From: Cloacibacterium normanense | GTDB taxonomy: Bacteria; Bacteroidota; Bacteroidia; Flavobacteriales; Weeksellaceae | Reading direction: 5' to 3' | NCBI RefSeq assembly: GCF_003860565.1 | Contig: NZ_CP034157.1 | Span: 1,054,001-1,118,000, forward strand | Length of the DNA: 64,000 nucleotides | Shown: positions 1-64,000 of the stretch, in pieces | How the letters are laid out: each line of letters opens with the position of its first letter | How positions within the stretch are numbered: position 1 is the stretch's first letter | Notes under the pieces: generated by a model | What the model was told of the DNA's origin: nothing | The model's database searches: none | What the model saw: only the letters and a program-made list of their open reading frames with translations | Translations under genes and position numbers: made by a program

Positions 1-268
1 CACTGATTTTACTTCTGCGCTTATTTTTGCAGTAGTTTTAGGTTTGCTTAACCTTATTGTAAAGCCTATTATTTCTTTATTCTCGTTGCCAATTACCATT
101 CTTACATTAGGATTATTTTCTTTGGTAATTAATGCTATAATTGTTCTTATTGCAGATTATTTTATAGACGGAATTAATATTGATGGATTTTTATGGGCAC
201 TTATATTCAGTGTGGCTTTATCTATTGTCACTTCTGTTTTAGAAAGTATTTTTATCAGCAAAGAATAA
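1..268 (+). CDS. phage holin family (YvlD-like) membrane protein, C-terminal part
   Basis: The open frame enters from the left edge (codons in frame with base 2) and stops at 266-268. The visible 88 residues form about three hydrophobic segments with a short polar turn (DYFIDGINIDGF) and a charged C-terminus, matching the PF04020 four-TM 'phage holin' family of small bacterial inner-membrane proteins. Despite the name, members are ordinary chromosomal genes, and I see no phage context. A TTG at 44 could be read as a start, but the frame continues upstream without a stop and in the same hydrophobic style, so the gene is cut by the window edge. The physiological role is unknown. Confidence 0.75.
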   Translation, partial: TDFTSALIFAVVLGLLNLIVKPIISLFSLPITILTLGLFSLVINAIIVLIADYFIDGINIDGFLWALIFSVALSIVTSVLESIFISKE

Positions 269-293
269 ATTCATTTCATTTTAAATATAATGC

Positions 294-321
294 AAACCTC
301 AAGAAATTGAGGTTTTTCTTT
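294..321 (+). terminator. intrinsic terminator after the holin-family gene
   Basis: Inverted repeat AAACCTC/GAGGTTT (294-300 and 309-315) with an 8-nt loop, followed by a T-rich run. It lies 25 nt past the stop codon. Confidence 0.7.
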
Positions 322-433
322 TGTCTAAAAATTTTGAAAATCCTCTTCAAAATTCTGTAAATATTTTTACCCTTGACTTTTACATCTTTACAAAAAATTA
401 AAAACAACACCATCACCTTAAAAATATAAAGTC

Positions 434-877
434 ATGAGCAGAATATTATTTATTTTTTTATTTCTTATTTTCGGAAATTTGAGTGCTACCAATCCTGATG
501 ATCTTTTGGGAACTTGGATGAGCACAGATAATAGTGTAAAAGTAGAAGTATATAAAGTCAATCATCAATTTAAGGCCAAAGTTCTTTGGTTTAATCATCT
601 TTTAAGCGAAAGCAAAACGCCCATGCATTTATCTTTGGACACGAACAATCCCAATCCTGCATTGAGAAACAGAAAAATTCTAGGCATGGAAATTTTAGAT
701 GGATTGCGCTATGATCCTCAGAAAAAAGAATGGGTTAATGGGAAAATTTATGACGCTTCTAGTGGAAGATATTGGAGTTCTTGTGCCAAGTTGCTCCAAA
801 ACGGAATCTTAAAAGTTCGCGGTTTCTGGAAGGTAGAATGGATAGGAAAATCTATATCTTTTAGAAAAGTATCTTAA
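434..877 (+). CDS. DUF2147 domain secreted protein
   Basis: 147 residues. The first ~18 are a hydrophobic Sec-type signal peptide, so the product is probably periplasmic or outer-membrane associated. The rest follows the DUF2147 (PF09917) pattern: GTWMSTD near the mature N-terminus, the central 'D.NNPNPALRNRKILG' stretch, then 'W.NGKIYDASSGRYW' and 'LKVRGFW'. These belong to a lipocalin-like small beta-barrel family of unknown ligand. It is a single-gene unit with terminators on both sides. The function cannot be given beyond the family. Confidence 0.8.
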   Translation: MSRILFIFLFLIFGNLSATNPDDLLGTWMSTDNSVKVEVYKVNHQFKAKVLWFNHLLSESKTPMHLSLDTNNPNPALRNRKILGMEILDGLRYDPQKKEWVNGKIYDASSGRYWSSCAKLLQNGILKVRGFWKVEWIGKSISFRKVS

Positions 878-910
878 AAAAAAGACCTCCTAAAATTGGA
901 GGTCTTTTTT
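878..910. terminator. bidirectional terminator between convergent genes
   Basis: Perfect 10-bp stem AAAGACCTCC/GGAGGTCTTT (881-890, 898-907) with a 7-nt loop. A-run on one side and T-run on the other, so it can serve both the DUF2147 gene and the leftward acyl-CoA synthetase gene. Confidence 0.8.
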
Positions 911-913
911 GAT

Positions 914-2686
914 TTATGCTCTGTCGTATAATTTTTCGTAAAGGTTAAAGAATTTTTCTTTTACCGCTTTACGTTTTAATTTCATCGTTGGAGTAAGTAA
1001 ACCATCTTCAATCGTCCAGAGCGTAGGAGTAAGCTCTATTTTCTTAATTTGCTCCCATTTTCCTAAAGTAGCATTCAGCAAATTAATATCTTTCATAATT
1101 CTTGCTTTTAGCTCAGGAGAATTCGCCATTTCTTCTGGAGTTTTGCCTATTTTAAGATGTTTTCTCTCTGCCCAAAGTTTTGCAAATGCATAGTCTGGTT
1201 GTACTAAAGCACACGGCATTTTTTCGCCGTCACCTACTACCATAATTTGTTCGATAAATTTAGAACCTTTCGCTAAATTTTCTAAAACCTGAGGCGCAAC
1301 ATATTTACCACCAGAAGTTTTGAACATTTCTTTTTTACGGTCTGTAATGTGTAAGAAACCTTCTGCATCTATATGACCGATGTCTCCCGTCATGAAGTAA
1401 CCATCTTCTGTAAATGCTTCTTTGGTTTTTTCCTCGTCTTTATAATATCCTTGGAAAACAGAAGGTCCTTTTACGGTGATTTCTCCATCTGCTTGGATTT
1501 TTACATCTAAATTATCTAAAACGTGACCTACAGTTCCTATTTTCACTCTTTCGAAAGAGTTTACCGCAATTACTGGAGACGTTTCTGTAAGCCCGTAACC
1601 TTCTAAAATAGGAATTCCAGCACCGTGGAAACTTCTGTTCAGTTTGGTAGATAGGGCAGCAGAACCACTTACTAAAGTAATCATATTGCCTCCTAAACCT
1701 TCTCTCCATTTAGAGAACACCAATTTATCTGCAATTCTATGTTTTAAAGATTTAGGTTTCTTAATATCATAATTATCTAATAAAGATAATGCCCAATAGA
1801 AAATTTTGGTTTTCAAACCACCAGCTGCAGCTCCTTTGTCTACAATTTTATCATATACTTTCTCTACCAATCTTGGTACTACAGTCATGTAATGAGGTTT
1901 CACTTCTTTTACATTATCCCCAATTTTATCAATACTTTCTGCAAAGTGAATCGAAAAACCGTTGTACATAAATAGATAAGAAATCATTCTCTCAAAAATA
2001 TGACAGATAGGTAAAAAGCTTAATACTTTAATATCTGTATATTCTAATTTCCAATTTCTAGGAATTCTATGGTCTGAAGCCAAAACATTTGCAACGATGT
2101 TTCTGTGCGTAAGCATTACACCTTTTGGTCTACCAGTAGTTCCAGAAGTGTAAATTAAAGTTGCTAAATCATCAGGTTGAATCGTTTTAGCAATGTCTTC
2201 TACTTCTTGTTGATTGTCTTCATTTTCTCCCAAATCGAGTACTTCCTTCCAGTTTGCAGCCCCAGGAATTTCGTCAAAGGTGAAAATTCCTTTCAAACTT
2301 TCTACTTGAGGTTTTACTTGAAGTAATTTTTCGTACAAATCTTTATCTGAAACAAAAACATATTTTATTTCCGCATTATTAAAGATATAGATATAATCTT
2401 CTACAGAAATGGTAGGATATACCGGAACATCTATTGCACCAATTTGCAAAATTCCTAAATCCATTACATGCCATTCTGTGCGGTTATTCGTAGAAATAAG
2501 ACCAATTTTATCACCGGGCTTAATTCCTAACTTCAATAAACCTCTAGAAATTTTATTCCCTAGATTTACATACTCTTGTGTAGAAGTTTTCGTCCAAACT
2601 CCATTATATTTGGTCACCAATGCATCTTCCTTTGGGAACTTGTATAATGCATGATGAGCAAAGTCAAACAATCTTGTAATTGACAT
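914..2686 (-). CDS. long-chain fatty-acid--CoA ligase (AMP-dependent acyl-CoA synthetase)
   Basis: 590 residues, the usual size for bacterial long-chain acyl-CoA synthetases. It activates fatty acids to acyl-CoA by way of an acyl-adenylate, at the cytoplasmic membrane. Visible motifs: the P-loop-like YTSGTTGRPKG at about 179-189, GYGLTETSP at about 363-371, the hinge region TGDIGHID near 433, and the DRKKEMFKTSGGKYVAP stretch at 449-465. ATG start at 2684-2686. It is divergent from an acyl-CoA dehydrogenase (start 2809), so the pair makes a small fatty-acid module. It resembles FadD15-type enzymes; the chain-length preference is not visible in sequence. Confidence 0.9.
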   Translation of the reverse strand: MSITRLFDFAHHALYKFPKEDALVTKYNGVWTKTSTQEYVNLGNKISRGLLKLGIKPGDKIGLISTNNRTEWHVMDLGILQIGAIDVPVYPTISVEDYIYIFNNAEIKYVFVSDKDLYEKLLQVKPQVESLKGIFTFDEIPGAANWKEVLDLGENEDNQQEVEDIAKTIQPDDLATLIYTSGTTGRPKGVMLTHRNIVANVLASDHRIPRNWKLEYTDIKVLSFLPICHIFERMISYLFMYNGFSIHFAESIDKIGDNVKEVKPHYMTVVPRLVEKVYDKIVDKGAAAGGLKTKIFYWALSLLDNYDIKKPKSLKHRIADKLVFSKWREGLGGNMITLVSGSAALSTKLNRSFHGAGIPILEGYGLTETSPVIAVNSFERVKIGTVGHVLDNLDVKIQADGEITVKGPSVFQGYYKDEEKTKEAFTEDGYFMTGDIGHIDAEGFLHITDRKKEMFKTSGGKYVAPQVLENLAKGSKFIEQIMVVGDGEKMPCALVQPDYAFAKLWAERKHLKIGKTPEEMANSPELKARIMKDINLLNATLGKWEQIKKIELTPTLWTIEDGLLTPTMKLKRKAVKEKFFNLYEKLYDRA

Positions 2687-2708
2687 ATTTTACGTTTTTT
2701 GATTTTTG

Positions 2709-2737
2709 TAAAAATAATACTTTTTCTTAATTCACAA
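2709..2737 (-). promoter_or_regulatory. flavobacterial promoter for the acyl-CoA synthetase
   Basis: On the minus strand TTG (2735-2737), an 18-nt spacer and TATTTTTA (2709-2716) fit TTG-N17-19-TAnnTTTG with one mismatch. It sits 22 nt upstream of the ATG. Confidence 0.45.
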
Positions 2738-2808
2738 ATAGTTAATATCAATTTTCGTTAAAATCTCTAAAAAATGTATATTTACGCCAATTAATTTTAA
2801 TACAAAAA

Positions 2809-3951
2809 ATGGATTTTAATTTAACAGAAGAACAACTGATGATTCAGCAAGCAGCGAGAGATTTCGCGCAGACTGAACTTTTGCCTGGCGTAATAGAAAG
2901 AGATAACGAACAGAAGTTTCCTTATGAACAAGTAAAGAAAATGGGAGAACTAGGATTCCTAGGAATGATGGTTGAACCAAAATACGGTGGAGCAGGAATG
3001 GATAGTGTTTCTTATGTTTTGGCAATGGAAGAAATTGCTAAAGTAGACGCTTCTGCAGCTGTAGTAATGTCAGTAAACAATTCTTTGGTTTGTGCTGGTC
3101 TAGAAAAATTCGCTTCTGAAGAACAAAAACAAAAGTATTTAGTTCCTTTAGCAAAAGGTGAAGTCATCGGTGCATTTGCACTTTCTGAGCCAGAAGCTGG
3201 TTCTGATGCTACTTCTCAAAAAACAACTGCCATTGATATGGGAGACCATTATCTATTAAACGGTACTAAAAACTGGATTACCAATGGTGGAAACGCTCAA
3301 TATTACATTGTGATTGCACAAACTGATGTGGAGAAAAAACACAAAGGAATCAATGCTTTCATCGTAGAAAAAGGTTGGGAAGGTTTCGTAATTGGTAAAA
3401 AAGAAGAAAAATTAGGGATCAGAGGTTCTGATACGCATTCATTAATGTTTACAGACGTAAAAGTTCCTAAGGAAAATAGAATCGGTGAAGATGGATTTGG
3501 TTTCAATTTCGCCATGGCTGTTTTGAATGGTGGTAGAATTGGTATTGCTTCTCAAGCATTAGGTATTGCTTCTGGAGCTTATGAATTGGCGCTAAAATAT
3601 GCTAAAGAAAGAAAAGCTTTCGGTACAGAAATCATCAATCACCAAGCAATTGCTTTCAAATTAGCAGATATGCACGTGAATATTATGGCGGCAAGAATGC
3701 TTTGCTACAAAGCTGCTGCTGAAAAAGATGCAGGTCTAGATATTTCAGAATCTGGAGCAATGGCAAAACTATACGCTTCTCAAGTAGCAATGGATACTAC
3801 CATTGAAGCAGTACAAGTTCACGGTGGTTACGGTTATGTAAAAGAATATCACGTAGAAAGAATGATGCGTGATGCTAAAATCACTCAGATATACGAAGGA
3901 ACTTCTGAAATTCAGAAAATTGTAATTTCTAGAAGTATTGCTAAAAAATAA
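2809..3951 (+). CDS. acyl-CoA dehydrogenase (short/medium-chain type)
   Basis: 380 residues, standard length for a short- or medium-chain FAD-dependent acyl-CoA dehydrogenase, which makes trans-2-enoyl-CoA and passes electrons to EtfAB. Visible: substrate/FAD motif AFALSEPEAGSDAT (~122-135), W.TNG (~156), the C-terminal VHGGYGY, and the catalytic base Glu (~363) in QIYEGTSEIQ. It is divergent from an acyl-CoA synthetase and ends in a strong hairpin. Several family members oxidise branched acyl-CoAs (isovaleryl, 2-methylbutyryl), so the exact substrate is uncertain. Confidence 0.88.
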   Translation: MDFNLTEEQLMIQQAARDFAQTELLPGVIERDNEQKFPYEQVKKMGELGFLGMMVEPKYGGAGMDSVSYVLAMEEIAKVDASAAVVMSVNNSLVCAGLEKFASEEQKQKYLVPLAKGEVIGAFALSEPEAGSDATSQKTTAIDMGDHYLLNGTKNWITNGGNAQYYIVIAQTDVEKKHKGINAFIVEKGWEGFVIGKKEEKLGIRGSDTHSLMFTDVKVPKENRIGEDGFGFNFAMAVLNGGRIGIASQALGIASGAYELALKYAKERKAFGTEIINHQAIAFKLADMHVNIMAARMLCYKAAAEKDAGLDISESGAMAKLYASQVAMDTTIEAVQVHGGYGYVKEYHVERMMRDAKITQIYEGTSEIQKIVISRSIAKK

Positions 3952-3975
3952 TTAGCAAATTCTTTTTAAAATATG

Positions 3976-4010
3976 AAAGTCGGACAAGCAATTGTTCGAC
4001 TTTATGTTTT
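3976..4010 (+). terminator. intrinsic terminator after acyl-CoA dehydrogenase
   Basis: 12-bp stem (3976-3987 with 3992-4003, one G-U pair) closing a GCAA tetraloop, then a T-rich tail. It shows that an in-frame ATG at 3973 is not the start of the next gene. Confidence 0.75.
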
Positions 4011-4041
4011 CATATTTATCAAATTTTCATACATTTATTCA

Positions 4042-5109
4042 ATGAAAAAATTAAGTCTTTTTGTCGTTTTGTTTTCTTTAAGTTTTTCAGCGCAAGTTCC
4101 CACGTTTACTGATGAAATTGCGTTTCAATTATCAGAAAAACCGGTGCATTGCATCAATCAAGAATACCCCAATAAAACCGCACATGTAATCAATAATGAC
4201 ATTGATGTAAAACTGACTCCCAAAGAATTGCATCCTAGCTTTTATGGCTGTTTTGATTGGCATTCATCAGTTCATGGACATTGGATGCTCGTAAAACTAC
4301 TCAAAGACAAACCTTTTCTCAAAAATAAAGAAGAAATTGTAAAAATTTTGGAAGGTTCTTTTCAAGCCGAAAAAATAAAGACAGAAGCAGAATATTTCCA
4401 TAAATATCAAGTGGCAAAAGGTTTTGAGAGAACTTACGGTTGGGCTTGGTTGCTTCAATTAGATGCAGAATTGGCCAATTGGGAAAATCCTCAAGCGAAA
4501 ATTTGGCATCAAAATTTAAAACCTCTCACTTATGAAATCGTAAAATTGTGGAAAGAATATTTACCGAAACAAACGTATCCCAATAGAACAGGAGTTCATC
4601 CTAACACTGCTTTTGCGCTAAGTTTTGCCATAGATTGGGCAAGAACGGTTGGCGAAAAAGATTTTGAAAACCAACTCATCGAAAAAGCAAAATATTTCTA
4701 TCTAAAAGATGAAAAAACGCCTGCTTATCTGGAACCAGACGGAAGTGATTTCTTCTCGCCAAGTTTAGAAATTGCAGATTTAATGACCAGAATTCTTCCG
4801 CAAGATGAATATGTTAAATGGTTCAACAAATTCTACGAAAAAAGAAGTATTGAGAATATTTCACAGATTCCTGTAATTTCGGATATTAATGATTATCAAA
4901 CCGTTCACTTGGTTGGTTTAAGTTTTACTAGAAGTTGGTGCATGAAAAACATTGCTCAAGTTTTACCTAAAAATCATCGACACAAAAAACATTTCGAAGA
5001 AACTTCTGCCAAATTTTTAGAAAATGCATTGCCATTGGTTTTTAAAGGAAATTATGGTGGCGACCATTGGTTAGCTAGTTTTGCGGTGTATGCTTTGAGT
5101 AATAAATAA
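4042..5109 (+). CDS. DUF2891 family secreted protein
   Basis: 355 residues from the ATG at 4042, which gives a clean signal peptide (MKKLSLFVVLFSLSFSAQ). The longer in-frame start at 3973 would run through the preceding terminator. The body matches DUF2891: 'HPSFYGCFDWHSSVHGHWMLVKLLK', 'FERTYGWAWLLQLDAEL', 'PNRTGVHPNTAFALSFAIDWAR', 'DGSDFFSPSLEIADLM' and 'GGDHWLASFAVYAL'. The regular Trp/His-rich helices suggest an alpha/alpha-toroid fold of the glycoside-hydrolase or terpenoid-cyclase kind, but that is inference. Probably periplasmic; enzymatic activity unknown. Confidence 0.8.
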   Translation: MKKLSLFVVLFSLSFSAQVPTFTDEIAFQLSEKPVHCINQEYPNKTAHVINNDIDVKLTPKELHPSFYGCFDWHSSVHGHWMLVKLLKDKPFLKNKEEIVKILEGSFQAEKIKTEAEYFHKYQVAKGFERTYGWAWLLQLDAELANWENPQAKIWHQNLKPLTYEIVKLWKEYLPKQTYPNRTGVHPNTAFALSFAIDWARTVGEKDFENQLIEKAKYFYLKDEKTPAYLEPDGSDFFSPSLEIADLMTRILPQDEYVKWFNKFYEKRSIENISQIPVISDINDYQTVHLVGLSFTRSWCMKNIAQVLPKNHRHKKHFEETSAKFLENALPLVFKGNYGGDHWLASFAVYALSNK

Positions 5110-5131
5110 TAAAAAATTATATATGATAACT

Positions 5132-5596
5132 ATGAAAACAAAAAAACTATTCTCTCTTTTTTTATTTTTTACAGCCTTTTTAAATGCTCAAGAAAAATTA
5201 ATTAATGGAACGTGGAATACAGTAACTGTATCAAATGAAATGTTCCAGATGAATGAAAATAAAGAATTTGAATTGACTAAAAAAGGTAAAATAATTCACA
5301 ATTCTAAAGATGCAATTCTAAATTTAAAGCTAGGATATTCAGAAAATCAATTTGTTTTTGACGAAAACAATAATTTCTTCGTTAAATTATCTGAAAATTC
5401 AAATTTTTTTGTTTTCAAAGGAAAATATGAAGTTGATAAACAAAATAAAACAATAAATTTAACTCTTACTAATTCAGCAGGTAGTGAATTAAAAAAATAT
5501 TTTAAGTACAGTTTTAATCCTGAAGATCAAAATTATATGAAATTAGATGTCTACTTCGGTGGAGAACCTACAAAATATTTATTAAAGAGAAACTAA
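5132..5596 (+). CDS. small secreted lipocalin-like protein of unknown function
   Basis: I take the ATG at 5132 (154 residues), which begins a normal signal peptide MKTKKLFSLFLFFTAFLNAQ; an ATG at 5123 would add only three residues. The mature part starts 'LINGTWNTV' and is made of alternating beta-type strands, as in small lipocalin-like domain proteins of Bacteroidota. I recognise no catalytic motif. It starts 22 nt after the DUF2891 gene and may be co-transcribed with it. Codon use is AT-richer than in neighbouring housekeeping genes, which suggests an accessory gene. Confidence 0.6.
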   Translation: MKTKKLFSLFLFFTAFLNAQEKLINGTWNTVTVSNEMFQMNENKEFELTKKGKIIHNSKDAILNLKLGYSENQFVFDENNNFFVKLSENSNFFVFKGKYEVDKQNKTINLTLTNSAGSELKKYFKYSFNPEDQNYMKLDVYFGGEPTKYLLKRN

Positions 5597-5597
5597 A

Positions 5598-5632
5598 AAA
5601 ATCCTTCAGAATTTTCTGAAGGATTTTAATTT
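5598..5632. terminator. bidirectional terminator
   Basis: Perfect 13-bp stem (5598-5610 with 5615-5627) around an ATTT loop, with T-rich sequence on both strands. It separates the plus-strand secreted-protein gene from the leftward DUF4349 gene. Confidence 0.8.
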
Positions 5633-5657
5633 TTAAATATTTTAATTCTTTAATTTT

Positions 5658-6827
5658 TCATTTCTCTTTCGGCATATATTTAGAAATATCGTCATCGTTT
5701 TTATTTTCCTCAGCATTGGTTGGTTCAGTGTTTTGAGGCGTTTCTGCTGATGGTTTTAATGCTTCCGCTGCTTTTATTTTTTCTCTTTCTAAGGCCAATT
5801 GTCTTTGGAATTCTTCTTCGCGTTTTTTCTTATTTCTTTTTGCCACGAAATACCAAACAATTCCGCCGATTAAAAATATTGGCCAAAACGGAATAAGTGC
5901 TAAAAATAATCCACCCAAAACCGCAAATCCTTTCATAAACGCATTAGAAGATTTATCCCCGAAAGTTTCATCTTTTTGTTTGTCATTCAGAATGTTTAAA
6001 TCCTCTGCATTATTGGTTTCTGGAGTATTATCTACCAAAGTGAGTTCCACATCGCACATTTGGCTTCCTACATAATCATTGCCTTGCACTTCTGTATTTT
6101 TAGATTCTACATTTCCCAGACTGCTCATTTTATTCACCAATTCATTAAAATTACTCAATGGTACTTTTACGGTCAAATAATGTTTGGCAATTCCTTCATT
6201 TTCGGTATAATTTTCTGTGATAATATCTACATTGTAGGTGCTCAATTCTTGATTTAACAGGGCTTTTGCAGCAGCCAAATCTTCTACCGAAACTTGCAAT
6301 CTCGTTGTTTTCGCAATAGGGTAGAGTTCACGCTGAGGAACTGGTTGACTCTGAACTTGATTTTGATTTTGAACCTCTTGTTCTGGTTGGGTTTGCGAAT
6401 TGTTTTTAGAAGTTTGCTTCAAGATTTTATTGGCCGTTTCAGCAATGACTACAGCAGCGTTGTCGCCACTTTTTATGGCGTTATTGGCTGAATCAATCGC
6501 TTTTCTAATATCTTGTGCTTGTTGGCTTTTGTTATCTAATTTTTTAAATTCCCTGTTGAGGGAATCTATGTTTACATTTCCTTTTTTAATGGCGTCTTCT
6601 ATGATTTCTTTATGCTTATTGATTTCTGGAAGGATTATTTTTCCTACCGTACTGTTAGAATCATTGACGATTTTAGAAATAGAATCGAGGGTTTGGTAAC
6701 TTTCTTTTGCTTGGTTAAAAAGGCTATCTGCAGTTTTAAAGGAATCAGCCGTTTGTTGAATATCGGTTTTATTACAAGCCACCAATAATAGAGTAGCGGT
6801 AAAAAGACTAAAAATTGTTTTCTTCAT
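5658..6827 (-). CDS. DUF4349 domain lipoprotein
   Basis: 389 residues from the ATG at 6825-6827. The frame is open further upstream, but only this start gives the lipoprotein signal peptide MKKTIFSLFTATLLLVAC with the lipobox Cys at 18. A helical, Ser/Asp/Asn-rich linker precedes a DUF4349 domain (typical 'TRLQVSVEDLAAAKALLNQELS' start), then one strong membrane segment (FAVLGGLFLALIPFWPIFLIGGIVWYFVA) and a basic, then acidic, cytoplasmic tail. DUF4349 proteins are envelope proteins of unknown role. Having both a lipobox and a C-terminal TM helix is usual for the family. Confidence 0.8.
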   Translation of the reverse strand: MKKTIFSLFTATLLLVACNKTDIQQTADSFKTADSLFNQAKESYQTLDSISKIVNDSNSTVGKIILPEINKHKEIIEDAIKKGNVNIDSLNREFKKLDNKSQQAQDIRKAIDSANNAIKSGDNAAVVIAETANKILKQTSKNNSQTQPEQEVQNQNQVQSQPVPQRELYPIAKTTRLQVSVEDLAAAKALLNQELSTYNVDIITENYTENEGIAKHYLTVKVPLSNFNELVNKMSSLGNVESKNTEVQGNDYVGSQMCDVELTLVDNTPETNNAEDLNILNDKQKDETFGDKSSNAFMKGFAVLGGLFLALIPFWPIFLIGGIVWYFVAKRNKKKREEEFQRQLALEREKIKAAEALKPSAETPQNTEPTNAEENKNDDDISKYMPKEK

Positions 6828-6950
6828 TTTAATAGTTTTGTTGATGCCAAACTTAATACAAAAAATGTTCCCTAAAAATAGGTAAAAAATCGTATTAGTA
6901 TTAAAATTTTGAAAATCAATGAATTGTAAAACAATTTGCAAAATTTTTAC

Positions 6951-6980
6951 AAAAAAAATCTCCAAGTTTCCTTGAAGATT
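6951..6980 (-). terminator. prfC terminator
   Basis: Stem 6957-6966 with 6971-6980 (one mismatch, 4-nt loop), followed on the minus strand by eight T residues. It lies 31 nt past the prfC stop. Confidence 0.75.
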
Positions 6981-7010
6981 CATTTATAATCTAAAATTTA
7001 TAATTTAAAA

Positions 7011-8606
7011 TTATTTTGCGTGATTCCATTCACTGATGAAGTGTAATTTCACATTCGGGAATTTTTCTTGAGTCATGTGAATCGTGAAAGCAGAATCTGC
7101 TAAAAACACCAACTGACCATGATTATCTCTTGCCATAAAACGCTGTTTTAATCTTGCAAATTCTTTGAATTCATCAGATTTTTCGTCGGCTTCTATCCAA
7201 CACGCTTTATGAATTCCAATTGGTTCATACGTACATTTTGCACCATATTCATGCTCCAACCTGTATTGAATAACTTCGTACTGAAGCGCACCCACTGTTC
7301 CAATAATTTTTCTGCCGTTCATTTCCAGTGTAAATAATTGCGCCACACCTTCATCCATTAATTGGTCAATACCTTTCGCCAATTGTTTAGCTTTTAATGG
7401 ATCGTCATTATTAATATAACGGAAATGTTCTGGTGAGAAACTCGGAATGCCTTTGAACTGTAATTTTTCACCAGCAGTTAAAGTATCTCCAATTCTGAAA
7501 CTTCCAGTATCGTGTAAACCTACAATATCTCCAGGGAAACTTTCGTCTACCACTTCTTTTTTGTCTGCAAAGAAAGCATTCGGCGAAGAAAACTTCATTT
7601 TTTTACCTTCTCTTACTAGAAGATAGTTTTCATTTCTCTTAAAAGTTCCAGAAACAATTTTCACGAAAGCCAATCTATCACGGTGTTTTGGATCCATATT
7701 GGCATGAATTTTAAAGACAAATCCTGTGAAATTTTTCTCCTCTGGTTTTACCAATCTAAGGTCAGATTCTTTGGGTTGAGGCATTGGTGCAATTTCTACA
7801 AAAGCATCCAACAATTCTCTTACCCCAAAATTATTCAGAGCTGAACCAAAAAACACGGGTTGTTGTTCACCAGTAAGATATTGTTCTCTATCGAATTCTG
7901 GATAAACTGATTCTATAAGTTCTAGTTCATCTCTTAAAGTAGCTGCAGCTTTTTCACCGATGATTTCATCTACTGAATTGTCATTGATATCATTGATGAC
8001 GATGGTTTCGCCTACTTTTTGTTTCTTTTCTTCGAGAAACAACTGAATGTTTTTCTCCCAAATATTATAAATTCCTTGGAAATCACTTCCCATACCAATC
8101 GGAAGCGAAAGCGGAACTACTTTTAAGCCTAATTTTTGTTCAACTTCATCCAGCAAATCAAATGCATCTTTTCCTTCTCTATCTAGTTTGTTGATGAAAA
8201 CCAACATAGGGATTTTACGCATTCTACAAACTTCTACGAGTTTCTCAGTTTGCTCTTCCACACCTTTTGCTACGTCTATTACTACAATTACAGAATCTAC
8301 CGCAGTAAGCGTTCTGTACGTATCTTCCGCAAAATCTTTGTGACCGGGCGTATCGAGAATGTTGATTTTCTTTCCTTTATATTCAAATGCTAAAACCGAA
8401 GTTGCCACAGAAATCCCTCTTTGTCTTTCGATTTCCATAAAATCGGAAGTTGCTCCTTTTTTAATTTTATTCGATTTTACAGCACCTGCTTCCTGAATCG
8501 CTCCCCCGAAAAGAAGTAATTTCTCCGTCAAAGTAGTTTTTCCAGCATCTGGGTGAGAGATAATCCCGAAAGTTTTACGTTTTGATATTTCTTGTAATAA
8601 ACTCAT
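7011..8606 (-). CDS. prfC: peptide chain release factor 3
   Basis: 531 residues from the ATG at 8604-8606 (the next in-frame ATG, at 8627, adds seven residues). RF3 is the translational GTPase that recycles RF1/RF2 from the ribosome. It has G1 SHPDAGKTT near residue 18, G2/switch region 'ERQRGISVATSV', G3 DTPGH, G4 NKLD, a domain-II beta-barrel and the RF3-specific C-terminal domain ('ALQYEVIQYRLEHEYG'). It is monocistronic, with a terminator downstream and a repeat-rich spacer upstream. Confidence 0.95.
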   Translation of the reverse strand: MSLLQEISKRKTFGIISHPDAGKTTLTEKLLLFGGAIQEAGAVKSNKIKKGATSDFMEIERQRGISVATSVLAFEYKGKKINILDTPGHKDFAEDTYRTLTAVDSVIVVIDVAKGVEEQTEKLVEVCRMRKIPMLVFINKLDREGKDAFDLLDEVEQKLGLKVVPLSLPIGMGSDFQGIYNIWEKNIQLFLEEKKQKVGETIVINDINDNSVDEIIGEKAAATLRDELELIESVYPEFDREQYLTGEQQPVFFGSALNNFGVRELLDAFVEIAPMPQPKESDLRLVKPEEKNFTGFVFKIHANMDPKHRDRLAFVKIVSGTFKRNENYLLVREGKKMKFSSPNAFFADKKEVVDESFPGDIVGLHDTGSFRIGDTLTAGEKLQFKGIPSFSPEHFRYINNDDPLKAKQLAKGIDQLMDEGVAQLFTLEMNGRKIIGTVGALQYEVIQYRLEHEYGAKCTYEPIGIHKACWIEADEKSDEFKEFARLKQRFMARDNHGQLVFLADSAFTIHMTQEKFPNVKLHFISEWNHAK

Positions 8607-8653
8607 TTCTAAATTTTGAAGTTGCAAAAATCGTGATTTTTATCGAGATTTGA

Positions 8654-8864
8654 AAATGATAGATGTATTTCAACGCAAAGGCGCAAAATATATCTATGAA
8701 TTGATTATGTTTTTAAGACGCGAAAAGACTTCGTCTTTATTTGTTTTGAAAATCTTTGATTTTCTTGCGTCTTATTTTCTTTCTATTTTTTAATATAAAT
8801 ATTGCGTCTTTGCGTTAAAAACTCTTTTGTAAAACAAATGATAGATGTATTTCAACGCAAAGGC
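8654..8864. repeat. intergenic direct and inverted repeats (AACGCAAAGRCGCAA family)
   Basis: The roughly 350-bp spacer between prfC and the CPBP gene holds a 29-bp exact direct repeat (8654-8682 and 8836-8864) ending in CAACGCAAAGGC. An inverted copy of its core, TTGCGTCTTTGCGTT, lies at 8802-8816. A further TAAGACGC/GCGTCTTA pair lies between the copies. Apart from the downstream promoter I see no gene here. Confidence 0.7.
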
Positions 8865-8887
8865 TCAAAAAACTTTCAGCTTCCTAC

Positions 8888-8916
8888 TTGTAGCTTCCCT
8901 CATTTTTCTATCTTTG
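8888..8916 (+). promoter_or_regulatory. flavobacterial consensus promoter for the CPBP protease gene
   Basis: TTG (8888-8890), an 18-nt spacer and TATCTTTG (8909-8916): an exact match to TTG-N17-19-TAnnTTTG. It lies 65 nt upstream of the ATG at 8982. Confidence 0.6.
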
Positions 8917-8981
8917 AACAAAATAAGTTTTTAGAAATTTTTCTTTAGATTTTTTTGAACCCCATCAACTTATCATCCTTT

Positions 8982-9821
8982 ATGAGTATAGACAATACAA
9001 AATACAGAAATTATATTTTTGATTTCAAAGCGGCGGCAGCTTTATTTGCTGGACTATTTATTGGCATCATGGTTTTAGGGTTGTATACGCTTTTTGCTTA
9101 TTTTATTCTAAAGCAAGACTATTCAGAAATACAGAGCAGCATGGTATTTTTTATTGTCAGTTATCTCTGCACAGTGCTTTTTCCGATTATAGGTTTTGAT
9201 GTTTTCGTGATGAAGAGTAAAGGAAAAAAGCTCAATTTTAACATGCAAACCAGACCTTTTCATGTTTATCTTATGATTTTTCCTATGATGCTGGGGATGA
9301 TGTTGGTTTCTGAATTTTTAGTTTCAAGAATTCCTATTGAAGGAGAGTTTTTTGGTCCTTTGTACGATCAAATGTCTGATGCTTTTAGCACTATCGCTAC
9401 AGATACTGCGGGAATTTATCTTCTTACGGTTCTTTTTGCGCCCTTTTTAGAAGAAATTCTCTTTAGAGGTATCATTCAAAAAGGATTGATTAATAAAGGT
9501 GTAAAACCAGCAAAAGCGATTATTTTTTCAGCTTTAGCCTTTGGAATTTTTCATCTTAATCCTTGGCAAACAGTCAATGCATTTTTATTAGGATTGGTTT
9601 TAGGCGTAGTTTATTACAAGACTAAATCCTTATTAATGCCCATATTATTGCATGCTTTTAATAATTTTATTTCTGCCTATTTATTACTGAATGGAAATTC
9701 AGAAAGCGTGACTGAAAACTTACATCTTCCTGAATATTACGGTCTTATAGTAGGAATTGTACTTTTTTCTGTTTCTTATTATTTATTCATGTACCGAAAT
9801 AGAATTTATTACAGAGAATAA
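8982..9821 (+). CDS. CPBP family intramembrane glutamic endopeptidase
   Basis: 279 residues from the ATG at 8982; an upstream TTG at 8955 is possible but weaker. It is a polytopic membrane protein with about 7-8 hydrophobic segments. It carries the three Abi/CAAX-protease motifs: EEILFRG (~157), FGIFH (~187-191) and HAFNN (~224), which form the Glu/His membrane active site. Bacterial members have roles ranging from peptide maturation to bacteriocin self-immunity; nothing nearby narrows this down. An exact promoter match sits upstream. Confidence 0.88.
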   Translation: MSIDNTKYRNYIFDFKAAAALFAGLFIGIMVLGLYTLFAYFILKQDYSEIQSSMVFFIVSYLCTVLFPIIGFDVFVMKSKGKKLNFNMQTRPFHVYLMIFPMMLGMMLVSEFLVSRIPIEGEFFGPLYDQMSDAFSTIATDTAGIYLLTVLFAPFLEEILFRGIIQKGLINKGVKPAKAIIFSALAFGIFHLNPWQTVNAFLLGLVLGVVYYKTKSLLMPILLHAFNNFISAYLLLNGNSESVTENLHLPEYYGLIVGIVLFSVSYYLFMYRNRIYYRE

Positions 9822-9867
9822 GCGCTAAAAATTTAAAAATTATAAATCTTATATTTAATATTACATA

Positions 9868-10437
9868 ATGGAAATCCTCGTTGCCACGCACAACTTACAC
9901 AAGAAAGAAGAAATTCAACAGATTTTAGGCGAAAAATACCACATTACTTCACTTACCGATTATCATATTCACGACGAAATTATTGAAGATGGAAATTCTT
10001 TCCATGAAAATGCTTTGATTAAAGCCAAATTCTGCTTCGAAAAAACTGGAAAACCCAGTTTAGGAGACGATTCTGGATTGGTGGTTCCTGCACTTGATGG
10101 AAGACCGGGAATCTATTCTGCACGTTACGCAGGAAATCATGATTTTGATAAAAATATGGCCAAAGTTCTTGAGGAAATGCAAGACAAAAATGATAGAGAA
10201 GCTTATTTCATCACCGTTTTATGCTTGTACAATGAACATGGAGCAGAATACTTTGAAGGTAGAGTTTATGGTGATTTAAGCACCGAAAGAAATGGAAACA
10301 AAGGTTTCGGTTATGACCCGATTTTCATTCCCAAAAATCACGAAATTTCTTTTGCAGATATGCCTGCAGAACAAAAAAATGCCATGAGTCACCGCAAAAA
10401 TGCTTTAGATAAATTTCTTGCATTTTTAGAAAAATAA
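9868..10437 (+). CDS. rdgB: RdgB/HAM1 non-canonical purine NTP pyrophosphatase
   Basis: 189 residues, family-typical. It hydrolyses dITP, XTP and ITP to monophosphates and so keeps them out of DNA and RNA. It begins with the diagnostic 'VATHNLHKKEEI' (normally TxNxxK), then has SLGDDSGLVVPALDGRPGIYSARYAG, with the catalytic and metal-binding Asp pair, and FGYDPIF near the C-terminus. The first motif reads A-T-H-N-L-H-K, a usual Bacteroidota variant. It starts 46 nt after the CPBP gene and may be co-transcribed. Confidence 0.93.
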   Translation: MEILVATHNLHKKEEIQQILGEKYHITSLTDYHIHDEIIEDGNSFHENALIKAKFCFEKTGKPSLGDDSGLVVPALDGRPGIYSARYAGNHDFDKNMAKVLEEMQDKNDREAYFITVLCLYNEHGAEYFEGRVYGDLSTERNGNKGFGYDPIFIPKNHEISFADMPAEQKNAMSHRKNALDKFLAFLEK

Positions 10438-10462
10438 TTTTTTTATAAAAAATATCCCACAC

Positions 10463-10479
10463 CACAGATTTCACAGATT
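10463..10479 (+). repeat. solo copy of the CACAGATTTCACAGATT repeat
   Basis: CACAGATTTCACAGATT in the 128-bp rdgB-rnz spacer. It matches the core of the perfect inverted repeats that frame the GxxExxY gene at 37.7-38.1 kb. Confidence 0.55.
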
Positions 10480-10498
10480 AATAAATAGTTTTCTACTT

Positions 10499-10528
10499 TT
10501 GATATTAGAATAATTTTCACGAAATTTG
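10499..10528 (+). promoter_or_regulatory. probable rnz promoter
   Basis: TTG (10499-10501), a 19-nt spacer and GAAATTTG (10521-10528), one base off TAnnTTTG. A second -7-like box, TACTTTTG (10494-10501), overlaps it but lacks a TTG at the right distance. Confidence 0.35.
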
Positions 10529-10565
10529 CAGACTTTAAACCTCTAAAAATCATCATTTAAGCATT

Positions 10566-11480
10566 TTGAGCACCTATTTAACAATTCTCGGCTATAACTC
10601 AGCAATTCCTACTGTGAAATCTGCGCCTACTGCGCAATTTCTAGAAATGGAAGAGCGTTGTTTCCTTATCGATTGTGGTGAAGGAACGCAAGTTCAATTG
10701 AGAAAAGCTAAAGCCAAATTTTCTAAAATTAATCACATTTTTATCTCGCATCTTCATGGCGACCATGTTTTTGGTTTGCCGGGATTAATTTCTAGTTTTA
10801 GACTTTTGGGTAGAGAAACTCTACTTCATGTGTACGGTCCAAAAGGCATTAAAGAAATGATGGAAACCATTTTTAGAATTACCGAAACACATCAAGGTTT
10901 CGAAGTGGTTTTCCATGAACTTTCTTCTAAAAAATCAGAAAAAGTTTTCGAGGACAATCGAGTAGAGGTTTTCACGATTCCATTAGACCATAGAATTTAC
11001 TGTAACGGATATCTTTTTAGGGAAAAACCAAAAGAAAGACACCTCAATATGCAGGAAATTTCTAAATATCCTGAAATTGAAATCTGTGATTATCACAACC
11101 TAAAACGTGGCAAAGATATTCAGTTGAGTGATGGTTATATTCTCAAAAATGAAAATTTAACGAAACCTGCTGAACCTTCTGTTTCTTATGCTTTTTGTAG
11201 TGATACTCGATATTTAGAGAGCATTATTCCTATTATTAAAAATGTAGACGTGTTGTATCACGAAGCAACTTTTTTACATGATTTAAAGAAAATGGCAGAT
11301 TACACAGGTCATACAACTGCTCTAGAAGCTGCGAAAATTGCCAGAAAAGCCAATGTTAAAAAATTAATTTTAGGTCATTTTTCTAATCGCTACAATGACT
11401 TGTCGGTTTTTCTAAATGAAGCTTGCGAAATTTTCCCTGAAACCTATCTTCCGGAGCAATTGGAAGCCGTTAAAATTTAA
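10566..11480 (+). CDS. rnz: ribonuclease Z
   Basis: 304 residues, a metallo-beta-lactamase fold enzyme that cuts the 3' trailer from tRNA precursors. The zinc motif SHLHGDH lies at 61-67, followed by GLPGL. Further zinc-binding His and Asp residues occur in 'CSDTRY', 'YHEATF' and 'LGHFSNRY'. The start is a TTG at 10566; the resulting N-terminus (MSTYLTILGYNSAIPT) matches the family and no ATG occurs before the conserved part. A possible promoter lies in the spacer upstream. Confidence 0.92.
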   Translation: MSTYLTILGYNSAIPTVKSAPTAQFLEMEERCFLIDCGEGTQVQLRKAKAKFSKINHIFISHLHGDHVFGLPGLISSFRLLGRETLLHVYGPKGIKEMMETIFRITETHQGFEVVFHELSSKKSEKVFEDNRVEVFTIPLDHRIYCNGYLFREKPKERHLNMQEISKYPEIEICDYHNLKRGKDIQLSDGYILKNENLTKPAEPSVSYAFCSDTRYLESIIPIIKNVDVLYHEATFLHDLKKMADYTGHTTALEAAKIARKANVKKLILGHFSNRYNDLSVFLNEACEIFPETYLPEQLEAVKI

Positions 11481-11595
11481 GATTTAAGATTTAAAATTTA
11501 CGTTTTTTGATTTATCATTTTTATTTTGCAATTAGAGCTTCACTCAAGTCAGTCTGCAAAATTTAAAACATCAAACATCCATCATCCCACAAATT

Positions 11596-12366
11596 ATGAT
11601 GAACGAGCAAGAAATCTTTGAATTTCTCAATCAAAAAGCCGAACAATACAATCATCTAGATTTTATTGAATTAGACCCTATTTCTATTCCGCATCAGTTT
11701 TCTTTGAAACAAGACATAGAAATTTCAGGATTTTTCGCGGCTACAATCGCTTGGGGAAATAGAAAATCCATCATCACATCTGCTCAAAAAATCATCGATT
11801 TTATGGGAAATTCTCCTTACGATTTCGTGATGAATGCGAGCCAAAAAGATTTCAAAAAATTAGAAAACAAAGCCGTTCACAGAACTTTCTCGGCAGAAGA
11901 TTTTCAACAGTTTATATTGAATTTAAAAAGTGTTTACACTGAATTTGAAAGTTTAGAAAACTTATTTCTTTTAAAAGAAAACGAAAAAAATTATTACCAT
12001 GCTATTGAAAGATTTAGAACTCGTTTTTTAGGAGAAATTCCGCACAGAAGCCATAAACATGTGAGTTCTCCTTATAAAAATTCAGCTTCAAAAAGATTGG
12101 TCATGTTTCTGCGATGGATGGTTCGTCAAGATAAAAAAGGGGTAGATTTTGGCATTTGGAAAAACCTTTCTCCGCAATATTTGTCTATTCCATTAGATGT
12201 TCACACTGCGAATATTTCCAGAAAATTAGGAATTCTCACCAGAACTCAAAACGATTGGAAAGCCGTAGAAGAACTCGACCAAATCATCAGAAAATACAAT
12301 CCACAAGATCCTGCTGTATACGATTATCCGCTTTTCGGAATTGGCGTTTCTAATGAGTTATTATAA
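11596..12366 (+). CDS. TIGR02757 (DUF2400) family protein
   Basis: 256 residues. Recognised from 'DPISIPHQF', 'EISGFFAATIAWGNRKSI', 'HRTFSAEDF', 'KRLVMFLRWMVRQD..VDFGIW' and 'LDVHTANISRKLGI', all family signatures. The last segments resemble the helix-hairpin-helix and Asp motif of the endonuclease III/OGG superfamily, so DNA binding is plausible but unproven. It runs convergent to mgtE with only 10 nt between the stops and no terminator. It is a conserved single-copy gene in Bacteroidota with no assigned function that I know. Confidence 0.85.
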   Translation: MMNEQEIFEFLNQKAEQYNHLDFIELDPISIPHQFSLKQDIEISGFFAATIAWGNRKSIITSAQKIIDFMGNSPYDFVMNASQKDFKKLENKAVHRTFSAEDFQQFILNLKSVYTEFESLENLFLLKENEKNYYHAIERFRTRFLGEIPHRSHKHVSSPYKNSASKRLVMFLRWMVRQDKKGVDFGIWKNLSPQYLSIPLDVHTANISRKLGILTRTQNDWKAVEELDQIIRKYNPQDPAVYDYPLFGIGVSNELL

Positions 12367-12376
12367 AAAATATTTC

Positions 12377-13726
12377 CTAAATGTGGAGGAGTGCTTTTGC
12401 GATGGCAAAGTAGATTAAAACTCCTAAAATATCATTAGAAGTGGTGATAAACGGACCTGTAGCAATTGCGGGGTCTATTTTATTTTTCTCCAGAACAATA
12501 GGAACAATGGTTCCAATAATCGCCGCTACCATAATTACTGCTAAAAGAGAAATAGAAATGGTCACAGAAACCATCAAATCATTATGGTTAATCAATAAAT
12601 TGAATCCAAAAATAATTAAAGAAAGTATCATTCCTGAAGCTGCAGAAACGCTTACTTCCTTGAATAAAGTTTTAAAAGTATCTTTTCCTAAAGTGTTATT
12701 TGCTAAACCTTGTACAATAATTGCCGAAGCTTGAACTCCAATATTTCCCGCAGTTGCCGCAATCAGCGGAACGAAAAACATCAATGCAGGAATGTCGTGC
12801 ATCGCATTTTGATTGCTTTGCAATACTCTAGAACCAATTAAACCACCTACCATTCCAATGAATAGCCAAGGTAATCTTGCTTTGGTTAAATGAAAAATGG
12901 TATCACTAGAGTCAACGTCTTGAGAAATCCCCGATGCTAACTGGTAATCTTTTTCTGCTTCTTCGGTAATAAAGTCGATAACATCATCCACGGTAATTCT
13001 TCCGACTAATTTTCCTAATTTATCAACAACAGGAACTTCGAACAAGTCATATTTTTGCATGAAACGCGCAACTTCTTCAGCAGATTCCGTATCTTTAACA
13101 TATTGAATTTTAGAGTTATAAACATCTGAAACTCGAGTAGAAGATGAAGTGGTTAATAATTTTTTAAGACTTAACAAACCCAGTAATTTTTCGGAATCAT
13201 CTACTACATAAATAGAGTAAACTTCTTCCATTTCTTCGGCTTGTTTACGCATCTCTTTAACCGCAGAAATAATAGAAAGATTCTGATTTACTTTTACTAA
13301 TTCGGTTGCCATCAAACCACCTGCTACATCTTCATCATAACGCAAAAGTTCTACAATATTCTGCGCGTGCTCCTCGTCATTTAAGTGCTGAATAATTTCA
13401 TCTTGTTGATATTCAGGCAATTCTGCAATAATATCTGCAGCGTCATCCGAATCAATTTCGTTGATGATATTATCTGCAATTTCTTTGGTAGAGAAGTTTC
13501 TCAGGAATTTTTTACGCTCGTCTTCGTCTATGTAGAGTAGTACTTCTGCAGAGCGCTCATTATCCATTATTTCGTAAAGAAATTTTTGATCTTCTTCTTC
13601 TAGAATTTCAAAAATATTGGCAATATCTACCGCTTCTACTTCCGAAATGGCTTCAGAAACAGCTTTTACATTTCTTTCCTCAATGAGAAACTGTAAGGTG
13701 TGCGATATTTTTTGCTCTTCAATCAC
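12377..13726 (-). CDS. mgtE: magnesium transporter MgtE
   Basis: About 449 residues using the GTG at 13724-13726. The upstream alternative, TTG at 13771, lies on the probable -7 box (CAAAAATA, 13761-13768 on the plus strand), so it is less likely. Domain order: an MgtE_N superhelical domain with acidic repeats (DSDDAADIIAELP), a CBS pair (~130-255) that senses cytosolic Mg2+, a plug helix, and five C-terminal membrane helices with 'GGLIGSRVLQ' and the pore segment 'AATAGNIGVQASAI'. It imports Mg2+ as a dimer and is gated by intracellular Mg2+. Confidence 0.93.
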   Translation of the reverse strand: MIEEQKISHTLQFLIEERNVKAVSEAISEVEAVDIANIFEILEEEDQKFLYEIMDNERSAEVLLYIDEDERKKFLRNFSTKEIADNIINEIDSDDAADIIAELPEYQQDEIIQHLNDEEHAQNIVELLRYDEDVAGGLMATELVKVNQNLSIISAVKEMRKQAEEMEEVYSIYVVDDSEKLLGLLSLKKLLTTSSSTRVSDVYNSKIQYVKDTESAEEVARFMQKYDLFEVPVVDKLGKLVGRITVDDVIDFITEEAEKDYQLASGISQDVDSSDTIFHLTKARLPWLFIGMVGGLIGSRVLQSNQNAMHDIPALMFFVPLIAATAGNIGVQASAIIVQGLANNTLGKDTFKTLFKEVSVSAASGMILSLIIFGFNLLINHNDLMVSVTISISLLAVIMVAAIIGTIVPIVLEKNKIDPAIATGPFITTSNDILGVLIYFAIAKALLHI

Positions 13727-13760
13727 AGAAATTAATTGGAATAAAAAGTTAGAATTTTTG

Positions 13761-13768
13761 CAAAAATA
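13761..13768 (-). promoter_or_regulatory. -7 box (TATTTTTG) upstream of mgtE
   Basis: An exact TAnnTTTG on the minus strand 35 nt before the GTG start. No TTG lies at the proper -33 distance, so this is a partial promoter match only. Confidence 0.35.
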
Positions 13769-13834
13769 CAAAATAAGAGTTCAAAAATTCGCATTAATAA
13801 TCATTAAAGTCAAATTTTAGTCGATTTTTAATCG

Positions 13835-13842
13835 TAATTTTG
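13835..13842 (+). promoter_or_regulatory. -7 box (TAATTTTG) for the DUF1003-like gene
   Basis: An exact TAnnTTTG 18 nt upstream of the ATG at 13860, implying a very short leader. The -33 element is weak. Confidence 0.4.
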
Positions 13843-13859
13843 TCAAAAAATTAAGCAAA

Positions 13860-14387
13860 ATGAAGTTTAGAGAACTTAAAACAGAAAATAGTACGATGCT
13901 CGATAAGATGGCAGATAGCGTTATCAGTTGGATTGGTTCTACCTCTTCATTGGTCTTTCACACTTTACTATTTATCACCAGTTTTTTACTTCCGCTATTT
14001 AAAGTGGTAGATTTCGAAGAAATGCTTTTGGTTCTCACTACGATTGTTTCTTTGGAAGCGATTTACTTGTCGATTTTCATTCAAATGTCTGTCAACAAAA
14101 GCAATAAACACATAGAAGTGATTAAAGAAGATGTAAACGAAATTCAGGAAGACATTGATGAAATCCAAGAAGACATCGATGAAATTCAGGAAGATATTGA
14201 CGAAATTCAAGAAGACATCGACGAGATTGCTGATGATGAAGACGAAGATGAACACAAAGAAAAAGCTCAAAAAGTAATTCTCAAGAGCAATGTTTCTAAT
14301 AACAAGCAAGAAATCAAGGAATTAAAAGCGAAAATTCACGATTTGCAAGCGAAATTAGAAGATTTGATACAGAAAGATTTTAATTAA
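13860..14387 (+). CDS. DUF1003-like membrane protein with heptad-repeat coiled coil
   Basis: 175 residues. Residues ~15-80 form two membrane helices with the DUF1003-type spacing ('VISWIGSTSSLVFHTLLFITSFLL' and 'LTTIVSLEAIYLSIFIQMSVNK'). A long acidic coiled coil follows, built from four exact-length 7-residue repeats (EIQEDID) at about residues 94-121, then an Asp/Glu run and a second Lys/Glu coiled coil. It is probably anchored in the inner membrane with the coil in the cytoplasm. Function unknown. The last 4 nt overlap the convergent rsmA gene. Confidence 0.7.
   Translation: MKFRELKTENSTMLDKMADSVISWIGSTSSLVFHTLLFITSFLLPLFKVVDFEEMLLVLTTIVSLEAIYLSIFIQMSVNKSNKHIEVIKEDVNEIQEDIDEIQEDIDEIQEDIDEIQEDIDEIADDEDEDEHKEKAQKVILKSNVSNNKQEIKELKAKIHDLQAKLEDLIQKDFN
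14139..14222 (+). repeat. four tandem 21-bp repeats encoding EIQEDID
   Basis: Copies at 14139, 14160, 14181 and 14202. All encode the same heptad but differ at third codon positions (e.g. CAG/CAA, GAC/GAT, ATT/ATC). Confidence 0.85.
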
Positions 14388-15157
14388 TTTTTAGCCGCTT
14401 TCCATTCTTGAGTAAAGTTGATAAAATCTTCTACACTCAGTTCTTCTGCACGTTTATCCATAAAAGCATGAGATTTTAACACTTCTGGAATATCTAGAGA
14501 TTTCAGTGCATTGCTCAGTTTTTTTCTTCTTTGGCCAAAACCTGTTTTTACAATTTGCTTGAAAAGAATTTCATTGCCTTCCAAACCTTCTTTTCTGTTT
14601 CTGGTAAGTTTGATGACTCCAGATTTTACTTTTGGAGGCGGGTTGAATACGTTTTCGTGAACGGTAAACAGATATTTCACATCATAATACGCTTGAACCA
14701 AAACCGACAAAATGCCATAATCTTTGGTTTTGGGAACAGCAGCTGTACGTTCTGCCACTTCCTTTTGGAACATTCCAACCATTTCTGGAATCTGCTGATA
14801 ATTTTCTATAATCTTAAAAAGAATCTGAGACGAAATATTGTAGGGAAAATTGCCAATTACCGCCACTTCTCCAGAGAAAACATCACTTAAATTAATTTTG
14901 AGAAAATCACCTGTAAAATGTTTATTTTCAAGTTTTTGATAATGTAATTTTAGGTATTCTATAGATTCTGTGTCTATTTCTGCAACGTAAGTTTCCGTAG
15001 GTTTTTCGAGGAGATATTTGGTTAAAACACCTGTTCCAGGACCTACTTCTAATACATATTGATATGGTTGAAAGTCAAGACCTTCTACAATTTTTTTGGC
15101 AATATTTTCATCAGTTAAAAAATGCTGACCAAGATGTTTTTTTGCTTTTACGTTCAA
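14384..15157 (-). CDS. rsmA: 16S rRNA (adenine1518/1519-N6)-dimethyltransferase
   Basis: 257 residues (KsgA). It dimethylates two adjacent adenosines in helix 45 of 16S rRNA during 30S maturation. It starts with a TTG at 15157 giving MNVKAKKHLGQHFLTDENI, the standard N-terminus. SAM motif I is EVGPGTG (37-43), the catalytic motif IV NFPY is at 103-106, and the C-terminal 'GFGQRRKKLSNALKS' is present. It is divergent from ftsX and overlaps the DUF1003-like gene tail-to-tail by 4 nt. Confidence 0.94.
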   Translation of the reverse strand: MNVKAKKHLGQHFLTDENIAKKIVEGLDFQPYQYVLEVGPGTGVLTKYLLEKPTETYVAEIDTESIEYLKLHYQKLENKHFTGDFLKINLSDVFSGEVAVIGNFPYNISSQILFKIIENYQQIPEMVGMFQKEVAERTAAVPKTKDYGILSVLVQAYYDVKYLFTVHENVFNPPPKVKSGVIKLTRNRKEGLEGNEILFKQIVKTGFGQRRKKLSNALKSLDIPEVLKSHAFMDKRAEELSVEDFINFTQEWKAAKN

Positions 15158-15246
15158 AATTTTTAAGATTTTTTAACACAGTTTTGTGTTTGTTCAGGGG
15201 CAAATTTCGGAGTTTTTTTTCTATTTTAGCAGAAAATTTTTTATTG

Positions 15247-16146
15247 ATGGCAAAATTAGCAGAAGATTTAAACAAGAAAAGGCTCCGTTCTAGCAACATT
15301 ACCGTATCGATTAGTATTGCATTGGTATTATTTTTAGTAGGACTTTTTGGGTTGATATTGATAAATGCTCAAAAATATTCGGATTATATCAAAGAGCAAT
15401 TGGTGGTAGAAGCTTATTTTGATGACTATATAGACCCTAGAGATTCTGCGAAAGCAGAACAGTTGCAAAAATTAACTTACGAAAGAATAAAATTACAGCC
15501 TTTTGTTAAAAAAGCTAAATTTATTTCTAAGCAAGAAGCTACTGAACTTGCAAAAAAACAATTGGGTATTGAAACAGATGCTCTTTTTGAAGGAGATATT
15601 TTCCCACCATCTGTAGAAGTTACCTTGAAACCAGAATACGTAGATCCAGTAAAAATAAATGATGTTGTAAAAAAACTGAATGAAGTAGAAGGCGTAAAAG
15701 AAGTGAAAAACGATAGTAAATTAACGATTGAAGTTTACAATAACCTTAATAGAATTTTGACTTGGATTTTAGCATTTTCTATCTTATTCTTAATCGTAGC
15801 AATGGTGTTGATTAACAACTCTATTCGTTTAAAAATATTCTCTAAACGTTTCATTATCAAAACCATGCAATTGGTAGGTGCAAAACGCAGATTCATTTTA
15901 AAACCATTTGTAAAAGAAGCGGTAATCTTAGGAATTATCGGTGCTATTATTGGTTTAACAGCTTTATTTACAGGTTGGTATTTCTTTACGAGCGAAATCG
16001 GAACTCCATTTGTACAAGACACTAATCAATACATTTGGTTAGTCGCAATCGTTTTTGGTGTAGGTATTCTCATCACCGTCATCAGTACAGTTTTTGCAAC
16101 TTGGAGATTCTTAGCATCTAGTGTAGATGATTTATATTACTCATAG
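15247..16146 (+). CDS. ftsX: cell division protein FtsX
   Basis: 299 residues from the ATG at 15247. The open frame extends to 15064 but that part is antisense to rsmA. Inner-membrane partner of FtsE, regulating peptidoglycan hydrolases at the septum. Topology fits: a short cytoplasmic N-terminus, TM1 (~20-42), a periplasmic loop with the FtsX extracellular domain ('VVEAYFDD'...'VEVTLKPEYVDP'), then three TM helices at the C-terminus including 'MQLVGAKRRFILKPFVKEAVILGIIG'. No ftsE is adjacent in this window. It is followed 12 nt later by the DUF3098 gene. Confidence 0.9.
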   Translation: MAKLAEDLNKKRLRSSNITVSISIALVLFLVGLFGLILINAQKYSDYIKEQLVVEAYFDDYIDPRDSAKAEQLQKLTYERIKLQPFVKKAKFISKQEATELAKKQLGIETDALFEGDIFPPSVEVTLKPEYVDPVKINDVVKKLNEVEGVKEVKNDSKLTIEVYNNLNRILTWILAFSILFLIVAMVLINNSIRLKIFSKRFIIKTMQLVGAKRRFILKPFVKEAVILGIIGAIIGLTALFTGWYFFTSEIGTPFVQDTNQYIWLVAIVFGVGILITVISTVFATWRFLASSVDDLYYS

Positions 16147-16158
16147 AAAAATTATAAA

Positions 16159-16434
16159 ATGTCTAAAAAACAAAATATAGAAAAGTCTGAACCACAGCAC
16201 AATCCTTTTTATTTTGGCAAAAAAAACTATCAATTGATGTTGGTAGGATTGGCTTTAATTTTAGCAGGATTTCTTTTAATGCTCGGTCCAGATGCTAATA
16301 CAGTCGACGGAAAACTAGATCCTAATGCTTGGAATGAAGACATTTTCTCCATCAGAAGAATCAGAATAGCGCCGCTTTTGGTGATTGCTGGATTTGTAGT
16401 TCAGGTTTTCGCGATTCTTAAAAGAAACAAATAA
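16159..16434 (+). CDS. DUF3098 small membrane protein
   Basis: 91 residues with two membrane helices (~27-45 and ~70-88) separated by 'LGPDANTVDGKLDPNAWNEDIFSIRRIRIAP', the DUF3098 signature found in Bacteroidota. It lies between ftsX and uppP, an arrangement consistent with an envelope or division role, though none is shown. It is the last gene before a strong terminator, so ftsX-DUF3098 is probably a two-gene operon. Confidence 0.85.
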   Translation: MSKKQNIEKSEPQHNPFYFGKKNYQLMLVGLALILAGFLLMLGPDANTVDGKLDPNAWNEDIFSIRRIRIAPLLVIAGFVVQVFAILKRNK

Positions 16435-16454
16435 AAACATTTTAAAAACTAAAG

Positions 16455-16497
16455 AATTAAAAGATTTGAATTGGTATTTGAATCTTTTAATTTTTTT
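16455..16497 (+). terminator. intrinsic terminator between DUF3098 and uppP
   Basis: 12-bp stem AATTAAAAGATT/AATCTTTTAATT (16455-16466 with 16481-16492) followed by TTTTT. It rules out the upstream in-frame uppP start at 16471. Confidence 0.75.
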
Positions 16498-16512
16498 ATC
16501 ACAATACAGTTT

Positions 16513-17328
16513 ATGGATTTAATCAGAGCAATTATTATTGCAATTGTAGAAGGACTTACCGAATATTTACCCGTTTCTTCTACTGCACACATGATTTTCA
16601 CGAGTTCATTTTTTGGAATTCAAGAAGATGAATTTGTTAAAATGTTTCAAGTTTCTATTCAGTTTGGAGCTATTTTGGCGGTAGTCTTTTTGTATTGGAA
16701 GAAATTTTTTGATTTTAAAAACATCAAATTCTATTTGAAATTAGGAGTAGCCGTTTTACCAGCTTTGGTTCTAGGGAAATTATTTGATGATAAAATAGAA
16801 ACGGTATTAGAAAAACCAATTCCCATCGCTGTAGTTCTGATTTTGGGTGGTGTCATTTTACTTTTTATCGACCAGATTTTCACCAAACATACGATAGATG
16901 ACGAGAAAGATATTACTTTCAAAAAAGCATTAACAATTGGTTTTTGGCAATGTCTAGCGATGATGCCAGGAACGAGTAGAAGTGCGGCTTCTATTATTGG
17001 TGGAATGCAACAAAACCTTACCAGAAAAGCAGCTGCAGAGTTTTCATTCTTTTTGGCAGTTCCTACTATGTTAGCGGTTACCTTTTATTCAATTTTTGTA
17101 AAAGATTGGAATCACAATGGAATTGAGCAAAAAGGTTACGAAATGATATTTGCGACTCCAGAAAACACGATGAGTTTTTTCGTGGGGAATTTAGTAGCAT
17201 TTGTAGTAGCGGTTATTGCGATTAAGTTTTTCATTGGTGTTTTGACCAAATACGGCTTCAAACCTTGGGGTTGGTACAGAATTATCGCAGGGATTTTATT
17301 GTTGATTTATTTTGGTTGGGTGAAGTAA
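16513..17328 (+). CDS. uppP: undecaprenyl-diphosphatase
   Basis: 271 residues from the ATG at 16513 (MDLIRAIIIAIVEG). UppP/BacA dephosphorylates undecaprenyl pyrophosphate to recycle the lipid carrier for peptidoglycan and other glycans. Both active-site motifs are present: EGLTEYLPVSSTAH (13-26) and MPGTSRSAASIIGG. About eight membrane helices. It starts a probable uppP-truB-barrel protein-rluF operon with short spacings. Confidence 0.95.
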   Translation: MDLIRAIIIAIVEGLTEYLPVSSTAHMIFTSSFFGIQEDEFVKMFQVSIQFGAILAVVFLYWKKFFDFKNIKFYLKLGVAVLPALVLGKLFDDKIETVLEKPIPIAVVLILGGVILLFIDQIFTKHTIDDEKDITFKKALTIGFWQCLAMMPGTSRSAASIIGGMQQNLTRKAAAEFSFFLAVPTMLAVTFYSIFVKDWNHNGIEQKGYEMIFATPENTMSFFVGNLVAFVVAVIAIKFFIGVLTKYGFKPWGWYRIIAGILLLIYFGWVK

Positions 17329-17349
17329 TTTCATTTTATACTTTTTACA

Positions 17350-18048
17350 TTGAAAGCAGAAGATTTTTTAAACGGACAAGTACTTTTGGTGGACAAGCCT
17401 TTGGATTGGACCAGTTTTCAGGCTGTTAATAAATTGAAGTACAAACTCAAAAGAGAGTTCCATCTTCCTATAAAATTTAAAATCGGTCATGCTGGAACGC
17501 TGGATCCTAGAGCAACAGGCTTATTGATAGTCTGCACCGGAAAATTCACCAAGAAAATTCCAGAAATTCAAGATGCGCCAAAAGAATACATCGCCGAAAT
17601 TAAAATTGGCGTACAAACCGAATCTTACGACACCGAAAAACCAGAAATACTTCATGCCGATTATTCACACATTACAGAAGATTTCATCAAAGAAACTTTG
17701 TCAACATTTGTAGGAGAAATTGAGCAAAAACCGCCTGTTTTTTCAGCGATAAAAATTGATGGAAACCGCGCTTATGATTTAGCAAGAGCTGGTCAAGAAG
17801 TAGAAATGAAATCTAGGAAAACGACCATTCATTATCTCAATAACATCGACATTCAACTTCCTTTTGTCACTTTTACCGTAGGTTGCAGCAAAGGAACTTA
17901 CATCAGAAGTTTGGCTCACGATATTGGTCAAAGTTTAGGAGTTGGTGCTTATCTTACTCAACTCAGAAGAACCAAAATAGGAGAGTACCATGTAGAAAAT
18001 GCACATGCAGAAATTTTGGAAAATGAGTTTAGATTTGAAAATTTCTAA
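17350..18048 (+). CDS. truB: tRNA pseudouridine(55) synthase
   Basis: 232 residues; converts U55 in the T-loop of tRNAs to pseudouridine. Motif I is GHAGTLDPRATGLL with the catalytic Asp at 52; also 'KPPVFSAIKIDGNRAYDLARAG' and 'CSKGTYIRSLAHDIG'. The start is a TTG at 17350 (21 nt after uppP). The C-terminal PUA extension is absent, normal for the shorter Bacteroidota form. Confidence 0.94.
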   Translation: MKAEDFLNGQVLLVDKPLDWTSFQAVNKLKYKLKREFHLPIKFKIGHAGTLDPRATGLLIVCTGKFTKKIPEIQDAPKEYIAEIKIGVQTESYDTEKPEILHADYSHITEDFIKETLSTFVGEIEQKPPVFSAIKIDGNRAYDLARAGQEVEMKSRKTTIHYLNNIDIQLPFVTFTVGCSKGTYIRSLAHDIGQSLGVGAYLTQLRRTKIGEYHVENAHAEILENEFRFENF

Positions 18049-18050
18049 CC

Positions 18051-18605
18051 ATGAAAAACTATTACTTTTTATTCATTTTTATTAGTTTTTTAGGATATTC
18101 ACAACAAAAAGAAAATCTTAATCAAGGAATTTATTGGAGTACAGATGCGCAAGTTGCCTATGGATTAGCAAAAGCAGTTGCAGATATCGTGAATGAAGAT
18201 AACAATGTAGATTTTAATGCCAATGCAGGAATCACTTCTGTTATTGGTTTTCAACCGATTCATAAAATAGGTTTAGGCGCTGGTTTTCGATACAATTACA
18301 TTTATGATAATATCCATAATTTGTATTTCTTGGTTCAGCCAAAAATTTATTTAGACAATGCCGCAGATTCTGGATATATTTATCTCAATGCTGGATTTGC
18401 CCTTACTAAAAGTGATGTGAGAAAAGCCAGAGTATATACTTTAGGCATTGGTGACCAAAACCCCATCAATGTGAGAATGAATTATTATTACTCCTTTTTT
18501 CTGGAAAATCACAGCATGAATTTCGGAGATGGACTAAAAAGTAACTTTTATATTGGTTTAAATCTTGGAATTACTTTTCACTCCAATAAAGTGAGAGAAG
18601 AATAA
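18051..18605 (+). CDS. predicted outer-membrane beta-barrel protein
   Basis: 184 residues, starting 2 nt after truB. The N-terminal ~17 residues are a signal peptide ([18 protein letters not shown], cut before QQ). The remainder alternates aromatic and polar residues in strand-like stretches ('[12 protein letters not shown]', '[11 protein letters not shown]', '[11 protein letters not shown]'), as in small outer-membrane beta-barrels. It does not end in the usual aromatic residue (ends ...NKVREE). Function unknown; its place between truB and rluF points to co-transcription rather than a shared role. Confidence 0.6.
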
Positions 18606-18619
18606 AAAAATTAAAATTT

Positions 18620-19339
18620 GTGGAAACGCGCATCAATAAATATTTATCAGAAGTAGGTTTTTGTTCGAGAAGAGAAGCCGATAAACTTTTGGAACAAGGA
18701 AGAATTACCATCAATGGCAAAAAGCCAGAATTAGGAACTAAAGTTTCTGATGCTGATGAAATTTGCGTAGATGGCAAAAACATCAAAAAAACAGAAGAAA
18801 AACACGTTTATATCGCCTTTAATAAACCCATCGGAATTGTTTGCACCACAGATACCAAACGTGAAAAAAATAACATCGTAGATTACATCAATCACCCGAA
18901 AAGAATTTTCCCCATCGGTAGACTTGATAAACCTAGTGAAGGTCTTATTTTATTGACGTCTGACGGTGATATTGTGAATAAAATTTTACGCGCCAGAAAC
19001 AACCACGAAAAAGAATACATTGTACGTGTAGACAAACCGATTACACCCAAATTTCTAGAAAAAATGCGCAATGGTGTTCCGATTTTAGACACCGTAACCA
19101 AAAAATGCGAAGTAGAACAAATCGATACTTTGCAGTTTAGAATTGTACTTACCCAAGGTTTAAACCGCCAAATCAGAAGAATGTGCGAATACCTAGGCTA
19201 CGAAGTAAAAAAACTGAAGCGCATTAGAATTATGAACATCAAATTGGATTTACCCATAGGAAAATGGAGAGATTTAACCGATGCTGAAATGAAAGAACTG
19301 GCTCAACTTCTCCAAGATTCTAGTAAGACAGTGGATTAA
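18620..19339 (+). CDS. rluF: 23S rRNA pseudouridine(2604) synthase RluF
   Basis: 239 residues from a GTG at 18620. N-terminal S4 domain ([31 protein letters not shown]), then the RsuA/RluB/E/F catalytic domain with [10 protein letters not shown] (catalytic Asp 103). '[21 protein letters not shown]', '[14 protein letters not shown]' and '[18 protein letters not shown]' match RluF rather than RluB or RsuA. It modifies U2604 in the peptidyl-transferase region of 23S rRNA. It ends 2 nt from the convergent M48 gene. Confidence 0.9.
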
Positions 19340-19341
19340 AA

Positions 19342-21389
19342 TTATTCTAAAATTTCTACCATAAGTTCTAATAATTCTTTTTTCAATTTGAAATAAAATT
19401 TGCTCATGGTTTCTTGGTATTTTCCTAGAGCTTTGTCTAAAATTTGTATTTCTGAATCGTTATACTTATTGTTTTCGAAGTAAATAAAATCTGCATCCAC
19501 ATATTCTCTTAGTACTTCTTGGTCTTCTTCTTCCATATACATGGCAAAAGCAGAAGATAAGAGCTCTGTAACTTTCTTTTTGAAAATCTTTTCTTTAGAA
19601 ACCATTATGTTTCTGTTTCTCATAATCGTTTCGAAATCAAGCCTTTGAGACATGAAATTGATATATGGAACAAACTCTTGAAAAGCATTGTAATACTCAT
19701 CAAAATCTTTATCTGTCTGTGTAAAACGATTTGCCAATTCAGAAAATTTTTCTTTTTGTTCAAGCGAAGCTTTATGCAAAAGATACTTTAAAATAGCATC
19801 ATCATTTTCTTTGATTTTTTGGTCAACTTGTTCTTCTCTTTGTTTTAGAATTTTCAGGACTTTTGGTGTTTGACTTTTGGTGAATTTTGCACCGTCATAA
19901 TCAAAGGTTTTCAATTTATACGTTCCATTTTGAATCATTTCTAAGACTTTAGCATCGTTTTCTAATGCATTTTTTTCAAAGACAAGGCTTACTTTTTCGT
20001 CTGAGAAAAAATCTTGAGCTATGACATCATCTACAGTAGAAGTTTCATTTTCAATATTTTCGAAAATTGGATTTTTAAAATCATAATAAGAATTAAATAT
20101 CTTATGGAAGGACTTTTCATTCACTATGCTTTTATATTGCTCTCTGAATTCTTCCTCGGAAAGAAATTCTTCTGTATGCGTAAGCATATTATACTCGAAG
20201 AGTTTATTGGTAAATTTCTCTGCGTATTTATCAAAATGCTTCAAGATGTTTTTAGAAATCCTATTGTCTACATTTTCAGAAGGAATATTGAGTTTTTTGA
20301 TGGCTTCAATTCTTTGTTTTATGGTTGGGTGAGAAGCCCATTGATCTTCAATTTGAAGCTTAGATTTATTATATCTTTCTATTTCATTAATATTGATATA
20401 CGGCAAATCATTTTTAATTTCATGGTTATTTTCTTGAGCAAAATAATGCAACAAGGTAGTCTGATTTTGATAAATATTTTTGGTGTCGGCTTTTACGTTT
20501 TTGTCAAGGTAAAAATTCATCGCATTAGAAAGCGCCGATTCTGAAAGGTCTAATCTTAGAAGAGCAGAAGTTTTAACATCGGCACCTACCACATACGTAG
20601 CGATTGCATCTGCATTAAATTCCATCTGTCTGCTTAGCGACATGTGTTTCAGATATAAAAAATCATAAAACTTAGTCAACACCCATTGAATTCCTTCAAT
20701 AATCCACGCTGCCAATCTTGTAAAAAGTGCAATGATAGCATGAGTACTCGCAAAACTTTCCATAGAATCTGCAAAACCTTTGTTATTGTACAGCATGTCG
20801 TAAATCATTTTATTGGCTTGATTTACATAGCTTCCTACCTTCATGCTTTTTTGAGAAAAATGTCCAAATTCATGTGCAAGAATCGCTTTTAATTCACTTA
20901 CCGTAGTGGTATTGATTAAGCCCATTCCTATAGTAAGATTTTTTCTTACTGGGAAAAACATGCTCCAAAAAGGAGAGTTGTAGTTTACAAAAGCATTTAC
21001 ATCATTAGATAAAAACAGCTTTTTAGGTTGATCTGTTCCTACTTCTTGTACCACTTCATCTATTAATTTGAAAAGTTCAGGTTCTTGATTTCTTTTGATT
21101 TCGATAATGCGCTGGTATCATTTTTCTGAAAATTAAAAATAAATTTAACCAAGAAAATCAATATAAAAACAGCCATTCCTATTAGACCACCAGAAAGCAA
21201 AATAACCAAATAATTGAATCTAAAATTTGCAATGATTTCAAATACTAAATAGCCAATAGTAGCGACTAATGCTAGTGCCAAAGTTATTAATACTAAATAG
21301 ACTAAAAAGAATAAAATGATGTAGAGAATGGCCGTGGTTACTTGTTTTTTATACTCAGAAGAGATAGGAGGTAATATTTTTTTGGACAT
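19342..21389 (-). pseudogene. M48 family metallopeptidase, split by one frameshift
   Basis: Two minus-strand frames belong to one protein. 21063-21389 encodes the N-terminal ~108 residues with two membrane helices (LYIILFFLVYLVLITLALAL and VILLSGGLIGMAVFILIFLVKFIF). 19342-21054 encodes the catalytic part, with HEFGH zinc motif ~60 residues in, and a long helical C-terminus. Inserting one base near 21103-21107 joins them: the second frame continues upstream as IEIKRNQEPELFKLIDEVVQEVG, the expected sequence between TM and protease domains. The total would be about 682 residues. Either a real inactivating deletion or a sequence error; without it the gene would code for a membrane-bound Zn protease. 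Confidence 0.8.
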
Positions 21390-22284
21390 TGGTGTAATGA
21401 TTATTTTTTTGTTTTTTTATACTAAAGGAACATAAAATCAAATTCTAGAAAATATTTTTTTGAAAAAAGAGTAGAGTACTCTGAGGAATTAGGAGGAGTT
21501 TTCCATTTTTGAAAATTTTTAAGAAATCTTAAAAATAAGAAAGGAGAATTTCTAAGATCTCATGGTTATTGATTTACAGAGTAAAAATAATAAAAAAGTG
21601 GAAAATAAAAAAGACTGATGGCAAAACTTCTTTGCTTTTCTCAAAGCATTGTCGTTTCTGTCATCAGTCCGGAAACATTGCCTCTGCAACCTTTATTGCT
21701 TCAACTCCCGAAAAATGTTTAATTGCATCTTTTTAAATTCTATCCGCAGATATTTCTAAAAATTTTGCCATTTTTCATTAAAACATATTCCATTGCTCGG
21801 GCAATTTTATCAACTTGAATTTGGGTTGAGCTATTTTCTTGTCAAACACTTTCGTATTCTTCTGAAAAACAAAAAAAGTCTACGTTGACTATTTTTAAGT
21901 CTTACTTTAAGAATCTTAGTTTCTTTATCTCTTTGTTTCAAAATTCTTGTGAGAAAATTTTAAAAAACTATTTATTAATAAATTAAACTTTGTTCTTTTT
22001 TTGGTTTCAAAATCAAGTATGAAGAAACTTCACAACTTTCAATTTTCAACTTAAAAGTTTGACTTGTTTATTGATGTAAAGGTAGCGTAGAAATTTACTT
22101 TTTATAGACTAATTTGCTTTCTGTTTACTCACTTTAAGATATGATTTATGCACAATCATTTTCATCTAAAAGTCTTTATTGATGGAAGTTTACAATTTTA
22201 TTCACAAAATAAACAATTAGTAAGCCTCATAAAAATGTATTAGTTTTTAATTTTCAATAGATTGAAAAGTTATCAATTACCAGA
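21390..22284. other. 895-bp gene-poor region with possible gene remnant
   Basis: No intact ORF of convincing character. Minus-strand reading gives protein-like scraps broken by stops and frame changes (e.g. TQIQVDKIARAMEYVLMKNG near 21775-21840 and DAIKHFSGVEAIKVAEAMFPD just before 21664). There is also a second small hairpin, AGTC/GACT with flanking T-runs, at ~21876-21896. I did not recognise RNase P, tmRNA, SRP or a known riboswitch. A decayed gene or an unrecognised RNA are both possible. Confidence 0.35.
21604..21669 (-). terminator. large terminator-like hairpin in gene-poor region
   Basis: On the minus strand GACTGATG...CATCAGTC (21662-21669 and 21609-21616) extends to about 15 bp with one bulge and one G-U pair, with an inner TGCTTT/AAAGCA hairpin, then TTTTTT. 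It directly follows a frame ending AEAMFPD-stop (TGA at 21664-21666), so it looks like the terminator of a former or unrecognised leftward transcript. Confidence 0.5.
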
Positions 22285-22659
22285 TTACTCCATTCTTTTT
22301 ACAGGCTCTAGATCTTTTAATTCTTCTTCAGTAAAAAGTCTGTAAATAATTTTAAAAGTTTTTCCCAATGGTGTTTCCAGAGAAAAACCGCCTGGTCCGA
22401 AACCTTCTGTAACATCTAACGTGAAATGCGAAAATTTCCAGTATTCAAATAAATCTCTATCAATCCAAAATTCAAAACCATCTACCAAACCAATCATAGC
22501 ATCATTGGTTCTTACATAGAAACCTCCTTTTTCAAAACATTGAGGCTGGGTTCCTTCGCAGCAACCACCAGCTTGGTAAAACATTAAATCACCGTGTTTT
22601 TCTTTTAGCATTTTAATGACTTCCAACGCTTTTTCTGTTACGTCTAACCTTTTTACCAT
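22285..22659 (-). CDS. DUF779 domain protein
   Basis: 124 residues, matching DUF779, a small family often encoded beside aldehyde or alcohol dehydrogenases. Distinctive 'FYQAGGCCEGTQPQCF' carries Cys33, Cys34 and Cys41, a likely metal or redox site; 'FEYWKFSHFTLDVTEGFGPGGFSLETPLGKTF' follows. It lies 76 nt downstream of an aldehyde dehydrogenase on the same strand, with a terminator-like hairpin in the gap. An accessory role in aldehyde or alcohol oxidation is inferred from this repeated pairing only. Confidence 0.85.
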   Translation of the reverse strand: MVKRLDVTEKALEVIKMLKEKHGDLMFYQAGGCCEGTQPQCFEKGGFYVRTNDAMIGLVDGFEFWIDRDLFEYWKFSHFTLDVTEGFGPGGFSLETPLGKTFKIIYRLFTEEELKDLEPVKRME

Positions 22660-22682
22660 TTCTAAAAATTTTTAATAAAATT

Positions 22683-22714
22683 AAAAAAAGGAATGCTGAT
22701 GAACAACATTCCTT
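22683..22714 (-). terminator. terminator/attenuator between aldehyde dehydrogenase and DUF779
   Basis: AAGGAATG/CATTCCTT stem (22688-22695 with 22707-22714, 11-nt loop) followed on the minus strand by TTTTTTT. It would limit read-through from the dehydrogenase into DUF779. Confidence 0.65.
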
Positions 22715-22735
22715 AAAGTTTAAATCACAAGTGAA

Positions 22736-24241
22736 CTAGAAAAATCCTAGTTTATTTTTGTTGTAAGAAATCAACATGTTTTTTGATTGTCTGTAATGAT
22801 CAAGCATCATTTTGTGGTTTTCTCTACCAATACCAGATTGTTTGTAACCGCCAAAAGGTGCGCCAGCTGGATATGCGTGATATTGATTTACCCAAACTCT
22901 ACCTGCTTTTATCGCTCTAGGAACTCTGTATAATTCATGTGCATCTCTCGTCCAAACTCCCGCTCCAAGTCCATACATAGTATCGTTCGCAATTTCTATC
23001 GCTTCTTCTGTAGATTTAAAAGTAGTTACTGCTAACACTGGCCCGAAAATCTCTTCTTGGAAGATTCTCATTTTGTTGTGCCCTTTAAAAATGGTTGGCT
23101 GAATGTAATATCCACCTTCTAAATCTCCACCTAGATGATTCACTTCTCCACCACAAAGCAATTCTGCACCTTCTTCTTTGCCTAATTTGATGTAAGAAAG
23201 GATTTTATCTTTTTGAATTTGTGAAGCTTGAGCACCCATCATTACGGTTGGGTCAAGAGGATTTCCTGTTTTGATGGCTTTAGTTCTTTCTACCACTCTT
23301 TCTAAGAATTTATCAGCAATTGATTCATGAACCAATAATCTAGAAGGACAAGTACAGATTTCACCTTGATTTAGAGCAAATAATACCGCTCCTTCAATGG
23401 CTTTGTCAAAAAATTCGTCATCTGCATCCATCACAGAAGGGAAGAAGATGTTAGGAGACTTACCTCCCAATTCTAAAGTCACAGGAATAATATTTTCTGT
23501 AGCATATTGCATTACCATTCTACCCGTAGCTGTAGAACCTGTAAACGCTGCTTTTGCCACTTTTGGATTGGTTACTAAAGTTCTTCCTAACTCCGCTCCG
23601 AAACCATTGACAATATTCACTACACCTGCAGGAAGTAAATCTTCAATTAGCTCCATTAAAACCATAATAGAAACAGGCGTACTTTCTGCTGGTTTCAGAA
23701 CTACACAGTTTCCTGCAGCTAGAGCAGGAGCCAGTTTCCAAACTGCCATTAGAATAGGGAAGTTCCAAGGAATAATTTGTGCGATTACACCAATAGGTTC
23801 GTGTACGATGATAGAAACGGTGTCTTTGTCTAATTCAGAAATAGAACCTTCTTCAGCTCTTATTACACTAGCAAAATATCTAAAATGATCTACTGCCAAA
23901 GGTAAATCTGCCGCCAAAGTTTCTCTAATGGCTTTACCATTATCTACGGTTTCTACTGCAGCGATATAGGGTAGATTTTCCTCGATTCTATCTGCAATTT
24001 TATTCAAAATAATGCTGCGTTCTGTAGCAGAAGTTTCGCTCCATGTTTTGAAAGCTTCAGATGCAGCATCCACAGCCATTTCTATGTCTTGTTTCGCAGA
24101 GTGTGCAGCTTTTGCCATAACTTTTCCATCAAGTGGAGAAAGCACTTCGAAATACTGTCCTGTAGAAGGAGCAGTCCATTTTCCGTTAATGTAATTGTCG
24201 TATTTTTCTTTTAAAACCGGACGATTGATGTGTGTTGACAT
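22736..24241 (-). CDS. NAD-dependent aldehyde dehydrogenase (ExaC/AldB-like)
   Basis: 501 residues, ALDH superfamily; oxidises an aldehyde to the acid with NAD(P). Visible: PWNFP (~159), the Rossmann-type GSTATG (~235-240), catalytic-base motif ELGGKSP with Glu257, and the nucleophile in [11 protein letters not shown] (Cys296). The EICTCPSR sequence, the length and the DUF779 neighbour point to the acetaldehyde/ethanol-inducible ExaC/AldB branch. It is divergent from an AraC-type regulator with a perfect palindrome in the shared spacer, so aldehyde-responsive control is likely. Confidence 0.9.
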
Positions 24242-24281
24242 AATTTGTTGAATTTTTAATTTTCAGCCAAATTATCTTAAA

Positions 24282-24297
24282 CATGACAAATGTCATG
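24282..24297. promoter_or_regulatory. palindromic operator in the ALDH/araC spacer
   Basis: CATGACA-AA-TGTCATG, perfect 7-bp arms. It lies a few bases upstream of a degenerate -7 element for the dehydrogenase (ATAATTTG on the minus strand, 24268-24275). Which protein binds it is not known; the neighbouring AraC regulator is one candidate. Confidence 0.55.
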
Positions 24298-24366
24298 GTA
24301 AAATCGTCTCAAATGATAGTATAATAGTGTTTTGAAAATATTAATTACAATACTTTAATATAAACC

Positions 24367-24396
24367 TTGTTTGATTGAAAAATTATTATATATTTA
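24367..24396 (+). promoter_or_regulatory. promoter for the AraC regulator
   Basis: TTG (24367-24369), a 19-nt spacer and TATATTTA (24389-24396), one base off the flavobacterial consensus, 40 nt upstream of the ATG. Confidence 0.45.
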
Positions 24397-24436
24397 GCCA
24401 AATTGATTATTTTATCAAAAATATCATTCATAGTTT

Positions 24437-25381
24437 ATGATACAAGAAGACAAACATTTGCTCTACACCCCTGAATTAACAGGACATGAGCAATTACAAA
24501 ATATAATAGAAAACAAGACTACATTTACTTTAAATAATTGTGAATTTTCTTTGTATGAAACGCACAAGAAGACAGAAGATGTTAAACTAAAGTTTAATGA
24601 TTTGACTTTTACAGCGATGTTACGAGGGAGAAAGCACATGAAATTGGAAAATAAATCTGAGTATTTTGATTATTTTCCTGGTGAAACGGTTTTAGTTTCT
24701 CCCGGTGAAACAATGGTCATCGATTTTCCAGAGGCAGACGAAACTCCTTCACAATGTATTGCATTAAGTTTCAGTCCAGATTTTGTAGAAGAATCATTGC
24801 ATTATCTCAATACCAAATTGATGAAAGTAGACGAAAGTACTTGTTGGCGAATTTCTAGCGAAGAATTTTATCTATTCAACAGCTTACCACTGGCTTCTGC
24901 AACCAATAATCTCATGAGAATTGCCATGGAAGATAATATGAATAAGGATATTATGGCAGATTTGGCACTGAAAGAATTATTGGTAAGACTGATGCAAACT
25001 CAAGCAGGAAAACTCATTGAAAACGATTACAAAACACTGAAAACTTCAAACCGATTGGCTTTTATCATAGATTATATTAAAAACAATCTGCATCAAAAAT
25101 TAAGTATTGAACATTTGGCAAAATTGGCTTTCGTAAGTAAATCTAATTTTTTTAAACTTTTTAAATACGAACTTGGAACATCACCCAATGAATATATTCT
25201 TCAGCAAAGAATAAAACGTGCCAAAGAACTCCTCAAAGAAAACCAAAGCATCAAAGAAGTAGCTTTTGCCACTGGTTTCTCTGACACCAATCATCTCATC
25301 AAAACCTTTAAAACTTTTGAAGGTATTACTCCGAAAAATTATCAACGAAATTTATTTTCAGAATATAAAATCGTTTCTTAA
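24437..25381 (+). CDS. AraC family transcriptional regulator
   Basis: 314 residues. The C-terminal ~100 residues (from 'LAFIIDYIKNNLHQKLSIEHLAKLAFVSKSNFFKLFKYELG' to 'IKEVAFATGFSDTNHLIKTFKTFEGITPKNY') form the double helix-turn-helix AraC DNA-binding domain. The N-terminal ~200 residues resemble an effector-binding cupin-type domain. It is divergent from the aldehyde dehydrogenase-DUF779 pair and likely controls it; the effector is probably an alcohol or aldehyde (inference from context). It ends in a strong terminator. Confidence 0.88.
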   Translation: MIQEDKHLLYTPELTGHEQLQNIIENKTTFTLNNCEFSLYETHKKTEDVKLKFNDLTFTAMLRGRKHMKLENKSEYFDYFPGETVLVSPGETMVIDFPEADETPSQCIALSFSPDFVEESLHYLNTKLMKVDESTCWRISSEEFYLFNSLPLASATNNLMRIAMEDNMNKDIMADLALKELLVRLMQTQAGKLIENDYKTLKTSNRLAFIIDYIKNNLHQKLSIEHLAKLAFVSKSNFFKLFKYELGTSPNEYILQQRIKRAKELLKENQSIKEVAFATGFSDTNHLIKTFKTFEGITPKNYQRNLFSEYKIVS

Positions 25382-25387
25382 ATAAAC

Positions 25388-25424
25388 AAAAACCGCTTCA
25401 AATTTTTGAAGCGGTTTTTAAGTA
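25388..25424. terminator. bidirectional terminator
   Basis: 15-bp arms (25388-25402 and 25405-25419) with A/T runs on both sides. It terminates araC and the leftward fad operon. Confidence 0.85.
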
Positions 25425-25442
25425 TAGTTGAATTAACAAATT

Positions 25443-27218
25443 TTAATAAGAATTTTTTTCTACAAAATGCTTAGCAATTTTCTCAGTTAACGCGATTACG
25501 TTTGGCTGATTGGTGTACTTTGTAAATCTTCTAAGACCAGAAAGCATCATTCTTTGCTCATCACCTTCAGCGAAAGAAATAATTCCTTCTTTAGCAGCTG
25601 CAATTACAGCTTCTACTGCTTTGTAAAGGTTTAATTGAGCCATTGCTGCTTCTATAGAATCTGGACCGAAGTTTTTCTCCACTCTTAGAATTGCAGATTC
25701 TGCCATGTAAATTTGGTTTAAAATTTCTGAAGCATTGATTAACAAGTGTTGTTGCTTTTCAATCTCCATCATGTATTTCTGAAGAGCAGCACCAGAAACC
25801 ATTAAGAATACTTTCTTAAGATTTGCGATGATTGCTTTTTCTTCCGACATAAATTCTGAATAATCAGGCGTTTCAAAAGAAGGAATGCCCATTAATTCTT
25901 TACCAACTGCCATTGCAGGAGACATTAAATCGATTTCGCCTTTGAAAGCTCTCTTCACCAACATTCCTACAGAAAGAAGTCTGTTGATTTCGTTAGTACC
26001 TTCATAAATTCTAGAAATTCTAGCATCTCTCCATGCTGCTTCCATTGGTGTATCTTCAGAGAATCCCATACCTCCAAAAATCTGAATTCCTTCATCTGCT
26101 GCTTTTTGAGCGATGTCTGAAACGTAAACTTTTAGGATAGAACATTCTACCGCGAATTCTTCCACACCTTTTAATTCTGCTTCTTGGTGAGACATTCCAC
26201 CTGCAACTAAAGCATCAATTTTATCTTGAATATCTTGAGCCGCTCTATAAGATCCAGCTTCTGAAACGAAAGTAGCAGTAGCCATTTCCGCTAATTTTTT
26301 TCTAATAGCTCCAAAAGTAGAAATAGGAGTGTTGAATTGTTTTCTTTCGTTTGAATATTGAACAGAAAGGTTGAAAATTCTTCTTTGTGCATCTAAACAA
26401 GCAGCAGCTAATTTAATTCTACCTACGTTTAATGCGTTTAAAGCAATTTTGAAACCGTTGTTTCTTTCACCTAAAAGACATTCTACAGGAACTTTCATAT
26501 CATTGAAGAAAACCTGACGAGTAGAAGAAGCTCTAATTCCTAATTTGTGCTCTTCTTCACCGAAAGTAAGGCTTTCAGGATTTTCTAGTTCGCTTCTGTT
26601 TACAACGAAACCAGTGATGTTTTTGTCATCATCAATTTTAGCAAAGAATGTGAATGTATCTGCAAAACCTGCGTTAGAAATCCACATTTTTTGACCGTTA
26701 ATGATATAATGTTTACCATCTTCAGACAATTTAGCTCTTGTTTTCCCTGAATTTGCATCAGAACCAGCATCTGGCTCAGTTAAACAGTATGCTCCGAATT
26801 TTGTTCCAGCAGCTAAATCTGGTAAATATTTTTGTTTTTGAGCTTCCGTTCCGTATAATAGGATAGGAAGCGTACCAATACCTGTGTGTGCTCCATAAGC
26901 AGTTGCCAATGAACCAGTTGCGCCAGAAATGTAATCACAAGCAATCATAGTAGATACAAAACCAAGACCAAGACCTCCGTAATTTTCAGGAACTGCGATT
27001 CCTAAGAATCCCATTTCACCGATTTGTTTCATACACTCTTCAGTAAATGCGTAATCTTTTTTCTCGAAACGCTCTTTGTTAGGAACTACAACTTTGTCAA
27101 TAAATTCTCTTGCAGAGTCGCGAAGCATTTTTTGTTCCTCAGAAAAATCTTCCATCGTGAAGATATTCTTAGCTTCTATTTCTTTTATTAGGAATTCTCC
27201 TCCTTTTAATGTGCTCAT
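25443..27218 (-). CDS. acyl-CoA dehydrogenase, long/very-long-chain type
   Basis: 591 residues, longer than the ~380-residue short-chain enzymes because of a C-terminal helical extension, as in VLCAD/ACAD9 and Firmicute FadE. Visible: CLTEPDAGSDANSGKT (~145-160), W.SNAG (~179), 'FGGMGFSEDTPMEAAWRDARI' and the catalytic Glu (~406) in RIYEGTNEI. It performs the first step of beta-oxidation, electrons going to EtfAB. Last gene of the leftward marR-fadN-thiolase-(four helix bundle)-acyl-CoA dehydrogenase operon. Confidence 0.92.
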   Translation of the reverse strand: MSTLKGGEFLIKEIEAKNIFTMEDFSEEQKMLRDSAREFIDKVVVPNKERFEKKDYAFTEECMKQIGEMGFLGIAVPENYGGLGLGFVSTMIACDYISGATGSLATAYGAHTGIGTLPILLYGTEAQKQKYLPDLAAGTKFGAYCLTEPDAGSDANSGKTRAKLSEDGKHYIINGQKMWISNAGFADTFTFFAKIDDDKNITGFVVNRSELENPESLTFGEEEHKLGIRASSTRQVFFNDMKVPVECLLGERNNGFKIALNALNVGRIKLAAACLDAQRRIFNLSVQYSNERKQFNTPISTFGAIRKKLAEMATATFVSEAGSYRAAQDIQDKIDALVAGGMSHQEAELKGVEEFAVECSILKVYVSDIAQKAADEGIQIFGGMGFSEDTPMEAAWRDARISRIYEGTNEINRLLSVGMLVKRAFKGEIDLMSPAMAVGKELMGIPSFETPDYSEFMSEEKAIIANLKKVFLMVSGAALQKYMMEIEKQQHLLINASEILNQIYMAESAILRVEKNFGPDSIEAAMAQLNLYKAVEAVIAAAKEGIISFAEGDEQRMMLSGLRRFTKYTNQPNVIALTEKIAKHFVEKNSY

Positions 27219-27277
27219 ATTATTATTTTTTTAATTTTAAATTTTAGATTATAAATTTTAAATTTTTTGATTCTAAA

Positions 27278-27634
27278 CTATAAATTTTCAGATGATGTTT
27301 TGATGATTTTAGTCAAAATATTGATAATACTTTCAATCTCTTTTAAATATAATTCAACATCTACTTGAACGAGATTAGAAGATTGATATAACTTTAACCA
27401 ATATTTTGTTTCTCTTGCTTCTTTATTCGCAATAGAAAGTTTTGAAATAAAATCTTTTTTAGATTGAGCAGCAATTGCTTCTTCTACGTTTGCACCAATT
27501 GAAGTACCACAACGAAGAATTTGTTTAGGTAATATAAATTCATTTTGAGACTTACAATCTGAGTAAAATTGTATAATTTTTAGGGCAAAATCAAAAGTCT
27601 TTTTCTGAATTAAATTATCTTCTTTGAAACTCAT
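27278..27634 (-). CDS. four helix bundle protein (23S rRNA intervening-sequence type)
   Basis: 118 residues, all helical. It matches the four helix bundle family first known from intervening sequences in 23S rRNA genes ('FDFALKIIQFYSDCKSQ', 'LRCGTSIGANVEEAIAAQSKKDFISKLSIANKEARETKYWLKLY'). It sits inside the fad operon between thiolase and acyl-CoA dehydrogenase genes and is framed by AT-rich inverted sequences (around 27235-27293 and 27635-27675), so it looks like an inserted cassette. Its biochemical role is unknown. Confidence 0.85.
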   Translation of the reverse strand: MSFKEDNLIQKKTFDFALKIIQFYSDCKSQNEFILPKQILRCGTSIGANVEEAIAAQSKKDFISKLSIANKEARETKYWLKLYQSSNLVQVDVELYLKEIESIINILTKIIKTSSENL

Positions 27635-27668
27635 TTCATCTAAAATTTATAATTTAAAATCTATAATT

Positions 27669-28853
27669 TTAAAGAAGTTCAATTACAGAAGCTGCGCCTT
27701 GTCCTGTACCTACACACATAGAAACCATTCCGTATTTCACACCTCTTAATTTCATTTCGTCAAGAAGTTGAACGGTTAATTTAGTTCCTGTACAACCAAG
27801 TGGATGACCAAGAGCAATTGCTCCACCATTTACATTTAAAATTTCTGGGTTTAAATCCAATTCTTTTTTAATCGCAACTGACTGAGAAGCAAATGCTTCG
27901 TTCAATTCAATTAAACCAATATCTTGAAGAGAAAGCCCAGCTTGTTTTAACGCTTTTGGAATGGCGTAAATTGGTCCAACCCCCATAATTCTTGGCTCTA
28001 AACCAACAGCTGCATAAGAAACTAATCTTGCAATTGGCTCAAGATTTAATTCTTTTACCATTTCTTCTGACATTACTACTACGAAAGCAGCACCATCAGA
28101 CATTTGAGAAGAGTTCCCTGCGGTAACAGAACCTCCAGCTGCGAAAACTGGTCTTAATTTTGCCAAACCTTCGATAGAAGTATCTGTTCTAGGACCTTCG
28201 TCTACTGAGAAATCAAATTTTTTGGTTTGAACTTTTTGATTTTCATCCAAGAAATTATATTCTACAGGAATTGGAACGATTTGTTTTGCAAATTTTCCTT
28301 CAGCAATAGCTTTCAAAGCTTTTTGATGAGATTCAAAAGCAAATTGGTCTTGTTCTTCTCTTGTAATTTTATATTGCTTAGCAACTTCTTCTGCAGTATA
28401 ACCCATTCCCCAATAATAATCTGGGTGAGATTTTGCATAATGACTTTCTGGAACTGGTTTATAACCGCCCATTGGAATGAAAGACATACTTTCTGCACCT
28501 CCTGCAATAATACAATCTGCCATTCCTGCTTGAATTTTAGCAGATGCAATCGCAATCGCTTCAGAACCAGATGCACAATATCTGTTTACGGTAACTCCAG
28601 GAACTTTATCGGTATTTAATCCCATTAACGAAATGAGACGAGCCACGTTTAAGCCTTGTTCTGCTTCTGGCATTGCATTACCAACGATTAAATCATCGAT
28701 TCTATCTTTATCTAACTGTGGCAAATCTGCCATCAATTTTTCTATCACTTTTGCAGCCATTACATCTGGTCTGGTAAATCTTAAACTTCCTTTCGGAGCT
28801 TTACCCACCGCTGTTCTGTAACCTGCTACTATATATGCTGTTTTATTTGACAT
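27669..28853 (-). CDS. acetyl-CoA C-acyltransferase (3-ketoacyl-CoA thiolase)
   Basis: 394 residues. It splits 3-ketoacyl-CoA into acetyl-CoA and a shortened acyl-CoA, the last step of beta-oxidation. Nucleophile Cys93 in NRYCASGSEA, His350 in GHPLG, and the second Cys (~380) in CVGTGQG are present; 'NEAFASQS' is also seen. It lies downstream of the fadN-type fusion on the same strand, and the pair is the usual FadN-FadA arrangement. Confidence 0.93.
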   Translation of the reverse strand: MSNKTAYIVAGYRTAVGKAPKGSLRFTRPDVMAAKVIEKLMADLPQLDKDRIDDLIVGNAMPEAEQGLNVARLISLMGLNTDKVPGVTVNRYCASGSEAIAIASAKIQAGMADCIIAGGAESMSFIPMGGYKPVPESHYAKSHPDYYWGMGYTAEEVAKQYKITREEQDQFAFESHQKALKAIAEGKFAKQIVPIPVEYNFLDENQKVQTKKFDFSVDEGPRTDTSIEGLAKLRPVFAAGGSVTAGNSSQMSDGAAFVVVMSEEMVKELNLEPIARLVSYAAVGLEPRIMGVGPIYAIPKALKQAGLSLQDIGLIELNEAFASQSVAIKKELDLNPEILNVNGGAIALGHPLGCTGTKLTVQLLDEMKLRGVKYGMVSMCVGTGQGAASVIELL

Positions 28854-28873
28854 ATTTTTTAAATTTTAAATTT

Positions 28874-28975
28874 TGATTTCGCCACTTAGTGGCTTTTTTA
28901 TTTATGGCTTTTAATTTCATCGGACTTTACCCGATGCTATTTTATTTCGCCACTTCGTGGCTCAAAACTTGATTT
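28874..28975. repeat. cluster of three small palindromes
   Basis: In the 131-bp gap between fadN and thiolase: GCCACTTAGTGGC (~28880), CATCGGACTTTACCCGATG (~28918-28936) and GCCACTTCGTGGC (~28951), each a short hairpin. The first and third are versions of the same unit (GCCACTWMGTGGC). Confidence 0.7.
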
Positions 28976-28984
28976 TTAATATTT

Positions 28985-31378
28985 TTAGTTTCTTAGCGGT
29001 TTACCTTTTTGTAACATGAACTGAATTCTCTCTAGTGTTTTTCTTTCACCACATAATTGTAAGAAAGCTTCTCTTTCAAGATTCAATAAATATTGTTCTG
29101 TAACTACAGTTGGCTCAGAAAGATTACCACCTACCATTACATAAGCCAATTTATCTGCTATTTTCTTATCGTGTTCAGAAATGAAATTTCCTGTTACCAT
29201 TTGATCTGTTCCTACAAAGAACATACCTAATGCACCTTGACCCAAAACTTTTACTTTCTGCTGAATTGGTTGAGTATAACCTTGTTCTGCCATTAATTTA
29301 GCTACTTTCTTCGCTTCAGCAATCTGACGGTTTTTGTTTACTACCACGATGTCTTTATGATTTTGAAGAATTCCCATATCATAAGCTTCGTGAGCAGAAG
29401 TTGCAACTTTACCCATTGCGATATTCATGAAAGCTTCACGCATTCTGTTGTTTTTCACATCATCAGCAGCAAATTCTTTAGAAGTTCTCAAAGCGAATTC
29501 TTTAGTACCACCACCTCCAGGAATTACACCAACTCCAGTTTCTACTAAACCAATGTAAGTTTCTGCAACAGCAACTACTTTATCAGCATGCATGGTCATT
29601 TCGCAACCACCACCTAAAGTTAATCCGTGAGGTGCAACCACAACAGGAACAGAAGAGTAGCGAACTCTCATCATCGATTTTTGGAAGTAAGCAATTGCCA
29701 TGTTCAGATCATCCCAATCTTGTTCGATGGCCATCATCAGAATCATCGCTAAATTTGCTCCCACAGAGAAATTAGCACCTTGATTTCCGATTACTAAACC
29801 GTCGTATTCTTTTTCTGCTAAGTCAATCGCTCTGTTTAAACCATCTAGAACTTCACCACCTAGAGAATTCATTTTTGAACGAATTTCAAAGTTGATGATT
29901 CCGTCTCCTAAATCTTGGATTGCAGAACCAGAATTGCTCCACAATGTTTTATTTTTTCTAATATTGTCAAGAATAATGAAAGCTTCTTGACCAGGAATAT
30001 TATTGTAATTTCCGGAATTTTTGTCGAAGAAAATGCTTTGACCTTCTTCATTTACTTTGTAGAAAGATTCTACTGATTTCACCCATTCTGAAACAGTGAA
30101 ACCTGCTTCTGTAGCCAATTCAATACCTTTTTGAATACCTACAGCATCCCAAATTTCGAAAGGACCGTTTTCCCAACCGAAACCAGCTTTCATCGCATCG
30201 TCTACTTTGTAAAGCTCGTCTGAAATTTCAGGAATTTTGTGTGAAACGTAAGCGAACAATGCACCTAAAGATTTTCTGTATAATTTGCCTGCTTTGTCTT
30301 TACCGCCAATTAAAACTTTGAATCTATCAATTGGTTTATCAATATTTTTAGTGAGTTCAAGAGTAGCGAAATTTGCTTTTCCTTGATTTTCGTATTGATA
30401 AGAATCTAAATTAAGACCGTGAATTTCTGATTTTCCATCAGCATTTTTCACTTTTTTATAGAAACCTTGTTCCGTTTTAGAACCTAACCATTTGTTTTCC
30501 ATCATCATATTGATATAATCTGGAAGAACAAAAGTTCCTTTGAATTGTTCATCTTCTACACCAGAAGCGTGAACTCCGTTTGCCACGTGAACCAAAGTAT
30601 CTAAACCTACCACGTCTGCAGTTCTGAAAGTTGCAGATTTCGGTCTACCAATAACTGGACCTGTTAATTTATCTACTTCAGTTACATTAAGACCTATAGA
30701 TTTTACATTGTGAAGTAAATTCATCATCGAGAAAACTCCAATTCTGTTCGCGATGAAGGCAGGAGTATCTTTTGCTAAAACAGTAGTTTTTCCTAAGAAT
30801 TTAGCGCCATATTCCATGTAGAATTTCACGATTTCAGCATCGGTATCATTGGTAGGAATAATTTCTAAAAGCGGTAAATATCTTACCGGGTTAAAGAAGT
30901 GCGTTCCTGCAAAATATTTTTTGAAATCATCACTTCTTCCTTCTACCAACATATTAATAGGGATACCAGAAGTATTAGAAGACACCAAAGTTCCAGGTTT
31001 ACGGAATTGTTCGATTTTTTCGTAAACAGACTTTTTAATGTCTAATCTTTCTACTACCACCTCGATAATCCAATCTGTATTTTTGATTTTTTGCAAATCG
31101 TCATCAAAATTTCCTACAGAGATTCTTTCTGCAAACTCTTTTTTATAAAGTAGAGCAGGGCTGGCTTTTACTAATTTAGCCAAACTTTCTGTAGCAATTC
31201 TGTTTCGTACTGCTTTGTCTTCTTTGGTAAGACCTTTTTTCTGTTCAGCTTCTGTTAATTCAAACGGAACAATATCAAGAAGGAGAACTTCTACGCCAAT
31301 GTTTGCAAAGTGCGCAGCAATTCCGCTTCCCATAATTCCTGAACCAAGAACTGTAACGTGTTTAATTCGTCTTTTCAT
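28985..31378 (-). CDS. 3-hydroxyacyl-CoA dehydrogenase/enoyl-CoA hydratase fusion (FadN type)
   Basis: 797 residues. The N-terminal NAD-binding domain begins with VLGSGIMGSGIAAHF (~10-24), followed by the HCDH helical domains ('GTHFFNPVRYLPLLEI', 'KDTPAFIANRIGVF'). The C-terminal ~300 residues are a crotonase fold ('GANFSVGANLAMI', 'LTLGGGCEMTMHADKVVAVAETYIGLVETGVGVIPGGGG'). The order dehydrogenase-then-hydratase is that of B. subtilis FadN and the reverse of E. coli FadB. It carries out steps two and three of beta-oxidation. It starts 14 nt after marR. Confidence 0.92.
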   Translation of the reverse strand: MKRRIKHVTVLGSGIMGSGIAAHFANIGVEVLLLDIVPFELTEAEQKKGLTKEDKAVRNRIATESLAKLVKASPALLYKKEFAERISVGNFDDDLQKIKNTDWIIEVVVERLDIKKSVYEKIEQFRKPGTLVSSNTSGIPINMLVEGRSDDFKKYFAGTHFFNPVRYLPLLEIIPTNDTDAEIVKFYMEYGAKFLGKTTVLAKDTPAFIANRIGVFSMMNLLHNVKSIGLNVTEVDKLTGPVIGRPKSATFRTADVVGLDTLVHVANGVHASGVEDEQFKGTFVLPDYINMMMENKWLGSKTEQGFYKKVKNADGKSEIHGLNLDSYQYENQGKANFATLELTKNIDKPIDRFKVLIGGKDKAGKLYRKSLGALFAYVSHKIPEISDELYKVDDAMKAGFGWENGPFEIWDAVGIQKGIELATEAGFTVSEWVKSVESFYKVNEEGQSIFFDKNSGNYNNIPGQEAFIILDNIRKNKTLWSNSGSAIQDLGDGIINFEIRSKMNSLGGEVLDGLNRAIDLAEKEYDGLVIGNQGANFSVGANLAMILMMAIEQDWDDLNMAIAYFQKSMMRVRYSSVPVVVAPHGLTLGGGCEMTMHADKVVAVAETYIGLVETGVGVIPGGGGTKEFALRTSKEFAADDVKNNRMREAFMNIAMGKVATSAHEAYDMGILQNHKDIVVVNKNRQIAEAKKVAKLMAEQGYTQPIQQKVKVLGQGALGMFFVGTDQMVTGNFISEHDKKIADKLAYVMVGGNLSEPTVVTEQYLLNLEREAFLQLCGERKTLERIQFMLQKGKPLRN

Positions 31379-31391
31379 TATAAATATAGGT

Positions 31392-31844
31392 TTATTTTTT
31401 ATTGTTCATATCATTAGCAATTTTCAAAATGTCTCCCATGACTTCTTTGAAAACAGCGAATTTTTCTGGGTCTATTTTTTCTACCACTTTTTTATTAAAT
31501 CCTACTACTACCTCTTTTGAAAGGTTTCTAGATTTAAGTCCTTTGTCTGTAAGTTTAATAATTACTTCTCTTTTATCAGAAGTTGTTTTTTCTTTGTAGA
31601 TATAACCATTATCTTCTAAAAGCTTAATTATTCTCGTCAAAGAAGTGGGTTCAATAGCCATTTTAGGTCCAAGATTGGTACTTCTTGTTCCTTCTTTAGG
31701 ATCAATTTTAAGTAGTGTTAAAGCTTGTACAGCCGTAGAATTATGCATAGAAGCTTGTTCGGAGTACATTTTACTCACTGCCAACCAAACTGATTTAAGC
31801 ATTAAGTCTACATTTTCTACTTTTTCTTTAGTCTTAGTTTCCAT
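31392..31844 (-). CDS. MarR family transcriptional regulator of the fad operon
   Basis: 150 residues with a winged helix-turn-helix of MarR type ('LGPKMAIEPTSLTRIIKLLEDNGYIYKEKTTSDKREVIIKLTDKG'). First gene of the leftward operon, immediately followed by the hydratase/dehydrogenase. Two related palindromes lie just upstream of its ATG, so it is probably an autoregulated repressor released by an acyl-CoA-type ligand (inference from FadR-like MarR proteins). The same palindrome occurs upstream of etfBA. Confidence 0.9.
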   Translation of the reverse strand: METKTKEKVENVDLMLKSVWLAVSKMYSEQASMHNSTAVQALTLLKIDPKEGTRSTNLGPKMAIEPTSLTRIIKLLEDNGYIYKEKTTSDKREVIIKLTDKGLKSRNLSKEVVVGFNKKVVEKIDPEKFAVFKEVMGDILKIANDMNNKK

Positions 31845-31857
31845 TTTTAAAAAATGT

Positions 31858-31904
31858 TATGCGTGCATAGCAAATATAAAAAAAATACTATGCGTGCATA
31901 GTAT
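31858..31904. promoter_or_regulatory. tandem MarR operators upstream of the fad operon
   Basis: Distal site ATACTATGCGTGCATAGTAT (31885-31904), perfect 9-bp arms around GT. Proximal site TATGC-GT-GCATA (31858-31869), 5-bp arms. The distal site begins about 10 nt downstream of the -7 element, over the expected transcription start. Confidence 0.75.
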
Positions 31905-31913
31905 TTTTTATAA

Positions 31914-31943
31914 CAAACAGATAACTTATTGATTATGTGACAA
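31914..31943 (-). promoter_or_regulatory. promoter of the marR-fad operon
   Basis: On the minus strand TTG (31941-31943), a 19-nt spacer and TCTGTTTG (31914-31921), one base off TAnnTTTG. The main palindrome follows at once. Confidence 0.45.
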
Positions 31944-32009
31944 TTAATTATTATGCAAAGAATAATAGAGCTAAATAGAAAATGAGAAATTTCAAACGAA
32001 AAACGCTGA

Positions 32010-32933
32010 TTATAAGCAATTTCTAATTGATAACAGTATTTCGTCAATAGATTGACAAGAAAACCTATTATTTTGGTAAAATATCTCCCAAAATGCACCC
32101 TGAAATTCTATTATAAAACCAGAAAGGTCTCTTTTAAAGTTTTTTTGCAAAGCAGAGTATAACATTTCTTTTTCTAAAAAAGGAGCTATAATTTCAGGTG
32201 AAACAAACTCTTCATTGATGGTAAAAAGTCGAGGATTGGTCAATAAATTATTCTTCAAAAGAATGTCTTCCGCCAAACCTTCTTGGAGATTTTGGTCATT
32301 AATAAACCAAATTTTATCTGCAAATTCTTTAGCCAATCGCCAATCGTGAGAAGAAAAGAGGATGATTTTATTATGGTTTTTAGCCAAATCTCTCAGCAAT
32401 TTTAAAATGATAATTTTATTTTCTTCGTCTAAATGAGTTGTAGGTTCATCTAAAATAATCATAGGAGAATTCTGTGCTAAAGCTCTCCCAATAAAGGCTT
32501 TTTGAAGATTTCCGTCTGATAATTTTTGAAGCAAAGTAGTTCTATATTCTTCTAATTTTAGTTGAGAAATAATATTGTTTACATCTTCCAAATGTTCTTT
32601 TTCAAGCTTGTAATAATAAGGAAGATGAATAAACTTACCAAGTGAAATTAAATCTTCGGTGGTGTAATTGGCAGGAATTTGAGATTTTGCAAAAACTACA
32701 GCAATTTGTTCGGCAATTTCTTTATCAGAAAGTTTTTTTACATTTTTGTTATTAATGAAAATATCTCCTTTTAAAGTTGGAATTTGATTGAGAATAGATT
32801 TAATTAAAGTAGTTTTTCCAACGCCGTTATTACCAATCAACAAGCAAACATCACCGAAATCCAATGAAGCATTAAACTCTGAAATGAGAGGTTTTTGGTA
32901 ACCGATTGTTGTATTTTTTATGTGTAAAAACAT
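32010..32933 (-). CDS. ABC transporter ATP-binding protein (iron-siderophore/FecE type)
   Basis: 307 residues: an ABC ATPase core (~1-215) plus a ~90-residue C-terminal extension. Walker A GNNGVGKTT (~33-41), Walker B MIILDEPTTHLD, switch His in SSHD. The signature is LSDGN rather than LSGGQ, a known variant in this group. It starts 35 nt after the FecCD-type permease gene. Together they form the inner-membrane part of a siderophore, haem or cobalamin importer; no substrate-binding protein or TonB receptor is adjacent. Confidence 0.87.
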   Translation of the reverse strand: MFLHIKNTTIGYQKPLISEFNASLDFGDVCLLIGNNGVGKTTLIKSILNQIPTLKGDIFINNKNVKKLSDKEIAEQIAVVFAKSQIPANYTTEDLISLGKFIHLPYYYKLEKEHLEDVNNIISQLKLEEYRTTLLQKLSDGNLQKAFIGRALAQNSPMIILDEPTTHLDEENKIIILKLLRDLAKNHNKIILFSSHDWRLAKEFADKIWFINDQNLQEGLAEDILLKNNLLTNPRLFTINEEFVSPEIIAPFLEKEMLYSALQKNFKRDLSGFIIEFQGAFWEIFYQNNRFSCQSIDEILLSIRNCL

Positions 32934-32968
32934 TTTTTTAACGCAAAATATTGCTAATTACTTATTAT

Positions 32969-33943
32969 TCATTGCTTATTTTTAAGTATCATCATCAAAA
33001 TTACTGGCACTCCAAATAAACTCGTAATCACATTAATTGGAAATTGAGAAAGTTCTGAAATTACAGAAAAAAATTCCATTATTAAAACGCCTAAAATCAT
33101 ATTCAAAATCCACTGTTGCCACAATTTCGCAGGCGAATAAATCATTCTGCTAAAATGAGGAACTACGATTCCTATAAACAAAATTGGCCCTAAAAACGCC
33201 GTAACAGAAGCAGAAAGTAGGGAAGAAGCAATGATGACAAAATATTTCAGTTGCTCTAAATTTACACCTAAACTTTTAGCATATTGATTTCCTAAACTAT
33301 TTCCGATGAGCGGTTTTATGCTTTTGAAACTTAAAAACAATCCCATTAATACTACAATGCATAGCACCCAAAGTTGATTTCTGGTCACTTGATTATTCGC
33401 ACCAAAACTCCATAAAATATAGTTTTTCAGACTTTGATTTTCTGCATATAATTGTAAGATAGAAACCACTGCTCCAGCTAAAGCAGAAACCAAGAAACCA
33501 AAAATAATCAGATATGATTTATCTTGAAATTTTCTAGAAAAAATCAATAAAATACTCATCAGCAAAAGGCTTCCAAGAATTGCAGAAATACTGATGAAAC
33601 CATTTTGCAAAAATTCTGGTAAAGTAAAATCTTGAGAAAAAAAGATATAAAAAGCTACGCTTAAACTCGCAACTGAAGTAATTCCAAGAACCGATGGTCC
33701 AGCTAATGGATTTTGAAAATATTCTTGTAAAAGAAAACCAGAAGTAGGAATAGAAACGCCTGCTAGAAACATCGCTAAAACACGATTCATTCTGAGTTCT
33801 GCAATTTGTGAATTCTGAGCATTCCCATCAATAAAATCTGCTAAACCCAGTTTTATAAACCCTATATTTAAATTGATGAGAATCGTAATCACCACCAATG
33901 AAAATAGGAAAATAAGAATGGTTTTGAAGGTTTTATTGTTCAC
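32969..33943 (-). CDS. FecCD family ABC transporter permease
   Basis: 324 residues with about nine to ten hydrophobic segments and the BtuC/FecCD signatures: 'LRMNRVLAMFLAGVSIPTSGFLLQEYFQNPLAGPSVLGITS', 'LGVNLEQLKY', 'GPILFIGIVVPHFSRM' and 'FSVISELSQFPINVITSLFGVPVILMMIL'. A homodimer of such subunits pairs with the adjacent ATPase. The substrate (iron-siderophore, haem or B12) cannot be told from sequence. Confidence 0.9.
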   Translation of the reverse strand: MNNKTFKTILIFLFSLVVITILINLNIGFIKLGLADFIDGNAQNSQIAELRMNRVLAMFLAGVSIPTSGFLLQEYFQNPLAGPSVLGITSVASLSVAFYIFFSQDFTLPEFLQNGFISISAILGSLLLMSILLIFSRKFQDKSYLIIFGFLVSALAGAVVSILQLYAENQSLKNYILWSFGANNQVTRNQLWVLCIVVLMGLFLSFKSIKPLIGNSLGNQYAKSLGVNLEQLKYFVIIASSLLSASVTAFLGPILFIGIVVPHFSRMIYSPAKLWQQWILNMILGVLIMEFFSVISELSQFPINVITSLFGVPVILMMILKNKQ

Positions 33944-33999
33944 AGATTTTATTTAAAAACTTCACAAATTTAATTTAAAAAAATCTATGAAAAAGAAAA

Positions 34000-34073
34000 C
34001 TCTCGCTGATTTTGCAAATTTTGCAGATTTTTTTGAGTCTATTCATCTGCTTAATCAGCCCCATCTGCGAGAG
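34000..34073. repeat. imperfect inverted repeat (CTCTCGC...GCGAGAG)
   Basis: Outer arms CTCTCGC (34000-34006) and GCGAGAG (34067-34073), with further matching GAT, TGATT and GCAGAT blocks inside. The inner motif (GCAGATT) resembles the CRCAGATTTCRCAG repeat family seen elsewhere in the window. On the minus strand it lies between the tlpA-like and permease genes and may fold into a long hairpin. Confidence 0.55.
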
Positions 34074-34080
34074 AAATATT

Positions 34081-34635
34081 TTATTTAAAAGAATTCAGTT
34101 TTGCATCTAAATCTTCTTTACTCATCATTCCTACTGTTTCTATTTCTTTATCACCTTTTTTAATCACGGTAAAAGGAATAGAACCACCGTCCCAAGTCTT
34201 GGTAATAGTCGTGAAATAATCTGGTGCAATCATAGAAGCATCAAAAAGAACTACATTTTTTCTGATATTATATTCATCTGCAAAATCACTTACTGCAGTA
34301 TTCCAATCTTCTTTAGCATCTACACTTACAAAAGTAAATTTTACTGGTTGCCCTTTTAATTCTTCCATTTTTTCTTTGAAATGCGGAATCTCTTTCATAC
34401 AAGGTCCACACCAAGTTGCAAAGAAATTGGTTACATAAATGGTGTCATTTTTTTGTGGTGCAACCATTGCTTTTAATTGCTCTTGATTCACTTCAGGCAA
34501 CGCACTTGCAGGATTTACAGCTGAACTATCTACTGTTTCAGTGGTTGTTTCTTCTGTTAATTGGTCTGGAGTTTCACTCTTTTTACAAGAAAATAGTGCG
34601 GTTAATATAAGTGTGGAAAAGATTAATTTTTTCAT
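34081..34635 (-). CDS. TlpA family thioredoxin-like lipoprotein
   Basis: 184 residues. Lipoprotein signal MKKLIFSTLILTALFSC with lipobox Cys17. After a Thr/Glu-rich linker comes a thioredoxin fold with the active site FFATWCGPCMKEIPHF (CxxC) and 'GGSIPFTVI' (cis-Pro region). Periplasmic thiol-disulfide reductase of the TlpA/ResA kind, with roles in cytochrome c maturation or disulfide reduction; the partner is not visible here. Confidence 0.88.
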   Translation of the reverse strand: MKKLIFSTLILTALFSCKKSETPDQLTEETTTETVDSSAVNPASALPEVNQEQLKAMVAPQKNDTIYVTNFFATWCGPCMKEIPHFKEKMEELKGQPVKFTFVSVDAKEDWNTAVSDFADEYNIRKNVVLFDASMIAPDYFTTITKTWDGGSIPFTVIKKGDKEIETVGMMSKEDLDAKLNSFK

Positions 34636-34686
34636 AAATATTAATTGTTTATTTTTGTTATGGAATTGATTATTGAGTCGATTTTA

Positions 34687-34694
34687 CAAATATA
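34687..34694 (-). promoter_or_regulatory. -7 box (TATATTTG) for the tlpA-like gene
   Basis: An exact TAnnTTTG on the minus strand, 51 nt upstream of the ATG at 34635; the -33 element is not clear. Confidence 0.35.
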
Positions 34695-34718
34695 ATAAAA
34701 TCAAAATGCTTCTTTTGA

Positions 34719-34726
34719 TATATTTG
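34719..34726 (+). promoter_or_regulatory. -7 box (TATATTTG) for the SanA-like gene
   Basis: An exact TAnnTTTG 27 nt upstream of the TTG start at 34753, back-to-back with the minus-strand box at 34687-34694. Confidence 0.35.
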
Positions 34727-34752
34727 TTACAAACGAATTTAGAATTATTTTA

Positions 34753-35388
34753 TTGAGAATCCTTTTAGACATATTTAAAAAATTTTTCTTGTTGATAGAA
34801 CTAGGATTTTTGCTGATGATATTGGCAAACTTCTGGGTATTTTCTCTCACCGAAGGAAGAACGTATACTAAAATTTCTAAAATTCCGCCAAGAGAAGTAG
34901 CTTTGGTTTTAGGAACTTCTCCAAAAACGATGGCAGGAAATGCCAATCCATATTTCATTTCTAGAATGGATGCTACTGCGCTGCTTTATCATCATGGAAA
35001 AATCAAAAAAATCATTGTAAGTGGCGAAAAAAGTAAAGGCTATAACGAACCAAAAGCCATGAAAAATTTCTTGATTTATCAAGGTGGCGTTCCCGAAAAC
35101 ATTATTCTAGAAGACCCAAAAGGTTTTAATACCCGCGAAAGCATTCTAAGATGCAAAAATGAATACCAACAAAAAAACGTAATCATTGTTTCACAAGGAT
35201 TTCATAACCTTAGAGCTTTATTTTTTGCAAGAAACATTGGTATGAACGCATTAGGATTTGATGCCCAAGATGTTACTAAATACCAGAGTTATTACAGAAA
35301 TCATCTTAGAGAATTTCTCGCAAGAGTACAAGCGGTAGTGTATTATATTTTCGGGATTTCAAATGAAGAAGAACATCTGAAAAAATAG
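34753..35388 (+). CDS. SanA/YdcF-like DUF218 membrane protein
   Basis: 211 residues from a TTG at 34753. One N-terminal membrane helix (~8-28), then a DUF218 domain: 'REVALVLGTSPKTMAGNANPYFISRMDATALLYHHGKIKKIIVSGEK', 'NEPKAMKNFLIYQGGVPENIILEDPKGFNTRESI', 'VIIVSQGFHNLRALFFARNIGMNALGFDAQDV'. This matches the SanA (vancomycin high-temperature exclusion) branch, implicated in envelope barrier function; the enzymatic activity is not established. Confidence 0.85.
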   Translation: MRILLDIFKKFFLLIELGFLLMILANFWVFSLTEGRTYTKISKIPPREVALVLGTSPKTMAGNANPYFISRMDATALLYHHGKIKKIIVSGEKSKGYNEPKAMKNFLIYQGGVPENIILEDPKGFNTRESILRCKNEYQQKNVIIVSQGFHNLRALFFARNIGMNALGFDAQDVTKYQSYYRNHLREFLARVQAVVYYIFGISNEEEHLKK

Positions 35389-35441
35389 GGTTTCAGACCA
35401 AAAAAGAACGCATCAATCAACCAATTATTTAGGAATTTAGC

Positions 35442-35449
35442 TAAATTTG
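35442..35449 (+). promoter_or_regulatory. -7 box (TAAATTTG) for udk
   Basis: An exact TAnnTTTG 18 nt upstream of the udk ATG; no convincing -33 element. Confidence 0.35.
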
Positions 35450-35466
35450 TAAAAAATATATTTTTA

Positions 35467-36084
35467 ATGTTAGTAATAGGTATTGCAGGTGGAACTGGTT
35501 CTGGTAAAACCACCGTAGTGAATAATATTTTGCAACAATTGAATGCAGAAGGCGTAAATGTACTTTCTCAAGACAATTATTACCATGATAATCACCAATT
35601 ATCGCTCTCAGAAAGAGAAGCGCTGAATTATGACCACCCAAAATCGATAGATTTTGAATTATTGGTAAAACATGTAAAAGCGCTGAAAAGAGGAGAAAAC
35701 ATAGAACAGCCTTTGTATTCCTTCGTTACGCATTCTAGAACTGGAGATCACGTAACTGTAGAACCTAAAAACGTTTTAATTGTAGAAGGAATTCTGGTTT
35801 TGACCAATCAGGAACTTTTAAAGGAATTCGATCTTAAAGTATTTGTGCATGCAGATTCAGACGAAAGATTAATCAGAAGAATTAGACGTGATACACAAGA
35901 ACGCGGTAGAGATTTACACGAAGTTCTTCACCGTTATCAAACTACGCTGAAACCAATGCACCAAGAGTTTATAGAGCCTTCTAAAAACGAAGCAGACCTT
36001 ATTGTTCCTAACATGAGAAAAAATTCTGTAGCTATTGATTTTCTTTCTACAGTCATTAACAATTCTCTTAAAAAAGCCTATTAA
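35467..36084 (+). CDS. udk: uridine kinase
   Basis: 205 residues; phosphorylates uridine and cytidine in pyrimidine salvage. P-loop GIAGGTGSGKTT (~5-16), 'LSQDNYYHD', 'DHPKSIDFELL', 'VLIVEGILVL' and 'RRIRRDTQERGR' are all present. It overlaps the next gene by one base (TAATG), so the two are translationally coupled. Confidence 0.95.
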   Translation: MLVIGIAGGTGSGKTTVVNNILQQLNAEGVNVLSQDNYYHDNHQLSLSEREALNYDHPKSIDFELLVKHVKALKRGENIEQPLYSFVTHSRTGDHVTVEPKNVLIVEGILVLTNQELLKEFDLKVFVHADSDERLIRRIRRDTQERGRDLHEVLHRYQTTLKPMHQEFIEPSKNEADLIVPNMRKNSVAIDFLSTVINNSLKKAY

Positions 36085-36443
36085 TGAAGGAACTAATTAA
36101 AGATATTCAGAAAAAATCTCCGAGTTGGCGTTTCGTGCAGAAATACCTTCTCAATAAATATTTTATTACCATTTTTCTTTTTTTGGTATGGATGATTTTT
36201 TTTGATTCCACATCTTGGTTAGTCATCAAAGATTTAAACAAAGAAATAGACAAATACGAAGAACAACTCTCGTATTACAAGTCAGAATATCATAAAAATG
36301 ATGCTTTCTACAAAAAGCTCATGAATAACAAAGCAGAAAAAGAAAAGTTTGCGCGAGAAAATTATTTTATGAAAAAGAAAAATGAAGAAATTTTCATTCT
36401 CGTGGTAGACAGTTCTGCCATTAAGCAAAAAGAAGAAGAATAA
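36084..36443 (+). CDS. septum formation initiator family protein (DivIC/FtsB-like)
   Basis: 119 residues: a basic cytoplasmic N-terminus, one membrane helix (~27-45, 'YFITIFLFLVWMIFFDSTSWL'), then a periplasmic coiled coil ('DLNKEIDKYEEQLSYYKSEYHKNDAFYKKL') and the short 'KEKFARENYFMKKKNEEIFIL' motif of the DivIC/FtsB family. It bridges divisome components (FtsL/FtsQ partners). Translationally coupled to udk. Confidence 0.87.
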   Translation: MKELIKDIQKKSPSWRFVQKYLLNKYFITIFLFLVWMIFFDSTSWLVIKDLNKEIDKYEEQLSYYKSEYHKNDAFYKKLMNNKAEKEKFARENYFMKKKNEEIFILVVDSSAIKQKEEE

Positions 36444-36506
36444 ATAAATTATCTTGAATTTCGAATGTCGAAAAACATTTGAACACAAAACAAAAAACCA
36501 TACATT

Positions 36507-37664
36507 ATGTTTGATCAAGTTACACTTCAGGATTGGGAAAATCTGGTCAAAAAACAATTGAAAACAGAAGATATTTATGCTGTTCTTACCAAAGAAAACT
36601 TGGAAGGTATTTCTGTAAAACCTTATTATGCCGACACTGATTTTGTCTTAAAAAACCTGCCAAAAGTAGAAGAATCTACGCATTTGATTGCTAAATATCA
36701 AGATAATTTAGAAGAACATGCTTATGCGTTTTTACTAGAGCATAATGTAGAACATTTGACCGAAAAAACGCTTTTCGTTGCCAATAAAGATTTGGCAGGA
36801 CACATTTCTCTTGCAGATGATAATCAATATATTTCTTTGATAGATGTTTTTGAAAATCAAGAAATCAACACAAAATTAGCGGAGGAATTATTGTCTAAAA
36901 ATTTTAAAAGAAATATTGCCGTAGATACCACTTTATACCAAAATGCTGGAGCTTCTATAACGCAACAATTGGCTTTAGCATTAGCAAAAGCAAAAGATTT
37001 GGCAGAAGTTTTCGGAGCTGAAATTTTAGAAAAATTGGTTTTCAAATTTGCAGTAGGCGGAAATTATTTCTTTGAAATTGCAAAAATCAGAGCATTTAAA
37101 ATCCTTTTCAATCAACTTTCTAAAGAATTCGGACTAGACAGCATTCCTTACATTTTCACAGAAACTTCTCTTAGAAATAAAGCTAAAAACGACGAAGAAA
37201 ATAACCTGATTCGTTCTACGCTAGAACTTTCCGCAGCCATGATTGCTGGTTCTGATGCGGTTTATAGCAATGATTTTAAGGTACAAAACTCTAATTCACT
37301 TTCAGAAGAAATTTCGTTTAAACAACAAATTGTTTTAGCATACGAAAGCATTATTAATGTTTTTGACGATGCTGCCAACGGAAGTTATTATATTGAAGAA
37401 ATCACCCATCAATTCGCAGAAAACGCATGGAAATTATTCTTAGAAATCGAAAATTCTGGTGGTTTTGTAGAAAATTTAAAATCTGGAAAAATTGCTGAAA
37501 TGATCTATCAACAGGCAATTGCAGAACAAAATTGGGTAGAAGAAGGTAAAATAAAACTCATTGGTGTAAATCTTTATCCAAAACTAGAAAAAACTAAATC
37601 TGTAGAACAACTTTATAATGCTCAGGAAATAAAACCAGTAAGATGGGCTGAAATGTTTGAGTAA
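36507..37664 (+). CDS. methylmalonyl-CoA mutase small (beta) subunit
   Basis: 385 residues resembling the small subunit of methylmalonyl-CoA mutase: 'DWENLVKKQLK', a TIM-barrel-like half with 'VDTTLYQNAGASITQQLALALAKAKDLAEV', 'FKFAVGGNYFFEIAKIRAFKILFNQL', 'NLIRSTLELSAAMIAGSDAVYSNDF' and 'GSYYIEEITHQFAENAWKLFLEIE'. The C-terminal B12-binding domain is lacking or degenerate, as usual for the non-catalytic subunit. The catalytic large subunit normally follows but is not in this window. The stop codon lies 2 nt before the left repeat of the GxxExxY unit. Confidence 0.85.
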   Translation: MFDQVTLQDWENLVKKQLKTEDIYAVLTKENLEGISVKPYYADTDFVLKNLPKVEESTHLIAKYQDNLEEHAYAFLLEHNVEHLTEKTLFVANKDLAGHISLADDNQYISLIDVFENQEINTKLAEELLSKNFKRNIAVDTTLYQNAGASITQQLALALAKAKDLAEVFGAEILEKLVFKFAVGGNYFFEIAKIRAFKILFNQLSKEFGLDSIPYIFTETSLRNKAKNDEENNLIRSTLELSAAMIAGSDAVYSNDFKVQNSNSLSEEISFKQQIVLAYESIINVFDDAANGSYYIEEITHQFAENAWKLFLEIENSGGFVENLKSGKIAEMIYQQAIAEQNWVEEGKIKLIGVNLYPKLEKTKSVEQLYNAQEIKPVRWAEMFE

Positions 37665-37665
37665 A

Positions 37666-37686
37666 ATTTCCCACAGATTTCACAGA
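37666..37686 (+). repeat. left terminal inverted repeat of the GxxExxY unit
   Basis: 21 bp, beginning ATTTCCCACAGATTTCACAG, repeated perfectly in inverse orientation at 38076-38096. It starts just past the mutase stop codon. Confidence 0.85.
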
Positions 37687-37689
37687 ATT

Positions 37690-38073
37690 ATGAACGAAAA
37701 TGAAATTAGTTTTTATATAAGAAAATCTATTTTTGAAATTTACAATGAACTTGGACCAGGTTTATTGGAAAAAGTTTATGAAAAAACTTTAGCATATGAT
37801 TTAAAAAGTAAAGGTTTAGAAGTAAAAACACAAGTTCCAATTCCTATAAAATTTAAAGAATTAACTCTAGATTCAAGTTTTATTGCTGACATAATTGTTG
37901 AAGATAAGGTAATTATTGAAATAAAATCTATTGAAGAAATCTCAAATGTTCATCATAAACAACTCTTAACTTATCTAAAACTAACAAATTTAAAATTAGG
38001 AATTCTAGTCAATTTTAATACAGATTATATTGATAAGAATATTTACAGAAAAATAAACGGATATATTAAATAA
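37690..38073 (+). CDS. GxxExxY family protein
   Basis: 127 residues from the ATG at 37690; an upstream TTG at 37657 would lie within the mutase gene and read through the repeat. The name-giving motif GLLEKVY is at ~24-30. A PD-(D/E)xK nuclease-like pattern follows: Asp67 in 'FIADIIVED' and Glu77-x-Lys79 in 'VIIEIKS'. Metal-dependent nuclease activity is therefore plausible but unproven. It is framed by perfect 21-bp inverted repeats and interrupts a conserved gene string, so it appears to be an inserted cassette. Confidence 0.85.
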   Translation: MNENEISFYIRKSIFEIYNELGPGLLEKVYEKTLAYDLKSKGLEVKTQVPIPIKFKELTLDSSFIADIIVEDKVIIEIKSIEEISNVHHKQLLTYLKLTNLKLGILVNFNTDYIDKNIYRKINGYIK

Positions 38074-38075
38074 AA

Positions 38076-38096
38076 TCTGTGAAATCTGTGGGAAAT
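38076..38096 (-). repeat. right terminal inverted repeat of the GxxExxY unit
   Basis: Exact reverse complement of 37666-37686. It contains both possible GTG starts (38079 and 38088) of the following methyltransferase gene. Confidence 0.85.
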
Positions 38097-39227
38097 AAAA
38101 TACAATACTTTATTGATGCAAATCTACACGCGGATTTGCATTCTTTGTTATTGAAAAAATCTCCATTTCCAGAGGTTTCTATGCAAGAATTGGTTCAGCA
38201 GATTAAAGGTAGAAAAGTAGCTGAAAAAAAGTTCCCTTTTTTGAATCAAGAAAACATTATTTTTCCGCCCAATCTTAATCTAGAACAGGCTTCATCACAA
38301 GACACCGCAGACTTCAAAAAACAGTTTTTTAAAGGAAAAAAATTCATTGATTTAACTTGTGGTTTCGGAATTGATGCCTATTTTCTCTCCCAAAATTTTG
38401 AAGAAATTACTTTAATAGAGCAGAATACAGAGCTTTTAGATATTGTAAAACACAATTGGGAAGTTCTGGACAGAAAGGCGAATTTCATCAACCAAAAATT
38501 AGAAGATTTTCTCAAAAATAATAAAGAACATTTTGATTTAATTTATCTAGATCCTGCAAGAAGAGATAATCATAACAGAAAAGTATTTCTTTTGGAGGAT
38601 TTGTCGCCTAATATTATTGAAATTCAAGAGCAATTAAGTGACATTTCACCTGAAATTTTAATAAAACTTTCACCGCTGATTGATATTCAGCATTTGGTTT
38701 ATTCGCTCAAAAATATTTATAAAATATGGATTATTGCTGTTAAAAATGAAGTAAAAGAAGTTTTGGTTTATCTCAAGAAAACAGAAAATCAACCAGAAAT
38801 TTCTTGCATCAATTTACAATCTTCGGAACCTGAATTTCACTTTAATTTAGATGATAAAAAACATTGTCAATCAGAATTTTCAGCTCCTAAAAAATACATT
38901 TACATTCCGAATAATTCGGTTTTGAAATCTGGAGCATTCAATTTAGTTTCAGAGAAATTTGGTTTGAGAAAATTACATCAGAACACGCACATTTATACTT
39001 CCGAAGAAAAAATAGAACATTTCCCAGGAAGAATTTTTGAAACCGAAGAAATCAATTCAAAAGCGATTAAAAAGGGTGAACAATTTAATATCATCACCAA
39101 AAATTTTCCCTTAAAACCTGAAGAAATCAAGAAAAAACACAAAATAAAAGACGGCGGAAACCATTATCTTATCGCGGTGAAATCTCTTTCTGGAAATCAT
39201 TTCCTAGTAGGAAAACTTCTTGATTAA
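38079..39227 (+). CDS. class I SAM-dependent methyltransferase, THUMP-like domain
   Basis: 382 residues from a GTG at 38079 (a GTG at 38088 is equally possible); both lie inside the repeat at the end of the GxxExxY unit. N-terminal 'SPFPEVSMQELVQQIKGRKVAEKKFPFL', SAM motif 'FIDLTCGFGIDAYFLSQNF' (~88-106), then 'LIYLDPARRDNHNRKVFLLEDLSPN', a DPARR variant of the catalytic motif, and a C-terminal THUMP-like domain ending 'GGNHYLIAVKSLSGNHFLVGKLL'. An RNA methyltransferase role is likely by family; the target is unknown. The native start may have been replaced by the insertion. Confidence 0.82.
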   Translation: MKSVGNKIQYFIDANLHADLHSLLLKKSPFPEVSMQELVQQIKGRKVAEKKFPFLNQENIIFPPNLNLEQASSQDTADFKKQFFKGKKFIDLTCGFGIDAYFLSQNFEEITLIEQNTELLDIVKHNWEVLDRKANFINQKLEDFLKNNKEHFDLIYLDPARRDNHNRKVFLLEDLSPNIIEIQEQLSDISPEILIKLSPLIDIQHLVYSLKNIYKIWIIAVKNEVKEVLVYLKKTENQPEISCINLQSSEPEFHFNLDDKKHCQSEFSAPKKYIYIPNNSVLKSGAFNLVSEKFGLRKLHQNTHIYTSEEKIEHFPGRIFETEEINSKAIKKGEQFNIITKNFPLKPEEIKKKHKIKDGGNHYLIAVKSLSGNHFLVGKLLD

Positions 39228-39245
39228 GAAAATTTTAAGTTTTTT

Positions 39246-39275
39246 TTGTGGTAAACTCAATATTTCTTACTTTTG
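39246..39275 (+). promoter_or_regulatory. flavobacterial consensus promoter for the small lipoprotein
   Basis: TTG (39246-39248), a 19-nt spacer and TACTTTTG (39268-39275), an exact match to the consensus, 29 nt upstream of the ATG at 39305. Confidence 0.6.
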
Positions 39276-39304
39276 GAAAAATTTATAAACGTAATAATTT
39301 AGAT

Positions 39305-39523
39305 ATGAAAAAATTGGTATTTGCTGTAGCTGCAGCGTCTTTTTTAGTTTCTTGTGGTTTACCTGAAGGAGGAAACAAGGGAGTTTTGAAAAAAACTGAA
39401 GATGTAGTAAGATATGACGATGAAAATGCTGAAGCGCCTACTTACAAAGAAAAAACGGACTCTGCTACTGTAAAACAACCAGCTGCTGCAGAAGTTAAAG
39501 TAGATAGCACTGCAAAAAAATAA
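39305..39523 (+). CDS. small lipoprotein of unknown function
   Basis: 72 residues from the ATG at 39305; the frame is open to 39248, but that start would lie in the promoter. MKKLVFAVAAASFLVSC is a lipoprotein signal with lipobox Cys17. The mature part is short, acidic and Lys/Ala-rich without predicted fold, and begins GLPEGG. Exported and probably membrane-anchored. Followed by its own terminator. Confidence 0.7.
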   Translation: MKKLVFAVAAASFLVSCGLPEGGNKGVLKKTEDVVRYDDENAEAPTYKEKTDSATVKQPAAAEVKVDSTAKK

Positions 39524-39544
39524 GATATTTTCTCATACAAAATA

Positions 39545-39573
39545 CATGTCTTGCGATTGCGAGACATTTTTTA
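39545..39573 (+). terminator. intrinsic terminator after the lipoprotein gene
   Basis: Stem TGTCTTGC/GCGAGACA (39547-39554 with 39559-39566, one G-U pair), GATT loop, then TTTTTT. Confidence 0.75.
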
Positions 39574-39595
39574 TATTTACTAAAATTTTAAAACA

Positions 39596-40978
39596 ATGTC
39601 GGACACACAAAGTTATATCCAACAAAACAAGCAACGTTTTCTAGACGAATTGATAGAATTATTGAAGATTGCTTCTATTTCTGCAGACCCAGCTTACAAT
39701 CAAGATGTGCTCAATTGTGCTGATGCTGTGGCAAAACACCTTGCCAATGCAGGAGCAGATCAAGTAGAAATCTGCGAAACCAAAGGTTATCCTGTAGTTT
39801 ATGGTGAAAAAATCATCAATCCAGAATTACCAACCGTTTTGGTTTACGGTCACTATGATGTTCAACCTGCAGATCCATTAGAATTGTGGGAAAGCGGACC
39901 ATTTGAACCCGTGGTTAAAAAGACAGAACTTCATCCAGAAGGTGCGATTTTTGCAAGAGGAAGTGCGGATGATAAAGGCCAATTCTTTATGCACGTAAAA
40001 GCTTTTGAAGCCATGATGAAAACCAATTCTTTACCTTGTAATATTAAATTCATTATTGAAGGAGAAGAAGAAGTAGGTTCTGTAAGTTTAGCTGGATTTT
40101 TAGAAGAAAATAAAGAAAAACTTTCTTGTGATGTCATTTTAATTTCAGACACGCATATTTATTCTAACGAACAACCAACTGTGACTACTGGTCTTAGAGG
40201 TTTAAGTTATATGGAAGTAGAAGTAGAAGGTCCGAACAGAGATTTACACTCAGGATTATATGGTGGCGCTGTTCCTAATCCAATTAATGTTTTAGCAGAA
40301 ATGATTGCTAAACTTCATGATGAAGAAGGAAGAATTACCATCGATGGTTTTTATGATAATGTAGAAATCGTTTCTGCGGAAGACAGAGCAGAAATGAATA
40401 AATTAAAAGACAACCCAGAAGAATTCAAAAAATCAATTGGATTAAGTGGAGTAGAAGGCGAAACAGGTTATACTACCTTAGAAAGAACTTCTATCAGACC
40501 AACTCTTGATGTAAACGGAATTTGGGGAGGTTATACAGGTGAAGGCGCTAAAACCGTCATTCCGAGCAAAGCATTTGCTAAAATTTCTATGAGATTGGTT
40601 CCTTATCAAACAGACGAAGAAATTACTGAAAAATTCACGAAATATTTTGAAAAAATAGCTCCAGCTTCTGTGAAGGTAAAAGTTACACCTCATCACGGTG
40701 GAATGCCTTATGTTTTACAAAGCAACACTAAAGAATTCCAAGCGGCTAAAAAAGCGATGGAAAAAGCCTTTGGTAAAGAAGTACTACCATATAGAAGTGG
40801 CGGAAGTATTCCTATTACTTCTCTTTTTGAGAAAATTTTGGGAGCAAAATCAGTTTTAATGGGCTTCGGTTTAGATTCTGATGCGATTCACTCGCCAAAC
40901 GAACACTACGGATTGTATAATTTCTACAAAGGAATAGAAAGTATTCCATATTTCTTTGAATTTTATACTCAACAATAA
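39596..40978 (+). CDS. M20 family dipeptidase
   Basis: 460 residues, a zinc-dependent cytosolic dipeptidase of the CNDP/PepV-like M20 branch. Zinc and catalytic residues lie in LVYGHYDVQPADP (His86, Asp88), GSADDKGQ (~121-128) and GEEEVGS (~156-162), with a late zinc-binding His in 'DSDAIHSPNEHYG'. The lid/dimerisation domain ('DLHSGLYGGAVPNPINVLAEMI') is intact. Monocistronic, with terminators on both sides. Confidence 0.92.
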   Translation: MSDTQSYIQQNKQRFLDELIELLKIASISADPAYNQDVLNCADAVAKHLANAGADQVEICETKGYPVVYGEKIINPELPTVLVYGHYDVQPADPLELWESGPFEPVVKKTELHPEGAIFARGSADDKGQFFMHVKAFEAMMKTNSLPCNIKFIIEGEEEVGSVSLAGFLEENKEKLSCDVILISDTHIYSNEQPTVTTGLRGLSYMEVEVEGPNRDLHSGLYGGAVPNPINVLAEMIAKLHDEEGRITIDGFYDNVEIVSAEDRAEMNKLKDNPEEFKKSIGLSGVEGETGYTTLERTSIRPTLDVNGIWGGYTGEGAKTVIPSKAFAKISMRLVPYQTDEEITEKFTKYFEKIAPASVKVKVTPHHGGMPYVLQSNTKEFQAAKKAMEKAFGKEVLPYRSGGSIPITSLFEKILGAKSVLMGFGLDSDAIHSPNEHYGLYNFYKGIESIPYFFEFYTQQ

Positions 40979-40988
40979 ATTTTAAGTT

Positions 40989-41019
40989 AATCCTCAGTCG
41001 AAAAGATTGAGGATTTTTT
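40989..41019 (+). terminator. intrinsic terminator after the dipeptidase
   Basis: AATCCTCA/TGAGGATT stem (40989-40996 with 41008-41015) followed by TTTTT. The rest of the 365-bp spacer to etfB holds the etf promoter and operator. Confidence 0.75.
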
Positions 41020-41137
41020 ATTTCTGGTTAAAATTTGAGAATTAACTCCACATTTTTGGGAAATAAAAAACCATTAATTTGTGGTAATTTTTAATGATTT
41101 CAAAAATTATTTCCGAAATAAAATCTCAAAATTTCCT

Positions 41138-41164
41138 TTGTTTCAGGCAATTATCGTATATTTA
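41138..41164 (+). promoter_or_regulatory. promoter of etfBA
   Basis: TTG (41138-41140), a 16-nt spacer and TATATTTA (41157-41164), near-consensus. The palindrome at 41191 lies about 27 nt downstream, a position suited to repression. Confidence 0.4.
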
Positions 41165-41190
41165 TGCAATGAATATAAATAATTTTAGAG

Positions 41191-41208
41191 TATTATGCAT
41201 GCATAATA
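41191..41208. promoter_or_regulatory. MarR-type operator upstream of etfBA
   Basis: TATTATGCATGCATAATA, a perfect 18-bp palindrome. It shares TANTATGCRTGCATANTA with the operator of the marR-fad operon at 31885-31904. It lies 136 nt before the etfB ATG. Confidence 0.7.
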
Positions 41209-41343
41209 TTTTTTTATTTAAATTAGCAAACATTCAAATAAGAAAAATTGAACCTTATGAAATCGCCGTGATTAGCAAACAACAATACTAATGATAAATG
41301 AGCGATTGCATATGACCTTTAAAAAAACAATAAAAATCTACAT

Positions 41344-42089
41344 ATGAAAATATTAGTTTGTATTAGTAGTGTTCCAGATACTACTTCTAAAATTAACTTT
41401 ACTGCAGATAAATCTGCTTTTGACAAAAACGGAATTCAGTGGGTAATTAATCCTTACGACGAATTTGCTCTTACAAAAGCTGTAAAATTACAAGAATCTC
41501 AAGGCGCTACTGTAACCATCGCTACTGTAGGTGACGCAGCTACTGAAGCTGTAATGAGAAAAGCTCTTGCTATTGGTGCAAATGACGCAATAAGAGTAAA
41601 CGCTGAACCACAAGACAGTATTACCGTAGCTAAAGAATTGGCTAAAATTGCAGAAGAAGGTGGTTATGACTTGGTACTTTGCGGTAAAGAATCTATTGAT
41701 TATAATGGTGCTGCTGTTCCAGCAATGATTGCTCAATTACTTAATAGATCTTTCGTAAACGCTTGCGTAGGTTTAGAAGTAAACGGTGCAGAAGCTACTG
41801 CTGTAAGAGAAATTGAAGGGGAAAAGAAACATTAACTGTAAAAATTCCTGCTGTAATCGCTGGTCAAAAAGGTATGGTAGAAGAAAAAGATCTTATCATT
41901 CCTAACATGAGAGGAATTATGTCTGCTAGAACTAAACCTTTAACCGTAAAAGAACCAACTGAAACAGATGTTAAAGTAAGTGCAGTATCTTTTGATGCTG
42001 TTCCAGCTAGAGCTCAAGTAAAACTAGTTTCTGCGGATAATCTAGACGAATTGGTAAGATTACTTCACGAAGAAGCAAAAGTTATTTAA
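41344..42089 (+). pseudogene. etfB: electron transfer flavoprotein beta subunit, with one frameshift
   Basis: Two frames make one protein: 41344-41835 (163 residues, 'MKILVCISSVPDTTSKI', 'WVINPYDEFAL', 'LVLCGKESIDYNGAAVPAMIAQLL') and the rest to 42089 ('LTVKIPAVIAGQKGMVEEKDLIIPNMRGIMSARTKPL'). Adding one base to GGGG at 41818-41821 restores VREIEGGKETLTVK and a total of 248 residues, the normal EtfB length. EtfB with EtfA takes electrons from acyl-CoA dehydrogenases. Because etfA and the fad genes are intact, a missed base in the G run is the likelier explanation than true inactivation. Confidence 0.85.
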
Positions 42090-42102
42090 CAAATTATTAA
42101 TC

Positions 42103-42166
42103 CATTTGAAATTTGAAATTTGAAATTCAAAAAATCTCAAATCTTAAATCTCAAATCTCAAATCTT
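42103..42166 (+). repeat. 7-bp tandem repeats between etfB and etfA
   Basis: Three ATTTGAA units (from ~42103) followed by five AAATCTC/AAATCTT units (42132-42166), filling nearly all of the intergenic spacer. Confidence 0.8.
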
Positions 42167-42174
42167 TTTAAATT

Positions 42175-43122
42175 ATGTCAATTTTTGTATATACCGAAAA
42201 TATTTCAGGAGCATATAAAAAAGCGGCTCTAGAAGCTGTTTCTTACGCAAAAACAGTTGCAGATATGTCTGGAACTGATGTAGTAGCGGTAAGCATTAAT
42301 CCTACAGATGCTGCAGATGTTCTTTACAAATACGGAGCTTCTAAAGTGGTTACTCTAAAAAGTGACGCACTTAAAAGTTTCAACCCAAAAGCTTATGCAG
42401 AAGCTCTCGCTACTGTAGTAGATGGAGTAGTAGTTTTCCCGCATTCTACAGATGCTAGTTCTGTAGCTCCTATGCTTGCTGTGATTAAAAACGCTTCATT
42501 ATTAACCAATGTAGTTTCTGCTCCTGTTGCTGTTTCTCCATTCGAAGCGAAGAGAAAGTCTTTCTCTGGTAAAGCTTTTATGGATGCTAAAGCTCATGGC
42601 GAAAATGTAGTGGTTACTGTTTCTCAAAATTCTTTCGGAGTAAAAGAAAATCCAGTAGCTGGTTCTGAAGAAGTAAAAGAAGTTTCTGTTTCTGCAGAAG
42701 GTCTTACAGTAGTTAATCAAGAAAAATCTTCAGGAAAATTAGACCTTAAAGAAGCAGAAGTGGTAGTTTCTGCAGGTAGAGGAATGAAAGGCCCTGAAAA
42801 CTGGGGAATGATCGAAGAATTAGCTAATGTTTTAGGTGCCGCTACCGCTTGTTCTAAACCAGTTTCTGATATCGGTTGGAGATCTCACTCAGAACACGTA
42901 GGACAAACCGGTAAAGCCATCGCTCCTAATTTATACATAGCAGTAGGTATTTCTGGTGCTATTCAGCATTTGGCTGGTGTAAACTCTTCTAAAACTATCG
43001 TAGTGATTAATAATGATGCAGAAGCACCATTCTTTAAATCTGCTGATTATGGAGTAGTAGGAGATGCTTTCCAAATTATTCCTGCGCTTACAGAAAAAAT
43101 TAAAGCATTAAAAGGACACTAA
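42175..43122 (+). CDS. etfA: electron transfer flavoprotein alpha subunit
   Basis: 315 residues. The N-terminal domain resembles EtfB. The C-terminal FAD domain shows SAGRGMKGPENW, 'KPVSDIGWRSHSEHVGQTGKAIAPNLYIAVGISGAIQHLAG' and 'INNDAEAPFFKSADYGVVGD', the standard EtfA FAD-binding signature. With EtfB it forms the soluble carrier between acyl-CoA dehydrogenases and the quinone pool. Second gene of etfBA; followed by a strong terminator. Confidence 0.95.
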   Translation: MSIFVYTENISGAYKKAALEAVSYAKTVADMSGTDVVAVSINPTDAADVLYKYGASKVVTLKSDALKSFNPKAYAEALATVVDGVVVFPHSTDASSVAPMLAVIKNASLLTNVVSAPVAVSPFEAKRKSFSGKAFMDAKAHGENVVVTVSQNSFGVKENPVAGSEEVKEVSVSAEGLTVVNQEKSSGKLDLKEAEVVVSAGRGMKGPENWGMIEELANVLGAATACSKPVSDIGWRSHSEHVGQTGKAIAPNLYIAVGISGAIQHLAGVNSSKTIVVINNDAEAPFFKSADYGVVGDAFQIIPALTEKIKALKGH

Positions 43123-43146
43123 AATATCATCCTTTTTAAAAATATC

Positions 43147-43176
43147 AATCCGAGATTTTTATCTCGGATTTTTTTG
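43147..43176 (+). terminator. etfBA terminator
   Basis: Perfect 10-bp stem AATCCGAGAT/ATCTCGGATT (43147-43156, 43161-43170), TTTT loop, then a T run. Confidence 0.85.
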
Positions 43177-43336
43177 TCGTTGCAGAAGCCAAAATTTTTT
43201 ATTTCTTTTGAAGAATAAATGAATTTCTCATTATATAAAAAGTAAAACCAATTTTATCATCAAAACTTGTGAAATAAATCATCTGAAGGCAGTGATAAAA
43301 TTTTAAATATCAAATGTTAAATTTTAAAAATTAAAG

Positions 43337-43344
43337 TATATTTG
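43337..43344 (+). promoter_or_regulatory. -7 box (TATATTTG) for the bifunctional nuclease gene
   Basis: An exact TAnnTTTG only 5 nt before the ATG at 43350, with TTA 17 nt upstream as a weak -33. A transcript from here would be nearly or fully leaderless. Confidence 0.45.
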
Positions 43345-43349
43345 TATTC

Positions 43350-43949
43350 ATGGATTATAAACAACTAATCATACGCGGAATATCTTATAGCCAAACTCAA
43401 TCTGGAGCTTACGCACTGCTTCTGGAACATGAAGAAACTGGCGTAAAACTACCTGTAGTAATTGGTAATTTTGAGGCTCAATCTATTTCTTTAGGTTTAG
43501 AAAAAGACTTGCGACCACCTCGTCCACTCACGCATGATTTATTTACCAAATTTGTAAATTCTACGCATTACACCCTAGAATCGGTAATTATTTATCAAAT
43601 TATTGACGGCGTTTTCTTCTCTAATCTCAATTTTAAAAATACAGAAAACGGAGAAGAACTTATTTTAGATGCCAGAACTTCTGATGCTGTAGCAATGGCA
43701 GTACGTTTTGATGCTCCAATCTATACGACAGAACAAGTATTGAACGAAGCTGGAATTCTTCTAGAAATTGACAATAACAATGAATTACCAGAACCTGAAA
43801 CTGCTTCAGAAAGTGAAACTTCTGACCTCAGAAAACTCAGCACAGAAGAATTACAAATTTTATTAGACGATGCTGTGAGAGAAGAAGATTATGATACCGC
43901 CATGGAAATCCAAGAAGAACTCAAAAGACGAAATAAAAAAATTGACTAG
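43350..43949 (+). CDS. bifunctional nuclease family protein (DUF151) with UVR motif
   Basis: 199 residues. The N-terminal ~135 form a bifunctional-nuclease (DUF151) domain ('YALLLEHEETGVKLPVVIGNFEAQSISLGLE', 'DARTSDAVAMAVRFDAPIY'). After an acidic linker the C-terminus has a UVR-type helical hairpin ('LSTEELQILLDDAVREEDYDTAMEIQEELKRR'), as in UvrB/UvrC. DNase/RNase activity is reported for distant family members; the role here is unproven. The promoter box lies just upstream. Confidence 0.87.
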   Translation: MDYKQLIIRGISYSQTQSGAYALLLEHEETGVKLPVVIGNFEAQSISLGLEKDLRPPRPLTHDLFTKFVNSTHYTLESVIIYQIIDGVFFSNLNFKNTENGEELILDARTSDAVAMAVRFDAPIYTTEQVLNEAGILLEIDNNNELPEPETASESETSDLRKLSTEELQILLDDAVREEDYDTAMEIQEELKRRNKKID

Positions 43950-44028
43950 TGCTAAAAATTAAAATTAAATAATAAACTCTGAAAACACTCAACGGTCTAA
44001 AATACCGTAAAAGAAAAAATTACTACTT

Positions 44029-45336
44029 ATGAATATTAAATTTAGATTGACACTGCTCAGTTTTCTACAATTTTTTGTTTGGGGAGCTTGGCTTACTACA
44101 ATTGCTACTTATTGTTTAAGTACAAAGGGATGGACCTTCCCTCAGTTTGGTGCAATTTTCTCAACTCTAGGAATAGCATCGATTATAACTCCACCAATTG
44201 TAGGAATCTTAGTAGACAAATATATAAATTCAGAAAAATTGTATGGTATTCTTCATATCCTTTATGGAATCATGATGTTTTTTGTACCAGGAATTAATGA
44301 TCCAGAACAGTTATATTGGATTATTTTAATCGCAATGTTCTTTTACATGCCTACTATTTCACTATCTTATTCTCTAATTTATAGAGTTTTATCTGACAAT
44401 AATTCTGATGTAGTAACTAATTTTCCTAAAATTAGAGTATGGGGAACTGTTGGTTTTATCATTGCAATGTGGATTACTAATTTTACAAATTTTGATTATA
44501 CTCAGTCTGACATATTGTCTTTCAACTTTATAAAGCTAGCTACACCTACACCTCTCCAATTCTATATCGCATCTGCTGGAGCAATTATTTTAGGTTTATA
44601 TGCCTTCACATTGCCTAGTTGTCCTCCAGAAAATAACAAAAAAGATGCAAACGGAATTCTAGAAAAACTAGGATTAAATGCTTTTGTTTTGTTTAAAAAC
44701 CCAAAAATGGCAAGTTTTTTTATTTTTTCTATGTTCTTAGGAGCTGCTTTGCAATTAACTAACATGTACGCAGATGTTTTTATTGACAGCTTCAAAAATA
44801 TAGCCGCATATAAAGATAGTTTTGCAGTAAAATACAGTACCGTAATTGTATCTATCAGCCAAATTTCTGAAACATTATTTATACTTGCTATTCCATTTTT
44901 CCTAAAAAAATATGGTATTAAAAAAGTAATGTTAATGAGTATGCTCGCTTGGGTTCTAAGATTTGGACTATTTTCAGTAGGTTACCCAACTGGTTTCGGA
45001 CTTTTTGCATTAATTTTATCTATGATTGTTTATGGAATGGCATTTGATTTCTTTAATATTTCTGGTTCTCTTTTCGTAGAAACTTCTACTGACTCTAAGC
45101 TTAGAGGTTCTGCACAAGGTTTATTCATGATGATGACAAACGGAATTGGAGCGATTATAGGAAGCAAAGCAAGTGGATTTATCATTGAAAAATACTTTAT
45201 AAATACTGATGGCAGCACAAATTGGAGTGGAGCTTGGCTCACATTCTCTATTTATGCACTTGTTATTGCAATACTATTTGGTATTTTCTTTAAACACAAG
45301 CACAATCCAGAAGCAATAGGAAACGTATCTCATTAA
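44029..45336 (+). CDS. nucleoside:H+ symporter (NupG-like MFS)
   Basis: 435 residues, twelve hydrophobic segments. 'LSFLQFFVWGAWLTTIATYC' at the N-terminus, 'RVWGTVGFIIAMWITNF', and 'RGSAQGLFMMMTNGIGAIIGSKASGFI' match the nucleoside:H+ symporter family (NupG/XapB). It probably imports nucleosides across the inner membrane, which would feed salvage enzymes such as Udk. Monocistronic with a strong terminator. Confidence 0.88.
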   Translation: MNIKFRLTLLSFLQFFVWGAWLTTIATYCLSTKGWTFPQFGAIFSTLGIASIITPPIVGILVDKYINSEKLYGILHILYGIMMFFVPGINDPEQLYWIILIAMFFYMPTISLSYSLIYRVLSDNNSDVVTNFPKIRVWGTVGFIIAMWITNFTNFDYTQSDILSFNFIKLATPTPLQFYIASAGAIILGLYAFTLPSCPPENNKKDANGILEKLGLNAFVLFKNPKMASFFIFSMFLGAALQLTNMYADVFIDSFKNIAAYKDSFAVKYSTVIVSISQISETLFILAIPFFLKKYGIKKVMLMSMLAWVLRFGLFSVGYPTGFGLFALILSMIVYGMAFDFFNISGSLFVETSTDSKLRGSAQGLFMMMTNGIGAIIGSKASGFIIEKYFINTDGSTNWSGAWLTFSIYALVIAILFGIFFKHKHNPEAIGNVSH

Positions 45337-45360
45337 TCTAAATCATTGATTATAAACATA

Positions 45361-45392
45361 AAACACACTTTTTAAAAAGTGTGTTTTTTTTT
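45361..45392 (+). terminator. terminator after the nucleoside transporter
   Basis: Fully palindromic 13-bp arms (45361-45373, 45374-45386), AAACACACT.../...AGTGTGTTT, followed by a T run. Confidence 0.8.
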
Positions 45393-45439
45393 GTACTTTG
45401 GCGAAAAGAATTTTAAAATTTAAATCTCTATTAAATATC

Positions 45440-46618
45440 ATGAAAGAAGTATTTATCGTTTCAGCAGCAAGAACACCTATGGGAAGTTTTCTAGGAAGTT
45501 TATCTAGCATTCCTGCCCCTAAATTAGGTGCTATTGCCATTAAAGGAGCGTTAGACAAAATTAATCTTGACGCAAAACACGTTCAAGAAGTTTATATGGG
45601 TAATGTTTTACAAGCTGGAGAAGGACAAGCTCCTGCTCGTCAAGCTGCATTAGGCGCTGGTTTATCAAACGAAACACCTTCTACTACAATCAATAAAGTA
45701 TGTGCTTCTGGGATGAAAGCCGTAATGATGGCTTCACAATCTATTAAATCTGGTGACCAAGACGTAATTGTAGCGGGTGGAATGGAAAACATGAGCCAAG
45801 TTCCGCATTATTACAGCGCGAGAAATGCTGTAAAACTGGGAGATGTAAAAATGCAAGACGGAATGTTAGTTGACGGTTTGACTGATGTTTACAACAAAAT
45901 TCACATGGGAGTTTGTGCAGAAAAATGTGCTGCAGAATATGAATTCTCAAGAGAAGACCAAGACAACTTCGCGATTCAGTCTTATAAAAGAAGTGCAGAA
46001 GCTTGGGCTTCTGGTAAATTTAAAGAGGAAATCGTACCTGTAGAAATTCCACAGAGAAAAGGAGAACCTATTATTTTCGCAGAAGACGAAGAATATAAAA
46101 ATGTAAATTTTGACAGAATTGGAACTTTGCCTACTGTTTTCCAAAAAGAAAATGGAACCGTAACTGCTGCGAATGCTTCTCCATTAAATGATGGTGCTTC
46201 TGCATTGGTTTTAATGTCAAAAGAAAAAATGGAAGAATTGGGCTTAAAACCTTTGGCAAAAATCGTTTCTTATGCAGATGCTGCTCACGAACCTGAATGG
46301 TTTACCACCGCTCCTTCAAAAGCATTACCTATCGCACTTAAAAAGGCTGGTTTAGAAGTTTCTGATATTGATTTCTTCGAGTTTAATGAAGCTTTTTCAG
46401 TAGTTGGTTTAGCCAACAATAAAATTTTAGGTTTAAACGAATCTAAGGTAAATGTAAATGGTGGTGCTGTTTCATTAGGACATCCACTAGGAAGTTCTGG
46501 TGCTAGAATTATCGTTACACTCATTAATGTTTTAAAACAAAACAATGGTAAATATGGCGCTGCTGCAATCTGTAATGGAGGTGGTGGTGCTTCTGCAATT
46601 GTGATTGAGAATTTATAA
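45440..46618 (+). CDS. acetyl-CoA C-acetyltransferase (thiolase)
   Basis: 392 residues from the ATG at 45440 ([17 protein letters not shown], the standard thiolase N-terminus); the frame extends to 45398 but not convincingly. Nucleophile Cys88 in [10 protein letters not shown], His in [10 protein letters not shown] and the C-terminal Cys in [11 protein letters not shown] are present. This is the acetoacetyl-CoA (biosynthetic/degradative) thiolase type, different from the fad-operon enzyme at 27669. It lies outside the fad operon and has no MarR palindrome. Confidence 0.92.
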
Positions 46619-46640
46619 TTTTCTCATCTTACAAATGATT

Positions 46641-46690
46641 AACCATTAAGATTTATTGATTTTTTAGTCAATTTCTTAATGGTTTTTTTA
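46641..46690 (+). terminator. terminator after thiolase
   Basis: AACCATTAAGA/TCTTAATGGTT (46641-46651, 46674-46684), inner TTGA/TCAA pairing, then a T run. Confidence 0.75.
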
Positions 46691-46726
46691 TTTTTGTGTA
46701 ATAATTCCCTTTTACGGAAAAAAACT

Positions 46727-48250
46727 ATGAAACAAAATATCAAAAACAACCCTAAAATCATGAAAGCTTGGGCTTTCTACGATTGGGCGAATTCTGTTTA
46801 TTCACTGGTAATTACCTCTACCATTTTTCCTATTTACTATTCTATTATTACTACTGCTTACGAAAAAAGCGAGTACGTAACCGAAACAGGAAAATGGATA
46901 AAAGTTCCTGTGAGGAATATGATTAATATTTTCGGTAAAGATTATCAACCAGATGCAGTTTATGGCTATTCGCTTACCATTTCGTTTTTGATTGTGGTCA
47001 TTCTTTCGCCGATTTTATCATCTTTAGCAGACACCATTGGAAATAAAAAGTCTTTCTTGCAATTTTTTGCTTATTTAGGAGCAACTTCTTGTATGGGATT
47101 GGCGATGTTTACCAATATGAATAACGTTTTCTTAGGATTGATTTTCAGTATTACTGCGAGTGTAGGATTCTGGGGAAGTTTGGTTTTTTACAATTCATTC
47201 TTGCCGGATATTGCTACACCAGATAAACAAGATGCACTTTCCGCAAAAGGTTACGTTTATGGTTACATTGGTTCTGTAATTTTAGTGGTGATTTGTTTGG
47301 CTTTGATTATGTTTTTTGCGGACACTCCAAAAGAAGCTCTTTTATACACTAGAATTTCATTCTTATTCACGGGAGCTTGGTGGTTTGGATTTTCTCAATA
47401 CACCTTCAAACATTTACCTCAATTTGGTGAAGTAAAAGACCAATTACCAAAAGATTTAGTATTGCTGAATCTAAAAAATATTTTCCAAAATCATAAAAGT
47501 AATGGTGGCTTTGTAGAAGTTCTGAAAGACAATATTATCTTCTACATTGAAATCGTTAAGGAAAGCTTTAGAGAATTGTATAAAGTTGGTGCACAATTAT
47601 TTAGAACCGCTAATCTTAAGTATTTTTTAGCAAGTTTCTTCTTTTATAGTGTTGGAATGCAGACCATTTTCTTAATGGCCACATTATTTGGAAAGAGTGA
47701 AATCAACCTTGAACAAGGAAAACTGATCATGACCTTGTTAATCATTCAAATTGAAGCTATTATTGGTGCTATTTTCTTCTCGAGATTATCCAAAAGAATA
47801 GGCAATAAAAATGTGATTAGCATTACCATTATTTTATGGATTTTTGCTTGTCTTTCTGCTTATTTCCTCAAAAAAGAAAATCCAAATGTAGAGTATCAAT
47901 TTTACGGAATTGCAGCCATCATCGGTTTGGTAATGGGCGGAATTCAGTCGATGTCTCGTTCTACCTACAGTAGACTTTTACCAAAAGATTCTATGGATAA
48001 CACTACATATTTCAGCTTTTATGATGTATTAGAAAAGATAGCAATTATCCTAGGAACCTTCATCTTTGCACTATTAATCGACAATTATGATGCAATTAGG
48101 TTGTTCTTCTTACAAGAATGTTCATTCCAATTGCCTACCACTTCAGGAATGAGATTTGCAGCACTTTCTATGTCTGTTTTCTTTGCATTAGGATTGTTTT
48201 TCATTAGATTTTTGAAATTCAACAAAATATCAGACAAAGAAACTTTGTAA
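46727..48250 (+). CDS. UMF1 family MFS transporter
   Basis: 507 residues from the ATG at 46727; the frame opens at 46679 inside the preceding terminator. 'AWAFYDWANSVYSLVITSTIFPIYY' at the N-terminus, 'LSSLADTIGNKKSFLQFF', 'YNSFLPDIATPDKQDALSAKGYVYGYIGS' and 'GLVMGGIQSMSRSTYSRLLP' match the UMF1/Atg22-like MFS family. About twelve membrane helices. Family members are vacuolar amino-acid effluxers in yeast; bacterial substrates are unknown. Confidence 0.88.
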   Translation: MKQNIKNNPKIMKAWAFYDWANSVYSLVITSTIFPIYYSIITTAYEKSEYVTETGKWIKVPVRNMINIFGKDYQPDAVYGYSLTISFLIVVILSPILSSLADTIGNKKSFLQFFAYLGATSCMGLAMFTNMNNVFLGLIFSITASVGFWGSLVFYNSFLPDIATPDKQDALSAKGYVYGYIGSVILVVICLALIMFFADTPKEALLYTRISFLFTGAWWFGFSQYTFKHLPQFGEVKDQLPKDLVLLNLKNIFQNHKSNGGFVEVLKDNIIFYIEIVKESFRELYKVGAQLFRTANLKYFLASFFFYSVGMQTIFLMATLFGKSEINLEQGKLIMTLLIIQIEAIIGAIFFSRLSKRIGNKNVISITIILWIFACLSAYFLKKENPNVEYQFYGIAAIIGLVMGGIQSMSRSTYSRLLPKDSMDNTTYFSFYDVLEKIAIILGTFIFALLIDNYDAIRLFFLQECSFQLPTTSGMRFAALSMSVFFALGLFFIRFLKFNKISDKETL

Positions 48251-48271
48251 ATCTTTAGATAATATATTCAC

Positions 48272-48300
48272 AAGAACCTCAAATTTGAGGTTCTTTTTTT
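48272..48300 (+). terminator. terminator after the UMF1 transporter
   Basis: Fully palindromic arms AAGAACCTCAAA/TTTGAGGTTCTT (48272-48295) followed by TTTTT. Confidence 0.8.
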
Positions 48301-48346
48301 ATGCGGAAATCTTACGATTGATAAACTTTTTCAGAGAATAATTCCG

Positions 48347-48354
48347 TATTTTTG
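48347..48354 (+). promoter_or_regulatory. -7 box (TATTTTTG) for uvrA
   Basis: An exact TAnnTTTG 33 nt upstream of the uvrA ATG; the -33 element is weak (TTT, 17-nt spacing). No LexA-like palindrome is evident. Confidence 0.4.
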
Positions 48355-48386
48355 TAAGTCTTGATTTTTTTGACGAGATTGACATT

Positions 48387-51218
48387 ATGAGTACAGAAAA
48401 AGAATACATCGAAATATACGGAGCTAGAGAACACAATCTTAAAAACATCAATGTTAAAATACCTAGAAATGAATTGGTTACCATTACGGGACTTTCTGGT
48501 TCTGGGAAATCTTCTTTGGCTTTTGACACCATTTTTGCAGAAGGACAAAGACGTTACATCGAAACATTTTCTGCATATGCTCGTCAGTTTTTGGGCGGTT
48601 TAGAGCGTCCAGATGTAGATAAAATCGAAGGACTTTCTCCTGTAATTGCCATCGAACAAAAGACTACCAATAAAAACCCACGTTCTACAGTGGGTACCGT
48701 TACAGAATTGTATGATTTTTTACGTTTGCTTTTCGCTAGAGTTTCAGATGCTTATTCTTTGGAAACTGGTCAAAAAATGGTGAGCTACACAGAAGAACAA
48801 ATTCTAGAAACCATCAAAGAAAATTATAAAGGCGAAAAAGTTTTGCTTCTCGCTCCAGTTGTGCGTTCCAGGAAAGGTCATTATCACGAACTTTTTGTGC
48901 AATTGGCGAAAAAAGGATATTCGCAAGCCAGAATTGATGGAGAATTACAAGATATAGAATATGATTTAAAGCTTGACCGTTACAAAACTCACGATATAGA
49001 AGTGGTAATAGACCGATGGATTATCGGCGAAAATGCTACGGAAAGCAGAATGGCAAAATCTCTGAAAACGGCTTTGCAAATGGGAGAAGGAGTAGTAATG
49101 GTTCAGAAATTAGGCGCAACAGACTATCAATATTTTTCTAAAAATTTGATGGATGCACACAGCGGAAATGCGTTGCCTATTCCAGAGCCAAACACGTTTT
49201 CTTTCAACTCACCAAAGGGAAGTTGCCCAACTTGTAAAGGTCTCGGAACCATCAAAAAAATCAATGAAGAATTTTTGGTAGAAAATCCTAATTTTTCTAT
49301 CAATCAAGGCGCTTTATTACCTCTAGAAGTTTTGAAAGGAAACAAATGGCTTCTCACTCAAATTAAAAATATTTTAGAGATTTTCGGGCTAGGTTTAAAT
49401 ACTTCTTTCAATGAAATTCCTCGTGAAGCGGTAGATTATATTTACTACGGTTGCCAAAAAGAATTTACTGCAGATTTAAAATACGCGGGAATTTCTAAGA
49501 AAATAAAAATCAATTTTGAAGGGTTGGTTCCTTATCTCAGTCAAGTAATTGAAGATAAAGAAAACTACGACGCAGTAGTGCTTGAAAGACAATTTACCAC
49601 CGAGGAAACTTGTCCAGAATGTAACGGAGCAAGACTTCAAAAAAGCAGTTTAGCTTTTAAAATTGATGGAAAAAACATTGCTGAAATCAATGCTTTGAGT
49701 TTGTTGGATTTGAAAGATTGGATTCAAGAAGTTAAAGAAAAATTCAGCGAAAAAAATAAAATCATTGCCAATGAAATTCTAAAAGAAATAGAAACCAGAT
49801 TGCAGTTTTTATTAGACGTTGGTTTAGATTATTTAAGCTTGAGTAGAAGTTCTAGAACGCTTTCTGGTGGCGAATCTCAGAGAATTAGATTGGCTACACA
49901 AATTGGTTCCCAACTCGTAAATGTATTGTATATTTTAGATGAACCGAGCATTGGTTTGCATCAAAGAGACAATGAAAGACTCATCAATTCATTGAAAAAT
50001 CTTCGTGATATTGGGAATTCTGTTCTCGTGGTAGAACATGATAAAGACATGATTTTAGAAGCCGATTACGTTCTAGATATCGGTCCTAGAGCCGGAAAAC
50101 ATGGCGGCGAAATTCTTTGGCAAGGAAAACCTAAAGATCTAATCAAAGCAAATACAATCACGGCAGATTATCTCACGGGCAAAAGAAGCATAGAAATCCC
50201 TAAAGAAAGAAGAAAAGGAAACGGAAAATTTCTAAAATTAAAAGGCGCAACAGGAAATAACCTGAAAAACGTAAACCTCGAAATTCCTTTAGGAAAATTG
50301 GTAGTGGTAACAGGAATTTCAGGAAGTGGAAAATCTTCTTTGATTAATGGAACGCTTTATCCAATTCTCAACAAACATTTTTACAGAGCGATTCAAGAAC
50401 CTTTGCCTTACAAAAAATTTGAAGGCATTGAAAATATCGACAAAATTGTAGATGTAGACCAAACTCCGATTGGTAGAACGCCGCGTTCTAATCCTGCAAC
50501 TTACACCGGAATGTTCACCGATATCAGAAATCTTTTTGCAGAATTGCCAGAATCTAAAATTCGTGGTTATAAAGCAGGAAGATTTTCTTTCAATGTAAAA
50601 GGTGGAAGATGCGAAACGTGTCAAGGTGGTGGTTTAAAAGTCATAGAAATGAACTTTTTGCCAGATGTTTACGTGCATTGCGAAACCTGTAACGGAAAAC
50701 GCTTCAACAGAGAAACTTTGGAAGTTCGCTACAAAGGAAAATCAATTTCTGATGTTTTGGAAATGACGATTGATGAAGCTGTAGATTTCTTCCAACCGAT
50801 TCCAAAAATTTATGCTAAAGTGAAGACTTTACAAGATGTTGGTTTGGGTTACATTACACTTGGTCAACAATCTACCACGTTAAGTGGAGGAGAAGCTCAA
50901 CGTATAAAACTAGCAACAGAACTTGCCAAAAAACAAACAGGAAACACGCTTTATATTCTAGATGAACCTACAACAGGTTTGCACTTTGAAGATGTAAAAA
51001 TCTTGATGGAAGCCATCAAGCAGTTGGTAGAATTAGGCAATTCTTTTATTATTATTGAACATAATTTAGATGTCATTAAATTAGCAGATCACATTATAGA
51101 CATCGGTCCAGAAGGTGGAAAACACGGTGGCGAAATCATCGCAACGGGAACTCCTGAAGAATTGATAAAATCTAAAAAATCTTTGACGGCGAAGTTTTTG
51201 AAGAAGGAAATGGAATAA
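48387..51218 (+). CDS. uvrA: excinuclease ABC subunit UvrA
   Basis: 943 residues, full length. It recognises DNA damage in nucleotide excision repair and loads UvrB. Two ABC modules: Walker A GLSGSGKSSLAFDT (~32) with signature LSGGESQRI, and GISGSGKSSLING with LSGGEAQRI; Walker B ILDEPSIGLH and ILDEPTTGLH. Zinc fingers CPTC...CPEC and CETC...CETC are intact. The last 180 bp (51039-51218) recur at 54889-55068 downstream. Confidence 0.97.
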   Translation: MSTEKEYIEIYGAREHNLKNINVKIPRNELVTITGLSGSGKSSLAFDTIFAEGQRRYIETFSAYARQFLGGLERPDVDKIEGLSPVIAIEQKTTNKNPRSTVGTVTELYDFLRLLFARVSDAYSLETGQKMVSYTEEQILETIKENYKGEKVLLLAPVVRSRKGHYHELFVQLAKKGYSQARIDGELQDIEYDLKLDRYKTHDIEVVIDRWIIGENATESRMAKSLKTALQMGEGVVMVQKLGATDYQYFSKNLMDAHSGNALPIPEPNTFSFNSPKGSCPTCKGLGTIKKINEEFLVENPNFSINQGALLPLEVLKGNKWLLTQIKNILEIFGLGLNTSFNEIPREAVDYIYYGCQKEFTADLKYAGISKKIKINFEGLVPYLSQVIEDKENYDAVVLERQFTTEETCPECNGARLQKSSLAFKIDGKNIAEINALSLLDLKDWIQEVKEKFSEKNKIIANEILKEIETRLQFLLDVGLDYLSLSRSSRTLSGGESQRIRLATQIGSQLVNVLYILDEPSIGLHQRDNERLINSLKNLRDIGNSVLVVEHDKDMILEADYVLDIGPRAGKHGGEILWQGKPKDLIKANTITADYLTGKRSIEIPKERRKGNGKFLKLKGATGNNLKNVNLEIPLGKLVVVTGISGSGKSSLINGTLYPILNKHFYRAIQEPLPYKKFEGIENIDKIVDVDQTPIGRTPRSNPATYTGMFTDIRNLFAELPESKIRGYKAGRFSFNVKGGRCETCQGGGLKVIEMNFLPDVYVHCETCNGKRFNRETLEVRYKGKSISDVLEMTIDEAVDFFQPIPKIYAKVKTLQDVGLGYITLGQQSTTLSGGEAQRIKLATELAKKQTGNTLYILDEPTTGLHFEDVKILMEAIKQLVELGNSFIIIEHNLDVIKLADHIIDIGPEGGKHGGEIIATGTPEELIKSKKSLTAKFLKKEME

Positions 51219-51240
51219 TAACTAAAAACTAATAACCATA

Positions 51241-52323
51241 ATGAGCGTTTGGACAGAATTTTTGCGAGATAAAAAATTTGAAATAAAAGATGATTATGGC
51301 ATCTTTTTACACGAGTTTAAAACGCCAATGTTTTTTTCTACTGAAAAAGATTTAATGACCTATTTAGGTGATTCTGAATTAAAAGAAGTTCTATTTATAA
51401 AATTTAAAGAAGACGATAATTTTAAACTTTTTGGTTCAGAGAAAAGGCATCAAGATATCATTAATTCTACCCAAAAGAAAAAAAATATAAAATCTATTTT
51501 ATGGGCTATTGTTGTATTGGTTGGTATTTTAGCTTATCAAAAATATTTCAAAAATAATGAAGACCCCAGAGATTTTAAACTTTGGATATTACTTGCTTCC
51601 ATTGTACCAATAATTAATTTTGGTTTTGAATATTTCAGTTACAAAAAAAATAATTCAGAAAATTTTGATGGTTTTATAAATAACTCAATTTTTGTCTTTT
51701 GGCTGAATAAATCTTACAAAGCTAATTTAGCTTATATTTTACCTGTAATTCTTTCAATTTGTTTCGGATTCAAAGAAATTTTAGAGTTAGGAAAATCTAC
51801 AAAATATAATTTAATAAATGATTGGGCTTTACTTAAATCTCAAGTTTTTCTCGGCGAATATTATAGAATAGTTAGCAATTTATTTGTTCATTCTAATATG
51901 CTTCATATAAGTGCAGTAGCCGGAGCTTTATTATTTCTTTCTAAACTTTTTTTAAGGTTTTACAATATTTATTTTTTAATATTCATATTTTTAATAACAG
52001 GAATTGTTGGAAGTTTTACAAGTATGATTTTTCATCCCGATGATATTTCATATGGTGCTTCTAGTTCAGTTTTGGGTATTTTAGGATTTTTAATTTCATT
52101 TATATTAAAATTTAGCAATATTATACCCAAAAATTTTATCAATGAAATGTTAACTTCTAGTATTTTGTTTATTGTATTTTTAGGAATTGTGGGTTTTAAT
52201 TATATCGACAATACAGCTAATTTAGGAGGCTTTGTTGCAGGATTATTATTGGGTGCTACTCTTGATAATAGAAATTCAGTGGAAGCAAAAATTAAAGAAT
52301 CGTTTTTAAAAATTAAAATTTAA
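51241..52323 (+). CDS. rhomboid-family membrane protein, probable inactive protease
   Basis: 360 residues. A soluble ~75-residue N-terminus, then a rhomboid core: 'LGEYYRIVSNLFVHSNMLH' (His217, His222), 'SYGASSSVLGILGFL' with the expected catalytic Ser274, and 'IDNTANLGGFVAGLLLG'. At the catalytic His position (normally A-H-x-G/A-G) this protein has Asn327, and the usual TM2 Asn is Val226. The Ser is present but its partner is not, so it may be a pseudoprotease. It starts 22 nt after uvrA; AT-rich, accessory in character. Confidence 0.75.
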   Translation: MSVWTEFLRDKKFEIKDDYGIFLHEFKTPMFFSTEKDLMTYLGDSELKEVLFIKFKEDDNFKLFGSEKRHQDIINSTQKKKNIKSILWAIVVLVGILAYQKYFKNNEDPRDFKLWILLASIVPIINFGFEYFSYKKNNSENFDGFINNSIFVFWLNKSYKANLAYILPVILSICFGFKEILELGKSTKYNLINDWALLKSQVFLGEYYRIVSNLFVHSNMLHISAVAGALLFLSKLFLRFYNIYFLIFIFLITGIVGSFTSMIFHPDDISYGASSSVLGILGFLISFILKFSNIIPKNFINEMLTSSILFIVFLGIVGFNYIDNTANLGGFVAGLLLGATLDNRNSVEAKIKESFLKIKI

Positions 52324-52328
52324 ACCAA

Positions 52329-52661
52329 ATGCCACTACTTTTTTCCTACGGAACATTACAATTAGAACAAGTGCAATTAGAAACCTTTGGCAGATTGCTG
52401 AAAGGCGAAAAAGATATTTTAGAAGATTATCAATTAACGATGATAGAAATTACCGATCCTGAAGTTTTGAGGAAAAGCAATCAACAATTTCATCCGATAA
52501 TTAGTTTTTCTGGTGATAAAAAAGACCAAGTAGAAGGTGTGCTTTTTGAAGTGACAGAAGAAGAAATTTTACTAGCTGATGAATATGAAGTAGATGATTA
52601 TAAAAGAGTAGAAGTGACTTTTAAATCAGGAAAAAATGGATATATTTACATTGGAAAATAA
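52329..52661 (+). CDS. gamma-glutamylcyclotransferase-like (AIG2/GGACT) protein
   Basis: 110 residues. 'LLFSYGTLQLEQVQLETFGR' at the N-terminus is the YGTL substrate-binding motif of the AIG2/GGCT fold, and 'LLADEYEVDDYKRVEVTF' holds the likely catalytic Glu. Such enzymes cyclise gamma-glutamyl amines or peptides; the substrate here is not predictable. It lies 5 nt after the rhomboid gene and 6 nt before the DUF421 gene, so the three look like one operon. Confidence 0.8.
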   Translation: MPLLFSYGTLQLEQVQLETFGRLLKGEKDILEDYQLTMIEITDPEVLRKSNQQFHPIISFSGDKKDQVEGVLFEVTEEEILLADEYEVDDYKRVEVTFKSGKNGYIYIGK

Positions 52662-52667
52662 AAATCT

Positions 52668-53180
52668 ATGAATCCATTTTTAGATATTACACTTCGTTCT
52701 CTTGCAGTTTATGGTTTTATGATTCTCGGATTGAGGATTTTTGGTAAGAACCAACTTTCGCAGCTCAATGCGGGAGATATCATATTACTTTTATTGATTT
52801 CGAATGCTGTTCAAAATGCAATGGTAGGACAAGATACTTCTTTGCAAGGCGGTTTGGTTGCGGCTTTGGTTTTGTTTTTAACAAATTTTGGATTGAAAAA
52901 ATTGATTTTTAAAAATTCTAAAATTAAAGATTTAATAGAAGCCGAACCAATCATTTTAGTAAAAGACGGAATTTTAGATAAAAATGCTTTAAATAAAAGC
53001 GAAATCACAATAGATGAATTAGAAGAATCTGTGCGTGAACACGGTGTAGAAAACATTTCAGAAGTAAAATTGGCTATTTTAGAAGTTGATGGAAATATAA
53101 GTATAGTTTCTTTTGATAAAAATAATCAGACTAATTTTACGAGACATAAAAAGAAAAAAAATATCCGTAGAAAACTTTAG
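52668..53180 (+). CDS. DUF421 (YetF-like) membrane protein
   Basis: 170 residues. Three N-terminal membrane segments ('FLDITLRSLAVYGFMILGLRIFGK', 'LNAGDIILLLLISNAVQNAMV', 'GLVAALVLFLTNFGLKKLIF') followed by a cytoplasmic domain ('AEPIILVKDGILDKNALNKSEITIDELEESVREHGVENISEVKLAILEVDGNISIV'), the DUF421/YetF arrangement. YetF-type proteins are implicated in spore or envelope functions in other phyla; no role is known here. Third gene of the post-uvrA cluster. Confidence 0.85.
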   Translation: MNPFLDITLRSLAVYGFMILGLRIFGKNQLSQLNAGDIILLLLISNAVQNAMVGQDTSLQGGLVAALVLFLTNFGLKKLIFKNSKIKDLIEAEPIILVKDGILDKNALNKSEITIDELEESVREHGVENISEVKLAILEVDGNISIVSFDKNNQTNFTRHKKKKNIRRKL

Positions 53181-53211
53181 ATTTCTAATCAAACTCTTCA
53201 ATCTTAATAAA

Positions 53212-53703
53212 ATGAACTACGAATTAAGAGAAATGCTGCCAGAAGATGGAGCTCAGGTTTTACAAATTTTCAAACAGGAAATTGATGGCGGCAATGCTAC
53301 TTTTGACAAAGAAGTTCCAAGTTGGGAAACTTGGGACAATAAATATTTCAAAGTGTGTAGATTGGTTTTGGTAAACGAAAATGGAGTAGTGCAAGGTTGG
53401 GCTGCCATTCAACCGGTTTCTGCAAGAGAATGCTTCAAAGGTGTTGCCGAAGTCAGCATTTATCTAGATAATTCAGTTCATGGAAAAGGATTTGGCGAAA
53501 TGTTGCTCCATAAATTAGTAGAAGAAACCGAAGAACATCATTTTTGGACTTTACAATCTGGGATTTTTCCAGAAAATGTAGCGAGCATTAAAATTCACGA
53601 AAAATTAGGCTTCAGAATCATTGGAAGAAGAGAAAAAATCGCTGAAATGAACGGAATTTGGAGAGATGTAATTCTTTTAGAAAGAAGAAGCAAAAGCATA
53701 TAA
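53212..53703 (+). CDS. GNAT family N-acetyltransferase (copy 1)
   Basis: 163 residues from the ATG at 53212; the frame is open to 53113 inside the DUF421 gene. It resembles phosphinothricin/Pat-type GNATs: 'NATFDKEVPSWETWDNKYF', 'VVQGWAAIQPVSAR', the acetyl-CoA loop 'VHGKGFGEMLLHKLVEE' and 'IFPENVASIKIHEKLGFRIIGRREKIAEMNGIWRDVILLERR'. A paralogue at 55112 shares about 89% of residues, with nearly identical DNA over the 3' half. Substrate unknown. Confidence 0.87.
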   Translation: MNYELREMLPEDGAQVLQIFKQEIDGGNATFDKEVPSWETWDNKYFKVCRLVLVNENGVVQGWAAIQPVSARECFKGVAEVSIYLDNSVHGKGFGEMLLHKLVEETEEHHFWTLQSGIFPENVASIKIHEKLGFRIIGRREKIAEMNGIWRDVILLERRSKSI

Positions 53704-53736
53704 TTTTTATAAAAAATCGGTTAAATTAAATATTCG

Positions 53737-53744
53737 TATTTTTG
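53737..53744 (+). promoter_or_regulatory. -7 box (TATTTTTG) for the HAD hydrolase gene
   Basis: An exact TAnnTTTG 16 nt upstream of the ATG at 53760; no clear -33 element. Confidence 0.35.
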
Positions 53745-53759
53745 CAAAAAATTTAGACT

Positions 53760-54422
53760 ATGCCTTTAAAAGCCGTACTGTTTGATATGGATGGAGTAAT
53801 TGTAGATACGGAACCACTTCACCGAAAAGCATATTTCCAAACTTTCAAAGATTTAAAGATCAAAGTTTCAGAAGAATTTTATACTTCTCTTACAGGAACA
53901 TCTACCAAAAAATCTACTCAGATGATTAAAGATGAGTTTAATTTAGATGTTTTGCCAGAAGAAATAGCTGCTTCTAAAAGAAAATATTTTAAACAATACT
54001 TTGATACAGACCCTGATTTTGATTTACTTCCTGGAGTGAGAGAATTGATTATCAATTACTACGAAAATAATATTAAGTTAGTTTTGGCTTCATCCGCAAG
54101 TATGAATACCATTAATTGGGTTTTTGATAAATTTGATATCGGCAAATACTTTATGGGAAAAATTAGTGGAGCAGATCTAGAAGAATCTAAACCTAATCCC
54201 GAAATTTTTATAAAAGCTGCAGAAATTGCAGTTGAACCTAAGGAAAATTGTATGGTAATAGAAGATTCTACCAACGGAATTATTGCTGCACACCGTGCAA
54301 GAATTTTCTGCGCTGCCTATAAAAGTGAACATTCTAAAATGCAGAAATATGATTTAGCAAAAATAACCATCACAGACTTTTCTGAATTAGAACCTCAAAA
54401 AATAGAGAATTATTTTAACTAA
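53760..54422 (+). CDS. HAD family hydrolase (beta-phosphoglucomutase-like)
   Basis: 220 residues. Motif I DMDGVIVDTEP (nucleophile Asp10 and Asp12 region), motif II 'LVLASSAS', motif III/IV Lys in 'ESKPNPEIFIKAA' and 'MVIEDSTNGIIAA'. The helical cap is inserted after motif I, as in subfamily IA phosphatases and beta-phosphoglucomutases. Phosphoryl transfer or hydrolysis on a small phosphometabolite is expected; the exact substrate is not visible. Confidence 0.87.
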   Translation: MPLKAVLFDMDGVIVDTEPLHRKAYFQTFKDLKIKVSEEFYTSLTGTSTKKSTQMIKDEFNLDVLPEEIAASKRKYFKQYFDTDPDFDLLPGVRELIINYYENNIKLVLASSASMNTINWVFDKFDIGKYFMGKISGADLEESKPNPEIFIKAAEIAVEPKENCMVIEDSTNGIIAAHRARIFCAAYKSEHSKMQKYDLAKITITDFSELEPQKIENYFN

Positions 54423-54465
54423 AAGCCAATATTTTAGACCGCCTCAAAAAGTTGGCTTTTATTTT
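54421..54465. terminator. bidirectional terminator between HAD and mgsA copy 1
   Basis: AAAAGCCAA/TTGGCTTTT stem (54421-54429, 54452-54460) with a 22-nt loop and T-rich flank. Confidence 0.6.
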
Positions 54466-54886
54466 ATATTTTTTTTACCACATTTCTATTGAGATAGCTC
54501 GTATAATCTGGTACTTCTGCTACATATTCTGAATGCATAAACGGAGAAGAAAGAATAAAATCTGCTGTAGCAGCATCACAAGCCATAGGAATATTCCATA
54601 CTACACATAATCTTAGGAGTGCCTTTACATTACTATCATGCGGTTGAGCTTCCATAGGATCCCAAAAGAAAATTACAATATCTATTTCGCCTTCTGCTAT
54701 CATAGAACCTAATTGTTGATCACCACCAAGTGGACCGCTCATTACTCTTTTTACATTGACTCCAAGAAAATCAGAAATTAATTTCCCGGTTGTTCCTGTT
54801 GCTATTAATTGATGCTGAGAGAGTATTTCTCTATGCTTTTTTACCCAACTTAGCAATTCATCTTTTTTGTGATCGTGTGCTACCAA
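54464..54886 (-). CDS. methylglyoxal synthase, copy 1, 5'-truncated
   Basis: 140 residues, about 75% identical to the complete mgsA at 56107 but missing its first ~15 residues, i.e. the first beta-strand. The remaining catalytic residues (HD of [32 protein letters not shown]) are intact. The frame can only start from a TTG at 54886. Immediately upstream, at 54888/54889, homology switches to the uvrA 3' fragment, so the 5' end and promoter were lost at a recombination junction. Probably not expressed or not folded; best seen as a remnant. Confidence 0.75.
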
Positions 54887-54888
54887 AG

Positions 54889-55068
54889 AATTCTTTTATT
54901 ATTATTGAGCATAATTTAGACGTCATAAAATTAGCAGACCACATTATAGATATCGGTCCAGAAGGTGGAAAACACGGTGGCGAAATCATCGCAACGGGAA
55001 CTCCTGAAGAATTGATAAAAAGCAAAAAATCTTTGACTGCTAAATTTTTAAAAAAGGAAATGGAATAA
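54889..55068 (+). pseudogene. duplicated 3' end of uvrA
   Basis: The 180 bp correspond to the last 59 codons and stop of uvrA (51039-51218). 13 base differences affect 11 codons and all are synonymous, so the encoded peptide is identical. It lacks the rest of the gene and any start of its own. It joins the truncated mgsA copy 1 on its left and precedes GNAT copy 2 by 43 nt. Confidence 0.85.
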
Positions 55069-55111
55069 AATTTCATTTTCAACATTATAACACAATTTAT
55101 CTTAAATAAAA

Positions 55112-55603
55112 ATGAACTACCAAATCCGTGAAATGCTTCCAGATGATGGAACGAGAGTTTTAGAAATTTTCAAACAGGGAATTGATGGCGGCAATGCTAC
55201 TTTTGACAAAGAAGTTCCAAGTTGGGAAACTTGGGACAATAAATATTTCAAAGTTTGTAGATTGATTCTAGAAGACGAAAATGGAGTAGTACAAGGTTGG
55301 GCTGCCATTCAACCTATTTCTGCAAGAGTTTGCTATAAAGGGGTAGCAGAAGTAAGCATTTATCTCGATAATTCAGTTCATGGAAAAGGTTTCGGCGAAA
55401 TGTTGCTCCATAAATTAATAGAAGAAACCGAAGAACATCATTTTTGGACTTTACAATCTGGGATTTTTCCAGAAAATGTAGCGAGTATTAAAATTCATGA
55501 AAAATTAGGCTTCAGAATCATTGGAAGAAGAGAAAAAATCGCTGAAATGAACGGAATTTGGAGAGATGTAATTCTTTTAGAAAGAAGAACTCATAAATTC
55601 TAA
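55112..55603 (+). CDS. GNAT family N-acetyltransferase (copy 2)
   Basis: 163 residues, paralogue of the gene at 53212. Differences are concentrated in the first third (MNYQIREMLPDDGTRVLEIF versus MNYELREMLPEDGAQVLQIF), around residue 72-90, and in the last four residues; the acetyl-CoA-binding half is almost the same at the DNA level. It follows the uvrA 3' fragment just as a GNAT gene might follow uvrA in the ancestral order. Substrate unknown. Confidence 0.87.
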   Translation: MNYQIREMLPDDGTRVLEIFKQGIDGGNATFDKEVPSWETWDNKYFKVCRLILEDENGVVQGWAAIQPISARVCYKGVAEVSIYLDNSVHGKGFGEMLLHKLIEETEEHHFWTLQSGIFPENVASIKIHEKLGFRIIGRREKIAEMNGIWRDVILLERRTHKF

Positions 55604-55685
55604 AAACGTTAAAGTTTTCATAAGAAATAAGATTTTGGCAAAGCTTTTGTTTTAAAGAAAGTATCAACCCCAAAATCTTAAAGAA

Positions 55686-56057
55686 ATGAAAAATATATTT
55701 AAAATATTCGGCGCTTTAGCACTCACAATAACTGTAGTTTCTTGTGGTTCTAGTAATGTTTACGGAGATAATGGAAGAGTTTACAGAGCTCCAGATGGTA
55801 GAGTTTACAGACAAGGCGAAATTTATAGAGCACCCAATGGTGATGTTTACCGAAATGGTGTTTTAATTAGAAGCGGTTCTTCTACGGTAATCATCGTAGA
55901 TGACAGGCCGCAAAATTTACCTCCTGGACAAATGAAAAAAGTCTATGGAACCAAATCTGCTAAAGTTTTCGCGCCTGGTCAACAAAAAAATGATCGTTAT
56001 TACTATGATGAACACGGCAAAAAAAGAAAAATGAAGCACAAAAAGAATCACCGATAA
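55686..56057 (+). CDS. lipoprotein with YR-rich repeats
   Basis: 123 residues. MKNIFKIFGALALTITVVSC is a lipoprotein signal (lipobox Cys20). The mature part has short repeats of the form R/V-YRAPDGRVYRQGEIYRAPNGDVYRNG, a middle 'VIIVDDRPQNLPPGQMKKVYG' stretch also found in small flavobacterial envelope proteins, and a very basic tail (HGKKRKMKHKKNHR). It is probably an outer-membrane lipoprotein that could bind anionic surface polymers (inference). No known domain. Confidence 0.65.
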   Translation: MKNIFKIFGALALTITVVSCGSSNVYGDNGRVYRAPDGRVYRQGEIYRAPNGDVYRNGVLIRSGSSTVIIVDDRPQNLPPGQMKKVYGTKSAKVFAPGQQKNDRYYYDEHGKKRKMKHKKNHR

Positions 56058-56084
56058 AAACAGAGATTAAATATTGATAATGAG

Positions 56085-56109
56085 AGCCCGAATTTTCGGG
56101 CTTTTTTTA
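56085..56109. terminator. bidirectional terminator between the lipoprotein and mgsA
   Basis: AGCCCGAA/TTCGGGCT stem (56085-56092, 56095-56102) followed by TTTTTTT; the minus-strand side overlaps the mgsA stop. Confidence 0.75.
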
Positions 56110-56577
56110 TGAAATTCCTTTTTCTATATTTCTATTTAAATATAATTTATAATCAGGAGTTTCCACTGCATATTCTGTATGCATGAAAGGCGAAGTTAAA
56201 ATAAAATCTGCGGTAGATGCATCACATGCTACGATAATATTCCAAACGGCACAGATCCTTAAAAATGCCTTCACATCTGGATCATGAGGCTGTGCTTCCA
56301 TAGGATCCCAAAAGAAAATAACGATATCTATTTTTCCTTCGGCAATCATTGCACCAAGTTGTTGATCTCCACCAAGTGGGCCACTCATTACTCTGTGAAC
56401 AAGAACTCCCAATTCATTTTCTATCAATTTTCCCGTGGTTCCTGTAGCAATTAATTGATGTTGTTGAATCACTTCACTGTGTTTTTTCACCCATTCAAGT
56501 AATTCATCTTTTTTATGGTCGTGAGCAATAAGCGCTATAGTTTTTTGAGGAGAAAGCAACCTTACATTTTTAGTCAT
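56107..56577 (-). CDS. mgsA: methylglyoxal synthase
   Basis: 156 residues from the ATG at 56575-56577 (an ATG at 56586 adds three). It converts dihydroxyacetone phosphate to methylglyoxal and phosphate, a phosphate-starvation bypass of glycolysis. Active-site residues fall at the same positions as in the E. coli enzyme: His19, Asp20, Lys23, TGTTG (45-49), SGPLGGDQQ with Asp71, FFWDP (Asp91), His98. A frame extension to 56622 runs through the peroxiredoxin terminator and is not real. A truncated second copy lies at 54464. Confidence 0.93.
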
Positions 56578-56602
56578 TTCATACATTTTTGAACAAGTAA
56601 AT

Positions 56603-56635
56603 TTACAAAAAAAGCAGAACAAAATGTTCTGCTTT
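56603..56635 (-). terminator. terminator after peroxiredoxin
   Basis: Perfect 11-bp stem AAAGCAGAACA/TGTTCTGCTTT (56611-56621, 56625-56635) with a 3-nt loop, then on the minus strand TTTTTTT. Confidence 0.85.
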
Positions 56636-56658
56636 GGTATTAATTGTATTTTAATATT

Positions 56659-57291
56659 TTAGTTTTGGCTAAGATATTCAGCAGTTGCAGTTCTATTAGC
56701 ATTCATTGCTGCTTTACCTTCTTGCCAGTTTGCTGGACAAACTTCTCCGTATTTTTGAACGTGAGTGTAAGCATCAATTAATCTTAAATATTCAGCTACG
56801 TTTCTTCCAAGAGGCATATCATTTACGCTTTCGTGGAAAACTTTTCCTTCTTCATCAATTAAATAAGTTGCTCTGTACGTTACGTTAGACCCAGAAAAAG
56901 TTTCGTTTCCTTCTTCATCATATTCGAAATCTTGGTCTACAATTCCTAAAATATTAGCCAATTGTCTGTGGGTATCAGCTAAAAGTGGATAAGTCACTCC
57001 TTCGATTCCTCCCATATTTTTTGGAGTAGATAACCATGCGAAGTGTACCTCGTTTGTATCACAAGAAGCACCAATAACCATAGTGTTTCTATTTCTAAAT
57101 TCTTCTAAAGCAGCTTGAAAAGCGTGTAATTCTGTTGGACAAACAAAAGTAAAGTCTTTTGGATACCAAAATAATAAAACTTTTGATTGATTTTTTACTG
57201 CTTCTTCTAAAACGTTAATTCTTAAATTTTCTCCTGATTTAGAGATTGCGTCTACAGTTACATTTGGAAATTTTCTTCCTACTAATGCCAT
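56659..57291 (-). CDS. typical 2-Cys peroxiredoxin (AhpC/Prx)
   Basis: 210 residues from the ATG at 57289-57291 (MALVGRKFPNVTV); a longer frame to 57330 begins on the -7 box. Peroxidatic Cys51 in DFTFVCPTE, resolving Cys185 in GEVCPANW. It reduces H2O2 and organic peroxides, recycled by thioredoxin or AhpF. Closest to the eukaryote-like/AhpC branch of about 200 residues. Monocistronic, with its own promoter box and terminator. Confidence 0.92.
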   Translation of the reverse strand: MALVGRKFPNVTVDAISKSGENLRINVLEEAVKNQSKVLLFWYPKDFTFVCPTELHAFQAALEEFRNRNTMVIGASCDTNEVHFAWLSTPKNMGGIEGVTYPLLADTHRQLANILGIVDQDFEYDEEGNETFSGSNVTYRATYLIDEEGKVFHESVNDMPLGRNVAEYLRLIDAYTHVQKYGEVCPANWQEGKAAMNANRTATAEYLSQN

Positions 57292-57327
57292 TTTTTTGTT
57301 GTTTTTTACTATTATATTTTCAGACTG

Positions 57328-57335
57328 CAAAATTA
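57328..57335 (-). promoter_or_regulatory. -7 box (TAATTTTG) for peroxiredoxin
   Basis: An exact TAnnTTTG on the minus strand 36 nt upstream of the ATG at 57291; the -33 element is weak. Confidence 0.4.
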
Positions 57336-57392
57336 ATCAATTTTAAAATTTTTAAAATGAGAAACCGATAATTTTTTTCTATGACTCCTAAA

Positions 57393-57427
57393 AAGCAAAA
57401 AATCTTCAGCTTTTGACTGAAGATTTT
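57393..57427 (-). terminator. terminator after the aminotransferase
   Basis: AAAATCTTCAG/CTGAAGATTTT stem (57399-57409, 57417-57427) followed on the minus strand by a T run. Confidence 0.75.
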
Positions 57428-57449
57428 AAGGATATTTTCAAAAAATTTG

Positions 57450-58649
57450 TTAATGAATTTCTGCTTCTGTTAAAGCTTTTTTAATTCTATTCATCGCTTC
57501 TTTTAATTCTTCTTCAGAAGCGGCATAAGAGAATCTGATACAATTAGCATCACCAAAACTTACGCCTCCTACACAAGCTACATGTGCTTTTTCTAATAAA
57601 AACATCGCAAAATCATCAGAATTATTGATGAGAACACCGTCAAGAGTTTTTCCTAAATAATAAGAAATATCTGGGAAGAAATAAAAAGCCGCTTTTGGTA
57701 AATTTACTTTGAAACCAGGCACTTCTTTTAACAATTCATATACTAGATTTCTACGTTTTTCAAAACTTTCTACCATATAGTAGTAATCTTTCGGGTCGGT
57801 TTCTAATCCTACAATAGAAGCTCTTTGCGCTACCGTATTTGCACCACTGGTAACCTGACCTTGCAACTTATCACATGCGTCTGCTAACCATTCTGGACAA
57901 GCGCTATAACCAATTCTCCAACCAGTCATTGCAAAAGCTTTAGACATTCCATTAATTACAGCAGTTTGATTAAAAACTTGTGGAAATTCTGCAATAGAAA
58001 TATGCTCTCCATCATAATTAATAAATTCGTAGATTTCATCAGAAATAATCACCACATCTGGATATTTCGCCATTACGTTTGCGATTTTTTCTAATTCTTC
58101 TCTGGTATAATAACTGCCTGATGGATTACATGGTGAACTATACAATACCGCTTTCGTTTTTGGAGTGATGGCAGCTTCTAATTGCTCTGCTGTCATCTTA
58201 AATTCAGTATCAATATTGGTTTCGATAAAAACAGAAACACCACCATTAATTTTTACCATTTCATCATAAGAAACCCAATACGGAGCGGGCAAAATTACTT
58301 CGTCTCCTTCATTTACCAAAGCTGCTAAAACATTGAAAATATTTTGTTTAGCTCCATTTGCTACACAGATTTGCGTCGGTTTATAGTCTAAATTGTTATC
58401 TCTTTTTAGCTTATTAACAATTGCTTTTCTTAGTTCTAAAAAACCCGGAACAGGAGAATAATGGCTATAATTTTCATTAATTGCATCAAACGCTGCCTTC
58501 TTTATATTATCTGGCACATCAAAATCTGGTTCTCCTAGTGTAAGCGAAATTACATCTATTCCTGCTGCTTTCATATCTCTCGCTTTGTTACTCATTACAA
58601 AGGTCTGAGAATAACTTAATCTGTTTAATCTGTCCGAAACTCTGCTCAT
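57450..58649 (-). CDS. pyridoxal phosphate-dependent aminotransferase (class I, AspAT-like)
   Basis: 399 residues from the ATG at 58647-58649 (MSRVSDRLNRLSYSQTFVMSNKARDMKAAG); an ATG at 58655 adds two. Fold-type I signatures: 'LTLGEPDFDVP', 'PAPYWVSYDEM', 'SSPCNPSGSYY', 'VIISDEIYEFINY' and the PLP Lys in 'GMSKAFAMTGWRIGY'. Most similar in pattern to the 1-gamma aspartate aminotransferases of Bacteroidota. Divergent from rsmG. Confidence 0.9.
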   Translation of the reverse strand: MSRVSDRLNRLSYSQTFVMSNKARDMKAAGIDVISLTLGEPDFDVPDNIKKAAFDAINENYSHYSPVPGFLELRKAIVNKLKRDNNLDYKPTQICVANGAKQNIFNVLAALVNEGDEVILPAPYWVSYDEMVKINGGVSVFIETNIDTEFKMTAEQLEAAITPKTKAVLYSSPCNPSGSYYTREELEKIANVMAKYPDVVIISDEIYEFINYDGEHISIAEFPQVFNQTAVINGMSKAFAMTGWRIGYSACPEWLADACDKLQGQVTSGANTVAQRASIVGLETDPKDYYYMVESFEKRRNLVYELLKEVPGFKVNLPKAAFYFFPDISYYLGKTLDGVLINNSDDFAMFLLEKAHVACVGGVSFGDANCIRFSYAASEEELKEAMNRIKKALTEAEIH

Positions 58650-58668
58650 TATCATTATTTAATTGGTA

Positions 58669-58676
58669 CAAATATA
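58669..58676 (-). promoter_or_regulatory. -7 box (TATATTTG) for the aminotransferase
   Basis: An exact TAnnTTTG on the minus strand 19 nt upstream of the ATG at 58649; the -33 element is unclear. Confidence 0.4.
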
Positions 58677-58720
58677 GACTTTTTAACTAAATTTTCTAAA
58701 AAAAACAGATGAAAAATCCT

Positions 58721-58728
58721 TAATTTTG
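58721..58728 (+). promoter_or_regulatory. -7 box (TAATTTTG) for rsmG
   Basis: An exact TAnnTTTG 15 nt upstream of the ATG at 58744. It overlaps an in-frame TTG at 58726, which argues against that start. Confidence 0.4.
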
Positions 58729-58743
58729 TACAAAATTTATAAA

Positions 58744-59379
58744 ATGTCAGTTCAAATTATTAATAAATACTTTCCCAATCTATCTGAAGAGCAAAAATCT
58801 CAGTTTCAACAACTTGAAACGCTCTATAAAGACTGGAACGAAAAAATTAACGTGATTTCGAGAAAAGATATTGATGAATTCTACGAAAGACACGTTCTCC
58901 ATTCATTGGGAATTGCAAAAATTATGGAATTTGCAGATGGAACCAAAGTTCTAGACATAGGAACTGGTGGTGGTTTCCCGGGAATTCCTTTGGCGATTTT
59001 ATTTCCAAATGTAGAATTTACTTTGGTAGATTCTATTGGTAAAAAAATTACCGTAGTAAAAGGAGTTTCAGAAAGTCTTGGTCTGAAAAACGTAAAAGCT
59101 TACCACGAAAGAGCCGAAAAAATAAAAGACAAATTCCATTTTGTAGTGAGCAGAGCCGTTACACAAATGCCTGTTTTCTTGCGTTGGTTAAAAGGAAAAT
59201 TCGAAAAAGAACAATTTAACCCAAAACACAACGGTGTATTATACTTAAAAGGTGGAGATTTAGGAGAAGAACTCGCTGGAATAAAATGTGAAATTTACGA
59301 TCTGAAAGACCAATTCGAAGAAGAATTTTTTGACACTAAAAAAGTAGTATATTTATCCAAAGGAAATTTTAATTCATAA
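58744..59379 (+). CDS. rsmG: 16S rRNA (guanine527-N7)-methyltransferase
   Basis: 211 residues from the ATG at 58744. RsmG/GidB makes m7G527 in the 530 loop. 'WNEKINVISRKDIDEFYERHVLHSLGI', SAM-binding 'VLDIGTGGGFPGIPLAILFP', 'VDSIGKKITVV' and 'VVSRAVTQM' are all family marks. It leads a rightward run with a small lipoprotein, DUF922 and the AddB-like nuclease at very short spacings. Confidence 0.95.
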   Translation: MSVQIINKYFPNLSEEQKSQFQQLETLYKDWNEKINVISRKDIDEFYERHVLHSLGIAKIMEFADGTKVLDIGTGGGFPGIPLAILFPNVEFTLVDSIGKKITVVKGVSESLGLKNVKAYHERAEKIKDKFHFVVSRAVTQMPVFLRWLKGKFEKEQFNPKHNGVLYLKGGDLGEELAGIKCEIYDLKDQFEEEFFDTKKVVYLSKGNFNS

Positions 59380-59391
59380 AAACTTAAATCA

Positions 59392-59808
59392 ATGAAGAAA
59401 ATTTTTAACCTCAGTTTAATCACTTTATTAGCTGGATTTTTCGCTGTTTCTTGTGATAGAAATGACGAAGATGAAATTCAAAATGTAGAATCTATCAAAA
59501 TAGATAGTGTGAAAATTGCACAAGATACGATGGATGTTTTCACCATTCAAACCATCAAAACGTATTCTACTTATCCAAGTGCTTGTGAGGATTTTTTTGG
59601 ATATGATTATATCAGAAACGGTTTAGAAAGAAATGTGGTAGCCTATTCTTACACCATTAACGGAACTTGTACTCAAGCAACAAGAGTTGGAGTGAATGGT
59701 TTCAACTTTAGACCAGAAGAAAAAGGTATTTACACTTTCAAATTTTGGAAAGGAAAAGACAGCAGCAACCAAAACATTTGGATTGAGAAAACAATTGTAG
59801 TAGAGTAG
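59392..59808 (+). CDS. lipoprotein of unknown function
   Basis: 138 residues. MKKIFNLSLITLLAGFFAVSC is a lipoprotein signal with lipobox Cys21, followed by an acidic linker and a beta-rich domain. Mature Cys residues in 'TYPSACEDFF' and 'TINGTCTQATRV' could form a disulfide. Ends 'GIYTFKFWKGKDSSNQNIWIEKTIVVE', a fold reminiscent of an immunoglobulin-like domain (weak inference). It starts 12 nt after rsmG and ends 1 nt before the DUF922 gene. Confidence 0.65.
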   Translation: MKKIFNLSLITLLAGFFAVSCDRNDEDEIQNVESIKIDSVKIAQDTMDVFTIQTIKTYSTYPSACEDFFGYDYIRNGLERNVVAYSYTINGTCTQATRVGVNGFNFRPEEKGIYTFKFWKGKDSSNQNIWIEKTIVVE

Positions 59809-59809
59809 T

Positions 59810-60346
59810 ATGAAGAAAACTTTCAGCCTTATTTTATTGTTTTGTTTTTTAACTGTTTTTTCTCAAAAATTAGTCTGGAAAGAAGGAACAAAACTTAATT
59901 GGAGCCTTTTTAAATCATCTGAAAACAAAATGAAAAGTGACAGCACCATTGTCAGTTATTCTTCTTGTGGACTAAGTTACACCGCTTTTAAAGATAAAGC
60001 CAATAATAAAATGAAGGTGAGAATAGATGCTACTTTTGACCCAAGAAAATCTTGGAAACATCCTATTAAAACCAAAAATCTCAATATTAATCACGAACAA
60101 GGCCATTTTGATATTGCCGAAATTTACGCTAGAAAACTGAGAAAAGAATTTCTAGAAAATGTAAAAACAGAGAAAGATTACCAATTGAAATTTAAGTTGA
60201 TTTATCAAGTGATGTATGGTGAATTTCTCGATTATCAAAACTATTATGATAACATTACCAAACGAGGAACCAATGCAGAAAAACAAAATGAGCTAGATGC
60301 AGAAATTAAAGCTCAACTCAAAAAACTAGAACACTATAAAAACTAA
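59810..60346 (+). CDS. DUF922 family predicted Zn-dependent protease
   Basis: 178 residues with a signal peptide (cut after about residue 18). 'LNWSLFKSSENKMKSDSTIVSYSSCGLSY' and the HEQGH motif (95-99, HExxH-like zinc site) in 'NINHEQGHFDIAEIYARKLRKEF' match DUF922, a predicted exported metalloprotease family. Activity is not demonstrated. It overlaps the next gene by one base (TAATG), so the two are translationally coupled. Confidence 0.82.
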   Translation: MKKTFSLILLFCFLTVFSQKLVWKEGTKLNWSLFKSSENKMKSDSTIVSYSSCGLSYTAFKDKANNKMKVRIDATFDPRKSWKHPIKTKNLNINHEQGHFDIAEIYARKLRKEFLENVKTEKDYQLKFKLIYQVMYGEFLDYQNYYDNITKRGTNAEKQNELDAEIKAQLKKLEHYKN

Positions 60347-63042
60347 TGCTACACCAAAAATTTTTACAAAAAGTCATCTCAGAAATACTCGAAAAATCTT
60401 CGGATTTATCGGGTTTTTCATTTATAATTCCAGGAAAAAGACCTGTAGTTTTTATTAAAGAAATTTTAAAAGAAAAAAACTATAACGGGATTCTTCCAGA
60501 GTTTTTTACGATTGATGAAATGGTGCATAAAATCAGTCAAAAACAAGAAATCAAAGGCATTGCACTTTGGCTTTTTGCCTATCAAACCTATACTCAACTT
60601 TATCAAGATGAAGATCTTGCCACATTTTTAAAATGGTTCCCAACATTGCAAAAAGATTGGGATGATATGTTGAAATTCCATGGAAATGATAAAGAAATTC
60701 TGGAATGGATGCTTGCTGAAGAACGCATCAAAAACTGGGGCGAAAATCTGGGCGATGAAGAAGGCGCAAGAAAGAGAAATCTTAATTTTTGGAGAAAAAT
60801 GAATGCTTTTCTTCCTTTTTTAAAAGAAAAATTAGAGGAACAGCAATTGGCTACTTCGGGAATGATTCATCTTTACACCAAAGAAAATTTAGAAAATTAT
60901 TGTAAAAATTTCAATCTTAGAGCAGTTTTTATTGGTTTTAATGCATTTACTCCCGTTGAAGAAAAATTAGTTAGAACCCTTTTACAATGGGACAAAGCAG
61001 ATATTTTCTTTCATGCAGATGAATACTATTTCCATGACGAAAGACAAGAAGCAGGGAAATTTCTCCGCGAATACAAAACTTGGAAAGAATTTAATGATTC
61101 TAGAGATTTCAACTGGATTGAAAATGAATTTTCTATAGACAAAAACATAAAGGTTTATGAGGTTTCAGGAAATATTGCTCAAACCAAAGTTTTGCCAGAA
61201 ATTCTTTCAGAAATTCACACAGAAAATTCTGATTATCAGAATACTGCAGTAGTTTTATTAGATGAAAATTTGCTTCCTGCTGCATTAGATTCTCTTGCAT
61301 CGGTTGAAAAACTGAACATTACAATGGGCTTTCCGTTGAAAAATTTGGCTTTTTCAAACGCGATGAAAAAACTGTTTCATCTTCATAAACAATTAGAAAA
61401 AAACGCTTCTTCATATTATTACAATGATATTTTACCGATTTTAGATGAACTTCCAAAGAATTTTAAAGACGAAAATATCATCAAAAACTTCATTGCAACC
61501 TTAGAAGAAAGAAACATTGTTTATATTTCTAAAAATCAATTAAGCGAATTATTGAACGGACTTTCTTTTTATAATTTGTTTGAAAAACAAGACGCTGAAA
61601 CCTTACTCAATACTTTAATTCAGTTTTGTAAAAATTTAAAATACAGCGAAATAGATAATGTACAATATGAAAATATTTCTCATTTTGAGAAGAGTTTCGT
61701 CATCATCAAGAATCAACTTTCTCCATATCAATATCAAGTAAAAATCGAAACATTGGAAGTGTTGATTAATCAACTCATTAACTCTGAATCAATAGATTTT
61801 GTGGGAGAACCTTTAGAAGGTTTACAATTGATGGGACTTCTGGAAACACGATTGTTGAATTTTGAAAATATTATTCTTCTTTCTGCCAATGAAGGAAAAT
61901 TACCGCTCGGAAATTCACAAAATACTTATCTTCCGTTTGATGTAAGAAAACAGTTTAATTTGCATACTTTCTTAGAAAATGATGGAATTTATGCCTATCA
62001 CTTTTACCGATTTTTACAGAATGCCAAGAATATCTATTTGCTTTACAATGCTCTCGGTTCTGGCATAAATACAGGAGAAAAAACGAGATTCATTACCCAG
62101 ATTGAAATGGAATCTCAGCATAAAATAGAGCATATCATCATCGAAAACACTTCTGAACCGATTAATCAAGAACCGATTACGATTGAAAAAACACCTTCAG
62201 TTCTTGAAAAATTAGAAGAATGGAAGCAGAAGGTTTCGCCGTCACATTTGGTAACCTATCTTTATAATCCTATTGATTTTTATTTGGATAAAATTCTCAA
62301 CACCAGAGAAACCACAGAAATTGAAGAAGAGCTTTCTCAACGAAATTATGGAACTTTAGTTCATAATGCTTTAGAATATTTATACGAAAAAATAATAGGT
62401 AAAATATTAAAAGTTAATGATTTAGAAAATTTACTTCAACAAGTAGATGAATCAATTGACAAAGCCATTGAAAGACTCAAACATCAACCAGAATTCTACG
62501 AAAAAGGAATGAATTTCGTTCACAAACAAATTGCCAAAAGAGTAGTAGAATCTGTTTTGAATTATGATTTAGAGTTGGTTAAAAAAGGGAATGCGCTAGA
62601 AATTGTAGCTTTAGAAAGAAAAATTGAGAATATTGCTTTTAAAATTGATGACAATAATGAAGTAACTTTCTATGGATTCATTGACCGAATAGATATTCTC
62701 AACGGAACTTTAAGAATCATTGATTATAAAACTGCAAAGCCTAAAAACTTAAAAATCAAAATAGAAGAAGCTAAAATTGAAACACTTTTCTTTGAAGACA
62801 AATACAAACAAGCGATGCAATTGTGTATGTATCAATACTGTATTTCACAAATGGATGAGTTTAAAAATCGTGAAATAGAAACGGGAATATGGAGTTTTGC
62901 GGAAGTGAGTAACGGAGTACAGAACGTAGAATTTGTTAAAGGCAATTTTGAAGATTCTTTGGTTTCTGTGAAAAATTTAATTCTAGAAATTCTGAATCCA
63001 GAAGTTCCATTTACAGAAAAAGTTCATGAAAGTTGGAATTAA
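60346..63042 (+). CDS. PD-(D/E)xK nuclease family protein (AddB-like)
   Basis: 898 residues. N-terminal part resembles a degenerate helicase ('FSFIIPGKRPVVFIKEIL', with GKR in place of a canonical Walker A GKT/S), a middle region with 'IILLSANEGKLPLG', and a C-terminal RecB-type nuclease: 'SPSHLVTYLYNPIDFYLDKIL', 'YGTLVHNALEYLYE', then 'TFYGFIDRIDILNGTLRIIDYKTAKP' (Asp and D-Y-K motif). This is the AddB pattern of Bacteroidota AddAB recombination nucleases. The AddA partner is not adjacent in the window. Coupled to DUF922. Confidence 0.83.
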   Translation: MLHQKFLQKVISEILEKSSDLSGFSFIIPGKRPVVFIKEILKEKNYNGILPEFFTIDEMVHKISQKQEIKGIALWLFAYQTYTQLYQDEDLATFLKWFPTLQKDWDDMLKFHGNDKEILEWMLAEERIKNWGENLGDEEGARKRNLNFWRKMNAFLPFLKEKLEEQQLATSGMIHLYTKENLENYCKNFNLRAVFIGFNAFTPVEEKLVRTLLQWDKADIFFHADEYYFHDERQEAGKFLREYKTWKEFNDSRDFNWIENEFSIDKNIKVYEVSGNIAQTKVLPEILSEIHTENSDYQNTAVVLLDENLLPAALDSLASVEKLNITMGFPLKNLAFSNAMKKLFHLHKQLEKNASSYYYNDILPILDELPKNFKDENIIKNFIATLEERNIVYISKNQLSELLNGLSFYNLFEKQDAETLLNTLIQFCKNLKYSEIDNVQYENISHFEKSFVIIKNQLSPYQYQVKIETLEVLINQLINSESIDFVGEPLEGLQLMGLLETRLLNFENIILLSANEGKLPLGNSQNTYLPFDVRKQFNLHTFLENDGIYAYHFYRFLQNAKNIYLLYNALGSGINTGEKTRFITQIEMESQHKIEHIIIENTSEPINQEPITIEKTPSVLEKLEEWKQKVSPSHLVTYLYNPIDFYLDKILNTRETTEIEEELSQRNYGTLVHNALEYLYEKIIGKILKVNDLENLLQQVDESIDKAIERLKHQPEFYEKGMNFVHKQIAKRVVESVLNYDLELVKKGNALEIVALERKIENIAFKIDDNNEVTFYGFIDRIDILNGTLRIIDYKTAKPKNLKIKIEEAKIETLFFEDKYKQAMQLCMYQYCISQMDEFKNREIETGIWSFAEVSNGVQNVEFVKGNFEDSLVSVKNLILEILNPEVPFTEKVHESWN

Positions 63043-63062
63043 ATTTCCCGCAGATTTCGCAG
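63043..63062 (+). repeat. variant copy of the GxxExxY terminal repeat
   Basis: ATTTCCCGCAGATTTCGCAG directly after the addB-like stop codon; it differs from the terminal repeats at 37666/38076 by two A-to-G changes. Confidence 0.6.
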
Positions 63063-63198
63063 GTTTTATTCATCACTTTAGTCATTGATTCCATGAAATT
63101 TTCAATTTTCGAAGGAATCAAAACAATTTTGTAGAGATATCTAAAATTCTTTAAATTAAAGTTCTTAATCTGAAAATCATTATTTTACATTCTATGAA

Positions 63199-63348
63199 GG
63201 TTCCGAAGGAACCAAATATGTGTAGCAAACAAAGATTAAGAATTGTGGCGTTCCGTAGGAACGCAATGTAATAAAAAAGATAGCGTTCCTATGGAACGCA
63301 ACTCCTACATATATTATTGAATTACACACATTACGTTCCTATGGAACG
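63199..63348. repeat. cluster of four GNTTCC-N-GGAANC palindromes
   Basis: GGTTCCGAAGGAACC (63199-63213), GCGTTCCGTAGGAACGC (63248-63264), GCGTTCCTATGGAACGC (63283-63299) and CGTTCCTATGGAACG (63334-63348), spaced about 35-50 bp in the 327-bp gap before the E2 gene. A more degenerate GATTCC...GGAATC pair lies near 63087-63119. No gene is seen here. Confidence 0.75.
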
Positions 63349-63369
63349 ATAAATTTATTTATAAAATTT

Positions 63370-64000
63370 CTAAAAATTTTCCATATTTTTTTTAATCTCT
63401 GTTAAGAATTTCGAGGCAAGAGCACCATCTACAATTCTGTGATCATAGCTTAAAGACAAAGTCATCACCGATTGAGGCAATATTTTCTCTTCTTCGTTTT
63501 CTTCTATAATCCAAGCTCTTCTCAAAATATTTCCCAAAGCGAGAACTGCAACTTGTGGCCGAGAAATAATAGGCGTTCCGCATTCTGAACCGAACATTCC
63601 CGTGTTAGAAACCGTGAAAGTAGTATCTTGAATGTCATCTGGTTTTAGTTTTCCATTTTTGGCTCTGGTTCCGATTTCTGAAACTTGTTGAGCAATGTCT
63701 ACAACCGATAAATTCTGTGCATTTTTAATATTCGGAACGATGAGATTACCATCAGGAAGTGCAGCTGCAAAACCTAAATTGATGTTTTTCTTTTCTAACA
63801 ATTCTTCATTATTAAACCAAGAATTTAGAGTAGGATAGACCTTAATTGCATCTATCACGGCTTTCATAATCAAATGCGTATAGGTTAATTTAACCGCATT
63901 TTCTTGTAGAAATTTCTCCTTATTTTCTTCGCGATAAGCCACTAATTTCGTCACATTTACATCCATAAAAGTCGTAACATGAGGAATGCTTCGCCAAGAT
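63370..64000 (-). CDS. 2-oxoacid dehydrogenase E2 (dihydrolipoyl acyltransferase), C-terminal part
   Basis: The frame continues off the right edge; 'SWRSIPHVTTFMDVNVTKLVAYRE' is read at 63899-63999, so an in-frame ATG at 63964 is internal. The visible ~209 residues are the CoA-dependent acyltransferase catalytic domain, with 'GFAAALPDGNLIVPNIKNAQ', 'TFTVSNTGMFGSECGTPIISRPQVAVLALGNI' and the active-site 'SYDHRIVDGALASKFL'. It is part of a pyruvate, 2-oxoglutarate or branched-chain complex; which one cannot be decided without the lipoyl domains and neighbours. Confidence 0.9.
   Translation of the reverse strand, partial: SWRSIPHVTTFMDVNVTKLVAYREENKEKFLQENAVKLTYTHLIMKAVIDAIKVYPTLNSWFNNEELLEKKNINLGFAAALPDGNLIVPNIKNAQNLSVVDIAQQVSEIGTRAKNGKLKPDDIQDTTFTVSNTGMFGSECGTPIISRPQVAVLALGNILRRAWIIEENEEEKILPQSVMTLSLSYDHRIVDGALASKFLTEIKKNMENF

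Follow-up and report, generated by a model that had tools for sequence, protein, structure and literature searches.

Proteins of the MarR family are DNA-binding homodimers that respond to a ligand. MarR-family regulators often have a palindromic site in their own promoter (PMC5487221). CouR of Rhodococcus jostii, a MarR-family repressor of p-hydroxycinnamate catabolism, keeps catabolic operons repressed through operators that overlap the upstream promoter box, and it takes as ligand a CoA thioester from its own pathway (PMC4737184). FabT of Streptococcus pneumoniae joins the MarR family to fatty-acid metabolism, where it governs synthesis, acyl-ACP strengthening repression (PMC5487221). Here, we have analyzed a locus of Cloacibacterium normanense within a window of 64,000 nucleotides (the whole stretch of DNA under study), where a gene for a MarR-family protein, which scores above the cut-off for the domain (Table 1), heads a fatty-acid degradation cluster. 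The palindrome in the own promoter, a trait of the family, is present here as sequence. The regulation that we propose is like that of CouR, a member of the same family, but CouR serves an aromatic pathway and the MarR described here a fatty-acid pathway; a CoA thioester as ligand would be carried over to the latter by analogy only. In CouR, two arginines meet the CoA phosphates. The CouR structure, 5cyv (PMC5487221), is among the sequence matches of MarR, with weak similarity (E 8.8e-4). FabT shares with our MarR the family and fatty-acid metabolism, but the process at stake here is degradation, and with the FabT model (NCBIfam NF050133) MarR scores 28.3 bits, below the cut-off of 200. A structure model of MarR from 18 close sequences had a mean pLDDT of 55.9, too poor for use.

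Very probably, TATGCNNGCATA is the operator of the MarR that heads the marR-fadN-thiolase-fadE cluster; this protein would repress its own operon and etfBA, and be released during fatty-acid degradation. The three palindromes of the original prediction were confirmed where it had placed them. The longer marR copy, ATACTATGCGTGCATAGTAT (31885-31904), is a 20-bp palindrome with its two central bases as the sole exception, and its core lies 31 bp from that of the shorter copy. The copy upstream of etfBA, TATTATGCATGCATAATA (41191-41208), is a perfect 18-bp palindrome. It had been claimed that the longer marR copy overlaps the expected operon start. This has to be amended, since it is the shorter copy that lies on the predicted start, while the longer one is upstream of the -7 box; both are part of the marR promoter. 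In the assembly, etfB is one base shorter than in the three relatives compared, with the frame break near 41820.

Table 1. Genes, predicted operators and promoter boxes at the marR-fad and etfBA loci (positions in the window).
Feature	Position	Strand	Details
acyl-CoA dehydrogenase, FadE-like	25443..27218	-	NCBIfam NF058590, 690.9 bits, cut-off 600
small ORF, 118 aa	27278..27634	-	between thiolase and acyl-CoA dehydrogenase
acetyl-CoA C-acyltransferase (thiolase)	27669..28853	-	TIGR01930, 448 bits, cut-off 240.55
fadN/FadB-like 3-hydroxyacyl-CoA dehydrogenase + enoyl-CoA hydratase	28985..31378	-	
marR, MarR-family winged-helix regulator, 150 aa	31392..31844	-	Pfam PF01047, 43.9 bits, cut-off 24.6
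second operator core (predicted)	31858..31869	.	about -3 to +9 from predicted marR start
-7 box TATATTTG	31871..31878	-	between the two marR operators
operator core TATGCGTGCATA (predicted)	31889..31900	.	about -34 to -23 from predicted marR start
etfBA operator core TATGCATGCATA (predicted)	41194..41205	.	about -37 to -26 from predicted start
-7-like box TAAATTAG of etfBA promoter	41219..41226	+	sequence and spacing in relatives
etfB	41344..41835	+	frame broken in assembly by one missing base
etfA, electron transfer flavoprotein alpha subunit	42175..43122	+	matches under curated equivalog cut-offs

Could such palindromes arise by chance within AT-rich promoters? Judged from the window alone, the excess of the motif is modest and only moderately surprising: when up to 3 mismatches are allowed, the strand-hits number 6, whereas shuffles average 1.56 (6 is reached by 3/100 shuffles), and TATGCNNGCATA with 1 mismatch gives 4 matches, a number reached by 5/100 shuffles. 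The whole-genome count of the core TATGCRTGCATA is decisive for specificity. The core occurs at three places in the whole 2.76 Mb genome, with 0 places for the reversed pattern and 0.14-0.64 expected. The marR-fadN promoter contains two of the three, and the etfBA copy is the sole exact site besides this pair. Allowing one mismatch adds two places, one (L004) within a 486-aa ORF and one (L005) within an ORF that spans 822 aa or more, the control giving 0 forward and 2 reverse. Genome-wide and comparative counts against the reversed-pattern control contradict an origin by chance, which we regard as extremely unlikely. Two gene sets had been said to lack the site. This holds for the thiolase at 45 kb, according to motif scans of the window with mismatches, and for the pair at 0.9-4 kb, but the partner of the acyl-CoA synthetase in this pair belongs to the acyl-CoA dehydrogenase family and is not a short-chain dehydrogenase.

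Enrichment of the motif upstream of marR-fad in relatives was a test set beforehand, and it was found at the family, order, and class levels. A copy of TATGCNNGCATA is present no more than 300 bp upstream of marR in 80/80 named Weeksellaceae loci, in 18/19 loci of other Flavobacteriales, and in 31 of the 40 loci from the rest of Bacteroidia (38/40 with one mismatch allowed); among divergent family members it precedes marR in 14 of 16, and in all 16 with one mismatch. The reversed pattern, used as control, gave 0 exact matches across the marR and etfB loci. In 37/40 class loci, marR is followed on its own strand by a fadN homologue. Upstream of etfB, enrichment extends to the family (30/30 Weeksellaceae) and the order (16 of 22 other Flavobacteriales), and is thinner elsewhere in the class (8/30). 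The exact etfB site is missing in 6/22 order and 22/30 class genomes, all of them MarR-bearing, as well as in 6 out of 13 family genomes with MarR, most of these 13 having been chosen for lacking the motif. That distant relatives keep the palindrome next to this same regulator gene suggests that one regulator switches both gene sets. Motif enrichment in relatives thus favors the original view of marR-fad and etfBA as one probable regulon.

The palindromes could instead be read by another, unlinked regulator, with MarR controlling something else. Two genomes would fit this explanation: G072 has the etfB site and no full MarR found (in a 370-contig assembly), and G002 has a MarR at 66% identity, yet its marR and etfB are both without the site, and the stretch examined contains no fadN. 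Yet the site follows the marR promoter throughout the class, and the etfB site is absent in 11 of the 12 family genomes having etfB but no MarR orthologue, so that we consider an unlinked regulator improbable. Across the family, TATGCRTGCATA is present in 175/184 genomes with MarR versus 4/13 without it. The centers of the palindromes also agree: in a comparison for which a single genome was entered by hand for each genus, the center dinucleotide is the same at the marR and etfB sites in 14/19 genera (shuffled mean 6.5, p ~0.0002), and in 13/19 (p ~0.001) when another genome represents genus g54; it differs in 5/19 genera, including Cloacibacterium. Computation shows the sites, how they are placed in the promoters, how well they are conserved, and that they co-occur with MarR. 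From the placing in its own promoter, the co-occurrence, and the agreement of centers we infer that MarR binds the palindromes. It would do so as a repressor rather than an activator.

Bacteroidetes primary-sigma promoters have the consensus TTTG/TAnnTTTG (PMC6847099). A TAnnTTTG box lies 14-18 bp downstream of the palindrome in 80/80 Weeksellaceae marR promoters, against 2.4% of random 45-mers, which is a position where a repressor would block. At etfB promoters, where the looser form TAnnTTnG alone was sought, it was found in 27/30. E. coli-type promoters showed no excess in the region (46 found, 45.9 expected from shuffles). The MarR family includes activators (PMC5487221), and MarR could bind the palindromes in that role, but the sites lie across the -33 region, and in Cloacibacterium one also lies on the predicted start, a placing that favors repression; activation seems to us slightly less probable still than an unlinked regulator. 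A third explanation takes the marR palindrome for the terminator of the upstream co-directional ABC-transporter ATPase gene, and the etfB copy for a similar hairpin. As RNA, the marR copy can fold into a hairpin (-11.2 kcal/mol) with a U run behind it, and the etfB copy into one of -7.2 kcal/mol, as any palindrome folds so, and the upstream ORF is co-directional in 77/77 loci (3 of 80 were too short to examine). Nevertheless, the core letters are conserved beyond pairing alone, the core stands at a fixed distance from the -7 box, and the site adjoins unrelated genes in other lineages. The palindrome is not among 10 terminator-like hits, but the scan behind these requires three G-C pairs, so that such a palindrome would escape it. 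We judge a terminator very unlikely, although the marR copy may have a double role as operator and terminator.

Under the regulation that we favor, repression by MarR, a MarR dimer would sit on the palindrome just upstream of the -7 box and, in Cloacibacterium, also on the one just downstream of it. Bound MarR would bar RNA polymerase from the marR operon and etfBA. It would let go while fatty acids are degraded, most likely upon acyl-CoA binding; this signal, proposed by analogy, is somewhat favored and the least certain of the inferred points. With MarR released at both promoters, the beta-oxidation enzymes would therefore be made together with the flavoprotein that accepts electrons from acyl-CoA dehydrogenase.

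The number of sites varies among lineages. In genus g20 (19 genomes, counting MarR-bearing ones with fully listed places), two sites lie before marR, 83 bp apart, and one about 70-150 bp before etfB; 3/19 have a further site. Such double operators, spaced by about 83 bp or 31 bp, may act through looping or cooperative binding. In Chryseobacterium, a divergent promoter was ruled out as the explanation of the second upstream palindrome by the co-directional upstream ORF (77/77 loci). In 10 Flavobacteriales genomes outside Weeksellaceae, 16 of 35 further sites adjoin fatty-acid enzyme genes and 11 are ambiguous or within ORFs; these 35 are a selection among the matches listed, 21 of which were left out (centers CC/GG, CT/AG, CG, CA/TG, TC/GA, plus one GC and one AA). 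In its broad form, the regulon would include outer-membrane receptors, FabH-like synthases, thioesterases, and dienoyl-CoA-reductase-like enzymes. The best reading of these sequences is an operator of an autoregulated MarR-family beta-oxidation repressor that would be widespread in Bacteroidia and narrowed to two promoters here. We lean slightly towards the view that fatty-acid degradation in the class has one MarR orthologue group as its ancestral master regulator, with a near-constant operator, a regulon of changing size, and lineage-specific double operators. By a similarly slender preference, this regulon would be broad in Flavobacteriaceae and some relatives, and comprise marR-fad plus etfBA in Weeksellaceae.

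In the openly licensed literature searched, we found no description of a fatty-acid degradation regulator for Bacteroidetes or of this operator, and the sole match of the 12-mer was a paper on a nematode. In Flavobacterium psychrophilum, beta-oxidation genes rise on fish mucus or plasma (PMC9723704), a response that the proposed MarR switch may explain. With the operator defined exactly, the regulator named, and predicted targets listed, the question can be put to a direct test. In other phyla, fatty-acid breakdown has known regulators. FadR, of the GntR family, and PsrA-type regulators, of the TetR family, repress beta-oxidation genes and are released by acyl-CoA. Their protein families and operators are other than those of the MarR type. 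The regulator proposed here would carry out the same task as a MarR-type protein with TATGCNNGCATA.

The palindrome TATGCRTGCATA, the core of the predicted MarR operator, occurs at three places in the whole Cloacibacterium genome, every one in the promoter of marR or etfB, where 0.14-0.64 places would be expected under Markov models of orders 0-3 built from the window. The reversed control occurs nowhere in the genome, and allowing one mismatch to TATGCRTGCATA adds two places, both within ORFs. Within the window alone the palindrome excess is modest, matched by 3 of 100 shuffles in one scan and 5 of 100 in another. The palindromes of the original prediction are indeed found in the window at marR and etfBA (see the table for the layout). 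The window belongs to a Cloacibacterium chromosome, and the MarR encoded there has exactly the protein sequence of its C. normanense IMET F counterpart. The base missing from etfB is probably a sequencing slip, or else a recent mutation.

Positions of the features discussed (window coordinates unless a locus or genome is named)
Feature	Position	Strand	Remark
marR-fadN-thiolase-(small ORF)-acyl-CoA dehydrogenase cluster		minus	
marR -7 box	31871-31878		TATATTTG
ABC-transporter ATPase gene (ABC_tran)	32010-32933		directly upstream of marR, same direction
etfBA		plus	9 kb from marR cluster
etfB stretch with length difference	41780-41880		1 base shorter than in three compared relatives
etfB frame break	near 41820		~residue 160 of ~250-aa protein
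Second, weaker MarR match in own genome	G000:C1:1623673-1624059		profile E 8.9e-16
Single palindrome, locus L216	1519-1530		between divergent thioesterase and nitronate-monooxygenase-like genes
Single palindrome, locus L231	1542-1553		between divergent thioesterase and nitronate-monooxygenase-like genes
One perfect palindrome, locus L241 (genome G016)	1463		adjoining gene of uncharacterised role

The looser form of the palindrome, TATGCNNGCATA, was sought up to 300 bp upstream of marR in relatives. It was present in 80/80 family loci (the best 80 of 191 relatives, all Weeksellaceae-like by title), in 14/16 extra family genomes selected mainly for a divergent MarR or an absent R-centred motif (16/16 with one mismatch), in 18/19 selected loci from other Flavobacteriales, and in 31/40 loci from the rest of Bacteroidia (38/40 with one mismatch), the last being selected from 133 non-order genomes with a profile match (144/295 matched in all). 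The reversed pattern had no exact match in any of these four sets and a single one-mismatch match, in the class set. The order set came with a twentieth locus, from the Weeksellaceae genome G002, that has MarR and lacks the site. An ORF with an N-terminus like that of the ABC-transporter gene lies upstream of marR in 77/77 loci examined (among L036-L115). Upstream of etfB, TATGCNNGCATA was found in 30/30 best-matching family loci, 16/22 order genomes and 8/30 class genomes (11/30 with one mismatch), and the reversed pattern in none of the three sets; all 82 genomes have a MarR orthologue. Hence, the link to etf holds almost throughout the close family, is frequent across the order and becomes sparse outside it. 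The conservation of sites at both promoters supports the predicted joint regulon of marR-fad and etfBA, which would extend far past the Cloacibacterium genome.

The site also tends to occur together with the regulator. MarR (E < 1e-20) is present in 184/197 family genomes, 175 of which contain TATGCRTGCATA, as do 4 of the 13 lacking MarR, these genomes being related and the counts not independent. Eight of the nine MarR-bearing genomes without TATGCRTGCATA were re-examined, and all have a palindrome at marR with another centre or one mismatch; the ninth is G002. Among MarR-less genomes, etfB is present in 12/13, and its site is absent in 11 of these 12, with best matches at 3 or 4 mismatches; the exception, a 370-contig assembly (G072), has TATGCRTGCATA at etfB. 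The other three MarR-less genomes with TATGCRTGCATA have it away from etfB (G016) or lack the site at etfB (G065 and G076). In the same comparison, 13 MarR-bearing genomes gave an exact etfB site in 7 and one mismatch in 1. Furthermore, the central dinucleotide (or its complement) is the same at marR and etfB in 14/19 genera having both sites, each represented by one manually entered genome (shuffled 6.5, p ~0.0002); this uses the agreeing g54 genome, and the other g54 genome gives 13/19 (p ~0.001). In Cloacibacterium the two centres differ.

With the transcription start positioned after the F. johnsoniae promoters described in PMC6847099, the marR palindromes cover ~-34 to -23 and ~-3 to +9, and the etfB palindrome ~-37 to -26, ahead of TAAATTAG. 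The 8-mer of the marR -7 box is common by itself (99 in the window, same as shuffles). TAnnTTTG, present in 2.4% of random 45-mers, starts 14-18 bp past the palindrome centre in 80/80 family marR promoters, and the looser TAnnTTnG 18-20 bp past the etfB centre in 27/30. Two palindromes precede marR in 61/80 named loci and one in 19/80; the pairs are spaced by 83 bp in 50 loci, 84 in 5, 78 in 2, 31 in 3 and 33 in 1. Most of these spacings are close to a whole number of helical turns, which may point to cooperation or looping; the 78-bp pairs depart from this pattern. In the 50 aligned promoters, the distal palindrome is followed by an additional conserved half-site, TATTATGC. In L060 and other Chryseobacterium loci, the distal palindrome, ~140 bp before marR, is followed by TATTATGC and TCATA, and a conserved AT-rich stretch separates both palindromes.

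Across 12 genomes from further families of the Flavobacteriales, TATGCNNGCATA occurs at 4 to 11 places per genome and its reversed control at 0 to 10, so that the loose pattern is no commoner than the control in several of them. We fetched 35 sites outside marR and etfB from 10 of the 12, leaving out 21 listed sites, mostly with other centres. Fatty-acid enzyme genes adjoin 16/35 (FabH-like synthases, nitronate-monooxygenase/FabK-like proteins, 4HBT thioesterases, OYE/dienoyl-CoA-reductase-like proteins and FadE), several labelled by similarity to a domain-scanned representative. Outer-membrane receptor genes with carboxypeptidase-regulatory-like domains adjoin 8/35 (domain in 6/6 scanned, Plug in 5/6; the remaining two match one member of this scanned set). 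The other 11 sites fall within ORFs, lie at a distance from any start or adjoin other genes, including one for a GDSL-like lipoprotein and one for an outer-membrane barrel. All 19 genomes of g20 (called Chryseobacterium by likeness to named loci) with MarR and a full site listing carry the pair of sites at marR and the single one at etfB, and 3/19 have one additional site.

We consider it very probable that the palindrome is the operator of an autoregulated MarR-family repressor of beta-oxidation and etfBA; our confidence is slightly lowered because the agreement of centres hinges on one genome choice and because the loose pattern is not above control in some order-level genomes. A MarR dimer would sit on the palindrome that overlaps the upstream promoter element, and, by analogy with CouR, its signal would probably be an acyl-CoA. 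According to PMC4737184 and the review PMC5487221, CouR is arranged on its promoter in the same way and is released by a CoA thioester.
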